Below are positions 1 through 64,000 of a stretch of DNA of 64,000 nucleotides, one piece after another. A program made the translations under genes and the position numbers. The stretch comes from Hygrophila difformis (Eukaryota > Streptophyta > Magnoliopsida > Lamiales > Acanthaceae). The stretch's first letter is position 1, and every line of letters begins with the position of its first letter. The notes below the pieces were generated by a model. That model was given only the letters and a program-made list of their open reading frames with translations, made no database searches and had not been told where the DNA came from. Location of the stretch: contig JAOANR010000005.1 of assembly GCA_030278955.1 (NCBI GenBank), positions 35,157,105 through 35,221,104 of the forward strand, given 5' to 3'.

Positions 1-1
1 A

Positions 2-535
2 GCTGTTTCTTATCCTGCTTTCAGTAGCTCTGCAGATCAGTCTGCTCACGATCTGACGCTGCTTAATGACCTCGAGGCACGATACTGCGAGGTTTGTCTT
101 CAGATAGAGGCTATCCACCCTCAGCGCGAGCAGTTGTCTACTGATCGCGGGGTTAGAGAGAGTCGCAGATCCCATCTTAGGGACGTTGCTACGCGAGCAG
201 AGCGTGATATTGAGGAGGCAGAGCGTTTCATTCTTGAGAGGAGGCGTATCCTTCAGGAGGCTAATGAGGAGCTTGCTACCTTAGAGCCTGTCTTGGCTGA
301 TATTTCTTCCCGAGCTGCTGAGTTAGAGACTTCCTATGGTCGTTTAGCCGCAGATGAGCGTGACTTATCGGCTGAGTTATCGGGAGTTCGGACTCGTCGG
401 CTTCGGTTGTCGGTTCGCGCTCGTGCTTCGGCGGCCGCACTTCTTCGTTTGACGGATATGTTCGAGCGCACTCGTGATCAGTGGGCCCTTATGCGTCGGC
501 GTATACTGGGTGGTGTTAGGCAGCCTCTTCCTTAG
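2..535 (+). CDS. Antisense coiled-coil ORF at the 3' end of the Tat element (partial)
   Basis: The frame is open from base 2 to the stop at 533-535 with no start in view, so it is a 5'-truncated C-terminal part of about 177 residues. The product is rich in Glu, Arg, Leu and Ala and has heptad-like spacing through most of its length, which predicts a long coiled coil. It lies between the integrase end and the expected 3' LTR, on the strand opposite to gag-pol. Several Tat-group elements are known to carry an extra antisense ORF at exactly this position (established knowledge), and that is my preferred reading. The alternative is a piece of a host coiled-coil gene. The function is unknown, and only the C-terminal part can be judged. 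Confidence 0.6.
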   Translation, partial: AVSYPAFSSSADQSAHDLTLLNDLEARYCEVCLQIEAIHPQREQLSTDRGVRESRRSHLRDVATRAERDIEEAERFILERRRILQEANEELATLEPVLADISSRAAELETSYGRLAADERDLSAELSGVRTRRLRLSVRARASAAALLRLTDMFERTRDQWALMRRRILGGVRQPLP

Positions 536-683
536 TTTTTTGCACTGTTTTTGTTTTCAGTACACTTTTGGGTCAGCCCATCGGCCTTGTGGTGGGCAAT
601 TCTTGCCTTTACTTTGGGAGATTACTGTTACTTTTTTGGCCGAGCTTGTGACTTGGCCACTTTTTTGATGCACTTTGCGTTTC

Positions 684-950
684 TTATTCAGATTCCCACA
701 CTGATGGATAGAACACTTTGAGGTATTTTGCATTTATACTTTGTTTGTGTTCTTGGCCATCGATGTCCATTAGTTTGTATGCACCATTAAGCAGTCTTTG
801 CGTAACAATGAATGGTCCTTCCCAATTTGGAGACCACTTGCCTGTTTCATTGCCACGCACCCCCGAGGGTAGAATTACCTTCCATACTAGGTCTCCCTCG
901 TTAAAAGTTTTGCCTCGAACCCTCTTGTCGTAATGTCTCGCCATTTTCAT
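684..950 (-). pseudogene. Integrase C-terminal tail of element T, out of frame with pol
   Basis: This short frame encodes the usual end of a Tat integrase: a basic start, a GDLVWK-type segment, a KWSPNWEGPF-type strand and a final LKVFYP-type strand, followed by a stop. It follows the pol frame (947-4093) directly but in another phase. The pol frame ends early at 947, while the conserved tail continues in the next frame, so a single-base indel around 950-985 is the simplest explanation. I therefore treat it as the broken end of pol and not as a separate gene. Confidence 0.8.
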
Positions 951-3900
951 CTTTTGGCGACGGATATTTCCAGAGCGGCGAGCTTGTCTCCGTCTGCTGT
1001 CTCCAATTCTTGCAACATGGTCTCTTCATACTTAGATAAGTCTAATTGATGCTGCTGAGCCACCCTTAGAGAAGGAACTGTTATTTCTAAAGGCAAAACA
1101 GCGTCATGACCATATGTCAAGTAATACGGCGTAAACCCTGTAGCTGTGGATTTAGAGTTTCTGTAAGCCCACAGAACCTCTAATAAGGTCTCATGCCATT
1201 TCCTAGGCTTTTCGCCTACCGCCTTTTTGATCATACTTATTAAGATCTTATTGGTGGCTTCAGCCTGACCATTTGCTTGGGGATAGTATGGAGTGGAATG
1301 ATAGATGCGGATCCCAAACTGCTTGGCAAAAGCTATAAACTTTTCGCCAGTGAACACTGTACCTTGATCGGCAGTGATTGTTTGGGGAATCCCAAATCGA
1401 TGTATGAGCTCAGTTACGAACCTAATTACATTGCTTTGGTCAATTTTCCTCATTGGCCACGCTTCTACCCATTTGGTGAAGTAGTCAGTGGCCACTAGTA
1501 TGAATGCATGGTTTTTGGATGACGGTGGATGAATTTTTCCAATGATGTCCATCCCCCAGCCACGGAATGGCCAAGGCTTAATGACCGTGTGTAATTCTTC
1601 CGCCGGTACCCTTTGAATCGGGCCGTGCCTTTGGCAAGCTTCACACCCGCGAGCATACATGATACAGTCCTCCATGATGGTTGGCCAAAAGTATCCATGA
1701 CGGTGGATGCTCCATCTCATGCTCGGCCCTGCCCGATGAGAGCCGCATATCCCCTCATGGACTTCTCCCATTACCAATTTAGCATTCTCGGGGCCTATAC
1801 ACTTGAGCAATAATCCATCAATCGCCCTTCGGAATAGTTCGCCATTGACCAGCACGTACCGCAGAGCTTTTACTTTTAGCGAGTTATCTCCCCCAGATGA
1901 CGGGTTCTCGAGGTACTGTATGATCTCGGTCCTCCAATCACCAATCTCTTGTTGGTCCTCAGGTTCACTTGCGATGGCGGCAATGTGTGGTGCCCCCCTA
2001 GGGCGACAAGACTGCCAGCCTGAAGCAAGTTGTGCAGCCTCGTTGGCCTCTTGATTTTGGCTTCTGGGCACATGTGTGATGGTAGCGTCCGAAAACTTGC
2101 TCAATAGTTCTAGTGCTGTCTCATAGCACTTAATCAATCTGGGACTCTTGCATTCATATTCTCCGGTTAACTGCTTCAGGATGACTTGGGAGTCTCCAAA
2201 TATTGTAATTGATTTCGCACCTTTAAGCAATGCAGTTTCGAGGCCAAATATCAAAGCTTCGTATTCTGCTTGATTGTTGGTGGTGCCAGGCTCTAACTCC
2301 CGAGCAAGCTTCCAATGTTCCCCAAGAGGACTAGTGATTGTAATGCCGGCCCCCGAGCCGCTGCTTGCACAAGATCCGTCAAAGGTTAACTCCCATGGTT
2401 CGAATCCTATAAAGAAAGCTTCTCTGGTATCTTCTGACAGCACCAACGAAGGGTGTTGAGCTAAGAAATCAGCTAAAGCTTGTCCCTTGATTGCCTTTTG
2501 AGGAATGTGTACAAGGGTAAAAGGACTGATCTTCATAGCCCACTTAGCTTGTCTACCCTTCAATGCTGGTTTGTGCAAAAGGGTTTTTACCAAGTCAAAG
2601 GGAGCCACTATATGGACTGTTCTTGGCAGCATGTAGTGTTCTAACTTGTTGCAAGAGTATACCAGGGCGTAACACAACTTTTCTAATGCAGTATATCTTA
2701 CCTCTGGCCCTTGTAGAGTCTTGCTAAGGTAATAGATAGCCCTCTCCTTGCCGCCTTCATCGTCCTGTGCAAGCAAGCACCCGATAGATTCTTCGGCGGC
2801 CGATACATATAGTTTCAAAGGTATTCCAGGTTTTGGCGGCACTAATACTGGAGGATTGACCAATGCTCTTTTTATTTCTTCGAAGGCTGCTTGATGCTCA
2901 TTCGTCCAAAGAAACTTCTCGTTCTTTTTTCCTTTAAGCAAAGTAGTGAACGCTTTCATCTTGCCGGCAGCATTGGCAATGAATCTCCTTAGGAAATTGA
3001 TTTTGCCCATCAATGACTGCAATTCTTTGAGATTGGTTGGTGCACGAGCCTCCATGATGGCCTTAGCTTTGTTCTGGTCTACCTCAATGCCCCTCTCATG
3101 TACCAAGAAACCTAGGAAATTCCCTGCTGCCACTCCAAAGGCACATTTAGCTGGATTAATTTTCAATCCATGCTGCCTCATTCGGATGAAGGCACTTTCC
3201 AGGTGAGCCAAGTGTTGGCCAAATTCACATGATTTTACCACTATGTCATCAATGTACACTTCAAGTGTGTGACCGATTAAATCATGAAAAATCATGTTCA
3301 TGGCTCTTTGGTATGTTGCCCCCGCGTTTTTTAATCCAAAGGGCATGACTACCCATTCAAAGATGCCGACTGGCCCTGGGCAGCGAAAAGCTGTTTTATG
3401 CACATCATTTTCAGAAATGAAGATTTGATTGTATCCAGAATAACCATCCATTAATGATAAAAACTTGTGGCCGGCGGCCGCATCAACAAGCATATCGGCC
3501 ATAGGCATCACATATTCATCCTTGGGTGTTGCCAAGTTTAAATTTCTAAAGTCTATACAGACTCTTAATTGACCGTTCTTTTTTATAACAGGTACAATAT
3601 TTGCAAGCCATTCCACATAACGACAAGTTCTAATGTAACCTGCTTTAAGAAGTTTCTCGATTTCGGCCTTTATTTTTGGGATGGTGTCTGGGTCGAACCG
3701 TCTTGGCGGCTGCTTATGAGGTCTGAACTCTGGGTGCGTTGGCAACTTATGTTCCACTAGCTCCCTTGATAGTCCTGGCATATCTGTGTACTGCCACGCA
3801 AAACAATCCTTATACTTATGAATCAGCTCCACTAGCTGGCGTCGCTTTTCATCTGATAATGACGCACTTATCTTGGTCAACTTTGGTTCTGTCTCTGTCC

Positions 3901-4093
3901 CGAGGTTGATGTCTACAAGTGGTTCATTGGCTTCTGGACTAGGCAACATTCGCTTTATAGGAGATGGCCATTCAGATGGCCGACTGTCAGTTGGATTTTT
4001 GGACTTGATTTCGGCACCCATCATTATTTCAGTGTTGGCGAGCCGCTGCAACAAGTCTTTATAAATGTCGTAGCTGCTCGTCATGCAGAGCAT
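947..4093 (-). CDS. pol: Tat pol: reverse transcriptase, two RNase H domains, integrase
   Basis: The frame encodes 1048 residues. RT occupies about residues 140-370, with MPFGLKNA and the catalytic YIDD near 279-282. A first RNase H follows (about 430-540), in which the first catalytic aspartate seems replaced (VSA where D is expected). A second, plant/archaeal-type RNase H spans about 565-700, starting with a TFDGS motif. Integrase has an HHCC zinc region near 775-820 and DDE residues near 847, 907 and 943, with a spacing close to the usual 35. Two in-frame ATGs lie at the start. The second (4084-4082) overlaps the gag stop codon as ATGA, so pol may be made by reinitiation. The frame ends at 947 before the conserved integrase tail, probably by a one-base indel. 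Confidence 0.92.
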   Translation of the reverse strand: MLCMTSSYDIYKDLLQRLANTEIMMGAEIKSKNPTDSRPSEWPSPIKRMLPSPEANEPLVDINLGTETEPKLTKISASLSDEKRRQLVELIHKYKDCFAWQYTDMPGLSRELVEHKLPTHPEFRPHKQPPRRFDPDTIPKIKAEIEKLLKAGYIRTCRYVEWLANIVPVIKKNGQLRVCIDFRNLNLATPKDEYVMPMADMLVDAAAGHKFLSLMDGYSGYNQIFISENDVHKTAFRCPGPVGIFEWVVMPFGLKNAGATYQRAMNMIFHDLIGHTLEVYIDDIVVKSCEFGQHLAHLESAFIRMRQHGLKINPAKCAFGVAAGNFLGFLVHERGIEVDQNKAKAIMEARAPTNLKELQSLMGKINFLRRFIANAAGKMKAFTTLLKGKKNEKFLWTNEHQAAFEEIKRALVNPPVLVPPKPGIPLKLYVSAAEESIGCLLAQDDEGGKERAIYYLSKTLQGPEVRYTALEKLCYALVYSCNKLEHYMLPRTVHIVAPFDLVKTLLHKPALKGRQAKWAMKISPFTLVHIPQKAIKGQALADFLAQHPSLVLSEDTREAFFIGFEPWELTFDGSCASSGSGAGITITSPLGEHWKLARELEPGTTNNQAEYEALIFGLETALLKGAKSITIFGDSQVILKQLTGEYECKSPRLIKCYETALELLSKFSDATITHVPRSQNQEANEAAQLASGWQSCRPRGAPHIAAIASEPEDQQEIGDWRTEIIQYLENPSSGGDNSLKVKALRYVLVNGELFRRAIDGLLLKCIGPENAKLVMGEVHEGICGSHRAGPSMRWSIHRHGYFWPTIMEDCIMYARGCEACQRHGPIQRVPAEELHTVIKPWPFRGWGMDIIGKIHPPSSKNHAFILVATDYFTKWVEAWPMRKIDQSNVIRFVTELIHRFGIPQTITADQGTVFTGEKFIAFAKQFGIRIYHSTPYYPQANGQAEATNKILISMIKKAVGEKPRKWHETLLEVLWAYRNSKSTATGFTPYYLTYGHDAVLPLEITVPSLRVAQQHQLDLSKYEETMLQELETADGDKLAALEISVAKR

Positions 4094-7000
4094 GATGCTT
4101 CATGTCGGCTATATGCAGAACGTAATTTGAAGCCGCTTGTTGTGAAGTCAATGGATTCCAGATCCATGTTCGTACCAATTAAAGCTGATGCAGGTTGAAT
4201 GTCTTCTAAGTAGAAGATCGCCTCATCATTGTTGGCGTCCGGTCCTGCAAAGGGTTGAGGATCTGCCTCCACCAATTCTATCTGGTCACCATCCCAAATT
4301 AACAACTGTTGGTGGAGGGTGGATGGCACACACTGCGCCATGTGAATCCAGTCGCGCCCAAGCAATGCTGAGTAACACGTCTTAGATTTCACCACGAAGA
4401 AGGCCACTTTGATGGTCTTGGATCCAATAGTGACGTCCGCCGTTATGAATCCGGCAGGTTGTGTTGCTTCTCCTACAAAGCTACACATTCTGACCCTGGT
4501 AGGGATCAGATCTCTTTCACTTTTTCCTATCTTCCTCAAAGTTGACATCGGCATCACATTGGCTGCTGCTCCATTATCGACGAATACCCTGCTCATAGGA
4601 CGCCCATCAATGTGAGCCTTAACATACAAGGGTTTCAGTTGCCTTGTCTGGGCAACTTTGGGTTTGGCAAACTGTGCCATGGCCTTTGAAGCATCATGTC
4701 GACTGCCAAGTTCTTGCGCGGGAGGTGCCTCCCTGGTTGGATGGGATAATTCGGCTATCATTTCATCCATTCTTTCGATAAGCCTCGCGAACGATGGCTC
4801 TTCCTCATCCCATATTTCGGATTCGGTATCGCTTATTTCTTCATCAGCCGCCAGCCCAAAGACCCGTATAGGCACGGAAGGATCATTTGGCCCTTCTTTC
4901 CTGTCGTCAGCTTCTTTAAGTTCTTTGTCCAAATCTTGCCAAAAAACCTCATCTTCCAGATCCATGCCGTCTAATTCAAAATGAGGTTCCTCATCAATAT
5001 TGAGGTTCACATTACCCCACATATCATCTTCATATCCTTCGTCAATATTCATGTCATCCATCGTGCCACGTTCATCGGTCATGATGCCAAGGATGCTAAT
5101 CCCAACTTTCGGTTTATCGAGATTGGCCTCCACAGCGGCCTCCACCTCTGTAGGTGTAATAGCACCAAAATTTACTTGTGATGCCTCATTGGTCGCTTGA
5201 AGTGCTTCACTAGTTGATTTCGTTTCAACTTGTGTCTGTGACTTCTTCTGGGTTTCTACAGTTTCGCAATAGGCCGTGAATCCTTCAAAACTGTGTGGTT
5301 CACTTCCAAATTCACCGGCTTCATGAGCCGCCAAATACGCCATGTATTTCATCAATACACTAGCCATAGCCATATTTGAAGGAGTCATGTCCATTTTGTC
5401 TAGCTTCTCAATGAACTTCTGTCCCGCAGACTTGACCTTGTTTCCTCCTTCATCAGATTCGGTTGTGGCGACCGCTTTTCCTTTGTCATTAGAAGCTGAT
5501 GATGAAACGTTAGTCTGAGGAAGTCCAGCTTTGGTTACTTTAGGCTTTGGTGATGATGACGGCTGAGGTTTTCGTTCTACCCATTGCAGCCTTTCTCGTA
5601 CTGGCCCCTTAGTGGTAGAAGATGATGGTGGTTGTAACCTTTCCCTCACTGGCCTCCTGGTGGAGGAAAACGGTGGCTGCATCCTCTCCCGTATTGATTC
5701 CCTAGCGGAAGGTGATGGCGCCTGAGGTGGTCTTTTTGAGGCCTCATAAAATCTTTCTTCACGAGGTGGTATGGGTGAATCAGGTTTCCTTGCCACCGTC
5801 CTACTGTGTGTCTTCTCGTGAAGGGGTCTCTGCTGTTGGGATGTCTCTCCTTTGAAATAAGTTGGTTGTACTGGCTTCCGAGGCCTGGAAGTTTCCAACT
5901 TATGAATTTGTGCCTCCCACTGCCGCATTTCCTCGGCATATCGTCTTTGAGCCCGCCTAAATTGACTCCTGGTCATGGGTGGCGGCTCCTTGTGGGTGGC
6001 TTTGTTCTGAGCCCTATTCTTCATCCACCTTTCAGTCTCAACTGGGTGTTCTGGTCGCCTCATCAAGGTTGGAACCACCTGTACACCATGCCTATAATCT
6101 CGAGCAATAGGTTGGTGTTTCCCATTTTCATGGATTTCTACCGCCTGCTTAGAGATCTCAACTCTCAAAGGGGGGTTCTTCTTCTTGTGGTGCTCTCTTT
6201 CTTCAGCTTCCAGGACCTTCTTGAAGTCCTCCTTCGCCATGTTCTTAAACCTGGGTTGTTTACCGCACAACTCTTTTCTTTCATGATCGGACTCATCAGA
6301 TAATAAGTCCACATCCTCCTCCTCGATTTCAATGTGTTCCTTTCCTCTATTATTCTGGCTACTGGAGCCACCATCTTCTGGATTTGGGATGAGTCCAGAA
6401 ACACCAATTGGCAGTTGAGGGAATGGATCTAAATCCACTTTCATACCTGCAATTTTCAAACGACCCTCTTTTATTTTGTTCTGTATGGCCGTTCTAAAAC
6501 TCCTGCATTTAGTAATGCTATGAGTATACGAATTATGCCACTTACAAAATGCTCGGCCTCGAATTTCCTCGGCCGCTGGTAATTTTTGCCCTTCAGGCAA
6601 CTTGATTACACCGTCTTTGAGTAGGGCATCGAACACTTGGTCCGCTTTGCCCATGTCAAAAAGGTCTTCTTCAGGCTTATACTTAGCCTCTCTTTGTTTT
6701 GGCGGCTTGAGAGCCGCACATGTATGTGGTTTGGCTGTCTGTACTAGCTCAGCAACAGCCACCTCTACAGGTTCGTCCTCATCATCACTGAGTTTTATTT
6801 CTTCGAAATGGACTCGACGCATAGGACGTTTCTCTTCCTGCTCCCTCAGGAATTTTTCCACACGGGCCGCTCTCTCGGCCAGCTGGGCAAGGTCAGTTGC
6901 ATCCTGCACAATTAAATGTTCTCTTAATTTCGGTAGCATATTAGCCACTGCTATATTGGCTATTTCTTTATCGGGTATTGCTATAGTACATCGGCCTTTA

Positions 7001-8733
7001 ATGCGTTGTAATCTATTAATAAAAGAACTTGCCGTCTCATCGGCAAATTGTTTGGTGTTAGTGAGATCTGCAAGACTAACCTGCGACAGAGGTGTATAAA
7101 ATCTGTCGTGAAATGCCCGCTCGAGATCGGCCCAATTTTGAATTGAATTTGGCCGCATGGCTGCAAACCAGACAAATGCGGGTCCAGTCAAAGAGGAACT
7201 GAACAATCTTAACTTCAACCAGTCGTTGGCCGCTGCTTCCCCACACTGAGCAGTAAACCTGCCCACGTGTTCTACGGTTGATTTGCCGTCGTCCCCCGAG
7301 AACGTGGTGAACTCGGGCATTTTGAAGCCTTTAGGGTAAGGCTGCATGGTGTCTACCCAATCCGGGTATGGTTTCCTATAGGTGGGTCGTTCCATCGGCC
7401 TCAATTGAATGCCGAAATGTTGCTGCATCATATCTGCTAAGGATTCGGGCGACACTACCGGCGCCTGTGTAGGAGGCATGGCAGCTTGTTGATATACGGC
7501 GGCCGGATGAGCCATGGCGGCCTGAGGCATGGCGGCCTGGACCATGGTGGCGGTCGAGACCAAGTTGGTGGTCGGATGACTCGTGTTGATGGCCGGCCGA
7601 CTTATGTTGGCGGCCTGAGGTTGCATGGCGGCCTGGTGTGAACTGGAAGCCTGGGTGGCCAAGTATGGACTGGCCTGTTGTTGGGCGGTCTGAAGTGGGT
7701 TGGAGGTCTGAAAGTGGGCGGCCTGCAGGGAGGCGGCCTGATGATATGTGGCCTGTGGTAATGGGGAGGCCTGATGATGGGCGGCCTGAGGCAATGGGGA
7801 GGCCGCCTGATAGGAGGCCTGATGTAATGGGGAGGCCTGATGATGGGAGGCCTGAGGCAATGGAGAGGCCACCTGATAGGAGGCCTGATGCAATGGGGAG
7901 GCCTGATGATGGGAGGCCTGAGGCAATAGAGAGACCGCCTGATAGGAGGCCTGAGGTAATGGGGAGGCCTGATGGGAGGCCTGAGGCAATGGAGAAGCCG
8001 CCTGATAGGAGGCCTGATGGAATGGGGAGGCCTGATGATGGGAGGCCTGGAGCAATGGGGAGGCCGCCTGATAGGAGGCCTGATGTAATGGGGAGGCCTG
8101 ATGATGGGAGGCCTGGAGCAATGGGGAGGCCGCCTGATAGGAGGCCTGCAACGGGGAGGCCGCCTGGGCGGCCTGAGACACTGGGGAGGCAGCCAAAGGT
8201 ATGTTGGTGCCTTGAGGTTGCAGGTGTCCTCCTCCAGTATTATGCACGGCGGCTGGGATGGAAGCCGCCACTCCAAATGGCGGAACAGATGCCATTAAGT
8301 ATCCTGATGGAGCATACATCATAGGAGGTGGTGCTCCAAACTCAGATAGTGATGGCTGACCAGTCCCCCAAGTCCTTTGTAGACCGCCATACGGTCCTGT
8401 AACACTTGGTGACACATTTATGCCATGGATATATCCCTCTGGAGTATGCAGGGATCCACATATCCTGTCGGTTTGATCGGCCATGGCAGGCCGCAATACA
8501 TCCATAAGGTGTCTTGTTAATAGAGGCATGAATTCAGCCATCGATTCATTCATCGATAGCCGTATTTGTTCCGAAAAAGTTGGGACCTGCATTATCCCCT
8601 GCGGTGGTTGAGAAGTAGTCGCTGTATCATCGACGTTCTCAGATGGTGTTCTTACTGGAGTTTCTTCAGGCAGCGACATTTCTCCAAATTTTTGTGTTAA
8701 GTCCCTTACTACCCGTCCAGATCTGAGTTGCAT
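4081..8733 (-). CDS. gag: Tat gag-protease polyprotein
   Basis: The 1550-residue frame starts at an ATG 33 bases inside the primer-binding site. Its N-terminal third is low complexity, with about 160 residues (186-348) of a 22-residue Gln/Ala/Ser/Pro repeat. A retrotransposon gag domain follows around 480-640, with the WF-x-NW-x-F pattern of capsid helices. Long charged, probably disordered segments rich in Glu, Lys and Pro come next. An aspartic protease lies near 1370-1470, with DNGA at about 1384 instead of the usual DSGA or DTGA, a variant common in this group. No CCHC zinc knuckle is evident. The last codons overlap the pol start. The frame has no internal stops, so it is either young or under constraint. 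Confidence 0.9.
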   Translation of the reverse strand: MQLRSGRVVRDLTQKFGEMSLPEETPVRTPSENVDDTATTSQPPQGIMQVPTFSEQIRLSMNESMAEFMPLLTRHLMDVLRPAMADQTDRICGSLHTPEGYIHGINVSPSVTGPYGGLQRTWGTGQPSLSEFGAPPPMMYAPSGYLMASVPPFGVAASIPAAVHNTGGGHLQPQGTNIPLAASPVSQAAQAASPLQASYQAASPLLQASHHQASPLHQASYQAASPLLQASHHQASPFHQASYQAASPLPQASHQASPLPQASYQAVSLLPQASHHQASPLHQASYQVASPLPQASHHQASPLHQASYQAASPLPQAAHHQASPLPQATYHQAASLQAAHFQTSNPLQTAQQQASPYLATQASSSHQAAMQPQAANISRPAINTSHPTTNLVSTATMVQAAMPQAAMAHPAAVYQQAAMPPTQAPVVSPESLADMMQQHFGIQLRPMERPTYRKPYPDWVDTMQPYPKGFKMPEFTTFSGDDGKSTVEHVGRFTAQCGEAAANDWLKLRLFSSSLTGPAFVWFAAMRPNSIQNWADLERAFHDRFYTPLSQVSLADLTNTKQFADETASSFINRLQRIKGRCTIAIPDKEIANIAVANMLPKLREHLIVQDATDLAQLAERAARVEKFLREQEEKRPMRRVHFEEIKLSDDEDEPVEVAVAELVQTAKPHTCAALKPPKQREAKYKPEEDLFDMGKADQVFDALLKDGVIKLPEGQKLPAAEEIRGRAFCKWHNSYTHSITKCRSFRTAIQNKIKEGRLKIAGMKVDLDPFPQLPIGVSGLIPNPEDGGSSSQNNRGKEHIEIEEEDVDLLSDESDHERKELCGKQPRFKNMAKEDFKKVLEAEEREHHKKKNPPLRVEISKQAVEIHENGKHQPIARDYRHGVQVVPTLMRRPEHPVETERWMKNRAQNKATHKEPPPMTRSQFRRAQRRYAEEMRQWEAQIHKLETSRPRKPVQPTYFKGETSQQQRPLHEKTHSRTVARKPDSPIPPREERFYEASKRPPQAPSPSARESIRERMQPPFSSTRRPVRERLQPPSSSTTKGPVRERLQWVERKPQPSSSPKPKVTKAGLPQTNVSSSASNDKGKAVATTESDEGGNKVKSAGQKFIEKLDKMDMTPSNMAMASVLMKYMAYLAAHEAGEFGSEPHSFEGFTAYCETVETQKKSQTQVETKSTSEALQATNEASQVNFGAITPTEVEAAVEANLDKPKVGISILGIMTDERGTMDDMNIDEGYEDDMWGNVNLNIDEEPHFELDGMDLEDEVFWQDLDKELKEADDRKEGPNDPSVPIRVFGLAADEEISDTESEIWDEEEPSFARLIERMDEMIAELSHPTREAPPAQELGSRHDASKAMAQFAKPKVAQTRQLKPLYVKAHIDGRPMSRVFVDNGAAANVMPMSTLRKIGKSERDLIPTRVRMCSFVGEATQPAGFITADVTIGSKTIKVAFFVVKSKTCYSALLGRDWIHMAQCVPSTLHQQLLIWDGDQIELVEADPQPFAGPDANNDEAIFYLEDIQPASALIGTNMDLESIDFTTSGFKLRSAYSRHEASCSA
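7690..8175 (-). repeat. Minisatellite inside gag, 66-bp unit
   Basis: The unit is about 66 bp and encodes a 22-residue Gln/Ala/Ser/Pro/His peptide. About six imperfect copies can be followed, each made of shorter GGCCTGATG-type sub-repeats. All copies keep the reading frame, although they differ in the residue after each ASPL block. The array may be unstable in length between copies of this family. Confidence 0.85.
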
Positions 8734-8765
8734 ATACTTTCAAGCGGATATGGTTTCCACTTCGG

Positions 8766-8783
8766 GTCCCACTGGGCGTGCCA
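8766..8783 (-). promoter_or_regulatory. Primer-binding site of element T
   Basis: On the minus strand TGGCACGCCCAGTGGGAC lies three bases inside the LTR end. It starts with TGG, as expected for pairing to a tRNA CCA end. The same 18 bases occur at 57187-57204 in element D. I cannot name the tRNA from memory with certainty. Confidence 0.8.
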
Positions 8784-9010
8784 ATTTGTTAACCGAGAAT
8801 TTTGATTGGACAATATTTGAAGAGGATTACAAGGATTGCTAAGGGAATTACAAGAATTTAAACAAAGCTGTAAAGGAATGGAAAATTTTGCAGGAATGTA
8901 AAAGCAGGAATTGAACTGCAGAATAAAACAAGTGCAGAATGAAAAAATTGAAAGACAATCCTCTGAGGATGGGTGTGTGAGGGGTGCCTCTCTTGAGTGC
9001 CTCCCTTCCT

Positions 9011-9019
9011 CCTTTTATA
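9011..9019 (-). promoter_or_regulatory. TATA box in the LTR of element T
   Basis: TATAAAAGG on the minus strand lies about 225 bp before the LTR end, a plausible Pol II core promoter. The start would then be near 8980, giving a long R-U5 part. No initiator was tested. Confidence 0.6.
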
Positions 9020-9037
9020 GGAGGAAGCCTCCTTCTG

Positions 9038-9215
9038 TAGAGTCACGGGAGGCCTCCTGTGGAGAGGCGTGATGCCTCCTGTAGAGCCGCGGGAGGCCTC
9101 TCTACAAGCCTCCTTCTGTAGAGCCACGGGAGGCCTCCTGTGGAGAGGCGTGATGCCTCCTGTAGAGCCGCGGGAGGCCTCCTGTAGAGAGGCGTGAGGT
9201 CTCCTGTAGAGAGGC
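9038..9215 (-). repeat. Tandem repeats in U3 (GC-rich unit)
   Basis: Imperfect copies of a block reading GGAGGCCTCCTG-x-GAGAGGCGTGATGCC recur, with a longer period of about 76-80 bp twice and then short partial units. The block is strongly self-complementary (GAGGCCTC is a palindrome). A role as repeated enhancer units is inferred. Confidence 0.75.
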
Positions 9216-9356
9216 GTGCAGCATAGGAGGCTTGACTTCAGGGGTGGCATGAAGCACGCGGATGACTTTGATTGGCAAGCTCTGGTTATTATCCGGAAAA
9301 ATCTTGAATTGGACCGTGCCAAGAAAAATAGATTGGGCCTTTTGGAAGTGTGTTCT

Positions 9357-9485
9357 TTCTTCCGGATATATTTTCACGGACTGGGCCTCCGGATATATTT
9401 TTACTGACATGAAGACGCGTCTTCTCTTCCGGATATATTTTTACGGACTGGGCCTCTGGATATATTTTCACGGACTGGGTCATGT
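9357..9485 (-). repeat. Tandem repeats at the U3 start (CGGATATATTTT unit)
   Basis: Four copies of a unit close to TCCGGATATATTTTYACGGA occur at variable spacing, separated by CTGGGCC or a short spacer with an EcoP-like GAAGACGCGTCTTC palindrome. They form the outer edge of U3. Confidence 0.75.
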
Positions 9486-9526
9486 AAATTTGGATGGGCT
9501 ATAATATAAATTTTGTTGGGTTAACA

Positions 9527-10297
9527 ATATATATATATATATATATATAATATAATATATATTCATCTATTCATCTATTCAATCATGTATGCAAAGTATC
9601 TTTGTCCAGATTCTCTGCAGATATACATATATACATATATATACATACATATATACATATATATGTATACATGATTGAATACATGATTGAATAGATGAAT
9701 GATGATGATGATGATGATCTATATTATTGCAAATGCTTTGACAGATTATGATTTTATGACACGTATAGTTTGGCTTGCCTTGGCTTTATTCCGGTAGTTA
9801 TTTTCTAAATCGGTTTATTTTTGTTCGAAAGTGGAATAGGATGTCTTCCTCATGATTACGATCACCATTCTAATTGTTAGGGCTTCAACTCACTCATTTT
9901 TTTTTTTAAATAACCTTTTATTTTTAAGAGGGTGCTATAACATTTTATTTATTTGAGCAGTGATTTCTTATATTTATTTTTAAACTTTTTGTATATTCTT
10001 CTAAGTTATATATTTTACAGATGAATTTTTAATTTCAATTTTTTAAAACATTTTATGATATTATATTTGAAATTTATGTTTATAAAATATTTTATTGAAA
10101 ATGTAAATATTTTTAATTTAAATTTTATATCCGAAGAAATTTATATTTTAATACTTTTATATATAAAATATTGGTATTATAAATTTAAACAATAATATAT
10201 ATTAAATAGAATAAACATGGAATATTCTTAAATTTTGTAAAAATAAGAGAATTAGGTTGAAGATAAAATTATTGTATAATTATCAGAATAGAGTATA
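9527..10297. other. AT-rich host DNA with microsatellites and an inverted repeat
   Basis: A (TA)n run starts right at the LTR edge (9527-9550). Between about 9557 and 9705 the arms ATCTATTCAATCATGTAT and their complement flank alternating TACATA repeats, so the stretch can fold back. A (GAT)n run follows near 9697-9719. The remainder, to about 10297, is AT-rich with no supportable gene. Confidence 0.7.
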
Positions 10298-10432
10298 TTG
10301 GGGATGTCTGTGAGTCAGCGGATCCATTAGCAGATAGCAGATTCGGAGAGAGAATTGTGAGAGGATATGCTGATTGAATCCGCTATATGCTCCTAAATAT
10401 GCCGGCTTCCAAACATCCCAATTATAGGTCCT
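10298..10432. mobile_element. Possible small MITE
   Basis: The left edge reads TTGGGGATGTCTGTGAG and the right edge, complemented, reads TTGGGATGTTTGGAAG. These form an imperfect terminal inverted repeat about 133 bp apart. No clear TSD was found. The similarity is weak enough that it may be chance. Confidence 0.35.
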
Positions 10433-10980
10433 CCACAATAGATCAGAGAGTTGAATGTGAGATGGTGACACTGATAATCATTCCATTTTCTTCTTCACGT
10501 TCTCCTTCGTCTACTGCTTTTGTCTGAATACTTTTCAATTATTGATTTTATTGCTTGGAGCATCAAAATACTGATGATGAGGATACACAATAGAGTATGA
10601 ATACGCCAAACGATAGATTACAACTACTGATGATTGTCATATAATGTAAAATTGTAAATGTGTTTTTGTATGTCAAGGAATTAATTAATTAGTTGAAAGA
10701 CGTGGAAAATGTTATGACAGATGATGACAAAATAGTTGCACTTTGGTGTAATATTTTATTTATTTATTGTGGGATATTTGAGGATATTCATTCTGGAAAA
10801 GGTCCAGCCAATCTTTAGGGGTTTTTGGAGATATATACCCTCCAACAATAGGAACTTTAAGTTTAGTACCTAAAAGTTTCATCCTTTAGGTTAGACCCAC
10901 GAATGTTTTCAAAACTTTGAGTTGGGTACCTTGCATTTATATTTTATTTTTATTTGCTTGTTTGTATTTTATATATTATA
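10433..10980. other. AT-rich intergenic DNA
   Basis: There is no coding signal. A stretch at about 10893-10930 resembles, in inverted orientation, the sequence right of the viral insertion (about 21690-21725). Both contain ACCCAC-x-TTTTCAAA-x-GGTACC. Confidence 0.6.
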
Positions 10981-10984
10981 TTGT

Positions 10985-11033
10985 TTATTATTGTTATTAT
11001 TATTTTATTTATTTGTTTGTTTATTTATTTATT

Positions 11034-11087
<54 letters not shown>

Positions 11088-11090
11088 TAT
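10985..11090. repeat. Compound microsatellite (TTTA)n-(TTA)n-(TA)n
   Basis: Simple repeats run without interruption up to the stop codon of the last viral frame at 11095. Caulimovirid insertions are often found next to AT-rich simple repeats (established knowledge), so this probably marks the left edge of the insertion. Confidence 0.9.
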
Positions 11091-11094
11091 TTTT

Positions 11095-11349
11095 TTATCC
11101 GGTATAATTAACCTGCCACTGTTTTCTTTCCCGGTCTATTCCTTTTTCATATGCCTGTAGGTTGTTGATTTCATCATTTATCCAAAAACTTAAATCTAAT
11201 TCTTCCATTATGAGATTTTTCCTGTTTAAAAGTTGTAAACATTTTATCTTTGCTTCGATTTGGATTTTCACAATTTCTTTTTTAATGCGGTATCTTTCAA
11301 TCGCAGTTTTCTCCCATTGACTGTAGCTTCTTATTGTTTTATAAGTCAT
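11095..11349 (-). CDS. Small viral ORF, basic and helical (84 aa)
   Basis: This is the last frame before the left edge of the viral insertion. Its ATG lies two bases after the stop of the preceding ORF. The product is charged and mostly helical by composition, rich in Lys, Glu and Ile, with no recognised domain. The stop codon touches the flanking microsatellite, so the true viral C-terminus may have been altered at the junction. In the circular genome it would lie between the leader and the primer site. Function unknown. Confidence 0.55.
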   Translation of the reverse strand: MTYKTIRSYSQWEKTAIERYRIKKEIVKIQIEAKIKCLQLLNRKNLIMEELDLSFWINDEINNLQAYEKGIDRERKQWQVNYTG

Positions 11350-11351
11350 TT

Positions 11352-11666
11352 TTAATGTTGGTTTTTGATATGGTTAATGAATTCTGTTTTGGAAGTATTC
11401 AACTCTTTTATTTTTGTTTTAAGGTCAGATGATTGGTAACTAATCACTTCTTCATATCTGTGTATTGAATTACGAATGATATTTATTTCTTCTTCATGGT
11501 TTAACCCATATATGAGTTCTTGTACTTCTTCTTCTTCGTCTTCTTTATATTCTTTTAACCTTATAATTGAATCTTTAAGGTCTTTTATTTCTTTTTCTGT
11601 TTTCCACATGGTTTCTCCAAGTTTTCCACATTCTGGACAAATATCAAAAAGTGTTCGTGCTTCCAT
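11352..11666 (-). CDS. Small viral ORF with CxxC and coiled coil (104 aa)
   Basis: The ATG shares its A with the stop of the upstream ORF (TAATG at 11664-11668). Near residues 10-13 there is a CPEC pair. The rest is acidic with heptad spacing, suggesting a coiled coil. No family is recognised. The tight coupling to both neighbours suggests translation from one polycistronic RNA by reinitiation. Confidence 0.55.
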   Translation of the reverse strand: MEARTLFDICPECGKLGETMWKTEKEIKDLKDSIIRLKEYKEDEEEEVQELIYGLNHEEEINIIRNSIHRYEEVISYQSSDLKTKIKELNTSKTEFINHIKNQH

Positions 11667-12088
11667 TAGTTATTTCTGGCTAAATGTTCTTCTTGTAATT
11701 TTTTCCACATTTTTTCTTCATATTCACATGCTATGAAATAGTTTTCACATCTTTTTATATGGTTATCCTGTAATTTTTCAAAAACATTATAGATTTTAGT
11801 ATGCTTTTGATAACTGTTTTCTAGAATTTCTATTTCATTTTTTAGAAATTCAGCCTCCTTAGTCACTTTCCATTTTATAATATTTTCAAACAATCTTTGT
11901 TTTCTGCAAATCATGTCTATTTGATTTCGCTTATTCATCAGTCTAATAAGCCAAATTTCACATTCTTGGCATAGAAAGTGTGTTTTCGGATAAGGTATAA
12001 TAACAAACCTTGTTTCTGTGTTTTCAAAAGCTTCTGCTTTAAACAAATCTGTTTTAGAGTTTTCAGCAGTTTTAGTCATATTCTCCAT
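11666..12088 (-). CDS. Small viral ORF with CxxC and coiled coil (140 aa)
   Basis: First of three coupled small frames located after the viral promoter. A CQEC pair lies near residue 40, followed by a long charged helical segment. The plan of a CxxC near the N-terminus and a coiled coil after it resembles the N-terminal part of the coat-pol polyprotein (CQDC near residue 97) and the small ORF at 21266-21520. This may point to duplication, but eye comparison cannot prove it. Function unknown. Confidence 0.55.
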   Translation of the reverse strand: MENMTKTAENSKTDLFKAEAFENTETRFVIIPYPKTHFLCQECEIWLIRLMNKRNQIDMICRKQRLFENIIKWKVTKEAEFLKNEIEILENSYQKHTKIYNVFEKLQDNHIKRCENYFIACEYEEKMWKKLQEEHLARNN

Positions 12089-12258
12089 TTGTTTTGATAA
12101 AAGATATTAGTTATTTCAGATAAAAGTTTTAAAAACACTGGTTTTTGTGCGCGAAAAACTTATATGTCGTGATGTCTTACTAGGTACTTGCCATCTCCTA
12201 TTATTCTCTTGGTCATGTTAAATTTCTGATTATGTGTCATGGGTCCTATTGTCCTTTG

Positions 12259-12456
12259 TTATGGAAATATTGTCATAAACATTAAGTCCGCAATCCTCTT
12301 ATTACTGTCACTGATGAGATATTTTTCTGGGCCTGTTTCGGGTTTCAAATTCAAATTAGCATTATCCAGACCTAAATCTGAAATGTAAGCAGGGGGTCTA
12401 AGGGGCAAATCAAAAGGGACAACAGTAACAAAAACATCATTATGTTCAACAAACAT
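12259..12456 (-). CDS. Possible leader ORF (65 aa)
   Basis: This is an ATG-started frame in the presumed leader between the promoter and the 140-residue ORF. Composition is protein-like, with a proline-rich middle and few Lys-rich runs, unlike shadow frames nearby. No domain is recognised. It could be a short upstream ORF of the leader or chance. Confidence 0.3.
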   Translation of the reverse strand: MFVEHNDVFVTVVPFDLPLRPPAYISDLGLDNANLNLKPETGPEKYLISDSNKRIADLMFMTIFP

Positions 12457-12752
12457 CCCTGAATTGTGGTTCCCCTAACGAGTCTTTCTTACAGCTTTTA
12501 TGGCATAAAGCCCTTTAAATTTTTATCTTACTCCCCTAATGGCATATCTCATCAATTAAGTTTTAAAAGGTTACATGTTTATGTTTATAACATTATCATC
12601 CATACATAGAACAATTATACCATAACATAAATCATAAACTAACCCATACCTTGAGAGAGGAGAGGCTTTCCCGTTCAGACGGGCCCCTGTATTTCAGAAG
12701 GTAAAGAAAAGAGGAAGCAATCCACACCGGGTCTTTCTTTACAAACTGAAAT

Positions 12753-12758
12753 TTTATT
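12753..12758 (-). terminator. Viral poly(A) signal
   Basis: AATAAA on the minus strand lies about 110 bases after the predicted transcript start and about 490 bases after the transactivator stop. In pararetroviruses the signal lies just after the start, is bypassed on the first pass and is used on the second. The spacing here fits that. Confidence 0.65.
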
Positions 12759-12841
12759 ACTGAAAAGGGTTGGGAATACAAGAGAACTAGAAAGAGAAAG
12801 AGCTTTCGAGAGTAGCAAGAGTGCAGTCTCAAAAACCTTAA

Positions 12842-12960
12842 GAGAGAGAGAGAGCAAAGTGAGTGTGTGTTTTACAAGTGAAGACCATCCCTCTATTTAT
12901 AGATGGGAATGTCATCTAAGTAATCCACAACAACCAATAAAAACGTGCCAAGTGGCAAAG
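12842..12960 (-). promoter_or_regulatory. 35S-type viral promoter and CT-rich leader start
   Basis: The TATA box TATAAATAG lies at 12893-12901. A CCAAT-type ATTGG lies about 30-40 bases upstream, and a TTGCCACTTGGCACG palindrome-like block lies further up. The start is expected near 12865. A CT-rich run (12842-12854) follows directly, as in caulimovirus leaders where such tracts raise expression. It lies downstream of the transactivator frame, the position expected for the pregenomic promoter. Confidence 0.75.
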
Positions 12961-13247
12961 TTATCCGATAAGGTTCGGATGAAAAATCAAACAACTAGTA
13001 CAATAATACAACAATACAATAATATAGTAAAGAGGGGCCTAGTGCCCATTAACGCGGTTTTCAAGAGTCACATGGCTCTTATCGGATTTTTTGACCTTTT
13101 CCGCCTTGGATTCCTGCTTTTACATGGTTAGTGGTGCTTTTGGCTCCACTAGCATTTTTGTTTTCTTCTTGACTTTTTCTTTTCCGGATTTTTTCCTTCA
13201 CATGCTGGCATTTATTGTGAATTCCAGCTCATTTCTTCGTGGCTCCA

Positions 13248-14693
13248 TTAGTATTCTTCATCATTGTGGGGGCCGCCACTTTCTTTTTTCTGATTTTTTA
13301 TAATTTTATTGGCCTGGAATTTTGCTTCATTTTTTCTTAGTGCCACCAGTGCACTAAACCTTCCACTTTTTCTGGTTGCCATTGCTTCAGCAAAAGTAGG
13401 CTTTAGTTCCATTTCAAGCTTATGAAGAATATCTTCTTCACTGAGGTTTTCACATTTTCCAGTCTGTACTGGACTCATAGTTTTTGGCAAACTACCAGCC
13501 ATAACCGGAATTAATGTGCTTTTACCATCTACCGGACTAGATGGGCTTAGTTCAACATTTTGGTCCTCAAAGACCTCAGGGTTAGAACTTCCCTGGTTTG
13601 GTTCAAAATCATCTGAACTTATGCTTTTTAGCAAAGCATCAGCTATCAACGGACTTGGCTCGTCTTTACCGTCTGCCGTTTGAGACGGACTAGATTCAAA
13701 CTTTTGATCCTTAAAGACCTCAGGAGTTGAATTTTCCTGGTTTTGCTGCATCCAGGCTTTTGCCAATTCTACTGCAGTCATAGAACTGGTGGGTTTGGGT
13801 TCTGGACCATAGACTGGTTTTTCTTCTGGCTTTGGTGTTTTCAGTGTGAGGGACACAATTTTTGAGGTCAATTTCTCATTTTGGTTTTGAAGGATTTCAA
13901 GTTTCTTGGTGAGGGTTTCAATCTGGGCCTCTGTTTCAAGGGTTTTCATTTTTTGGTTTTCAAAATTTTGTAACCATTCGGCCTTTTGGGCTTCATATTT
14001 ACAGACTTCCTTGGCCATTTTTTCACAATGGTCACAAAACACAATGTGGGTTTTAGAAGAATGTCCAATTGAATATTGGACTGGGCCTGTGGGATTTTGG
14101 GTTTTTGGCCTCAAACCATCAACAATGTTTTTCAAACTTGGGCTTACAAAGAAATCTGGGCCCATTGTGGTTTTTGCAAATTGAATTGCAGACACTATGT
14201 CATAAAATCCTTTATGAAGAGGTTTTTCATTATCTTCATTAAGAGATAAAATATCATTTTTATCATAAATTCCTTTTTTATAACCTTCATAGATTACATA
14301 ATATAAAAATGGTTTTATGTTATTAAATTTCTGGAAATACATGCTTAAAGCAGAGAGACAAGTAACAATATACCTGCTGTTGTTTTTGTCAACTGATGCT
14401 CTCCAGATGTTGTCACAAAGGCAGATATGTTCCTCTGTGTAGTTCAACCCTGTGATAGGTCTGTACTTTATGTTATCAAATAAGATTAACTCTACATTAT
14501 TGCCAGTTTCTGCTCTTTTGCCAAAGCAGATTTTCACTCCTTTTTCTGGGAGTTTATCTTTTTTCTTCCCTTCTGGGATGCTGGTTTTAGAAGGGATTGT
14601 GTAATATCCCTCTGGGGTTTTCACCATCCCTGTGGTTTTTACTCCATTTTCATTGCTGATTTTCAAAGAGTTTTTCTGGGAGTTTTCTGCCAT
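13248..14693 (-). CDS. Candidate viral transactivator / inclusion-body protein (481 aa)
   Basis: The first ATG is at 14693, 17 bases after the polyprotein stop, and I prefer it to an upstream TTG. The N-terminal half is a compact, aromatic-rich region (about 60-220). A CDHC pair with a further Cys follows, then a leucine-rich coiled coil (about 225-290) and a Ser/Pro/Glu-rich tail containing two related blocks with LxxSxxxD-x-PEVF-DQ patterns (near 320 and 360). Position after RNase H and before the main promoter matches the ORF6 transactivator of multi-ORF caulimovirids. I see no diagnostic motif, so the call rests on position and size. An unrelated accessory protein remains possible. Confidence 0.55.
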   Translation of the reverse strand: MAENSQKNSLKISNENGVKTTGMVKTPEGYYTIPSKTSIPEGKKKDKLPEKGVKICFGKRAETGNNVELILFDNIKYRPITGLNYTEEHICLCDNIWRASVDKNNSRYIVTCLSALSMYFQKFNNIKPFLYYVIYEGYKKGIYDKNDILSLNEDNEKPLHKGFYDIVSAIQFAKTTMGPDFFVSPSLKNIVDGLRPKTQNPTGPVQYSIGHSSKTHIVFCDHCEKMAKEVCKYEAQKAEWLQNFENQKMKTLETEAQIETLTKKLEILQNQNEKLTSKIVSLTLKTPKPEEKPVYGPEPKPTSSMTAVELAKAWMQQNQENSTPEVFKDQKFESSPSQTADGKDEPSPLIADALLKSISSDDFEPNQGSSNPEVFEDQNVELSPSSPVDGKSTLIPVMAGSLPKTMSPVQTGKCENLSEEDILHKLEMELKPTFAEAMATRKSGRFSALVALRKNEAKFQANKIIKNQKKESGGPHNDEEY

Positions 14694-14710
14694 TCCTGTA
14701 ACAATATTAT

Positions 14711-17700
14711 TCAATTCTCAATATTCCAGTCCTCCCTGTAAAATTGATCCCATTTTAATTTATATTTTTCCTCGTCATTTTCATCATAATTATCAATTGA
14801 TTCGTTTTTAAATTCAGTGTCATATAATGGTTTTTCCCTTTCTTTAATCAGAATTCTAGATAGTATATCAGCAATTTTGTTATCTTCTCCTTTAATATGT
14901 TCGAATTTTATTTTGTAGCCTTTCTGACTAATAACATCTGTAAAATTCAACCACCTTCTCCTAGACATTGATCTTTTTTCTTGGAGTTGGCTATGAAATT
15001 TTACTATGGCTTCACAATCAGTTCTTACTGTGAATCCTGGTTTTCCTGTTAAAAACAGTTCAAATTTATCAAGTGCGTATTTTATTGCCAACAGTTCTGC
15101 ATCAATTGAGGAAAGGTTTCCCTTCTCTCTATATTTTTCTGATGCATATTGGCAAATTTCTTCTTTACTTTTAGGTGAGTAGACATCCTTTTTTCGCAAA
15201 AGGATAGCTCCCCATCCTTCATGTGATCCATCAGTTTGCACAATAAGATAATCACTATCTTCTGGCAGAACCAATTCTGGAAGTGTTTTTAATGCTTCTT
15301 TAATTTTTTGTACATTTTTTATATCTTCTTGGTTAAAATATCTTTGACCGTTTTTTCCCAGTTTGTTATATAATGATCCTGTTAATGAGGATAAGTTTTT
15401 AATGTATGGTCTAGCATAATTAACCAATCCAAAAAATTGTTGTAATAGTTTTGTATCTTCCATTTTATCAGGAAATTCAATAGCCTTTTTAGCAATATGA
15501 TCTTGGAGTTTTATTTTTCCTTTTCCAATCTCTGCCCCAAGGAATGCTATTTTAGTTTTATTAATTTCCATCTTTTTCTTTGAGATGATTATTCCATGTT
15601 TTTCAAATAGTCTAAACACTGTATCAAGATGACTCATATGTTCAGTACTATTTTTTGAAAATACTAGAATATCATCAATGTATACCAAAACAAATTTTTG
15701 GTATGGTTTAAAAATTTTGTCCATTTTTTGTTGAAATATAGCTGGTGCATTTTTTAGTCCAAATGGCATTACTAACCATTCAAATAAACCTTCTGGACAT
15801 GTAAATGCAGTCCATTCAACTGACTCGGGATGCATTTTTACTTGCCAGAATCCTGACTTACAGTCAAATTTGCTATATACTTTTGAGTCTTGAATCCTAT
15901 TTATTAAGACTGTTTTATCTGGTATATTGTAAGCAAAATCTTTTGTATTGTCATTAAGTCTTTTATAATTAATGACCATTCTTGATTTTCCTCTTACAAT
16001 TTCAGAATGTTTTCTTACAATAAAAGCTGCAGACCTATGTCTGGAGTTTGATTCTGTAATTACTTTTAAAGCTTTTAATTCATCAATATGCATTTTGAAA
16101 TCTGCTATATCCAGATTTGTAGGATTTATTTCTGCAGTTGAGATTCTCAATTCTGGATTTATTATTTCAAGCTTGCATATTGTTCCATCTTTTTCCCAAT
16201 ATTTCTGGATGTTATCTCCAATAATTTGGGATTTTTCTAACCTCTCAATCCATTTTGTTATGGTTTCTTCAGGCTTAAATCTAGTTATACTTATTAATTC
16301 TTTCAGTTTTGGAGTTTCAGGAATATATTCTTCTTCAAACTCTGTAATTTGTATGTTTTCTTTACAAGTTTGTTTACATGCTCCTTTTATTTTACATTTA
16401 CAATTTTCAATATCTTTATCTTTTAAAAGTTTTTTATTTTTTGTTTTTGTATTAGTAGGGGCTCCACCACGCTTCTCTCGCAACTCTGATGTTGTTAAAA
16501 GCTTGGTTCCCGCATTACTAATACTAGGTGCAAACATTGTCAAAGTTGCTTTTTCAACAATTTGAATATAATCTTTTGTAATAAATAATCCTCCATTATT
16601 TTGTAAGAAGAATTGTAATCCTAAGATTACATCTGCATTTATTACTAAATTTTTTATATATGAATTATCAGGAACTCCATAGGGTTCTGATATTCCACAA
16701 TTGGTTTCAAAGAATATCTGTCCACCTGAAATAGGTTGTTTTGTTGTATATGATATTCTTCCATCCATTAATTCTGATTTAATGGGTTTTGTTAAGTTTT
16801 TCTGTAGATGTTCTGGGATAAGTTTCTCATTTATTATTATTCTAGTACATCCTGTATCGATTATTGCATTAGTACGAAATACCAATTCTCTTAATTTAAA
16901 GATTATTGGTACCCTTAATGTAGTTAATGATGAAGGATCGTGGCACACGGGTATGTACTCAGGGTTTTGTGCTAACATGTACTCCGTACTAGGATTTTGT
17001 TCATTATTAGATTCTTCTTCAGGAACTTCTTTTCCTTTATTTCCCGTATTTTCAGAACTTAACATATTATATTCTTCTAAGATTTCTTCTATGTTTTCAA
17101 TTCTATTTTTTAATTCTGTAAGATTCATGATACCTTGTAAATCAAAAAGCTTTCTTTCAATTATATCTATTCTTTTTGTGATGAATGTATAATTATCATC
17201 AATTTTTGTTATTGGCATTTCTTCGGGGAATTTAATTTTATAATACTTTAACAAGCATATTTGGCATATTTCTACGTGACATATTGTACATTTAGCTCTA
17301 AGTTTCCTTGATGGATAATAAGAGCATTTTATACAAGGTGTAGAATCAGTGCCTACCCTGAAAAGCCAATTATGGTTTTCGCATTCATTAATTTCTCTCA
17401 TCATATACTCAGTTTCATATGGCATCATATATTCTTTATATGTGATACCATTATACGAGTTTTCATTTGCAAGCATATTTATCAATTCATAGGGATCATT
17501 ATCCTCTTGTTCTTCTATAACATTTTCCTCTACCGTTACTATACTATATATTGTTTCAGTCTCAGAAACATCTGAGTCTACATCTAATATATCTTGTTGT
17601 ATACATTCTGTAAGAATTGCCTCTCTAGAATGTTGGTTTTTTCTTTTAGGACATGCTGTTGCCAAATGGCTTTCATCACCACATGTGAAACAAGCAAGTT

Positions 17701-19438
17701 TCTTTGTATAATTTCTGCTAGGATTATATTTTCTGACATGATGTTTTTGTTTCAAGAAAGGTTTTCTGCTATTTGATTGTTTTATGAAATACTTCTTTCT
17801 TGTTATGAATTTGGGTTTTTTCCTTAATGGTTCTGGTCTACCATATCGTTGAGGAGTGTATATCCTTTTACAGAATGAATAATCAGTTTTCTTAAGTTGT
17901 TTTTGTGCAATTATATTTGTACACTTATCTTTTAATATTTTTACCACATGAACAGCCCTCATACTAATAGTGTATTGTTGAGGATTCTTTTCAACCATTT
18001 TATTCCATGTATCTTGAATTTCTTGACCAATTGGTCTTGGTATTTTCATAAATAATTTTTCACCTAACTCTTGGTTAAAAGCACCTCCTGCTAGGCCTGT
18101 ATAGTAGACATATTCATTTAAGAAGTCTACTGTTCCGTATAAGTCATCTAGGTGCATTTGGTCTAGATGGATTAAGGCATCCATTTGTGTTGTTATATGT
18201 CCCGAATTACCATCTTCACCCATTATTAGGCTTGATATTTTATTTACAAAGTTATAAGGATTTGGTCCTCTTTCTATTAAGTCTTGATAATCCATTGGAT
18301 AGTCTCTTTTAAATACTTCCCACATTGACTGTGCGAATTCTCCTAAATAGGTTTCAAGATATCCATACATTGATTCAGCTGTATCATTATAGTCATTTTT
18401 GTTTTTGATGTAATCGGCTACAACTATGTTTTTCCATTTTGCAATTACTGAGCCCCATTCTTGAGGGCTTACATTTGTTACTTCTAATATTGCTGGGTTA
18501 TGATAATATCCTCTTTCTAAGGGTTGCCTAATTCCTCTAGGTTTTGTTATCATCCCAGGTTGTATCTTTCCATAAGGATATTCTGGATGAACATGTGTGA
18601 TTGAATGTCTAGAATTGTTTCCAGTATAATTAGTTCCAGGTCTCCACTCAGTCCCTCTTTGGTATGGGGCAAAGGGAGTTCTAGGGACTCTTGTTATACT
18701 GTCTCCTGTATTTTTCATGACAATATCTTTGTTCATGAATTCTTTAGCTGTTTTATTTGTTTTCTCGGAATGTAAGGAGATATGGTCTCCCATATATTGT
18801 TCCATTAATGTATTATCAGAACTTTGTCCTACTTCTGATGAGCTTTCCTTTAGGAACAAGTGAGCTTCTATATCTGCTTGTTGTTCTTCTTTTATTTGTA
18901 TTTTTTGTAATCTTTTCTGTACTTCTTTCTCAATAATATCTTCTAAATTATTCTTCCATTCTTTATTTTTTCTTTTCATTTTATCCTTTAATTCTTGTTT
19001 TTGTTCATTTAGTTTTGATATTTCTCTTATCATTTCTTCATAATTTTCTATCCAATTTTCAAAATATCCACTATGTTTTGAACATTCTATTAAATGGATC
19101 ATATGTTTTAACTTATCAGAATATCTTCTATCAAGATCAATTTTACAATCTTGACAATTGTGAGGTAATATTCCTTTGTTTTTGAATTTTTTAGTTAATG
19201 CAGAATGCACATGTTGTGAGAAAACTCTTTCATACCTGTCATGGTACTCTCTTTTATTTAGAATTTTTCCTTTCTTAAAGTTTTCAAATTTTCTTGTTTT
19301 TAAACAAATATGTTGAATGTCTTTAGCAATTCTTTCCACTTCTTCTTCACTAGGGTGGAATATATGTTTTCCTTCATATTTTATATAGTTATCTGTTACT
19401 GGTTTTTCTACGATAAACCTTTTCATTTGTCTATTCAT
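14711..19438 (-). CDS. Viral coat protein-protease-RT-RNase H polyprotein (1575 aa)
   Basis: Domains in order are: a CxxC pair near residue 97 and a coiled coil near 140-200; a coat-protein core (about 320-560) rich in Trp and Tyr; a CCHC zinc knuckle (about 581-594) in a basic stretch; a second Cys-rich patch (about 690-735); an aspartic protease with DTG near 858; RT with MPFGLKNAP and YIDD near 1252-1255; and RNase H with its first Asp near 1401. There is no integrase. The frame is open throughout. It starts 8 bases inside the movement-protein frame. Coat protein fused to pol with a separate movement protein differs from caulimovirus and soymovirus (coat separate) and from badnavirus (all fused). 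Confidence 0.9.
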   Translation of the reverse strand: MNRQMKRFIVEKPVTDNYIKYEGKHIFHPSEEEVERIAKDIQHICLKTRKFENFKKGKILNKREYHDRYERVFSQHVHSALTKKFKNKGILPHNCQDCKIDLDRRYSDKLKHMIHLIECSKHSGYFENWIENYEEMIREISKLNEQKQELKDKMKRKNKEWKNNLEDIIEKEVQKRLQKIQIKEEQQADIEAHLFLKESSSEVGQSSDNTLMEQYMGDHISLHSEKTNKTAKEFMNKDIVMKNTGDSITRVPRTPFAPYQRGTEWRPGTNYTGNNSRHSITHVHPEYPYGKIQPGMITKPRGIRQPLERGYYHNPAILEVTNVSPQEWGSVIAKWKNIVVADYIKNKNDYNDTAESMYGYLETYLGEFAQSMWEVFKRDYPMDYQDLIERGPNPYNFVNKISSLIMGEDGNSGHITTQMDALIHLDQMHLDDLYGTVDFLNEYVYYTGLAGGAFNQELGEKLFMKIPRPIGQEIQDTWNKMVEKNPQQYTISMRAVHVVKILKDKCTNIIAQKQLKKTDYSFCKRIYTPQRYGRPEPLRKKPKFITRKKYFIKQSNSRKPFLKQKHHVRKYNPSRNYTKKLACFTCGDESHLATACPKRKNQHSREAILTECIQQDILDVDSDVSETETIYSIVTVEENVIEEQEDNDPYELINMLANENSYNGITYKEYMMPYETEYMMREINECENHNWLFRVGTDSTPCIKCSYYPSRKLRAKCTICHVEICQICLLKYYKIKFPEEMPITKIDDNYTFITKRIDIIERKLFDLQGIMNLTELKNRIENIEEILEEYNMLSSENTGNKGKEVPEEESNNEQNPSTEYMLAQNPEYIPVCHDPSSLTTLRVPIIFKLRELVFRTNAIIDTGCTRIIINEKLIPEHLQKNLTKPIKSELMDGRISYTTKQPISGGQIFFETNCGISEPYGVPDNSYIKNLVINADVILGLQFFLQNNGGLFITKDYIQIVEKATLTMFAPSISNAGTKLLTTSELREKRGGAPTNTKTKNKKLLKDKDIENCKCKIKGACKQTCKENIQITEFEEEYIPETPKLKELISITRFKPEETITKWIERLEKSQIIGDNIQKYWEKDGTICKLEIINPELRISTAEINPTNLDIADFKMHIDELKALKVITESNSRHRSAAFIVRKHSEIVRGKSRMVINYKRLNDNTKDFAYNIPDKTVLINRIQDSKVYSKFDCKSGFWQVKMHPESVEWTAFTCPEGLFEWLVMPFGLKNAPAIFQQKMDKIFKPYQKFVLVYIDDILVFSKNSTEHMSHLDTVFRLFEKHGIIISKKKMEINKTKIAFLGAEIGKGKIKLQDHIAKKAIEFPDKMEDTKLLQQFFGLVNYARPYIKNLSSLTGSLYNKLGKNGQRYFNQEDIKNVQKIKEALKTLPELVLPEDSDYLIVQTDGSHEGWGAILLRKKDVYSPKSKEEICQYASEKYREKGNLSSIDAELLAIKYALDKFELFLTGKPGFTVRTDCEAIVKFHSQLQEKRSMSRRRWLNFTDVISQKGYKIKFEHIKGEDNKIADILSRILIKEREKPLYDTEFKNESIDNYDENDEEKYKLKWDQFYREDWNIEN

Positions 19439-20396
19439 TTTCCTGACCTTCTTCTTCTGTAAAATCTATTGGTCTTTTTGCAGTTTCATAATCATTAAAT
19501 CTTACTGACGTTTCTCCTCTGGAGTTTATGAAGTAATTTACATTTTTTGGAGTTAAGTTTTTAACATTTGGTTTTTCAAAGAATTTTGATAGATCCCAAT
19601 TTTTCCCAGCATTTTCTTCTGATGATATTTCAATTGGTCCTATCATTTTTACTCCTTCACTTCCTATGATACTTACCACAGTTTCAATTTTTGTTTTATG
19701 TCTGGTTTGACCATTGTTTGTTATTCTTCCTAAGAAGCCTACACATATCATTAGGTTGTGACCAGTTTCCATTTCTTCATATCCTACAGTCTGAATTCCT
19801 ATTTGGATATGCTTCATAAAATCTGTTATTTGTATCATATAATCTGGTGCCAAATAACATACTCCCACATTAGGGTTCATATCAATTTCCATTAACCCTA
19901 TGATAGATTGGGTTGGATTAGTCCACCTTGTATCTAGAACAGTCATTAGGACTTTAGTTCCTAAGTTTTTTCTAGTTAAACCTTTTACTCCTATGGAGAT
20001 TAATCCCATGTGCATGTATTTTTGTCCTTGTCTTTGAAGCCTAATTGCTTCATTATTGCTTATTAATTTTATTAATTTTTTGTCATCTTTTAAACAGCTT
20101 ATTGGTTCCGTATAATGATATTTGTAATAACCTGTGTTCCAATTAAGGAATCTTTGGTCATACAATAATCTTGGTTCCAATTGGATTAATGTTCTTTTCT
20201 TGAAGTTTTCAAATTCAATATCAGGGTCAATTATTTCTTCAATTATTGTTGGCCCTTCTTCAAGTTTGGTTTTTTCTCTAAACATTCTATCTATTAAGGT
20301 TTTTTCAAAGTTTGAGCTTTCAATTCTTTGAGAATTACTTCTTTCTACTAGACTGTTTTTGGATTCATTAGTAAGAGAAAATGATCTCCTACTCAT
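19431..20396 (-). CDS. Viral movement protein, 30K superfamily (321 aa)
   Basis: The ATG at 20396 overlaps the stop of the previous ORF as ATGA, and I prefer it to a non-ATG extension. The middle of the protein carries the conserved caulimovirid movement-protein core: an IGVKGLTRK-type strand, a DTRW motif, a YLAPDYM-type segment and an IQIGIQT-type strand. These proteins line plasmodesmata and let virions or nucleoprotein move between cells (established). The C-terminus is charged and probably contacts the coat protein (inference). The 3' end overlaps the polyprotein start by 8 bases. Confidence 0.88.
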   Translation of the reverse strand: MSRRSFSLTNESKNSLVERSNSQRIESSNFEKTLIDRMFREKTKLEEGPTIIEEIIDPDIEFENFKKRTLIQLEPRLLYDQRFLNWNTGYYKYHYTEPISCLKDDKKLIKLISNNEAIRLQRQGQKYMHMGLISIGVKGLTRKNLGTKVLMTVLDTRWTNPTQSIIGLMEIDMNPNVGVCYLAPDYMIQITDFMKHIQIGIQTVGYEEMETGHNLMICVGFLGRITNNGQTRHKTKIETVVSIIGSEGVKMIGPIEISSEENAGKNWDLSKFFEKPNVKNLTPKNVNYFINSRGETSVRFNDYETAKRPIDFTEEEGQENE

Positions 20397-20872
20397 TTTT
20401 GCAAATATTTTTCGTCTGGTTTTACAACCCAAAAATTTAGTTTCTCTTGTGGTTTAGTTTTCCTTCTAGCTTCTGCAGGTAATTTTGCAATTTGTTCAGC
20501 CAGTTGTTTTATTGTATTATCTTCAGGTATTCTAACAGCTTGTATTCTTTCAAGTTTTTCATCTATGCTTTCAATGGCTATTCTTAATGCAGGGTCTTGA
20601 TATTTTTTCATGTTTTCCATTTGAACATGTACATCATCAATTTTTTTCTTTAGTATTTCAGTTGTTACAAGCTCTTTTATTTTCTTGTCAATTAGACTAA
20701 TATTTGTATTATTTGTTCTATTATGATCTGTTATTTCGCCAATCTTCTTATGAAGATTATTAACATTTAGTTTTACTTCTACTAATTCTTTGTTTAATTC
20801 TTTAAATTTATTATTAATTTCTTGTTTAAAGTTTTCTATTGTTTCTTTAACTTCTTTCAATGCTGTTTCCAT
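20393..20872 (-). CDS. Small viral coiled-coil ORF (159 aa)
   Basis: The frame starts at TAATG shared with the preceding stop and ends at ATGA shared with the movement-protein start. Most of the protein is heptad-like and rich in Lys, Glu, Ile and Leu. The last 30 or so residues are basic and Pro-containing. Badnavirus ORF2 and caulimovirus ORF3 virion-associated proteins have the same plan, an N-terminal coiled coil with a basic C-terminus, so a virion-associated role is a reasonable inference. No sequence identity was tested. Confidence 0.65.
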   Translation of the reverse strand: METALKEVKETIENFKQEINNKFKELNKELVEVKLNVNNLHKKIGEITDHNRTNNTNISLIDKKIKELVTTEILKKKIDDVHVQMENMKKYQDPALRIAIESIDEKLERIQAVRIPEDNTIKQLAEQIAKLPAEARRKTKPQEKLNFWVVKPDEKYLQK

Positions 20873-21273
20873 TATCCTTTAATGATTTTTATGATTTTGT
20901 TACACATTTCATTTACATTCTCAATATTGTTTTCAACAATGTTTTTAATTTCCTTTATTTCTTTATCAAGTTTTTCAACTTTATCTTGTAGTTGTTTTAA
21001 TTCCTCACTATGGTTAATGATTTTTCTTGGATTTGGGACATCATTAACTAGTTTGGAACTTTCATATTGAAGTGTTGTTATGGTTTTAGATAAGTTTTTC
21101 ATTCCACTGGATGATTTATCATATTGGGTTGATAAGTACGTTTGGTTTTCTAATATAACTTTAAGATTTGTATTATTTTGTTTTTCTAATAATTCTAACT
21201 TATCCAGTTTTGCTTCAATTGATTGAAGACTTCTTTGTATATCCATGTTTTTGTTTGTTAATATTTTATTCAT
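20872..21273 (-). CDS. Small viral coiled-coil ORF (133 aa)
   Basis: The ATG lies 8 bases inside the upstream ORF, and the stop shares a base with the next ATG. The sequence has hydrophobic residues at heptad spacing along nearly its full length, with many Asn and Lys, and no Cys pair in the core. It may oligomerise, like the virion-associated or aphid-factor-like proteins encoded at this position in relatives. That function is inferred from position only. Confidence 0.6.
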   Translation of the reverse strand: MNKILTNKNMDIQRSLQSIEAKLDKLELLEKQNNTNLKVILENQTYLSTQYDKSSSGMKNLSKTITTLQYESSKLVNDVPNPRKIINHSEELKQLQDKVEKLDKEIKEIKNIVENNIENVNEMCNKIIKIIKG

Positions 21274-21520
21274 GAGTTTTTAAGTGTTGTCTTAAAGCTT
21301 CTAACCTTATGATTAGTTTGCAATAATTTCCAAAGGTTTTATTTTTCTTGAGTTTTACTTTTTTAATTTTTATTTTATTTTGTTTACAGATCTTACAATC
21401 TTTAGTTTGGTTTTTGAATAATTTTTTCTTTTCTATGTCAATTATTAAGAATTTTTCATATTTAATATTTTCATTTAATTTAATCGTGTTTTGATTATCT
21501 TTTAATCTGTCATTAGCCAT
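21266..21520 (-). CDS. First small viral ORF, basic with CxxC (84 aa)
   Basis: It begins 23 bases after the tRNA-Met primer site, as the first ORF does in several caulimovirids. The protein is very Lys-rich, with a CKIC pair, a later Cys and an HxxxH at the C-terminus, which could form a small zinc-binding, nucleic-acid-binding unit (inference). It overlaps the next frame by 8 bases. No family is recognised. Confidence 0.55.
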   Translation of the reverse strand: MANDRLKDNQNTIKLNENIKYEKFLIIDIEKKKLFKNQTKDCKICKQNKIKIKKVKLKKNKTFGNYCKLIIRLEALRQHLKTHE

Positions 21521-21542
21521 AAGCCCTAAAATCGCAACTTAT

Positions 21543-21554
21543 GCTCTGATACCA
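21543..21554 (-). promoter_or_regulatory. Viral tRNA-Met primer-binding site
   Basis: TGGTATCAGAGC on the minus strand is complementary to the 3' end of plant initiator tRNA-Met, the reverse-transcription primer of caulimovirids. It sits at the right edge of the viral block, 23 bases before the first ORF. This marks the opening point of the circular genome. Confidence 0.85.
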
Positions 21555-21784
21555 AATTTTTAGAGGGGGTGTGTTTTTTGGGCACTTTTTTAGAGAAGTG
21601 TTAAACTCATTTTATAGTTTTGGTTATTAGGTACCATTCTTAAATGAAATAAAACTATTGGGTACCTATCTTAAAGAAAAATTCAATTGGGTACCTATCT
21701 TAAACTTTGAAAATTTTGGTGGGTTTTTCTTTAATTTCCCGCAATCTTTATCCCTTTTGGATTTACATCCTTTCCACTTTCGAA
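21555..21784. other. Right flank of the viral insertion, with GGTACC repeats
   Basis: Three copies of a unit close to TTGGGTACCTATCTTAAA occur in about 110 bases (21628-21710). It is unclear whether the first part belongs to the viral leader or to the host. The hAT target duplication CTTTCGAA lies at 21777-21784. Confidence 0.55.
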
Positions 21785-23233
21785 TAGGGATGGCAAAAAA
21801 GCCCATAACCAATGGGGAAAATCGAAAACCGAATTTTCGGTACGGTTGTGGGGAATGATTATTGGGGATGGGCCGGGGATTGGGGATTTTTTCGGGGTTT
21901 CTTTTGGGGACGGGGATGGGGATGGGGGAAGTAGTCCCCGCCCCGGCCCATCCCCGATATATTTAATATATAATTTATTATATATTTTATATATTATAGT
22001 TAATATTTTATACATTATATTTTATTAATTTGCTATCCAATCCAAAATAATTACAAAATGGTTGAGAACTTGACATATATCCTCTGTAATTTGCATAGCA
22101 TGGACTCTCACCACCAATTTATTTGGCCTTTTGGTGTCGCAAAATAAAAATAATTACTAAAACTCATTTATTTAATGGGTTTATTATATATTAGAAACAA
22201 ATATGAAATTTTGATGTGGATTATGGTTTATTGTTAAACAATACATTTGTGTGTTTTAATATTATAATTTATGAAATTGAAAATTGGCTTGAATAATATG
22301 GATTTGGTCCTCCCAATTACCGAAAAAATTGAAAATTGGCTTGTAAGTATGTAACACCCCGATTTAATTAACACATGATTAATTTAATTAATTATGCTTA
22401 ATTAATAAAGGATTTATTATATGGATATTTTGTAGACATGATCTTAATGAAGTGGAAGAATAAGTGGGTTCAAACCCACAATAGAATAGGAGTCCAAGTG
22501 CTCAAATGGGTGCAATGTGATCAAGACAAGTGGTGCAACCCATTAACCCATTTTCGGAACCGACCCACACTTCATGCCCGACCCGGATTGACCCACACTT
22601 CATCTAAAAACCCCCAAAGCTGTCAATTACTTCATTTTATCACTCAAACACCTCAAGAGGAGCTCATTCCCGTTTTTGGAGCCCTAGGTGGGAAAATGGA
22701 GTCATTGAGGGAGAATTAGTGCATTGTAGCTCAAGACAAGTTGGGGGTTTGGTTACTAACACTTGGGTAAGCAATTTCTTCAACTTATTGCTTGGTTTCC
22801 ATGGTTTTTGTTGAGGTTTTTGGGGCTGTTTTGGGAGGTGACGAAAATTGGGAGTTTTTGCCCTAATCTTGTAGTTAAGCTTGGAGGAGGCTCGGTTTGC
22901 TTGGCTTGGTGTTGTGGAGCTTCAATTAGAGCTTGAATCTCGTTGTGGCAGCCTAGGTAAGTTCCTTGTTCGATTTTGGTTGGGCATTTTTGGATTTGAG
23001 CTAAAAATAAAACTCTTGCATGTGGGTTTTGAGAGTTGAGGATGGTTTGTAGATGTATTGAGGTTTGATTCTTAAATTGTAGCTTGCTTTGGTGTTTGGA
23101 GAAGCTTGGGAGCTGAGGTTGAAGGCTTTGAGACTCCAAAACATAAGGCAAGAGTAGGATTTAGCTCAAAGTGGGGGAAAATTGGAAGAAAGGGGTGAAA
23201 ATCGCGGATTCTGCCCCTGTTTGGTGCTTCAGA

Positions 23234-23340
23234 GGCGCCGCATTGCCTTTGCGGCGCCCAAAAGTGGCCTGGAGCGCCACTTCGGCGCCCCGGACCACAG
23301 AGCCTTCAGTACAGGCGCCACATTGCCTGTGTGGCGCCTG
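23234..23340 (+). repeat. Pair of GC-rich hairpins in LTR A
   Basis: The arms GGCGCCGC (23234-23241) and GCGGCGCC (23251-23258) form one stem. CAGGCGCCACA (23312-23322) and TGTGGCGCCTG (23330-23340) form a second, perfect 11-bp stem. Both loops carry TTGCCT. The copy in the 3' LTR is at 30066-30172. Confidence 0.8.
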
Positions 23341-23838
23341 GAAATGGGTTTAAGCGCCACAATTGGCGCCACCTGTGCACCCCAAAAACCCACAAACTTG
23401 AATCGGCTCTAACTAACTCGTTTCTAATCCGATTTTCGCAAACCATATATGAATCTGACCCTACTCGGAACAAGGAATTCAAATATGCAATTGGAATTAA
23501 GAAATAATGACTCCTTCAAAAATTTATTTATAGGAGTTTATAACCTCGGGGTGTCCCTTGCGTGCCGATTCGTTGTTTCTTCCATTTTTCTTTTCCTTCC
23601 GTATTTTATCGTTTCTTACTCGTTCTAGGCTTCGAGAAATGTTTTTAAATGGTCTAATCCTGGTTGGTACTTGATTCATAACTATTGGTATTGGATTGTG
23701 GAATCTACCATGCCTTAGAAATTAAGGAGATTCGAGTGACCTTGTACTTAACTCTTGTAACAGAGTTGCGAGCCAATATGTGGGGTTTGGCTAACCCGGA
23801 ATCTAAATTCTAGTCTTGGGACTTGGAAATTATCTTAG

Positions 23839-24050
23839 TATGCTTTCGAGTCATGAGATTGGGCATGCGTTTGACATTATTATGATTGGTGACTTTATGC
23901 TTTCGAGGATACAAATCTCATGTTTATGCTTTCGAGTTGTTAAACTGGGCATACATGAATATTTGATTATCTTGGGCATATATATATTGTGTTGATATGT
24001 GTTATGCTTTCGAGAACCTAGTTCTGGGCATGTAAGCTTTCGAGAGCGAG
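23839..24050 (+). repeat. Dispersed TATGCTTTCGAG repeats in LTR A
   Basis: ATGCTTTCGAG or GCTTTCGAG occurs at least five times, usually followed within 20 bases by TGGGCAT. The same array is in the 3' LTR near 41525-41740. Possible repeated regulatory units. Confidence 0.6.
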
Positions 24051-24950
24051 ATGCTCTGGGCTCTACCCGCTGTCTGTGGTTCGATCCTTGGGGATGCCAC
24101 TCCGTAAGTCCACTTACCCCTTTATGCATGTAGTGTCCGCGGCGGGGGCACTGTAGGCATCTCTTTCGACCATTAAGGAGAGGTGGATCCTTAAAGGGAA
24201 AGAATGCCGGCCATGGTATTAGGATGCGCGCTAGACATACTTATATGCTGCATTTAGGGTAGATAGACACTTTAGGTCATAACATTTCATCTCATCATCC
24301 ATCATTCATATTATTATCTGTTTTGCAGTGTATGACGTGGTTGAAGCACCGGTATGGGACGGTGTGATGTTTTAATTATGTATTTAATTATGCAATTATA
24401 TAAACTGTTAATAACCCCTCTAAAAGCTTATTCCCTGTTTCCCAGCTTTTCCTATTCTTGCTCAGTACTTTATGTACTGACACCTTGCTTTTTGTCTGTT
24501 TTATAGATACTCCCGGAGGACGCAGAGCATGATCATGGTGATGGGTTTGGGTTGAGTGATCTACTAGGGTTGCATTCCTCTGTATGGACTGATGTTGTCT
24601 GGAGACTATGTTTCTAGTTGTGACTTGTCTGTTATTTCCGAATATTTCATGATGTAGACCTGGTCTGTGAACCGTTTTTCTGTTATTCCTGTTATACACT
24701 TGGTATTTGGACAGGTTAACGTGAGTACCGAGGTGAGATACTGTATGTGGCTTGTAGCCGAGACTTGATGATTATGTGATAGACATGTTTATGTTGCTTA
24801 CTCTGTTACTCCATTGTTATTTTCTATTGGATTTTCTGATTACCAGGCTTCGTGTTATTGAACTTAAATTGATTGGCCAACAGTTTAAGTGAGGTAACAC
24901 GGCAGTGACATCAGCAAAAATTGGTTTAAAATTTTTGGGGCGTTACATGT

Positions 24951-24966
24951 TGGTATCAGAGCCATG
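24951..24966 (+). promoter_or_regulatory. Primer-binding site of chromovirus A
   Basis: TGGTATCAGAGCCATG begins three bases after the LTR end and matches the complement of initiator tRNA-Met. Confidence 0.9.
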
Positions 24967-24999
24967 TGTGCTCTTATGTGCTTAGAATTTGACACAAGC

Positions 25000-27900
25000 A
25001 TGTGGTGAGGTGTGCGGGGGAATGCATATAGTATAGGATTTGCATTGGATTATGCGTATATTCCTGTTGTATAGCATTATTTTTGGGATAACTGCGTACC
25101 TTATGAGATTGAGTTTTGGTTTGTGAGCCAAACCACGATCAATTCATAAGGATATCCCGGGAGATCTATACTTACTTAATTGATATTCGGTATCATTACC
25201 GAATGTTACTCCATGGTTTGTTATGTTTGAGTACAGGATACCGTCGCGCAGAGTTGGAAACCGAGAGGCGGAATGGCCTCATAGAAATTTGGGACTGGCA
25301 ATTGGTGACGATGGGCAGTATAATGTCAGTGAAAGAATGACCTCACTAAAGGGAAGGGCCTTCATTCAGATGAACTGTTGGGAGTTAATGGGGGACTTCG
25401 CCTGAAAGATGAACCAGTTTCACAACCACTGCCACTAAGGCCTTTACCTTTCGATTCCGTTCAGCTTATGCCACAGATGTTCTCAGTTATGCAGAACATT
25501 AATCAGGGACAGAGAGTCGATCCAATTCATCCCAATAGGCATCTTGTGGATTCAGCGCTACGTTGGTGGCGAACTTGTGAGAACGAGTTTGTGAAGAGAT
25601 CAAGATTTACTTGGGAGGCGTTCTGCTATACCTTGCGATCTCATTATAAATCCCTCAAATGATGGATTTCAAGAGGAGGGAGTTCCTCACTTTGGAGCAA
25701 GTGGAGACATGACAGTTCAAAATATTACCAGCGCTAAGTGGAGCATGCTGTATTATTGCAAGTCATTATGAGGATAGTGCCACATATTGTTGAATGTGTA
25801 GGTACTATATTTGTTGACAACGTGCTAAACTCGGACACCGTGCTCACTTATGTCCTCAGATATGATATCCGAACACCGGATGGGACCTTTGATGACTTAT
25901 CATCTTCCTGTGTCATTACCATCTTGTGATATAATACGATGTGAACGGATAGGACCCAATGCACGTATAACTATAAAGGATTCGGGAGTTCAGCACTGAT
26001 CTCGTGGTGCTAGACTTGGCGGATTCCAATGTCACAATGGGAATGGATTGCTGTCCAAGTACAAGGCTAGATTGGATTTCAGAGTACCAAGAATATTCTT
26101 CGACAATCAAGAAGGTGAGAAAGTGATGTATTACCCTAATGTTCGAGTTGTATCCTCCGTGTCTTCTGCGGTATTAAACAGAAATGGGTACCTGGCGCAT
26201 ATCTACTATGTGCACGAGATCACACTACCTACATCAAGACCAGCAGTGTCACGAATTCCTATCACCTCAGAATCTTCCGTTGTATTTTTGGTGAGATACC
26301 CGGGAGATAGATTTGTGCCAGGGGCAACGCCGATTGCCAAGGCTCCTTATCATATGGCTTCTGCCGAATCGAGGGAATTGAAGGAGTAGCTTGAGGAGTT
26401 ACTTAATCAAGGATTCATTCAACCAAGCGGTTCACCTTGGGAAGCACCGGTAATCTTTGTGAGAAGAAGGATGGGAGTTGAGCATGTGCGTCGATTACCG
26501 TGGACTTAATCAGGTAAGGTCAAGAACCGACATCCATTACTGAGGATCGATGACTTGTTTGATCAGTTGAAGGGCGCTTCTACGTTTCTAAGACTAATTG
26601 AAGCTTCGGATATTCGTCAGATTCGAATAACAAAAAGAAACCGCAAGAGAACATCCTTCCGAACATGTTATGGTCCTTTGGAGGTTACGGTGATACCGTT
26701 CGAATTGACCAATGCACAAGTGGTCTTCATGAACTTGATGCACCGTGTGTTCAAACCATGGCGGGACGTGTGTGCGGTTATTTTCATCGATGATATCTTG
26801 GTATACTCTTCCGATCTACAAACGCATAAGGAGCATCTCATAACAGCTTTTCAGGTGCTCAGGGAGCATAAGGTGTATGCTAAGCTTTTGAGGTGTGAAT
26901 TCTGGCTGGATAAGGTTGCTTTTCTTGGACATATCATTCGGGAGAAGGAATTTATGTGGATCCAGCTGAGGTTGAGGCAGTATTGGAGTGGAATCTACCA
27001 ACTACTGCCAGTAAGGTACGTAGTTTTGGGGTTAGTGGGATACTACAGGAGGCTCATTGAGGGGTTCGCAAGCATTGCTCGACCCCTGACTCAGTTGTCG
27101 AGGAAAGATGTACCTTTCCAGTGGGGCGAGGATTGCCAAAGGCATCTGATCTATTGAATGAGAAGGTGACAGAAGCTCCAGTTTTGGTATTACCCGATGA
27201 ATCTGGGGAATATGAGATATACACCGATGCTTCTCATCGAGGATTTGGAGGCGTGCTTGTGCAGAATGTCAGGGTGATTGCACATGCCTCTAGGCAATTG
27301 AAGCCTCATGAGCTAAATTACCCGACTCATGACTTGGAGATGGCAGCAGTCGTACATGCATTGAAGATTTGGAGACATTATCTTTACGGTGCTAAGTGTC
27401 AGATCTATTCTGACCACAAGAATCTCAAGTGTCTCTAGACTGCAGAGAAGATGAGTGGGAGACAGTGAAGGTCGTTGGAGTTCTTGCAGGATTATGACAT
27501 TAGCATTCAGTACATTGAAGGAAAGGCGAACCGTGTGACTGATGCGCTCAGCAGGAAGGGACACACGCTGCACACTATTACCCTCCCTTGGCTTTTGAGG
27601 CAAGAATTGGAGAAGGATGAAATTGTGGCAGTCCTTTATGGTATGAAGGCGAGATTAAATGCTATGACAGCGATGCCTTCACTACTCGAGTAGATCAGAT
27701 TGAGCCAAGCTGTGAGACAAGAGATGATGCATTGAGAGTTAAGATTCGACAAGGCAAGGCAAACAGATTCACTATTGATAGCAGAGGTACGATCAAGCTT
27801 GAGGATCGATGGTGTGTACGTTCCGAGGATCAGGCGCTGAAAATGAAGGTTATGGAGGAAGCGCACTGTACACCTTACTCTGTACACTTTGGAGCAGTGA

Positions 27901-29122
27901 AAATATACACGGACCTGCGATAGAATTATTGGTGGAAAGGCAGGAAGATGGAGGCTGCTGAGTTTGTGTCTAAGTGCTCTACTTGTCAGAAAGGTAAAGT
28001 AGAACACATGAGACCTTCGGGATTGTTGCAACCTTTAGAGGTTCCGGCTTGGAAGTGGGAGTCCATTGCTATGGATTTCGTCACTGGGCAACCAAAAACA
28101 AGGAACAGATTGGACACCATTTGGGTGATTGTAGATCGTCTGACCAAGAGTGCAGAGTTTGTACCTATGAAGTTAAATTGGAGCATGCAGCAATTGACGG
28201 GTGCTTACATCCAACATGTGGTTAGACGGTTTAGTGTGCCGAGGGGGATCATTTCAGATAGGGATTCCAGATTCCTGTCTAGATTTTGGAAGGAATTGCA
28301 AGCAGCTTTTGGCACTCAGATTTGTATGAGCACGGCGTGGCCCCCTCAGACTAATGGGCAGACATAAATGACCATCAGAACGTTGGAAGATATGTTGAGG
28401 GGTTGTGCTATGGACTTTCAAGGGACCTGGGAGAAACATATACCATTGGTGGAGTTCTCCTACAACAACAGTTACCACGCGAGTATCCGTATGTCTCTTT
28501 TCGAGGCCTTATATAGAAGGAAATGCAGAACACCCTTGTGCTGGAGTGATCCTTCAGAGCGAGTGGTGGTGGGTCCCGAGCTTATTGAACAAACCACCGA
28601 AATTGTGCGGGTGATCAGAGACAGGATGAAGGAAGCTCAGGACCGTCAGAAGAATTATGCAGACTTATCAAGGAGGGACATCGAGTTTGTTGTTGGTGAT
28701 TGGGTACTTTTGAGAGTCTCACCGATGCGGGGTGTCAGACGATTTGGGAAGATAGAGAAATTGAGTCCCCGGTTTATAGGCCCTTCGAGATCGTCAAGAA
28801 AGTTGGGAAGGTGGCCTATCGTTTGGAATTACCTACCGAGGTAGGGAGTGTGCATAACGTGTTCCACATATCGCAGTTGAGGAAATACATTTCCGATTCC
28901 GACAAGATCATTCAACCGGATGAGGTGGAGTTGGATGATAGCTTGGAGTTGGAGGAGTATCCCGTGGCGATTTTGGATACCAAGGAGAAAGTACTTCGCA
29001 ACAAGGTGATCAAGATGGTGAAAGCACTTTGGTCTAGCCATGGTGTAGAAGATGCCACTTGGGAGGCCGATAATAGTATGTTGGAGCGATATCCTGAATT
29101 GGATTTGACTCCAAATCAATGA
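25000..29122 (+). pseudogene. Decayed gag-pol of chromovirus A
   Basis: Recognisable pieces run in order across changing frames. Gag remnant is near 25440-25660 (a WWRTCE-type patch). The protease region is not intact. RT lies at 26300-27160, with FIDDILVYS retained but the [14 protein letters not shown] motif destroyed. RNase H lies at 27170-27440, with the YTDAS motif. Integrase lies at 27840-28500 (Cys pair, MDFVTGQP and DRDSR motifs), and a chromodomain lies at 28960-29100. In-frame stops (for example at 26387-26389, 27436-27438 and 28365-28367) and several frameshifts rule out function. Family order and the chromodomain place it in the chromoviruses. Confidence 0.88.
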
Positions 29123-29168
29123 GTAACCTACTCAATCCATATTCTTGCATTCGAGGACGAATGATCCT

Positions 29169-29181
29169 AAGGGGGAGGGAT
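29169..29181 (+). promoter_or_regulatory. Polypurine tract of chromovirus A
   Basis: AAGGGGGAGGGAT directly precedes the 3' LTR and is the expected plus-strand priming site. Confidence 0.85.
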
Positions 29182-30576
29182 TGTAACACCCCGATTTAAT
29201 TAACACATGATTAATTTAATTAATTATGCTTAATTAATAAAGGATTTATTATATGGATATTTTGTAGACATGATCTTAATGAAGTGGAAGAATAAGTGGG
29301 TTCAAACCCACAATAGAATAGGAGTCCAAGTGCTCAAATGGGTGCAATGTGATCAAGACAAGTGGTGCAACCCATTAACCCATTTTCGGAACCGACCCAC
29401 ACTTCATGCCCGACCCGGATTGACCCACACTTCATCTAAAAACCCCCAAAGCTGTCAATTACTTCATTTTATCACTCAAACACCTCAAGAGGAGCTCATT
29501 CCCGTTTTTGGAGCCCTAGGTGGGAAAATGGAGTCATTGAGGGAGAATTAGTGCATTGTAGCTCAAGACAAGTTGGGGGTTTGGTTACTAACACTTGGGT
29601 AAGCAATTTCTTCAACTTATTGCTTGGTTTCCATGGTTTTTGTTGAGGTTTTTGGGGCTGTTTTGGGAGGTGACGAAAATTGGGAGTTTTTGCCCTAATC
29701 TTGTAGTTGAGCTTGGAGGAGGCTCGGTTTGCTTGGCTTGGTGTTGTGGAGCTTCAATTAGAGCTTGAATCTCGTTGTGGCAGCCTAGGTAAGTTCCTTG
29801 TTCGATTTTGGTTGGGCATTTTTGGATTTGAGCTAAAAATAAAACTCTTGCATGTGGGTTTTGAGAGTTGAGGATGGTTTGTAGATGTATTGAGGTTTGA
29901 TTCTTAAATTGTAGCTTGCTTTGGTGTTTGGAGAAGCTTGGGAGCTGAGGTTGAAGGCTTTGAGACTCCAAAACATAAGGTAAGAGTAGGATTTAGCTCA
30001 AAGTGGGGGAAAATTGGAAGAAAGGGGTGAAAATCGCGGATTCTGCCCCTGTTTGGTGCTTCAGAGGCGCCGCATTGCCTTTGCGGCGCCCAAAAGTGGC
30101 CTGGAGCGCCACTTCGGCGCCCCGGACCACAGAGCCTTCAGTACAGGCGCCACATTGCCTGTGTGGCGCCTGGAAATGGGTTTAAGCGCCACAATTGGCG
30201 CCACCTGTGCACCCCAAAAACCCACAAACTTGAATCGGCTCTAACTTACTCGTTTCTAATCCGATTTTCGCAAACCATATATGAATCTGACCCTACTCGG
30301 AACAAGGAATTCAAATATGCAATTGGAATTAAGAAATAATGACTCCTTCAAAAATTTATTTATAGGAGTTTATAACCTCGGGGTGTCCCTTGCGTGCCGA
30401 TTCGTTGTTTCTTCCATTTTTCTTTTCCTTCCGTATTTTATCGTTTCTTACTCGTTCTAGGCTTCGAGAAATGTTTTTAAATGGTCTAATCCTGGTTGGT
30501 ACTTGATTCATAACTATTGGTATTGGATTGTGGAATCTACCATGCCTTAGAAATTAAGGAGATTCGAGTGACCTTG
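29182..30576 (+). repeat. 3' LTR of chromovirus A, first part
   Basis: It matches 22350-23742 of the 5' LTR and stops at CCTTG (30572-30576), where element B entered. Together with the second part it totals 2599 bp, one base longer than the 5' LTR. Confidence 0.93.
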
Positions 30577-33146
30577 TGTAACACCCCGGTTTTGGTCACC
30601 CAGGCCGGGATGCTACCGCCACACCTTCCCAAGCAAGACGCGAACCATTTCGAGCTCACTTGAGAAGATGCTAAGGCTAAGTTGTACCATTACTTAAAAA
30701 TAATTTAAAAACCATTCAATAAGTGCCCGAAGGTTTAAATCAGAGTTAAGTCTAACATACATAATTTTAAACAGTGCGGAAGGTAAGGGCCAAACACGGC
30801 CAAACATGAGTTTGGGATTCGTAAAAGAATTTAAAAACAAGTGCGACAAGTCTTCGGAAATTCCCATCCCGTAGTGCCATGACTTACTCTGCGAAAAATG
30901 GAAAACAACAATTTATCAGTACAAACGGTACTGCGTAAGTTAATGCATAGCATAACAAAATTTAAAGTTTTTAGAAGAGTAATAAAAGATAGGAATTTAA
31001 TTTTTAAAATAGAGAGTGAATTAATATACGGGAATTCTAATACTTTACCACATACATCATTACCAATGCTCACACGCTTAATTACCAATGTTCATTTTCA
31101 TCGAGAATAACCATTCTTGGGGAATCAAACCCGCAAGAGCCCAAACACATTATTTTACCATTGTTTGTTTTGATCGAGGACATCCAAATTACCCGCTTGG
31201 GCGCTTATGTCCACAAGCCGTCGGTATCAACGATCCTGGGCCGAAGCCTTTTCAGATCAACCCACCTCTGGGACTCGTACCCACGAGGGATGTGAAAGCA
31301 ATGACCCTATACAGACCGCTCCGGAGCCCTAGACAACCCATACGGATATATCTAGGAGTATAGACTCTTACTAACACGAAACCACAATATCATATGCGCC
31401 GTTTTGGCCACATAAAAAGAGGGGGCGGCCCAACGAGCTCACGCCAAGTGCACTTACCCTCTAAAACATTGGGCATCCCACTCGATCAAAGCTTACAAAG
31501 TTTAAAATTCACATTATTATCATTCCAATATATTCGCCACATATCCAGATTTCATATGTATCCAAAAACGAGTAACAATCGACTCTTAGTTCATCGAATA
31601 TTCAAAATAGCATTTACCGACCAAAAATGACATTATAGCAGTTTCTGAAATCGCCTTTAAAAATGCAGTAAACAATTTTTAAAAATTCTGGAAAAATTAC
31701 AGTGGCTAGGAATCATCAAAATAAGCATTTTTCATAGAAATAGCCATCTCAAAATTCGGACTCTAAACTGGTCATTTTAATCCATTTCAGAAAGCTATTG
31801 AATTACACTTTCTCTTGCTTCAGTAAATTCGACCACAGTGAGTTCAAAAATTCATAACAAATTCATACCTGCTCCAAAAATCATGAAATTTTACAGGAAT
31901 GTTCTAGACACATATTAGAACAAGTTTCATGAAGACATCAAGCACTAAAAACAATCATAGGCGAGAGTGAACCGAACAATAAAACTGACTACATATATAC
32001 ATCAAATCTGTCAACTTGTATGCAGAAAATACCAGATCGAATTTGGGTGATCAAAACATGTCCAAAAATTATAAAAATTTACAGAGATCATATTCAAGGT
32101 GTTAGGAATATTTTTGATTTAGAAAAGTTTTCCCAAAAACGAACGGATCTAGACGAACAAGGATGAACAAAAGAAACTATCCTGAAGAAACCCTAAATCA
32201 CAGATTTGACAAGGAATGGATTTCGAGTTGTATCTCCATGAATACTCAACCAAAAGCTCTAAAATTTGAAAGGCACAACACTAACTTACATTAGAGTTGA
32301 TTGGAATCAATAAATCCTCAAATCAAAGCCTTAAGATTGCCCCAACACTTGCAACACTCTCCAATGAACCTATTTTTGGATGGAGTGCAAATGGGTGGCT
32401 TTGGGGGCTGATTAGTGTATCATTAAATAATGAATGGGATTGGGAATAATTACTAGGCATGTCATGGATTGGGAATAGGTTGGATTGGGAATAATTGCTA
32501 GGCATGTCATGGATTGGGAATAGGTTGGATTGGGAATAATTGCTAGACATGTCATGGATTGGGAATAGGTTGGATTGGGAATAATTGCTAGACATGTCAT
32601 GGATTGAGAATAAGTAATGGGATTGGAAATAATTGCTAGGCATGTCATGGATTGGGAATAAGTAATGGGATTGGAAATAATTGCTAGGCATGTCATGATT
32701 GGGAATAAGTAATGGGATTGGAAATAAGTTGGATTGGGAATAAGTTGGGAAGGATTGCTAGGCATGTGACATTTCAAATGCCATAATTCCTTCAAATGCC
32801 ATAATTCCTTGACAAATTTGGTAGTCTAGATACAATCCTATGCCAATTGAAACTTATCCTATAATTCAAATATTAGAAACGGCAATTGAGAGTCATCCTC
32901 ATTATTGACATATATTAACTTGAAATTTCTAAAATTAAAAGGATTTATAATAATAATAATAACGGAACGGAATTCATTCGGGTAATTTCTCGGGTATTAC
33001 AGTCTACCCTCCTTAGAAATCAACTTCGTCCTCGAAGTTGGGTCGCACTCGGATAATGCATGTAATAATTGACACGCATAAAATATTTGAGGTTTGAAAA
33101 TTAAATTCTTACCTCGGCGCGTGACGACTCTCTGCGGGGTATCACA
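30577..33146 (-). repeat. 3' LTR of chromovirus B
   Basis: The LTR is 2570 bp. On the minus strand it begins TGTGATACCCCG and ends CGGGGTGTTACA. It contains the 45-bp minisatellite at 32430-32768. Open frames on either strand here recur in the other LTR and are not genes. Confidence 0.93.
32430..32768 (-). repeat. 45-bp minisatellite in LTR B
   Basis: About seven copies of a unit alternating ATTGGGAATA-x-TTGCTAGGCATG and TCATGGATTGGGAATA. The period of 45 is divisible by three, so it makes spurious long frames on the minus strand. The other LTR carries the same array at about 40709-41047. Confidence 0.85.
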
Positions 33147-33160
33147 TCCTCCCCCCCTTA
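33147..33160 (-). promoter_or_regulatory. Polypurine tract of chromovirus B
   Basis: On the minus strand TAAGGGGGGGAGGA abuts the 3' LTR. Confidence 0.85.
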
Positions 33161-33187
33161 GGACTACAGTTATGTCCCCATAACTGC

Positions 33188-36100
33188 TCACGAGTCGTGT
33201 TGAAAAAGGTTGGGATACTTCTGCTTCATATCCGATTCCAACTCCCACGTCGCTTCTTCTGTACCATGATTAGACCATAGTACCTTTACCATTCTCACGA
33301 TCTTGTTTCTTGTAACTCTTTCTTTGACGTCAAGTATCTCGATCGGATACTCCTCATACGTCAGGTCATCATCCAGCTCAATCACATCAGTTTGTAAGAC
33401 GTGAGTTGGATCGTGCACATATTTCTTCAGCTGAGAAATATGAAACACGTTGTGCACCCGTGATAATTCCGGTGGAAGAGCCAATCGGTAGGCCAAGGTA
33501 CCTACACGGTCTAAAATCTCGTATGGACCAATGTAACGAGGACTCAGCTTCCCTCGTTTGCCAAATCGCATCACCCCCTTCATGGGTGACACCTTTAGCA
33601 TGACCTTGTCTCCCACTTGGAATTCCAACTCTTGTCGCCTCGTGTCGGCATAGTTCTTTTGGCGATCTTGTGCGGCTTTCATCTTTTGTTGGACAATCTG
33701 GATCTGTTTACTCATATCTTCAATGAGCTGAGGTCCAACAACTACAGAATTTTCATCCTTTGTCCAGCATAGCGGACTGCGACACTTGCGTCCATAGAGA
33801 GCTTCGAACGGTGCCGTGCCAATGCTAGCATGGTAACTGTTGTTATACGAGAATTCAATTAGCGGTAAGTGGTTCTCCCAACTTCCCTTGAATTCAAGTA
33901 CACACGCTCTAAGCATATCCTCAAGCGTTTGAATTGTCCGCTCAGTCTGACCGTCGGTCATCGGATGAAAGGCTGTGCTCATCTTGATTTGGGTTCCCAA
34001 GGCTTCTTGTAATTTTGTCCAAAAATTTGAGACAAATACACTGTCTCGGTCAGAAATAATATCATGTGGCACTCCGTGTCTTCGAACCACATTATCAATA
34101 TACGCCTTGGCTAGTTGATCCATCGACCAATTGTCTTTCATTGGTATAAAGATGGCAGTCTTTGTTAACCGATCAACTATTACCCAAATTTTGTTCATCC
34201 CTCGAGGAGATCTTGGTAAGCCCGAGACAAAGTCCATGGAGATGCTATCCCATTTCCAACTTGGGATCTCCAACGGTTTCACCAATCCCAATGGCTTTTG
34301 CCGTACTGCCTTTACCTTTTGGCAAGTTATACATTTAGCCACAAAATCCGCAACATCTCTCTTCATTCTCGGCCACCAATAGATTTTCTTCAAATCTTTG
34401 TACAGCTTATCACCACCAGGGTGTACTGAATAAGGCGTACTGTGGCCTTCTTCCATCAATTTTTGCTTCAATTCCTCACACTTGTGAGGAACGCACCACC
34501 TCCCTTTAAAGCGAATACTCCCGTCATCGTGGATTGTGAATCCTACCGCTTTTCCCTCGTCCATCTTCTCCTTGATCCTTTTGAGATTCTCATCATCCGG
34601 CTGAGCTGCCAGAATCTCGTCAAATACGGTAGATTCAATCGTCACGGCATTTACCCTTTCTACCACAGTCCCATAATGGACTAGTTCAGTTTCTAACCTT
34701 GCTAAGTCCATATATATTCCTGACTGTAAAATAAGAGTGTTTGTCGTGTGCTTCGCCTTTCGGCTCAATGCGTCTGCCACGACGTTTGCTTTTCCTTCGT
34801 GATAGGCTATATCCAGGTCGTAGTCCTTGATTAACTCAAGCCATCTCCGTTGCCTCATATTTAACTCCTTTTGAGTAAATATGTACTTGAGGCTCTTGTG
34901 GTCCGTGAACATCCGACACGTTCGCCCGTATAAGTAGTGTCGCCAAATCTTGAGAGCGAACACCACCGCGGCTAATTCTAGATCATGCGTCGGATAATTC
35001 TCCTCATGTGGCTTGAGTTGTCGCGATGCGTAGGAAATAACCTTCTGGTTTTGCATAAGTACACACCCGAGTCCTTCTTTTGAAGCGTCACTGTACACTT
35101 CAAAATCTTCCGTTTCTGATGGAAGTGTCAGGACTGGCGCTGTCGTAAGTCTTTTCTTGAGTTCTTGGAAAGACTTTTCGCACTCTGTAGTCCATTCGAA
35201 CTTTAACCCCTTCTTCAGCAGTTGGGTCATTGGCCTTGCAATCTTGGAGAAATCTTTCACGAATCTTCTGTAGTATCCGGCTAGTCCAAGAAAGCTTCTT
35301 ACTTCTGTCTGACTTGTCGGTGCCGGCCAATCAATCACTGCCGATATTTTTGCCGGGTCAACCGACACTCCCTTAGCCGATACTATGTGCCCCAAAAATG
35401 CGACTTCCTTCATCCAAAATTCGCATTTCGATAGTTTTGTGTATAACTGATTTCTCCTCAGAGTTCCGAGTACTTGATGCAAATGTTTCGTATGCTCCTC
35501 ATCGTCCCTTGAGTAAACTAGAATGTCATCGATGAATACGACGACACAAGAATCCAGCAACTCTCGGAAAACACTATTCATGAGATTCATGAATACTGCG
35601 GGAGCGTTTGTGAGACCAAAGGACATTACAGTGAACTCGTAGTGCCCATATCTCGTACGAAACGCTGTCTTCGGTATGTCTTTCTCGGCTATACGCAGTT
35701 GGTGGTATCCCGATCTCAGGTCAATCTTGGAAAATACCGAAGCTCCTCTTAGTTGGTCGAAAAGGTCTTCGATCCTGGGTAGCGGGTATTTATTCTTAAT
35801 CGTTACTTGATTAAGACCTCTGTAGTCTATGCATAGCCGAAGTCCACCGTCCTTCTTCTTAACGAATAGGACTGGCGCTCCCCAAGGTGACGTACTCGGT
35901 CGAATGTAACCCTTTGATAACAACTCTTCTAGTTGTTCCTTTAGCTCTTTCATTTCCGCTGGTGCCATGCGATAAGGTGCCTTGGATACCGGTTCGGTTC
36001 CAGGTACCAGATCAATCGTGAACTCAACCTTTCGCTCAGGTGGCATCCCTGGAATATCTTTTGGGAAAACGTCAGGATATTCATTTATGACTGGGATCTC

Positions 36101-37885
36101 GTTGATCTTGTTTCCCTCATCGTTGAGGTTATGCACATAGCATGCATATAAGTGATAGCCTTTCCGTATGAGATTGTAGAACCTCAAGGCATTCACTACC
36201 TTAGCGTTTTTCTTTCGAGGCTGCATGTAATACACAACCTTCCTCCCTCGACTCTTGGCTAAGGAAATCTTCTGCTTCTGGCACTCAATAACAGCTTTGT
36301 ATTGAGTCAGAAAATCCATGCCTAAGATGACGTCGAAATCCCCAAGATCAAACTCAACTAGATTCGCAAAGAATTCTAAGTTCTTGATTACTATCGGGGT
36401 TCCATCGTATCGTTTCAAACACGATATCACCTTGCCCGATGGTAATTGAATTCCTAAGTTAATGTTCTTAGGCGGTGGAAGATCTAAGGCAGATATAATC
36501 CTTGTAGATATTAAAGAACAGCTCGCGCCTGAATCGAACAAAACTTTAACGGGTACGCTTAAAGCAGTAAACGTACCAGTGATCACTTCTCCCTGAGCGG
36601 CCAAATCCGCTTGGTTGATCACGTTCAAGCGTCCCATTGCTCCCCCCTGATTTCCCTGTTGGTTGTGATTTAGAGGTGGCCTCTGTGCCTGTGGAACCTT
36701 CTGACCTTGATTGGTTTGCTGGTTCGCGCCAGCTGGCCTGTTCCCTTGAGGACGGTTCAGCAGATCCGGCCTCTTCTCGATACGATCCTCTCTCATCCAG
36801 CACTCCTTTTTCATATGGCCTTCTTGGCCACACCGGTAACAATGCCCCGGTCTTGGGCATTCACGCACCAAGTGCGGAATGTCGCACTTCTGGCATCTGG
36901 GTATGAAGGCACCCTGGTTATCCGGCCTCCGGTTTCCTTGACCTCCTCGATTGAATTCTCTGTTATCTGGCCTCTTCTGACCGTCATTTCTCCCTTGGTC
37001 ATTTCCCCTCCTGAAGTGATTTCCAGTGTTATTGTTCCGGTTCTTCTTATCAAAGTTGTTTAGGCCCTTGCTCGACTCCCCATGGTCCTTGCGCTTCAGC
37101 TGTTGTACCCGTGCGATTGCCACTGCACGATCATAAACAGCCTGCAGAGTTGTGTGTTGTCCGCCAACTAAAATCTCTCTGATGCCGAGGTTTAGCCCCA
37201 TCTCAAATTTCTGGGCTTTGTCAGCATCAGTCGGTACCAGCCTTGGAGCGAAACGGACGAGTTCCTTGAACCTCGCATAGTATTCCTGTACCGTCTGAGT
37301 ACCCTGACGAAGGTTGATAAACTCTTCGTACTTAGCAGTCTTCGTGCTAAGGGGGTAAAATCTCTCTCTCATCATCTCCTTGAATTCTTCCCAAAAATAA
37401 ACTTGCTCGCCATCAGCTAGCCCTCCTTGGTGGTTCTGCCACCACTCATCCGCCTCCCCACTTAAGTAGTACGTCGCCACTCTCACTTTCTCATTCTCGG
37501 GACATCTGACGGCGTTCAAAAGCTTGTCAAATGTCCTGATCCAGTCTTCTAGCTTTGCGGGATCCTCCTGTCCCTCGTAATGGGGCGGTTGGTAGGGGTT
37601 TACCATTGCCAGATAGTTAATACGGGCTGCCGGCGGAGGTACCGCCGCTTGGGCCCTATTAACCTCGGCATTGCCCAATGCTATGAGGACTTGCTCTACT
37701 GTCCTCAGCCGTGCGTCCACAACATTGGGTACGGCGCCCGCCTGACCTCCAACGTTGGGTGGGTTTGCACCCACTGGCCCATTTGCCCCGTTCGGGTTCA
37801 GTGGTGCCCCACCTTCGGCGGGTACAATAGGGTTGGCATTGTTAGTGGCAGGGTTTTCCCTTCGCGGTCTTCCCCTTGGCGGCAT
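33188..37885 (-). CDS. gag-pol: Chromovirus B gag-pol polyprotein with chromodomain (1565 aa)
   Basis: The start is the ATG at 37885, which opens the [13 protein letters not shown] N-terminus usual for this group. The frame continues upstream only to a TTG. Gag spans about 60-330 and a CCHC knuckle about 347-360, with another Cys/His patch just before it. Protease DSGA is near 448. RT has FIDDILVYS near 781. RNase H has YSDAS near 929. Integrase has HHCC near 1130-1175, the first Asp near 1216, DRDS near 1277 and the Glu 36 residues later. A C-terminal chromodomain (about 1500-1560) may direct insertion to marked heterochromatin. There are no stops or frameshifts. All steps of retrotransposition are encoded here. 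Confidence 0.95.
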
Positions 37886-38120
37886 TCTGTTAGATAAGCA
37901 CGCAAGGGTAAGAATCAAATTCTACGGTAAGTTAGTAGTCAAGTTAGTAAGTTCTAACATCTCAAGTACGCAGAATTCCAAAAGAGACGACGCAACAAAG
38001 GAAAGGGAAAATGCTTCACTAGATCATTTAGGAAAAAAATTATAAAGCAACTACAAAGGAAGGCAAATCAAGATAATATGAAATACGAAAAGCAATAGAT
38101 AATCCAACGATACGATGCGA

Positions 38121-38585
38121 TCAATCTAGTAGATAATCGGGAGAATAGCCGAGGAGTGCCCTGTCATGCTCATACTCGCCATCGGAGTCAAGAGGTATCG
38201 GTGGGTCCACTACCTCTGCCTCTGGTTTCTCCTCATCCACGCCCTCAATATCAATATACATATCCGGGTCCTCCTCCTCTTCCTCTTCAGGTTCCGGTGC
38301 ATTGAGTCGGTTTTGAAGGTCAACAATCTCATGCTCCAAGGTGAACACACGTCCCCTAAGCATGTGGTTGTTGTGTTGCTCCTTATGAAACAGAGTTTCA
38401 AGAGCAGCGATACGGCCCAAATCCTGCTGTCGAGCATTCCTCAAATTCTCCAACTCTTTCTCGATACCTTTTACATAGTCCTTATATGCACTAACCTCAT
38501 CACGGCTATGTCTTAACTCATGCATGATACTAGTCATTGAACATAGCATATCGGTCATCATGTCAAAAAGCTTTGGGTCGGCCAT
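38121..38585 (-). CDS. Extra coiled-coil ORF upstream of gag in chromovirus B (154 aa)
   Basis: The frame lies between the primer site and gag, 235 bases before the gag ATG, on the coding strand. It begins with ATG and has no stop for 154 codons. The first 100 residues are heptad-like with Met and Leu positions (a coiled coil). The rest is very acidic, with runs of Glu and Asp. No domain is recognised. A leader ORF is familiar in Ogre elements but not, as far as I know, as a standard part of Tekay-type chromoviruses. It may be a captured piece, a regulatory ORF or chance, although the composition looks like real protein. Confidence 0.55.
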   Translation of the reverse strand: MADPKLFDMMTDMLCSMTSIMHELRHSRDEVSAYKDYVKGIEKELENLRNARQQDLGRIAALETLFHKEQHNNHMLRGRVFTLEHEIVDLQNRLNAPEPEEEEEEDPDMYIDIEGVDEEKPEAEVVDPPIPLDSDGEYEHDRALLGYSPDYLLD

Positions 38586-38838
38586 CTAAAAATAAATTTT
38601 AACAAATCAATATCTTGCACATTTCAAGCACATATATTAATGCATATGCACCCCCCAAAAATAATAATAACATTTGAGACTTGTCGAATTTTTGAGATTT
38701 ATTTTTTTTTTCCATGGGTTTTTAAAATAAAGTTTTTTTTTTTTTTCCATGGAAATAATATCTAAAATGCTTTAAAAATAATATTGAATAATTTGGGCCT
38801 CTATAGTGGGCCGAAAATAATAGCTTAAAAAAAATTCG
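38586..38838 (-). other. Untranslated leader of chromovirus B
   Basis: A/T-rich leader with long T runs (read as A runs on the element strand) at 38700-38750. No ORF. Confidence 0.6.
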
Positions 38839-38851
38839 GGCTCTGATACCA
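38839..38851 (-). promoter_or_regulatory. Primer-binding site of chromovirus B
   Basis: TGGTATCAGAGCC on the minus strand, three bases from the LTR edge, is complementary to initiator tRNA-Met. Confidence 0.9.
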
Positions 38852-38854
38852 CTT

Positions 38855-41425
38855 TGTAACACCCCGGTTTTGGTCACCCAGGCCGGGATGCTACCGCCAC
38901 ACCTTCCCAAGCAAGACGCGAACCATTTCGAGCTCACTTGAGAAGATGCTAAGGCTAAGTTGTACCAATACTTAAAAATAATTTAAAAACCATTCAATAA
39001 GTGCCCGAAGGTTTAAATCAGAGTTAAGTCTAACATACATAATTTTAAACAGTGCGGAAGGTAAGGGCCAAACACGGCCAAACATGAGTTTGGGATTCGT
39101 AAAAGAATTTAAAAACAAGTGCGACAAGTCTTCGGAAATTCCCATCCCGTAGTGCCATGACTTACTCTGCGAAAAATGGAAAACAACAATTTATCAGTAC
39201 AAACGGTACTGCGTAAGTTAATGCATAGCATAACAAAATTTAAAGTTTTTAGAAGAGTAATAAAAGATAGGAATTTAATTTTTAAAATAGACGAGTGAAT
39301 TAATATACGGGAATTCTAATACTTTACCACATACATCATTACCAATGCTCACACGCTTAATTACCAATGTTCATTTTCATCGAGAATAACCATTCTTGGG
39401 GAATCAAACCCGCAAGAGCCCAAACACATTATTTTACCATTGTTTGTTTTGATCGAGGACATCCAAATTACCCGCTTGGGCGCTTATGTCCACAAGCCGT
39501 CGGTATCAACGATCCTGGGCCGAAGCCTTTTCAGATCAACCCACCTCTGGGACTCGTACCCACGAGGGATGTGAAAGCAGTGACCCTATACAGACCGCTC
39601 CGGAGCCCTAGACAACCCATACGGATATATCTAGGAGTATAGACTCTTACTAACACGAAACCACAATATCATATGCGCCGTTTTGGCCACATAAAAAGAG
39701 GGGGCGGCCCAACGAGCTCACGCCAAGTGCACTTACCCTCTAAAACATTGGGCATCCCACTCGATCAAAGCTTACAAAGTTTAAAATTCACATTATTATC
39801 ATTCCAATATATTCGCCACATATCCAGATTTCATATGTATCCAAAAACGAGTAACAATCGACTCTTAGTTCATCGAATATTCAAAATAGCATTTACCGAC
39901 CAAAAATGACATTATAGCAGTTTCTGAAATCGCCTTTAAAAATGCAGTAAACAATTTTTAAAAATTCTGGAAAAATTACAGTGGCTAGGAATCATCAAAA
40001 TAAGCATTTTTCATAGAAATAGCCATCTCAACATTCGGACTCTAAACTGGTCATTTTAATCCATTTCAGAAAGCTATTGAATTACACTTTCTCTTGCTTC
40101 AGTAAATTCGACCACAGTGAGTTCAAAAATTCATAACAAATTCATACCTGCTCCAAAAATCATGAAATTTTACAGGAATGTTCTAGACACATATTAGAAC
40201 AAGTTTCATGAAGACATCAAGCACTAAAAACAATCATAGGCGAGAGTGAACCGAACAATAAAACTGACTACATATATACATCAAATCTGTCAACTTGTAT
40301 GCAGAAAATACCAGATCGAATTTGGGTGATCAAAACATGTCCAAAAATTATAAAAATTTACAGAGATCATATTCAAGGTGTTAGGAACATTTTTGATTTA
40401 GAAAAGTTTTCCCATAAACGAACGGATCTAGACGAACAAGGATGAACAAAAGAAACTATCCTGAAGAAACCCTAAATCACAGATTTGACAAGGAATGGAT
40501 TTCGAGTTGTATCTCCATGAATACTCAACCAAAAGCTCTAAAATTTGAAAGGCACAACACTAACTTACATTAGAGTTGATTGGAATCAATAAATCCTCAA
40601 ATCAAAGCCTTAAGATTGCCCCAACACTTGCAACACTCTCCAATGAACCTATTTTTGGATGGAGTGCAAATGGGTGGCTTTGGGGGCTGATTAGTGTATC
40701 ATTAAATAATGAATGGGATTGGGAATAATTACTAGGCATGTCATGGATTGGGAATAGGTTGGATTGGGAATAATTGCTAGGCATGTCATGGATTGGGAAT
40801 AGGTTGGATTGGGAATAATTGCTAGACATGTCATGGATTGGGAATAGGTTGGATTGGGAATAATTGCTAGACATGTCATGGATTGAGAATAAGTAATGGG
40901 ATTGGAAATAATTGCTAGGCATGTCATGGATTGGGAATAAGTAATGGGATTGGAAATAATTGCTAGGCATGTCATGATTGGGAATAAGTAATGGGATTGG
41001 AAATAAGTTGGATTGGGAATAAGTTGGGAAGGATTGCTAGGCATGTGACATTTCAAATGCCATAATTCCTTCAAATGCCATAATTCCTTGACAAATTTGG
41101 TAGTCTAGATACAATCCTATGCCAATTGAAACTTATCCTATAATTCAAATATTAGAAACGGCAATTGAGAGTCATCCTCATTATTGACATATATTAACTT
41201 GAAATTTCTAAAATTAAAAGGATTTATAATAATAATAATAACGGAACGGAATTCATTCGGGTAATTTCTCGGGTATTACAGTCTACCCTCCTTAGAAATC
41301 AACTTCGTCCTCGAAGTTGGGTCGCACTCGGATAATGCATGTAATAATTGACACGCATAAAATATTTGAGGTTTGAAAATTAAATTCTTACCTCGGCGCG
41401 TGACGACTCTCTGCGGGGTATCACA
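38855..41425 (-). repeat. 5' LTR of chromovirus B
   Basis: The LTR is 2571 bp and nearly identical to 30577-33146. Differences noticed include an extra C near 39292 and single substitutions near 38968, 39580, 40032, 40388 and 40415. Confidence 0.93.
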
Positions 41426-42634
41426 CCTTGTACTTAACTCTTGTAACAGAGTTGCGAGCCAATATGTGGGGTTTGCCTAACCCGGAATCTAAATTCTAGT
41501 CTTGGGACTTGGAAATTATCTTAGTATGCTTTCGAGTCATGAGATTGGGCATGCGTTTGACATTATTATGATTGGTGACTTTATGCTTTCGAGGATACAA
41601 ATCTCATGTTTATGCTTTCGAGTTGTTAAACTGGGCATACATGAATATTTGATTATCTTGGGCATATATATATTGTGTTGATTATGTGTTATGCTTTCGA
41701 GAACCTAGTTCTGGGCATGTAAGCTTTCGAGAGCGAGATGCTCTGGGCTCTACCCGCTGTCTGTGGTTCGATCCTTGGGGATGCCACTCCGTAAGTCCAC
41801 TTACCCCTTTATGCATGTAGTGTCCGCGGCGGGGGCACTGTAGGCATCTCTTTCGACCATTAAGGAGAGGTGGATCCTTAATGGGAAAGAATGCCGGCCA
41901 TGGTATTAGGATGCGCGCTAGACATACTTATATGCTGCATTTAGGGTAGATAGACACTTTAGGTCATAACATTTCATCTCATCATCCATCATTCATATTA
42001 TTATCTGTTTTGCAGTGTATGACGTGGTTGAAGCACCGGTATGGGACGGTGTGATGTTTTAATTATGTATTTAATTATGCAATTATATAAACTGTTAATA
42101 ACCCCTCTAAAAGCTTATTCCCTGTTTCCCAGCTTTTCCTACTCTTGCTCAGTACTTTATGTACTGACACCTTGCTTTTTGTCTGTTTTATAGATACTCC
42201 CGGAGGACGCAGAGCATGATCATGGTGATGGGTTTGGGTTGAGTGATCTACTAGGGTTGCATTCCTCTGTATGGACTGATGTTGTCTGGAGACTATGTTT
42301 CTAGTTGTGACTTGTCTGTTATTTCCGAATATTTCATGATGTAGACCTGGTCTGTGAACCGTTTTTCTGTTATTCCTGTTATACACTTGGTATTTGGACA
42401 GGTTAACGTGAGTACCGAGGTGAGATACTGTATGTGGCTTGTAGCCGAGACTTGATGATTATGTGATAGACATGTTTATGTTGCTTACTCTGTTACTCCA
42501 TTGTTATTTTCTATTGGATTTTCTGATTACCAGGCTTCGTGTTATTGAACTTAAATTGATTGGCCAACAGTTTAAGTGAGGTAACACGGCAGTGACGTCA
42601 GCAAAAATTGGTTTAAAATTTTTGGGGCGTTACA
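41426..42634 (+). repeat. 3' LTR of chromovirus A, second part
   Basis: It begins with the duplicated CCTTG and continues the LTR sequence of 23743-24947 to the TTACA end, followed by TSD AAGTA. It carries an extra base near 41684 relative to the 5' LTR. Confidence 0.93.
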
Positions 42635-42828
42635 AAGTAAATCCCCGATAAGATACCCGATGGGGATCGGGGAAATTATGATACCCGTTGGGGATCCCCA
42701 ATATGATCCCCGACGGGGAACGGGCCGGTTTTGGGGACTAAAAATGCTAACGGTTTTGGGGATGGGGATGCTACTCCCCGCCCCAAAACCGGCCCATTGC
42801 CATTCCTACTTTCGAAGATAATTAAGTA

Positions 42829-43081
42829 CTACCCGTCTTTCTTTAAGTGCTCCATTTGAATAATTGTTTTCAATCAGCTGATTTTGGATGGTTTTATATG
42901 ATTCTTTATTACAAGGCTAAATAAAATAAAGTAAAGTAATAGTTAAAATAGAGAGTACAAACTACAAAACTCATATTAGGTTTACTTTCAAAATCATTCT
43001 CTAACCTAACCAAATAAAGCTCTAAAATCAATTAATTAAAAATAATGATTAAACGGAGCACTTAAAAAAGAACGGAGGAAG
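42829..43081. mobile_element. Stowaway-type MITE (253 bp)
   Basis: TA duplications lie at 42827-42828 and 43082-43083. The left end CTACCCGTCTTTCTTTAAG and the right end, complemented CTTCCTCCGTTCTTTTTTAA, share the CTCCNTCCGT-type terminal inverted repeat and a following TTAAGTGCTCC. No coding capacity. Confidence 0.8.
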
Positions 43082-43228
43082 TAGTTAGCATACACATGCA
43101 TAGAGAATGATGACTGGTGAGGGTATGATCCATATATCTGTTCTAGGAATCATTTATAATTATATGAAAGGTTCTTCATCATAGAATAACAATTTACTCC
43201 ATCCGTTACATCTATTATGTTTTATTAT

Positions 43229-43474
43229 TGTTGAGAACAAGAATTAAATCATACATGTTAATTGTGAAATTGTAGAGGAGCAAAACCTCTTTTTGATTGA
43301 TGAACGACAACACAGTTACAAGAATTGCAGAATGGAAATTACAGGAAATTAACGAAAGCTGTAAAGAAATTGAAGACAAAAAGTAGTAAATGAAATAAAA
43401 TTGCAGAAAGAAGTAAATGAAAATGGAAATACGGAATGAAAAATACTACAGAAAGTAAAATAATGTAAAGGCAG
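43229..43474 (-). repeat. Tat-type LTR, left part
   Basis: It begins TGTTGAGAAC and has the A/G-rich R-U5 style of the LTRs of T and D (TTACAAGAATTGCAG, AAAGCTGTAAAG). It is cut at GGCAG (43470-43474) by element C and continues at 51168. Confidence 0.7.
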
Positions 43475-44181
43475 TGTCATGGATCATAGGATACATTCTT
43501 GCAAGGAAGGAACAACAGACAAGGAATTAAAAAGGATAGGGAAGCAAATCAAACCAAAGATCAACAAGAAAAAGCAAACACGCCCACACGTCGTATCCTC
43601 AATTCTTCATCAATCCAAAGTGTTGATTGTAATCATCTTGGAGACCTTCAGATCCAAGTTGATGGAGTTTGCCCAAGAATGAGCATGGTGTGATCCCCCG
43701 GAAGAGAGAAACTTGCAAAAATGCAAAGTATTTTTGATTCAAGAAAAGATGCCCACATTGTGAGTTGAGGACATACATATATAGGTCCAAGGGTCCACAC
43801 ATGTTTACAACACTTAAACATAACTTAAGAAAATAAGTGCATTATCCTAACATAAGTTTGTGCACTATATTACATGGTTAGTGCAATATATTAAACTAGA
43901 ACAACACAAAAATAACAACAAAAGATAGGCCTGGGTGCACCATAAAAGAGGGCACGGGTCAGCTACCAAATGTCGGGTCCATCTAGATGGATCCCGGGCT
44001 TTTTTCCGGATTGTACTGAAGCAACATCTTGGGTCCAAATTGGCATCATATGGCCTTCAGCATCTCATCATCAAAGTTTTGCTTCAGTAGTTTAGAAATT
44101 TGGAAAGTGAACTTCTTGGCTCGATTCATCGAACAAGGACCAGTGGAAAATGTAAGTGCTACAGTTGCGGCTTCCATGCCA
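43475..44181 (-). repeat. 3' LTR of element C
   Basis: On the minus strand it begins TGGCATGGAAGC and ends CATGACA. It encodes the last 40 or so residues of the pol frame. Confidence 0.93.
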
Positions 44182-47100
44182 TTCCCTCCCCCTTCGGAAG
44201 GTTGATCCATCAACCGAAAAGAGTCTTCCTCGTCCCGTTCGAACAGTACAAGATCTGCAACATTAAAACTAGAATTAATGTTCCTATACTCATCAGGTAA
44301 TTCTAACTTATATGCATTATCATTAATCCTTTCTAAAACTTTAAAAGGTCCATCTCCTCGTGGAGATAGTTTGTTGCGTCTCTTTGTTGGGAATCTCTCA
44401 TTCCTCAGATGAAGCCACACCCAGTCTCCTGGCTTCAGCACCAATTTCTTTCTACCCCGGTCATGGTACTTGGCATATGACTCCGCATACTTGATCAGGC
44501 TATCTTTAACTTTCTGGTGCAGTTCCTTGATAGCTCTAGCCCTATTCCTGCCATTAACATTAAGATGCTCATTGCTAGGCAATGGCAGAAGATCAATTGG
44601 AGTCAGGGGGTTAAAACCATAAACGACCTCAAAAGGGGACATGTGAGTTGAACTATGAATATGCCTATTGTATGCAAATTCAATGTATGGCAGCCATTCA
44701 TCCCAACTTTTGTAATTAGAAGCAGTAATAGTACGAAGTAAGTTACCTAGCACCCTGTTGACAGCTTCAGTCTGGCCATCGGTTTGAGGGTGGAATGCGG
44801 TTGAGAACAACAACCTCGTGCCAATCTCACTCCATAGGGACTTCCAAAAGTAGCTAATGACTTCACGGCTCTGTCAGACACAATTGAATTTGGAATTCCA
44901 TGCAACCTCACGATCTCCCTGAAAAACAACCTTGCAACGTGTAGTGCATCATTGGTTTTTGTGCAAGGCAAGAAATGAGCCATCTTTGAAAATCGATCTA
45001 CCACCACAAATATTGAATCTTTTCCTCTTGCAGTTCATGGTAGTCCAAGCACAAAATCCATAGAGATATCCAACCACGGTCCAGTTGGAACAGGTAATGC
45101 TTGATACAATCCATGAGGCTTTACCGTGGACTTGGCTTTTAAGCACACAATGCACTTTGCAATAAAATCTTCAACCTGTTTTCTCATACCAGGCCAATAA
45201 AACTTCTCTGATAAAATCTCAGCTGTAGCATTCTTCCCAAAATATCCCATTAGTTGTCCATTATGGGCCTCTTGAATTAGCAAATCACGAACTGAGCCCC
45301 TGGGAATACACAACTTGTTCTCCCGATATAGAAAATCATCCAATCTAGAAAACTCCTTGAAAGCGTGTACCTCAGTCTCTCGGTATGCTTCCTCAAAATC
45401 AGGATCCGTTGCATATAGAGCTTTGATGTGCTCGAATCCTAGTAAGTGAGTTGTGGCAAGAGCAGCAAGGGTCGCCCTTCTAGACAAAGCATCTGCGACA
45501 ATATTATCTTTTCCCTTTTTATAGTGAATAACATAAGGGAATCCTTCAATGAACTGACTCCATCGCGCATGATGCTTACTAAGTTGATCTTGACCCCGAA
45601 TATGCTTCAAGGTTTCATGATCTGTGTTGATCACAAATTCTCGACCTCGAAGGTAATTTTGCCACACTCGAAGAGACCTAACCACATCATAAAGTTCTTT
45701 ATCATAAGTAGAATAATTTAACTGCGCACCTGAGAACTTTTCGCTGTGATAAGCAATCGGTCTTCCTTCCTGAATTAACACTGCTCCCATCCCCGTCCCT
45801 GATGCATCACATTCAACTTCGAACGGTAGATCAAAATTTGGCAATGCAAGTACTGGAGCATGTGTCAGCTTCTCTTTCAATGATCCAAATGCCTTTTCTT
45901 CTGTTGTCCCCCACTTAAAAGGATTGTCCTTTTTAAGTAGCGTTGTAAGGGGTGCGGCAATCACACTGAACTGTGCAACAAAACGACGAAAAAATCCACA
46001 AAGTCCTAAAAACTGGCGGATCTCATGCACATTCTTTGGCGGTGGCCAATCAGAAATGGCTTTCACTTTGGCTTCATCAACCTTAAGACCTCCTTGACCA
46101 ACTACAAATCCTAAGAAGTTCAACTCCTTTGCATGAAAGGTACACTTCTCCATGTTGGCATAAAGCTTCACTTCTCGCAACATGTTTATGACCTGTTGGA
46201 CATGAGAAATGTGATCAGATTCACTAGAACTATAAATCAAAATATCGTCAAAATAAACTACAACAAATTTGCCAATAAAAGAACGAAGAGTCTCATTCAT
46301 GAGACTCATAAATGTAGACGGAGCATTGGTTAAACCAAATGGCATGACGAGCCATTCGTATAAGCCGAACTTTGTCTTAAAAGCCGTCTTCCATTCATCT
46401 CCGGGTTTGACTCGGATTTGATGGTAGCCACTTCTAAGGTCGATCTTTGAAAATATGTTTGCATGTCCAAGCTCGTCCAACATATCATCAAGGCGTGGGA
46501 TCGGGTGCCGGTACTTGATCGTGAAGGCATTAACTGTACGACAATCTACGCACATTCTCCAAGTGCCATTTTTCTTAGGAACTAAGAGCACTGGTACCGC
46601 ACATGTGACAAGCTTTCTCGCACCCATCCTTTATCAAGTAGACTCTAAACTTGTTTCTGAATTTCCTTAGTCTCTTCGGGACTCATTCGGTATGCTGGCC
46701 GATTTGGAATTGAAGCTCCAGGCACAAAATCGATCTGGTGTTCAATGCCTCTCAAAGGTGGTAAGCCTGGTGGAACATCTTCAGAAAACACATCTTTATT
46801 TTGTTCCAGCATCCTAGAAAAATTCACAGGCAATTCAGATGTAGTATTGCAAGTTCTTTTAATTAAATCAACAGGTTTATAATAAGGAAGGAAACAGTAA
46901 CCTGTTGTGTCGTCGCCTTGAATAGCTTGTTTGAAATCTGTCTTTGTTAGCAGGAGGCAAGTTTCAGATGAAACATCACAAATTTCCACGGTTGAGACCT
47001 TGGTTTTACCCCTTTGCTTTGCTTTATGCTCCTCCTCTTCTTTCTTCATATTCTCCCTAAGTATCTCCTGGTCTAACTTTATGATTCTAGGAGGGAGTGG

Positions 47101-47685
47101 CTTTATAGTGTAGGTCCTATTACAATATATAAAACTTAAGGAATTGGCACGACCCCTATATGTGACATCTCTATCATACAACCATGGTCGGCCTAAAAGA
47201 ACACGAGATGAGGTAATTGGTACCACATCACAAGTGATCTTCTCAGAATATGAACCCATCTTGATAGGAACTTTAGCTCTTTGGTTCACCTTCAGTGTTC
47301 CATTGTCATTCATCCAGTGAAGATGGTATGGTTTCGGATGATCTTCAGTTGGTAGTCCTAACCTGCGAATCACATAAGTACTAACCACATTAGTACAACT
47401 ACCATTATCAACAATAACAGAAGCCAATTCACCGTTTAAATCACAATGACAATGAAAGAGATTCTCCGTTTGTTCATCAAGTGGTGGATCAACTTTATCT
47501 GCACTGAGAGATCTCATGGCCACGAAGGTGGTTAAGACTCTTTCTTCTTCTTCAATGATCTCGTGGTCACCATTGACTTCTTCAATGGTAGGAGGTTCCG
47601 GTTCTCCTTCAATTTCTTCTTCATCTGATTCCAAAATTTTCAAATGACCACTTTCCAGAATTGCGACTCTTTTGTGAAAGGGCAC
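44046..47685 (-). pseudogene. Decayed protease-RT-RNase H-integrase of element C
   Basis: The protease is at 47200-47420 with DNGS at the active site. RT is at 45900-46600 with MPFGLTNAPSTF and YFDDILIYS. RNase H follows with ECDASGTG at 45800-45830. Integrase pieces are at 45250-44600 (Cys pair, [22 protein letters not shown]), and its C-terminus is at 44130-44500 with GDGPFKVLERINDNAY. Breaks seen are a TAG stop at about 46643, a frameshift near 46600, another at 45010-45035 and another near 44810-44870. The final stretch crosses the polypurine tract in frame (Glu and Gly codons) and ends inside the LTR. Confidence 0.88.
44182..44195 (-). promoter_or_regulatory. Polypurine tract of element C
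   Basis: GAAGGGGGAGGGAA on the minus strand abuts the 3' LTR. It is also translated as part of the pol tail. Confidence 0.85.
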
Positions 47686-48910
47686 TCATTTGCATAATAT
47701 CCTTTCCTTTGACATTTAAAGCACATGACATCTTTAATGTCTCTTCGTGGTCTTTCATGTTGTTCCTTAGGTGCTGGAGGTTTATACACCTTGAACTCTT
47801 TCGCAATCTCAAATCCTTTCGGCTTGTTGGACTTATATTCAGGTTTGGGCCACGATTTGTTGTTCCAATTCTTTGTGGGCCACGGCTTGCTAGAACTAGA
47901 TGAAGTATTCCCAAAAGTGATTCGTAGTGCCCGACCTTTGTGCTGAGATTCAATCTTGGCTGCTAGATGCACTACGTCCTCAGTATGTTCATAGTCTCGA
48001 AGATCAACCTCATCACGAATATCCTTTCTGAGCCCTTCCATAAACCTGGTATTGGTGATTTCCTCATCCTCTCTAACCCCTGCACGTGTCATTAACTTCT
48101 CCATTTCCTGGTAGTACTCGTGCACTGTCTTGTTTCCCTGGGTCAGAGTTTGCACCTTATGATACAAGTCCTTTATGTACTGGAAAGGCACAAATCGCTG
48201 TTGCATTAGTCGAATAAGATCATCCCAAGTCTCGGTTGGCCTAAATCACGTTCCCTGATTTCCTTTGCGGTTTTCTGCCACCAAGCCAAAGCATAGTCCT
48301 TGAACTGTGTAACTGCAATCTGTACTTTCCTCTTTTCTGAATAGTTGTGACATTCAAATATCAACTCCATTGAATCTTTCCACTCAATAAACTCGGCTGG
48401 ATCTGGAGTTCCTTTGAAGATTGGAATGTCGAATTTGATCCCTTTGATTCCTGATTCATCATCCTGATTATTGATGCGTCGGCCTCTTTGAGCTTTTGGT
48501 CCTTGAGGTAACGCTGCTGCAGGAGGGTGTGCCTGCCTAACTCTCCTAACGTTTGCTGGTGGTCCTCCTCGCCTATCAAAATGTCCCTCGAGTTCCTCCT
48601 CGGCCACGGCCATGTCATCATCGAGATTATTCTCACTGTGTTCACTATCCGGATTGTTATGGGCGGTATCTGGAGCTGGCAGTTCTATATCACCTGTTAA
48701 GTGTCTCTGAACCATCCTAACAGCATGTTGTTCAACTGTTTGTCCGTATTGTCTCAGGCGGGTAGTAACTTCAGTATGCAGCCCCTCAATTTGACTGTCA
48801 ACCTTGTTATTCATATCATCCATTCGCTTATCGAGGTTATCCATTTTCACACTGAGTGATTGAAGGACGCTGATAATGTCTGAATTAGATGATCCGGATA
48901 TACCTGCCAT
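47640..48910 (-). pseudogene. Decayed gag of element C
   Basis: The ATG at 48910 opens 234 codons containing a coiled-coil start and the capsid beginning (a FKGTPDPAEFIEW-type patch), then a stop at 48206. The capsid continues in another frame from 48206 (RFVPFQYIKDLYHK). The zinc knuckle near 47680-47725 reads CFKCQRKGYYANEC, with Tyr where the metal-binding His should be. A further frameshift near 47640-47690 separates gag from protease. Confidence 0.88.
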
Positions 48911-50434
48911 TTCTTTTTCTTTTTTTTTCTCTCTCTCTCTCTTTTTGTTTTTTTCTTGTTTTTGTTTTTTTTTCCTCTTTTTTTTTCTCTTTTTTTTTTG
49001 CTTTTCCCCTTTTTTTTCTCTCTTTTTTTTTCAAGATAACAATATATGTATAAAAGTGTTAGTAAAAATAAAAAAAGAAAAATGACATTCGCAGAAATCA
49101 CAAGAGTCTTACAACCAAATGTTCAAGCTTGGATTTGTCCACAACCGGTCCGATGCTTCCGCAATAAATTCCAATCACACCTTGATAGTGGGAATTGAGG
49201 ATAGAGTTTGCATACGCACAATGCAAGAACCAGATTCCTATTGTTCGACTCGATGAAATAAAGCAAGTAGTGTATGCACAATGTAATGTAAGGAATTATG
49301 TTCCGGATATTAAACGACAATTGATCCAATAATTCCAATCCTCAATATAAAAGTGAACTCACTAAAATATGAAAAGTGGTAGCTCACAGTATTCAACTCT
49401 CAGATATTTTATTACACACTGATAATTCCCAAATCAAGTTGACAGCAAGCAAATAAATGCAAAGGAATGGTGTTGTGGGTCCCGCAGGTGCAACAATTTT
49501 CTCAAAAATTTGGTTTGTCACGTGCACTTGAGAAAAAGAAAAGACTCGCACACCACTCTTGTTTAATACAGCCAACAACTTTGACTTTGGGATTAATTTG
49601 CTGCCAAACGGTACCCGTTCAATCAAACACTCATTAATGTTCCATCTACTAAGTGCCCTTAATAATTATCCCTAGTAAACTTTTGAAATCAACCGACAAT
49701 GGGGACTTTATGGATAAGATTTTGAAGGCTCAAGAAATTTTTGAATTTTAAGATGACTTGTTTGAAGATCATGAAAAATATGAACTCTCAAGAACACTCA
49801 AAATTTCACTCTTTGGAATTTTAGATGCAATATATCCAATTAAGTTCAAGAACAAGTTTCCAAAGCATAACATGAACATAAAAGATGTCAAGATGTGTGA
49901 AAGCTAGCAAAAACACTCAAACATGAAGATCAAAGAGCAAAACATGGGCTGAGTTCAAGAACTTGTTGAAGATGGTGATGAACACTAAGAATAACCCAAA
50001 ATCTTCAAAAATTCATAGAAAATGATTCCATTGGCAAAATTTTTCGAATCTTATATGAATCTTTAAGTAATCGAGCCAATGAATCCAAATATGAAGTCAG
50101 ATTAACCAAAAACTTCACGGATAAAAACCAAAATGGCGTGAACAGTACCCAGTGGGTAGAGAATTTTTGAGTTTTTGGACAAGAACAACACACACTTCAA
50201 TAGGCCGTAACTTTGTCATACGAACTCGAAATTGAGCATATCATATATGAAAATTCATCTACTCGACGAGAGGATTCTAAATATATGCCCAGATTTTCAA
50301 GACTCCAAATATTCAGTTCGAAAATGGCCAAAACAGATTCTATCAAGATTTTCAGATTTTTTTGATTTTTTTTGACTTTTTTTTTTTTGGTTATTATGGA
50401 TTTTGATGATGAACACAAGAAAGATCCTATCTTA
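48911..50434 (-). other. Long untranslated leader of element C
   Basis: This stretch lies between the primer site and the gag ATG. It has a long purine-rich run next to the ATG (T/C-rich on the plus strand, 48910-49035) that creates a meaningless Lys-rich frame. No supported ORF. Confidence 0.7.
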
Positions 50435-50447
50435 GGCTCTGATACCA
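50435..50447 (-). promoter_or_regulatory. Primer-binding site of element C
   Basis: TGGTATCAGAGCC on the minus strand fits initiator tRNA-Met. It is 13 bases from the LTR edge, farther than in A and B (3 bases). Confidence 0.85.
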
Positions 50448-50460
50448 AATTCTAAACTAC

Positions 50461-51167
50461 TGCCATGAATCATAGGATACATTCTTGCAAGGAAGGAACA
50501 ACAGACAAGGAATTAAAAAGGATAGGGAAGCAAATCAAACCAAAGATCAACAAGAGAAAGCAAACACGCCCACACGTCGTATCCTCAATTCTTCATCAAT
50601 CCAAAGTGTTGATTTTAATCATCTTGGAGAGCTTCAGATCCAAGTTGATGGAGTTTGCCCAAGAATGAGCATGGTGTGATCCCCCGGAAGAGAGAAACTT
50701 GCAAAAATGCAAAGTATTTTTGATTCAAGAAAAGATGCCCACATTGTGAGGTGAGGACATACATATATAGGTCCAAGGGTCCCCACATGTTTACAACACT
50801 TAAACATAACTTAAGAAAATAAGTGCATTATTCTAACATAAGTTTGTGCACTATATTACATGGTTAGTGCAATATATTAAACTAGAACAACACAAAAATA
50901 ACAACAAAAGATAGGCCTGGGTGCACCATAAAAGAGGGCACGGGTCAGCTACCAAATGTCGGGTCCATCTAGATGGATCCCGGGCTTTCTTCCGGATTGT
51001 ACTGAAGCAACATCTTGGGTCCAGATTGGCATCCTATGGCCTTCAGCATCTCATCATCAAAGTTTTGCTTCAGTAGTTCAGAAATTTGGAAAGTGAACTT
51101 CTTGGCTCGATTCCTCGAACAAGGACCAGTGGAAAATGTAAGTGCTACAGTTGCGGCTTCCATGCCA
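50461..51167 (-). repeat. 5' LTR of element C
   Basis: The LTR is 707 bp and matches 43475-44181 with about 13 substitutions and no length change. Confidence 0.93.
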
Positions 51168-51462
51168 GGCAGCTTCTTTTGAGAAGAGTTGAGGGTCCTC
51201 TTCATTGGATGCTACCTCCTATTATTTATAGGGCATGACACCTCTCCAGCCTCCATCCAAGTAATAACGTCTCCATGATCCTCTCCTCTGATGGCGCCTA
51301 GTTTTGATGTCAAAGATCTCCTCCAAGTAATCGTCGTCCTCTTCTAGCTGGCGGTCATCTTTATCGAGACACCTTTATGGACAGGGCCGCCTTATTGGTT
51401 ATTGAGCCGGAATGTAATGTGTCTTAACTTTATAGGCTTAAATATCTTTTTTGGTGACAACA
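51168..51462 (-). repeat. Tat-type LTR, right part
   Basis: It begins with the duplicated GGCAG and ends GGTGACAACA at 51462. On the minus strand TATAAATAAT lies near 51213-51222 as a possible TATA box. Just outside, AAGGGGAGCATC (minus strand, 51463-51474) looks like a polypurine tract, so this would be a 3' LTR with internal sequence to its right. Confidence 0.65.
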
Positions 51463-52383
51463 GATGCTCCCCTTGCGCTTTTCAGTCGATGGAACTGAGA
51501 CTGAAAATGCGCATATAGGAGTATTTTGTTAATACCGCTGTCGGGATTCGAAATTGAGAAACCGTGCATATCAGTCTTGATTTTATTTTATTTATAATGA
51601 AAGTGCATGATAACACATGCGATAAAAAAGTGAATGGCGGACTAAACCCATGTCGCCACTTTCCTCTACTTTTGCCAAGCCGCCACTTTCAATATGTATA
51701 ACACATTTAATATTTTTTTTAAAGAAAAAACCCAAATTTCCTCTTTTGCCAAGCCGCCACTTTCTTTGTTTTTTTTTTTTTTCGTTTCAACTTGCCGCCA
51801 CTTAAGCCTTGGCAGCCGCCATGTCTGCTTCTTTAGCTCCTTGTCTGCCGCCATTCGCATTTAGCCAGTCGTCATTTGCATAACTCCAGGCACCATTCGC
51901 ATCCCTCCAGGCACCATTCGCATAACTCCAGGCATCATTCACATTGAGCTAGCTGTTGCGGAGCCAGGCCTAGACTTAGCCGCCGTGGCATCATCCCCAG
52001 CCATCATTGCCTTGCCCTCAGCTGCCATTGGAGTGTCTCCCGCCGTCAGGGTCAGCCGCTATCGCCCATTGCTCAGCCGTCATCGCATTCTAGGCCACCG
52101 CTTGAGCTCAGCCGCCATCCCGAAGTCTCAGATCGCTGCTCGTGCCCAGGCTGCCATTTGCAACTCTCGCGGGCACGGTTGTCGGTAGCTCTTGGCCGCC
52201 ATCCCCTCGCCATTTCGGTTTTTGCTGCCATATTTTCATGGCTCAAATTTGTGTATTAATTTTTTATTTTTTATTATATTATTATTTACAATAGATAGGA
52301 CTTCCTGGCGGGCTCTCGGGCACCGTTACTCAGCCACCTGGCCTCCAGGGCCACCGTCGATTAAACTGTATTAAACTGAATGT
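51463..52383 (-). mobile_element. Remnant of Tat internal region (3' part) with short repeats
   Basis: It follows the polypurine-like tract. Blocks of GCCGCCA and a unit of about 27 bp (CCAGGCACCATTCGCATAACT) repeated near 51880-51945 are visible. A plus-strand frame at 51985-52188 is Ala/Arg-rich and sits where an antisense ORF would be, but it is too degenerate to call. The 5' part of the element is missing. Confidence 0.45.
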
Positions 52384-52437
52384 ATTATGGGTAATGTATT
52401 ATGGGTCCGTAAGAAATAAATTAAAAGGATGGAAGTA

Positions 52438-52614
52438 TTGGATTGTTTCTCTTAATCATAAATGAAATGAAGTGTTTATTTTATGAAATATCATAGATAA
52501 TTTGTAGTATCTCGTTTAATCTAGAGGATTTTAATTTCATAGATGATGATGAGGACAAAAAGGGCACACGCGAAAGAGCCGATGGATGAACACGTGTGCA
52601 GATTAGGAGAATAC
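52438..52614. other. Host intergenic DNA
   Basis: AT-rich, with no gene or repeat recognised. Confidence 0.6.
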
Positions 52615-52616
52615 TA

Positions 52617-53069
52617 CTCCCTCCGTCCCATTAAAAGTGGCCACTATTCCTTTTTGGGGTGTCCCATTAAAAGTGGTCACTTTCCCTTTTAAGTAAATTA
52701 GATTAACATAAACATGATTAAAAACCCCACAATAATGACAATTGTACTTTCTGCACAAAGTCCCTATATATGTTTAACCATTAATATCTCAAAATGGGTA
52801 TAAATAAAAATTGTATAAAATATATATTCTAAAACTATACGATTAGACGATTCCAACAAGATCACACTTGACTATTTTTGTCTTTCTACATCATTACGAT
52901 AACATTAAGTCAAAGTTAAATAATAAATATGGTTAAAAGTCAAATGTAACCATTATAAATTAGATGAATGAATTAGTCAAATTTACTCACACCACTTTAT
53001 CTACTAAATTCCACTACCTAAATTCCCGTGCCCAAAAGAAAGGGGCCACTTATATTGGGACGGAGGGAG
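52617..53069. mobile_element. Stowaway-type MITE (453 bp)
   Basis: The ends CTCCCTCCGTCCCATTAAAAG and, complemented, CTCCCTCCGTCCCAATATAAG are flanked by TA (52615-52616 and 53070-53071). Near the left end TCCCATTAAAAGTGG is repeated after about 40 bases. Confidence 0.92.
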
Positions 53070-53127
53070 TATATTTTGTTATTTCTCCTACACCATTGTA
53101 AAAATCAAAAGTAAAAATATTATATTT

Positions 53128-53395
53128 TGTTCAAGTAGCACTGTGACTACCGTTGCAATGTGCATCTTTTAAATTTTTTAATTTAATTTTAATTATAAAA
53201 GATAAATAAGAATTTAAAATTATATGTATTGAAAAATAAATAGTGAAGTAATAATGAAATGTGGGTCCATGTATAGTATAAGTTGGATAGTATTGTTGTG
53301 GAAAAATTTAATAATATAGATAGTAAAATAAATAAATGATGATGTTGCGCATATGTGGAAAAAAATGGAATAGTATTGTTGTGGATGCCCTTAGT
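53128..53395. mobile_element. MITE-like remnant (GGGCATCCACAAC end)
   Basis: Complemented, the right edge reads CTAAGGGCATCCACAACAA, a common start of plant MITEs. ATAGTATTGTTGTGGA is repeated internally (near 53287 and 53370). The other terminus is not clear and no TSD was found. Confidence 0.35.
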
Positions 53396-53782
53396 GTACT
53401 GTTTTGTTAGGTTTACAATATTGGTATTTTTTTATATTATTTACAATTTAGTTTTGTCTCAAATTTTTATCATAGTTATTGACGGAAAAATATAGTCAAG
53501 TAAGATCTTATTTGATTCGTCTAAATTTATAGTTTTAGAATATCAACTTTCTATAAATATATATTGAGTACAATTTAAGTTATTAATTATTGAAAATATG
53601 TATCAATATGTGTCTGTGTTAAATGTTACAAACCCAAAAAAGGAAGTAATAATTAGTAGTACATTTGAGAAAATTCACACAAGGGTTTGATTAATCTATT
53701 TATTTCAAGTTGGAACTCTTAGTTTGACAGTAATTTGTCTATATAAGGAATTGCGTGCGGGGAGAGATGTGTATGAAAGTAA
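53396..53782. other. AT-rich intergenic DNA
   Basis: No gene. Parts resemble decayed Stowaway interiors (phrases such as ATAGTCAAGTAAGATCTTAT also occur in the next MITE). Confidence 0.5.
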
Positions 53783-53784
53783 TA

Positions 53785-54044
53785 CTCCCTCTGTCCCACC
53801 ACACTTGTCCTGTTTGACTTTTTTATACTGTTCATTGTTCAGCTTCGACTCGATTTTATTTCAAGTATATATTTAGAGAAAAATAGTCAAGTTGGGTCTT
53901 GTTAGAATCGTATGATCATGTAGTTTTATAATATATATTTTGCATAATTTTTCATTGAACATGTTTTGAAATATTAACAGTTGAAAAAGTGTATTGGATT
54001 GTGTGCAAAAGTGAAACAAGACAAGTTAAATGGGGCGGAGGGAG
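53785..54044. mobile_element. Stowaway-type MITE (260 bp)
   Basis: It starts CTCCCTCTGTCCCACC and its complemented right end is CTCCCTCCGCCCCATT. TA duplications are at 53783-53784 and 54045-54046. Confidence 0.9.
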
Positions 54045-54047
54045 TAC

Positions 54048-54350
54048 TTACTATTGAAGGGTGGCAGCAAACAAACTATTGAAGGGTGGCAGGAGACCAT
54101 TGGATTTGGATTATTCATTAGTAGAAATATTTACCAGCAGCGGCTTTTAGCCATTAAAGCGTCTCCAACGATTCCTTGATTTTTGCCCATAAAACGGGAT
54201 AGCGAAGGAGTCACTGTTCATTCCGCGCTCCCTCCCCCACTTTTTTTATTTATTTATTATTTATTTTTATTTTTATTTTTCGTTTTTATATAATTTTTAA
54301 CAATAGTTTAATTTTTACATTGTATTAATATACACAAAACATTGAATTAA
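54048..54350. other. Intergenic DNA with a short tandem duplication
   Basis: CTATTGAAGGGTGGCAG occurs twice (54052-54068 and about 54075-54091). GCGTCTCCAACGATTCC near 54159 resembles the edge of another MITE family, but no partner end was found. Confidence 0.45.
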
Positions 54351-54360
54351 ATTAAATATG

Positions 54361-54543
54361 ACTAACAGTTGATTTAAGTAGATTGAGGCTCTAGTCGCTT
54401 AATAAGCAGTCTCGGGTTCGAGCATTGTATATGCAAAAAAACTATTTTGGAAAAGGAGCCCTTAATTGCCCATACAGATCCTCGAGGGATTAGTCTTGGG
54501 TCCAATGTAGCCTGGGGATACCCGGTTATTCACAAAAAAAAAA
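54361..54543 (+). mobile_element. tRNA-derived SINE, copy 1
   Basis: The 10-bp direct repeat ATTAAATATG flanks it (54351-54360 and 54544-54553), and it ends in an A-run. A B-box-like GGTTCGAGC lies at 54415-54423, with an A-box-like GAGGCTCTAG upstream. The body shares CCCTTAATTGCCC and CAGATCCTCGAG with copy 2. It is copied by LINE machinery in trans (family knowledge). Confidence 0.8.
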
Positions 54544-54579
54544 ATTAAATATGGAATTGAAATATATTTTGAAAATTAA

Positions 54580-54746
54580 GTGGGTGTTTGGTTGTGCGAT
54601 ATGAAATAGATTATCTGATTATTGTGTTTCAAAACACAAATAATCATGTTTGTAGCACCATTTTTGAGCGATTAAATTGATTATTTGCGTTTTCAAAACG
54701 CAATAATCAGATAACCTATTTTCCTGCAGCTTATCCAAACACCCTC
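54580..54746. mobile_element. Tourist-type (PIF/Harbinger) MITE, 167 bp
   Basis: The ends GTGGGTGTTTGG and, complemented, GAGGGTGTTTGG are flanked by TAA (54577-54579 and 54747-54749). The arms stay complementary for about 65 bases (GGTTATCTGATTATTGCGTTT type), so the whole element folds into a hairpin. Confidence 0.85.
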
Positions 54747-54819
54747 TAAAAGAAAGAGTTGAAATACATTGTATTTAAATTAACATACAAAAAATAAAAT
54801 AAAATTACACTATATCATA

Positions 54820-55086
54820 CTCACTCCTTTCCAAAATAGAAGTCTCTTTCAGCTCAATTTCAATAGTCAAGATTTGTATTAATGAACTCATAAATTTTCA
54901 TTTTTACTCTTCAACTAAACACTTTCGTAATTAATGTCAAGAAAAAGCATTTATATAAAGTAAATGGTAATATAGTAACAACATAGTATAGCAACCTATA
55001 ACTACCTATAAATGACAACTATTGTGGAATACTTTTAAATCTCTAAAAAGACAACTTAAAAAAAAAAAAAAAAAAAACGGAGCGAG
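54820..55086. mobile_element. Stowaway-type MITE (267 bp)
   Basis: It starts CTCACTCCTTTCC and its complemented right end is CTCGCTCCGTTTTT. TA flanks are at 54818-54819 and 55087-55088. A 20-base A run lies just inside the right end. Confidence 0.8.
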
Positions 55087-55088
55087 TA

Positions 55089-55215
55089 GTGTCTTTCAAG
55101 AAATTCAATGTGCTGAAAATCATGTCTTTGAAGGATGCATTTTATGGATACACAAACCAAAGTAACAATGTCTCGGATCTACTCTTAATGTGCTCACATA
55201 GTCACATGGTGTCTT
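55089..55215. other. Left flank of element D
   Basis: It contains GATACACAAACCAAAG and AATGTCTCGGATC, which recur right of D near 57711-57743. The host locus thus holds a diverged tandem duplication into which D inserted. Confidence 0.5.
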
Positions 55216-55630
55216 TGTTGTACCATAAAAATATTGAAGGAAGAAGAAACTTGAATTGAATTACAATTGAAGGAATTACAAAAGTACTAGAATTAAAATA
55301 CAAGAATTGAATAAAAGTCGTAAGAAAGCGGTAAATAATTGAATTGCAATAAGCTGTAAAAGAAAGAGAAACTGAAAGCAGGAAAAACTATGAAAGAAAA
55401 TAATGCAGCTCTTTGAAGAGTTAATGGGAGGTATCTCGCGCTAGCCAATGCTCAGTACTTATAGACCACCTTCAAGCCAGGCTGCAAAAACTTCCCTTGA
55501 TGTCACGATCTTCCCAGTTTTCAACCGCCCAAGACTGCTCCAAGGAACCGCCGTTCATGGTCTATGTTAATTTTAACTCAATAATTCCTAGGTTGCCAAA
55601 TGGACTGGGCCAATGCTTTAATAAATATTA
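55216..55630 (-). repeat. 3' LTR of element D, truncated in U3
   Basis: It matches 57208-57625 with scattered differences and then switches to gag-related sequence. About 45-50 bases of the U3 start are missing. Confidence 0.8.
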
Positions 55631-55634
55631 GGCC

Positions 55635-57156
55635 TAAGTATGTGCTTTGGTTGTATGCACTAATTCTGCAACAATCACTTCCATGGGTTCGTCTTCCTCA
55701 TCTCTAACTCTCACCTACTTAAAGTGGACTCCACACATAGGATGGCACTATTCTTCTTGTTCCGCGAGGAACTTTTTCAAGTGGGTCGCTCTCTCAGGGC
55801 AAAGTCAGTGGGATCCTACACAATTAAGTGTTCTTTCAATTCTGACAACATATCCGCCACAGCAATATTGGCTATCTCCCTATCAGGGACTACCATTGTG
55901 CATCGGCCTTTAAGCCACTGTAATCTATTAATAAAGGTGCTTGCCGCCTCATCGAAAAATTGTTTAGCATTAGTAAGGTCTACAAGACTTACCTGTGTCA
56001 ATGGTATAAAGAATCTGTCATGGAATGCTCACTCCAGATCGACCCAATTTTGAATTGAATTAGGCTGCAAGGATGCATACCATGCTAAGGCGGGTCCAGT
56101 GAGGGATGAATTAAACAGCCTCAATTTCAGCCAGTCATTGGCTGCCACTCCACCACACTGTGTGGTGAATCTACCCACATGCTCCACAGTGGACCTCCCG
56201 TCGTCCCTTGAGAACGTAATGAATTCGGGCATCTTGAAGCCCCTTGGTATGGCTGCCTGGTGTCTACCCAATCAGGATAAGGTTTCTTGTATGTAGGCCG
56301 CTCCATCGGCCTTAGTTGAATCCCAAAATGTTACTGCATCATGTACGCAAGCAACTTAGGTGATACCCCCGGTGCCTGTGTAGGAGGGGTGGCGACTATG
56401 GAAGGTGTGGCAGGTGTCGAAGCCACTCCATATGACTATGGCGCCTGCCCCTTTTGGCGGCGTCCAACCAGGGTTTGGTATGGGAGCTGTACTGGTGAGT
56501 AGTTGGCCACATAAGGTGTGGTTGAAACGTTCAGCACAGGAGGTGCCGCTTGATGTGGTGGCATGCCAGGTCCACCAAAGGGTGCTGGACAGCCTGGTGA
56601 AGCACTGGAGGCCATCAAATATCTTGGTGATGCATAGATCGGCACTGGAGGTGCTGCGTACCCAAAGTTCGGCATGCTAGGTGCACCTAGAGTGAAAGTG
56701 TAAGCCGCCTGATACGGGAATAGGAATGGACTGGCCAGGCCTCCGGACTCTGGAAGTGGCCCTGGGTGTGGTTCCCCACGTCCTCTGTTGGCCGCCTGAT
56801 GGCCCTGGACATGGAAGACTGGGCGGTACATGCGTGATGTTTGTAAGAACAGTTCCCTCTTGTTGAGTATGCATGGAACCGCATACTCTGTCAATCTAAT
56901 CGGCCATGGCAGGCCGCAACACATCAATGAGATACTTCGTGAGTAAAGGCATAAACTCGGCCATCGATTCTGTCATCAATAGTCGCATTTGCTCAGACAA
57001 TGTAGAGGTCTGCATGATCCCCTGTCGCGATTGAGAGGTGCTCGCCGTCTTAGCAGTGTCCTCTGATGTTGTTCCCACTAGTGTCTTATCTTGTAAAGAC
57101 ATTTCTTCAAATTTCTGCATCAAATTGCTCACTAAACTACCAGATCTCAGACACAT
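55635..57156 (-). pseudogene. gag: Gag remnant of element D
   Basis: The ATG at 57156 opens a frame aligned by eye with the T gag N-terminus (an LRSG start, a QKFEEMSL-type patch). It meets a stop at 56896, where T has a Gln. Frames at 56927-56436, 56271-56029 and 56001-55816 continue the gag order (NSIQNW and VSLVDLTNAKQF patches) with frameshifts between. The 22-residue repeat of T is absent. It ends at a charged segment before any protease. Confidence 0.85.
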
Positions 57157-57186
57157 ATACTCAAAGCGGATATGGTTTACACTCGA

Positions 57187-57204
57187 GTCCCACTGGGCGT
57201 GCCA
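57187..57204 (-). promoter_or_regulatory. Primer-binding site of element D
   Basis: The same 18 bases and the same 3-base spacing to the LTR as in element T. Confidence 0.8.
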
Positions 57205-57207
57205 ATT

Positions 57208-57677
57208 TGTTGTACCGTAAAAATATTGAAGAAGGAAGAAGAAACTTGAATTGAATTGCAATTGAAAGAATTAAAGAAGTACTGGAATGAAAGTACAAGA
57301 ATTGAACAAAAGTTGTAAGAAAGTGGTAAATAATTGAATTGCAGAAAGCTGTAAAAGAAAGAAAAACTGAAAGAAGGAAAAACTATGAAAGAAAATAATG
57401 CGGCTCTTTGAAGAGTTGATTGGAGGTATCTTGCGCTAGCAGCCAATCCTCAGTACTTATAGGCTACCTTCAAGCCAGGCTGTGAAAAGTTCCTTGATGT
57501 CACGATCTTCCCAGTTTTCAACCGCCCAAGACTGCTCCAAGGAACCGCCGTTCATGGTCTATGTTAATTTTAACTCGTGAATTCCTAGGTTGCCAAATGG
57601 ACTGGGCCAATGCTTTAATAAATGTTGGGCCGACTGGGCCAAGTACATGTGGGCTCATGTGTTTGTTTGGGTTAACA
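57208..57677 (-). repeat. 5' LTR of element D
   Basis: The LTR is 470 bp, bounded by TGTTGTACC and GGGTTAACA, next to the primer site. Confidence 0.88.
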
Positions 57678-57682
57678 GTCTT

Positions 57683-58020
57683 CCAATGAAACCAACAATT
57701 TTATGCCATGATACACAAACCAAATCAATAATGTCTCGGATCCCATTCTCAATGTTATCAGATGGAATGTTGTTCAAAGTAATAATGTCCAACATCTTTA
57801 AAGGAGTCCAATGTATTTTGCCATATACACACTCAAATTCACATACCATGTTGTGCCAAACCTCACATGGTCTCCAAAAAAGCCAATGTATTATATCATT
57901 ATAAAGATAATCCACCTTCACACGCGAAAGAATCCAATGCATTTTTATCATTATAAAGATAATCCACCTTCAGACATTTGTAACACACCATCCTCAAAGA
58001 TACTTTTCTAAGAGAAATGA
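57683..58020. other. Host DNA with diverged tandem repeats
   Basis: AATCCACCTTCA preceded by TATCATTATAAAGATA occurs twice (about 57893-57917 and 57947-57971). The minus-strand frame 57655-57951 has a faint F-box-like look but crosses into the LTR of D, so I do not call it a gene. Confidence 0.5.
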
Positions 58021-58781
58021 ATTCCAATAACATTTCTCATAATCTCAATCTGTTGCTTGGTGATGATATTGAAGATTCAATACATCATCAAGAAATGCTC
58101 ATTCAATATTGGAACGTCACTAATCCAAAATTTAAAGATTCCTCACAATTCTTACCCTAGCTCCAAAACTCCACTTTGCAATATTCCAACAAAAATAACC
58201 AAGTAACAACCCCAACGTTAACAACTCAAAATAGTGAATAAAACTTAAAGTCACTTACTCAGTAAATCAAACCCATACCCAAGTATTTTTCACCCTAATT
58301 TCCACCTCTGAAACCCCAGCCTCCTCTTCGAAATTGGATTTCTACATTTTTTAGTTTCAAAGCACCAAACATATAGTATTGGGGTGGCTTTGGGCCGAGT
58401 AAGGTTTCTTGAAAGAACAGGTAAAGGATTTGGGCTGAAGAAATACAATAAATAAGGTTTGGAGTCGGGCCCAATAATCTAATACTGTATCCAATAATCT
58501 AATACTGTAAAGGATCAATGACTCAATTAATCATAATTAGTATAATTAATTATTAGGTATAAAATATGGGAATGTTAAGTTTCTATTTTTCATGTAAGAT
58601 CCAAAGCCAAACATTTTTTCAAAATTTGAAATTATAGCTAATTAATAAAGCTAGTAGTTAATTAATTTGAGATCACCTTTTAAAGTTTAACGATTGGAGC
58701 GAAGTTTTATATTTTGTATCCATAGTAATCTATAGATTTTTAATGTTTCAAAAATGGAACGTTCAACAGTGGTAGATATTA
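58021..58781. other. Intergenic DNA
   Basis: No gene is supported. CCAATAATCTAATACTGTA is duplicated in tandem at about 58470-58509. The SINE target repeat TAGATATTA lies at 58773-58781. Confidence 0.5.
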
Positions 58782-58956
58782 GTTGCCCTTGAGTGGATGA
58801 GGGCTCTAGTTGCTTAAGCAATGTCCCGTGTTTCAGTCTTCTGTATGCAAAAATCTGCTTTGGGAAATGACCCTTAATTGCCCTTGCAGATCCTCGAGAT
58901 ATTAATCTTGGGTCCAATGTGGCCCGAGGATATCCGATTTCACAAAAAAACAATAA
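58782..58956 (+). mobile_element. tRNA-derived SINE, copy 2
   Basis: Flanked by TAGATATTA (58773-58781 and 58957-58965). The body is collinear with copy 1 (GGGCTCTAGT, CCCTTAATTGCCC, CAGATCCTCGAG, TTGGGTCCAATGT). The B box is degraded to GTTTCAGTC. The tail is CACAAAAAAACAATAA. Confidence 0.8.
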
Positions 58957-59098
58957 TAGATATTAATTTCTCAAACGCACCCTCTATAATCTACCGGAAT
59001 ATACCAAATATTTACAAAAGAGACAACACCCTATTAGAAATCCATAGGTAAACAAAATAAATTATGTAGAAGGGTAGGAAAACAAGAAATCCTATTTA

Positions 59099-59858
59099 CG
59101 GTGCGTTGGGTTGGAGGGATCTTAGATTACCAGTGGGAATGTGATTGCTGGGAATGTAAGATTACTGGGAATGTAAGATTGCTGGGAATCTTATTTTTTG
59201 ATGTTTTAAGATTATTGCGTTTGATTAGATTGGGAATCTCAGATTTCTAGTTCTAAATAATTTACCATAATGTCCCTGAATTTCAATTGAACGAATGTTA
59301 TAATTATGTCATTTTGCTACACAATAGAAATATTTAAGCCGGTTTATTTTTTAAAATATTGAAAATTCTTTATATGTAATTTATTGTATGATAATTACTT
59401 ATTTAATATCTCTAAATCCTTAATATTTTTATTTTATATATAGAAGAAAAGTAAATTTTAAGAAAATATAAAAATATATATTAAAATATGAGAATATATA
59501 TATTTAAAAAAATATGTTTAAATAATTTTCAAAATTTTTCAATTTATTTTTTAAAATTAAATTTCATATATTTATCATTTTAGAATACAAATATCTAAAT
59601 TTATAAAATAAAATAAGTATAAAAAGTAAGGGTATAAAAGTCAAATTAATATAAAAGTAGGTAAAGTAGAGATGGTAATCTAAGATTACCTGCCCTCCAG
59701 GTGGGAATGTGATTCCCACCTAAAACACCCAACATTCCCACCTCGGTGGGAATGTGACATTCCCACATGAAACATGCCCCGAACCAAACATGGACATGTT
59801 TCATTCCCTACCCAAGATTCCCAGTGGGAATCTCAGATACTCCGAACCAAACGCCCCG
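59099..59858. mobile_element. Non-autonomous TIR element (about 760 bp)
   Basis: The left end CGGTGCGTTGGGTTGGAG and the complemented right end CGGGGCGTTTGGTTCGGAG are imperfect inverted repeats followed by ATCTNAGATTNCC and CAGTGGGAAT. GTGGGAATGTGA is repeated several times in both subterminal zones. The centre is AT-rich with no ORF. The TSD could not be settled, so the superfamily is open (hAT or PIF/Harbinger). Confidence 0.65.
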
Positions 59859-60226
59859 AGGGTAAAGTATTGATGGGCTAACCTTAACATTGTCCCTATT
59901 TGGTAAAATAACTAAATCCAATCAGCTAAGTTGTCTCACAGTGTGAGATAAAATAATTTATTTAAAATGGTAAAATAACTTAAAACAATGTCCAATCAAC
60001 TCTTTTTAAAACAATTGCAAATAACAGCATTTTGGATTTCAGCTTATTGTACGCAAAAAGTTGGCCATAGAACTGTCAAAAAAAGCTAATTTTGACTAAT
60101 TTATTACTCACGTATGAGTTAATAACTTACAACTAATTGACAAACAGGCCCATTGTCCATCTTCTCAAAATACATTCGTTTTTTGTGAACTTGACACTTG
60201 AATATGGGGAACAGTAGTTACATATA
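59859..60226. other. AT-rich intergenic DNA
   Basis: No gene or repeat supported. Confidence 0.6.
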
Positions 60227-60231
60227 TATAC

Positions 60232-60622
60232 TGTTAAAGTCCCACATTGATTATATATTGGGTTATCCCTTGTTTTTATGGACATGAGCCACTCTACCTA
60301 TTACCAATTGGTTTTAAGTTGAAGTTCTAGGTCCATCTTCTTTCTAACATGGTATTGGTTTTGGGTTGAAGCCCTAGGTCCATCTTATTTCTAACATGGT
60401 ATCAGAGCCATGGGTACTCATTTCGGTATCTCGTTGTTTCCGAGATCAATATCATCTCAAGGAGGGGTGTTAAAGTCCCACATCGGTTATATGTTGGGTT
60501 ATCCCCTGTTTTTATGGACACGGGCCACTCTACCTCTAAATACAAAAAAAAAATCACGTGTTTACACTACCTACTACCAATTGGTTTTAAATTAAAGCCT
60601 TAGGTCCATCTTCTTTCTAACA
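60232..60622 (+). mobile_element. TRIM (miniature LTR retrotransposon)
   Basis: LTR 1 (60232-60396) and LTR 2 (60468-60622) start TGTTAAAGTCCCACAT and end TTTCTAACA. Between them are only a primer site, about 45 bases and a purine tract. Flanks are TATAC (60227-60231) and TATAG (60623-60627), a TSD with one mismatch. LTR 1 has its last 45 or so bases duplicated. There is no coding capacity. Confidence 0.88.
60397..60412 (+). promoter_or_regulatory. Primer-binding site of the TRIM
   Basis: TGGTATCAGAGCCATG directly follows LTR 1 and is complementary to initiator tRNA-Met. Confidence 0.85.
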
Positions 60623-60627
60623 TATAG

Positions 60628-62077
60628 GAAATAAATAATTTTAAAAATGTACTATTAAATTTTTACCTCAAATTAAAAATATCTTACATGATTCACAATC
60701 GTAAGGCGGGTCATCTAAATATTCTAGTGTTAAGTAAGATTAGTTAAAAAAAATTTATTGTAAGATATTTGTAAATAAATGTGGAAGGTGTTGAACCGAG
60801 TGTTTGATAAATTCGGGGCTAGCTAGAAATGTGGTAAAGTGAAAATAGTAGTAGATGAGTAATTAGTGGATGTGTAGTACTGCTCGCACATGAGGTATAT
60901 ATATGGGTTGGGTTGGGTGTACATATTTGACCTATACTACTACTACTAGTAGTAGTCGTCGAAGTAGCCCAATTTGCATGAGTTTTTCTTTTCAAGGTCA
61001 AAGCCATCTTCATTCTTAATTCCACTCGTTGTTTGAGAAGTCATAAGTCATATATACAAGTAGCTAGTATATTTTTGGGTGGTGACTGGTGACAACAACT
61101 CCAAGCTATAATCTGAGATTACACAAGTTGTGACTACTCTACTGTATCTTGTATGTGCTATCTTGCTTTTTGGACGGAGCTATATATATTTATATACTAT
61201 TATTATATAAGCTTATCCCACTTACTTCATTTACCAAATCTATTGTAGTCTTTTAATATACTAGTACATGTTTAAGGCAACAAACATATGACGGAAAAAT
61301 AGTATATTGGAAGAAAAAAAAAATTGATAGTGGATATACTAAATCTTGCCAAAAATCATTCTTTAGAAATTTATAGTGTGTAGCATATATCTAGTGACTA
61401 GTCACGATTGTAATATTATTCGAATACGTACATAATTAAGCCCAGCTGCCCAGACACTTGACCATGTTTGGACTTGTGGCTATCTGAAGCTGCAAGGGCC
61501 TCAAAGTTGATTAAGAAGGCATAATAAAGCTAAGGGATTAACCATAAAAAAAGAAATTAAAAATAAATAACCCAAATAGTTTGGGCTGGTCAATTGCTCA
61601 GCTATAAGACTTTAATTAAGTGGGCCTGATCATTATGCCCAAAACTAGCCCCTTTGGGGAAAAAAAAAACAATCCAATTTACAATTATTTTTGTCCAATC
61701 TCATTATAGTAAGAATGACAACATTATGTATGTATAGAATGTTACAAAAATAGGATTATGTGATGGTTGAAAATGCAATTACAAAATCATATCTAGGTAT
61801 CAATGTCATAGGCATTATAAAATTCAATTGGGGCACCACCTTCTCACCTTGTCGTCGCAAAATCCACTCTGGTCGGCACATTTTGCATGTACAAAATCTG
61901 TATAGCAATCGGTTTCGATAATTACTCCAAACCTAACAACACTTTGGGAATGTTTGGGAGTTAGCGTATTCGCTAGCGGATAACGAATTCGAAAAAAGAA
62001 CTGTGAGACAACTTGCTCTTCCAAGATTGCTTATTACATAGTTCGAAAGTTATAGTTCAACAATTAATATTGAGAAT
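60628..62077. other. AT-rich intergenic DNA
   Basis: No supported gene. Short frames near 60819-61025 and 61824-62024 lack protein-like composition or context. Confidence 0.55.
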
Positions 62078-62079
62078 TA

Positions 62080-62298
62080 CTCCTTCGATCCCACTTGATT
62101 ATGTCCTATTTGAATTTTTTGACATTATTCGTCATGGCTCAAGTTTGATTTAATTTTATTGCAAGTATATTAAATTTGACGTCTAATCACAAAGATTTAA
62201 AATATATATTTATATAATTTTTACTTATGCGTATTTTGAGATAATAATCATTATTAAAAAGATGCATTGGACTGAGAAAAATAAGTTGGACGGCGGAG
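62080..62298. mobile_element. Stowaway-type MITE (219 bp)
   Basis: It starts CTCCTTCGATCCCACTT and its complemented right end is CTCCGCCGTCCAACTT. TA flanks are at 62078-62079 and 62299-62300. Confidence 0.82.
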
Positions 62299-62300
62299 TA

Positions 62301-64000
62301 GTAAATTTCTTAAGATCATTCACAATAATTGTTCAATACTTTGCAAGACACCCATCTCAAAAGCAAAATTCTTGAACAATTGATTAATGAGTCAGCCAGT
62401 CCATTTTCAACTAGCTAGGTTGATCAGATCCCAAAAAATAACCAGTTGGCTATGTTGACAATTGTTTCTAAAAGAATACCAAGAATAATTTACAATCTTG
62501 CTCATTCTCATCATATATAAATGTCCATATTGACTTACCTGTAGCCGTTCACATATAGTCATACACATGCACAATTATATATTCAGTGAAAAATAAAAAT
62601 AAAAAAATAAAATAAAAGTCAGCACCAAAAAAGTCCAAACATCTATTGGAATGGATCACTTAAATAAAAAATAAATAAATAAAAAAAACAATGGCCCCTA
62701 ATTGGCTTGGTATGTTTATAACTTAAATAAAAAAGTAATTATGTTCCTCTAACACATAACAAAAAGAATTGAAGAAAGAAGAAAGGAATAAATTAGCTAT
62801 GCAATTCATAGAAGAAGCATCTATAATGGAAGGAAGTCCACTTTATAAATTCTCGTGTGTCAAAATTTCAATTAGGTTAATTCCATATATACGTGTCTGC
62901 TTGATTGCAGTGTAATAGTTTATACATATTGTGATTATTGGACAATTGTAGGAAGAAAAAAGACAGTCGAATGTCCGCAAGTAAATGATAGTATATTAAT
63001 TAAATTATGGGTTTCAATGTAGTTCAAACAAGAAGAAAAACAAATGTATACATTGTATTCAAAGTGTTAGTTAGTAGTGGTCTGGTTTGATACACATGCA
63101 CTCATATATATTACTATTAATTATATATATATATATATGTAATTTATTTATTTATAATTAATTGAGCAATCAATGAAACGACAGCAGCTGCTAATTGACA
63201 TTAGTGGTGGTCTCAGAAAGCTGTGCACAGTCAGCTGCTCATCTTCAAGATTATCGATCTAAGTTCTGCTCATTTTTTGAACTTGTTGAATTTCTTATTA
63301 GTTTTGTTGAATCCACTGAAATCATGTGAGGCACATTTTGCAGCAGCATGAATTCGTTGACTTTCATTAGTTAATGTTGGAATTCTTTTTTTTATTTTAT
63401 TTTTCATTTTTTTTAAATGTTCGGAATTGGCATTGCATTTCAATGAAGATCTATTGGTGTTCATTCCATATATATAAAAAATATGTGTATGGAATTTCTG
63501 CTATTTGACTCTTTGAATTTGTTGTTTATAATGGGTTGTGGATGGATTCTGTGCGTTTGGAAGCTAGAAGCAACTTGCTCTACTTTTTTGAATATTCGTA
63601 AATGAAGATAAGTGATTATATATATACATTCAAAGTCAAAATGAAACTAACAATATTAAAAAATTATACTAATTTTTAAGGATAGGTATGTTGGGTTTAA
63701 GGAAAATCAAAGAAACTAGTGAGAAAAGAGAAGTGGAAAAGAAAAAGTAAAGGGTAGAAAAATAGTATATACAAATTCACCAATAGAAAATTTTTGGATT
63801 CGATTGCTAAAATTGTAGTCGCTAACCAAATTGGGTCGTATATAATATGTGAGTTATCTACATATGCTCGGAAGGATATATGATGTAAAAAATTGTAAAT
63901 TCAAAGATAAAAAATAATAAAGTAAAAAATAAAATATTTTTAAATAAGATATAATCATTGCAAAGATTAAATCCTGGTTGAGGGAGATTAGTTAGCCACA
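62301..64000. other. AT-rich intergenic DNA to the window end
   Basis: It contains (TA)n near 63120-63138 and several A-runs. An 8-bp inverted pair AGCAGCTG/CAGCTGCT lies near 63183-63238. No gene is supported. It could be upstream sequence of a gene beyond 64000, which cannot be judged here. Confidence 0.55.

What the first reader, a model, noticed from the sequence alone, without database searches (positions are those of the whole stretch)
11095..21554. Near-complete endogenous pararetrovirus with an unusual gene layout and all main frames open
Seen: a minus-strand block with primer site, three small ORFs, movement protein, one frame for coat-protease-RT-RNase H, a candidate transactivator, a promoter and three more small ORFs, about 10.5 kb in all. 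Known: multi-ORF genera keep coat separate from pol, while badna-, tungro- and petuviruses fuse the movement protein too. Separate movement protein plus a coat-pol fusion plus about six small ORFs matches no layout I recall, and 10.5 kb exceeds the roughly 7-10 kb I associate with the family. Inference: an undescribed or little-described lineage that inserted recently enough to keep its frames.
Basis: partly seen in the sequence, partly recalled or inferred. Interest (0 to 1): 0.92.

Follow-up and report, generated by a model that had tools for sequence, protein, structure and literature searches.

The report
Plant pararetrovirus with transposon-like ends
A plant genome holds many near-identical copies of a virus of a kind not known to insert itself precisely; the copies examined have fixed ends and mostly a 9-base repeat of the host site, as if the virus moves like a DNA transposon while its genes are still kept working.

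Summary
In detail: nine open minus-strand ORFs, a separate movement protein (MP), a coat-protease-RT-RNase H fusion, a promoter with a large leader hairpin, and an initiator-tRNA primer site. The interpretation changes.

In the host assembly the MP has at least 121 copies at 98% identity or more. I read both ends in 39 of 41 copies examined. The unit is 10,924 bp here (21741 to 10818), with short imperfect inverted ends and three end types. A 9-bp target-site duplication is exact in 32 of 39, with one mismatch in 3; mismatched pairings of flanks agree in 3 of 1482. That length points to a Mutator-type (MULE-like) transposase rather than random end joining. No transposase or integrase domain was found in its proteins.

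Variation among sampled copies shows purifying selection (dN/dS about 0.03 MP, 0.07 P2, 0.1 P3), so the viral genes probably worked between insertions. Of 51 exact copies of one 5' end, 44 are followed by the viral primer site, so that end goes with the virus rather than with a common virus-free transposon. Best reading: a pararetrovirus-transposon composite. The transposase source is unknown.

The parts
21742..21750 (-). Target-site duplication, 5' side (TAAAGATTG)
   Evidence: Equal to the 9 bases next to the other end
21555..21741 (-). 5' terminal region of the unit; imperfect terminal inverted repeat in its first ~25 bases
   Evidence: Shared sharp edge in copies; inverted-repeat score reached by 1 of 2000 shuffles for this end type, 0 of 2000 for each of the other two types
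21543..21554 (-). Initiator tRNA-Met primer binding site TGGTATCAGAGC
21266..21520 (-). P1, 84 aa, Cys/His-containing small ORF
   Evidence: intact 26 of 30 copies
20872..21273 (-). P2, 133 aa, charged, coiled-coil-like small ORF
   Evidence: intact 26 of 30 copies
20393..20872 (-). P3, 159 aa, charged, coiled-coil-like small ORF
   Evidence: intact 29 of 30 copies
19431..20396 (-). Movement protein, 321 aa from its first ATG
   Evidence: Pfam MP 5.4e-10; 121 scored genome copies at 98-100%; intact 30 of 30 read, all of them from that list
14711..19438 (-). Coat-protease-RT-RNase H fusion, 1575 aa (coat domain ~18190-17849, zinc knuckle ~17692, protease ~16867-16586, RT ~16015-15527, RNase H ~15334-14858)
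   Evidence: no integrase family matched
13248..14693 (-). Transactivator candidate, 481 aa from its first ATG, central coiled coil
   Evidence: Relatives 65% (P0009, whole length) and 64% (P0010, 71% of length); PF01693 below cut-off
12894..12901 (-). TATA box, TATAAATA
   Evidence: Read directly
12753..12758 (-). Polyadenylation signal AATAAA
   Evidence: Read directly
12190..12666 (-). Leader hairpin with short upstream ORFs, like a ribosome-shunt leader
   Evidence: Fold of 12089-12875: z-score -3.97, 0 of 20 shuffles as stable; helix map and upstream ORFs
11666..12088 (-). P6, 140 aa small ORF between leader and primer site
   Evidence: frame differs from this copy in 14 of 19 rows aligned
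11352..11666 (-). P7, 104 aa small ORF
   Evidence: intact 19 of 19 rows aligned
11095..11349 (-). P8, 84 aa small ORF
   Evidence: intact 17 of 19 rows aligned; 40 scored genome copies 94-100%
10818..11094 (-). 3' terminal region: variable AT microsatellite, then conserved terminus
10809..10817 (-). Target-site duplication, 3' side (TAAAGATTG)

Best explanation
It is a composite of a pararetrovirus (family Caulimoviridae) and a DNA-transposon-like unit. Shown: about 10.9 kb, fixed ends, short imperfect inverted ends, 9-bp target-site duplications, many near-identical copies, and a pattern of purifying selection on the viral ORFs measured (P1-P3, MP, P7, P8). Inferred: the virus is transcribed, reverse-transcribed and encapsidated as a pararetrovirus; the terminal sequences lie in its intergenic region between P8 and the primer site; and a Mutator-type transposase, probably from the host, inserts the viral DNA at these ends into AT-rich sites. 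Inserted copies feed new viral DNA and further insertions. The many coupled ORFs are probably translated by reinitiation, with the ORF after pol as the likely transactivator (weakly supported).
For: 9-bp duplications: 32 of 39 copies exact, 3 of 39 one mismatch, against 3 of 1482 exact (27 one mismatch) between flanks of different copies, the best of three registers of the 3' flank being taken in both; the 5' and 3' end type agree in 39 of 39. Unit edges are sharp and the window's 7-kb flanks match none of those of 8 other copies beyond them. No head-to-tail junction (within 20 bases) of the window's end type in 915 Mb (0 matches, exact pattern), unlike random opening of a circle. Of 51 exact 5' ends of this type, 44 have the viral primer site 150-180 nt on. 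Ratio of median dN to median dS between end types: 0.02-0.03 MP, 0.07-0.08 P2, 0.10-0.12 P3, 0.11-0.21 P1; 0.11-0.26 P7 and 0.26-0.28 P8 (my division of the medians). In P2+P3, variants shared by two or more copies lie at third positions in 46 of 61 cases, single-copy variants in 26 of 53 (p = 0.006). No integrase or transposase family among the Pfam hits shown (for P2 25 of 41 hits shown).
Against: No transposase was found in the unit, and none was tied to these ends; the wider DNA searches with the ends did not complete. Mutator type rests on duplication length and general look; the inverted ends are short and imperfect, weakest in the window's type. Some duplications are simple sequence (T9, A9, TAA repeats), and 4 of 39 copies do not show one (2, 2 and 3 mismatches, one with N). 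All 41 copies come from the 121 best MP matches (768 candidates), which biases dN downward, most for MP; the shared-versus-single contrast is not significant for MP alone (p = 0.21). Coat-pol and the transactivator candidate were not tested for selection. P6 is not conserved in frame and has dN/dS 0.4-0.7. Five of the 51 ends were tied to neither the primer site nor a listed viral gene. No episome or expression was examined.
Confidence: 0.62

Rival explanations
1. Passive cargo: a Mutator-like element captured an integrated pararetrovirus and carried it by cut-and-paste with a transposase in trans; frames are open only because the burst is recent.
For: Fixed ends, 9-bp duplications and matching end types; high identity, nearest sampled copy to the window 5 of 2090 sites apart; capture of host genes is known for such elements (abstract start in the listing). 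The copies were sampled from the best MP matches, so part of the low dN may be choice.
Against: Variation shared between copies is concentrated at third codon positions and dN/dS is well below 1 in ORFs not used to choose the copies. Exact 5' ends of this type occur mostly with the virus (44 of 51).
Confidence: 0.22
2. The virus itself, through one of its unknown small proteins (P7 or P8), supplies the enzyme that makes the 9-bp insertions.
For: P7 and P8 are conserved in frame (19 of 19 and 17 of 19 rows), match no Pfam family above its cut-off, and lie beside one end.
Against: They are 104 and 84 aa, much smaller than any transposase I know of (recalled); no catalytic motif was recognised.
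Confidence: 0.08
3. Ordinary endogenous pararetrovirus inserted by end joining, copied with host flanks by segmental duplication.
For: One of two widely held hypotheses for such loci is repair of breaks, often at TA repeats (PMC10377300 section 3.1); an AT microsatellite lies inside one end.
Against: The window's flanks are not shared by 8 other copies, and 32 of 39 copies have exact 9-bp duplications.
Confidence: 0.02
4. Chimera of two viral fragments, or an LTR retrotransposon.
Against: 21 copies have P8 and MP at nearly equal spacing; the window copy's upstream and downstream flanks share no repeat; no integrase.
Confidence: 0.03

Closest known systems
Yendovirus/Orendovirus/Vitis group of endogenous caulimovirids
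   Same: RT identity to P0016 (rice) and P0021 (wheat) is 68% over 243 columns; 27 of 101 retrieved RTs with 200 or more aligned columns reach 62%, the genus-level threshold of PMC13308828. That these relatives are Yendo/Orendoviruses is inference from published host lists.
   Different: Orendoviruses are described with three ORFs like P1, MP-CP-RT and P4 of rice tungro bacilliform virus, without transactivator (PMC5902531). Here MP is separate and there are six small ORFs; fixed ends are not described in the passages read.
Dioscovirus (Dioscorea nummularia-associated virus)
   Same: Badnavirus-like relation, small ORFs first, and a transactivator-domain ORF after pol (PMC6135502, passages).
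   Different: 8.1 kb with one MP-CP-pol ORF; here 10.9 kb, MP split off, three ORFs between leader and primer site, transactivator domain below cut-off.
Teratorn, herpesvirus fused with a piggyBac transposon in medaka
   Same: A virus carried as a DNA transposon (titles and abstract starts only).
   Different: Unrelated virus and transposon superfamily; [quoted passage not shown]
Mutator-like elements (MULEs)
   Same: 9-bp target-site duplications, short inverted ends with GGG at the start, AT-rich sites. The MULE duplication length is recalled.
   Different: Inside is a set of viral genes rather than a transposase or gene fragments; most plant MULEs have long inverted repeats (abstract start of PMC3310237), here they are short.

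Membership tests
Caulimoviridae | 30K movement protein, coat, retropepsin, RT and RNase H domains | tested here: met
   motifs
Caulimoviridae | tRNA-Met primer binding site | tested here: met
Caulimoviridae | No integrase | tested here: met
   No integrase family; two gypsy elements in the same window do match rve
Caulimoviridae | Circular dsDNA made by reverse transcription | not testable with these tools
   Needs plant material or reads
Yendovirus/Orendovirus group | RT at or above 62% to reference members | tested here: inconclusive
   68% to P0016 (rice) and P0021 (wheat); named reference sequences were not at hand
Yendovirus/Orendovirus group | Fused MP-CP-RT ORF (Orendovirus) | tested here: not met
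   MP stop overlaps the coat-pol start in 30 of 30 copies
Dioscovirus | Transactivator domain PF01693 in the ORF after pol | tested here: inconclusive
   12.8-13.1 bits, cut-off 21
Dioscovirus | Single MP-CP-pol ORF | tested here: not met
Mutator-like elements | 9-bp target-site duplication | tested here: met
   32 of 39 exact, 3 of 39 one mismatch; control 3 of 1482 exact
Mutator-like elements | Terminal inverted repeats | tested here: met
   Short and imperfect; 1, 0 and 0 of 2000 shuffles reach the scores of the three end types
Mutator-like elements | Mutator transposase in the element or in a relative with the same ends | tested here: inconclusive
   None in the element; DNA searches for the ends elsewhere did not complete (5' end; 3' end)
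LTR retrotransposon | Long terminal repeats and integrase | tested here: not met
   Window flanks share no repeat; no integrase

The most novel reading that the evidence does not exclude
A pararetrovirus lineage whose own genome carries transposon-type ends and which inserts precisely into its host, with 9-bp target duplications, as a regular part of its life cycle: a plant counterpart of virus-transposon fusions and an answer, for this lineage, to how integrase-less pararetroviruses enter genomes.
Probability: 0.5. Interest if true: 0.96.

Novelty: new variant of a known kind. Interest (0 to 1): 0.9.

Why it matters
How caulimovirid DNA gets into plant genomes is described as speculative, with use of a transposon-derived integrase only a suggestion (PMC10377300 section 3.1, read). 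Here the insertions carry a signature that points to a class of enzyme, in one genome with many copies, so the question becomes directly testable. It also joins a virus family and a transposon-like mechanism in plants, and it shows separate MP, coat-pol and small ORFs kept in one population, a layout not found in the papers and passages read. My searches for print covered only the held open-access library; (pararetrovirus, Mutator-like, target site duplication; at least two of three) listed nothing whose title or abstract start describes such a fusion among the 15 shown of 107.

Tried and rejected
Rejected: simple end-joined insertion (fixed ends and 9-bp duplications); chimera (21 copies with P8 and MP at 9,054-9,090 bases; these were found by matching two capped lists on that spacing, and 19 of 40 P8 copies had no listed MP there, one of them, C10:46.58, with a listed MP 29 kb away); LTR element; MP/coat-pol split as a one-copy frame error (30 of 30 copies). 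An out-of-frame stop in the long ORFs has an overlapping in-frame ATG in 44 of 508 cases, so the overlap alone was not proof.

Led nowhere: IMG/VR scans with MP (none confirmed) and with the RT alignment (one 28% hit); genome-contig scan with MP, none confirmed; Rfam gathering scan, no match; structure predictions of the transactivator candidate, mean pLDDT 43.8 and 47.5, not used; the six small ORFs show no convincing similarity to each other.

Dropped rows: 2 of 41 copies for lack of a located end, and one of the 39 has N in its flank; 1 of 31 rows and 2 of 21 whose ends were not found. In one search I gave 33 of the 121 MP places and 20 of the 40 P8 places (my count of the lists typed); the five ends left untied were then looked up by eye in the full lists, without a match.
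Full report
What is there. On the minus strand of 10818-21741 lie nine open frames. In order they are P1 84 aa, P2 133 aa, P3 159 aa, the movement protein (MP), a 1575-aa coat-protease-RT-RNase H frame, a 481-aa ORF, a promoter and leader, then P6 140 aa, P7 104 aa and P8 84 aa. Pfam supports MP (5.4e-10), the caulimovirus coat domain (4.9e-23), Peptidase A3B (1.1e-13), RVT_1 (2.3e-37) and RNase H. Catalytic motifs are present and no frame has an internal stop; all nine are A-rich, 39-55% A. Neither block of three small ORFs is chance: 0 of 2000 shuffles of each gave three ORFs of 80 aa or more.

ORF coupling. P1/P2 and MP/coat-pol overlap by 8 bases, P2/P3 and P6/P7 by 1, P3/MP by 4; P7/P8 are 2 bases apart and pol ends 17 bases before the next ATG. 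Such stop-start coupling is described for pararetroviruses with polycistronic translation, and acquisition of a transactivator is proposed to have allowed splitting of the MP-CP-RT ORF (PMC5902531, passages). The ORF after pol is the candidate. It has relatives at 65% and 64% and a weak PF01693 match, below cut-off, in fragments of this copy only. I leave it open.

Leader and primer site. A TATA box and a polyadenylation signal are read directly. The leader folds into a hairpin spanning 12666-12190, z-score -3.97, 0 of 20 shuffles as stable, with a two-codon upstream ORF near its base. The only primer site with two mismatches or fewer in 10900-22000 is at 21554, not in the leader. If the unit is read as a circle, three ORFs lie between leader and primer site. 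That circular order is inference.

Place in the family. In a tree of 72 RT-RNase H rows the query sits in a five-row group (95/88) with P0011, P0013, P0014 and P0031 (Taraxacum), inside a 46-row part (92/85) that also holds the badnavirus rows, apart from SVBV, Pueraria virus A and RYVV. RT identity over 243 columns is 68% to P0016 (rice) and P0021 (wheat). 27 of 101 rows with 200 or more aligned columns reach 62%, the genus-level threshold of PMC13308828, where the Vitis, Yendovirus and Orendovirus sequences form one unit. That the element belongs there is likely but inferred. MP relatives are 34-51% identical and 7 of 11 run on in frame past the MP; two reach far enough to match our coat region at 35-38%. 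So these relatives have MP and coat fused; here they are separate.

The host assembly changes the picture. Its machine answered only some requests. The MP query gave 121 scored matches of 768 first-look candidates in 915 Mb, all at 98-100%, 112 of 121 without internal stops, 120 of 121 in a 340-residue open frame. P8 gave 40 scored of 342 at 94-100%. 21 of these 40, the window included, have a listed MP 9,054-9,090 bases away; for the other 19 the capped MP list shows none at that spacing.

Ends. I took 41 copies, all from the MP list: those 21 and 20 more. Their end regions were fetched in short stretches, with 7-kb flanks for 8 of them. Both ends were located in 39 of 41. There are three end types, 19, 11 and 9 copies, and the 5' and 3' type agree in 39 of 39. 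The 9 bases outside the two ends are identical in 32 of 39 and differ once in 3 of 39; of the other 4, three have 2 or 3 mismatches and one has N. Pairing the 5' flank of one copy with the 3' flank of another gives 3 exact and 27 one-mismatch of 1482. In both tests the best of three registers at the 3' end was taken. The exact duplications are 92% A+T and a few are simple sequence. The ends form short imperfect inverted repeats: 1, 0 and 0 of 2000 shuffles reach the scores of the three types. A 9-bp duplication with such ends is what I know (recalled) from Mutator-like elements.

Whose ends? 51 exact copies of the 24-base 5' end of the window's type exist in the genome; 44 of these have the primer site 150-180 bases on. 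Two of the remaining 7 have a listed MP near the expected distance, and 5 were not tied to the virus. No head-to-tail joined ends of this type were found (0 matches, exact pattern). So this end mostly goes with the virus, and no large virus-free family with this exact end was seen. The other two end types were not counted, and a search tolerant of divergence did not complete.

Selection. Among 30 copies the ratio of median dN to median dS between end types is 0.02-0.03 for MP, 0.07-0.08 for P2, 0.10-0.12 for P3 and 0.11-0.21 for P1; MP is intact in 30 of 30, P1 and P2 in 26 of 30, P3 in 29 of 30. Among 19 rows P7 gives 0.11-0.26 and P8 0.26-0.28 between types, with 19 and 17 intact, while P6 gives 0.4-0.7 and its frame differs in 14 (ratios are my division of its medians). 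In P2+P3, variants shared by two or more copies are at third positions in 46 of 61 cases, single-copy variants in 26 of 53 (p = 0.006); for MP the contrast is not significant (p = 0.21). Transmitted variation thus looks filtered and single-copy variation less so, as expected if genes worked between insertions and decay afterwards. All rows are copies with a listed MP match, which lowers dN for MP most; the other ORFs are less exposed to this choice. Coat-pol and the transactivator candidate were not measured.

Age. The sampled copy nearest the window differs at 5 of 2090 sites of P1-MP. With a plant neutral rate near 7e-9 per site and year (recalled) this means under about 0.2 million years, as a rough upper limit.

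Mechanism. Passive carriage by cut-and-paste explains ends and duplications but not selection on viral genes. A conventional pararetrovirus explains selection but not fixed ends. The composite explains both: viral replication makes DNA with the terminal sequences between P8 and the primer site, and a Mutator-type transposase inserts it. The transposase, the circular intermediate and infection are not shown. The review I read calls integration mechanisms speculative and mentions a suggested hijack of a transposon-derived integrase (PMC10377300 sections 3.1 and 3.2). The nearest parallel is Teratorn (titles and abstract starts).

Papers. Whole text: PMC7660458 and PMC6256638. Named sections or parts: PMC10377300 (section 4 parts 1-2 of 3, sections 12, 13, 24), PMC5766536 (section 4, plus passages), PMC13308828 (section 5 part 1 of 4, plus passages). 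Passages: PMC9794742, PMC5902531, PMC6135502, PMC9719215, PMC9781968, PMC10458927, PMC11359110. ICTV gives 7.1-9.8 kbp and up to 8 ORFs, while PMC9719215 gives nine ORFs for RYVV. So the size (10.9 kb) and layout are outside, and the ORF number at the top of, what I read. Grapevine pararetrovirus also has nine predicted ORFs, two of them after ORF7, but separate coat and pol.

Noticed in passing
P0047 and P0131: Two proteins filed under Corynebacterium sp. MC-02 are caulimovirid RT (65%) and MP (43%): very likely plant DNA in a bacterial assembly.
   Followed up: no
window 947-8733, minus: A gypsy-type element with two long open frames of 1550 and 1048 aa (gag-protease; RT-RNase H-integrase) and a 33-bp tandem repeat array inside the first.
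   Followed up: partly
window 23739-24295 and 41425-41982: Two adjoining stretches of 258 and 300 bases are repeated identically 17.7 kb away, possibly long terminal repeats of a young element holding nested elements.
   Followed up: no
L086-L105, P6-P8 region: The P6-P8 side differs more between end types (dS up to about 0.5 in P8) than P1-MP (about 0.06-0.2), which suggests mosaic copies or recombination.
   Followed up: partly
L030-L049 and window 10965-11095: An A-rich or TAA/TAAA microsatellite of varying length and make-up sits directly after P8 in the window-type copies.
   Followed up: partly
L022/L114 (C10:42.5) and L068/L088 (C10:46.55): At C10:42.5 the 5' end lies about 280 bases nearer the MP than in the window and the P1 start was not found; at C10:46.55 the 3' end was not at the expected place.
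   Followed up: no
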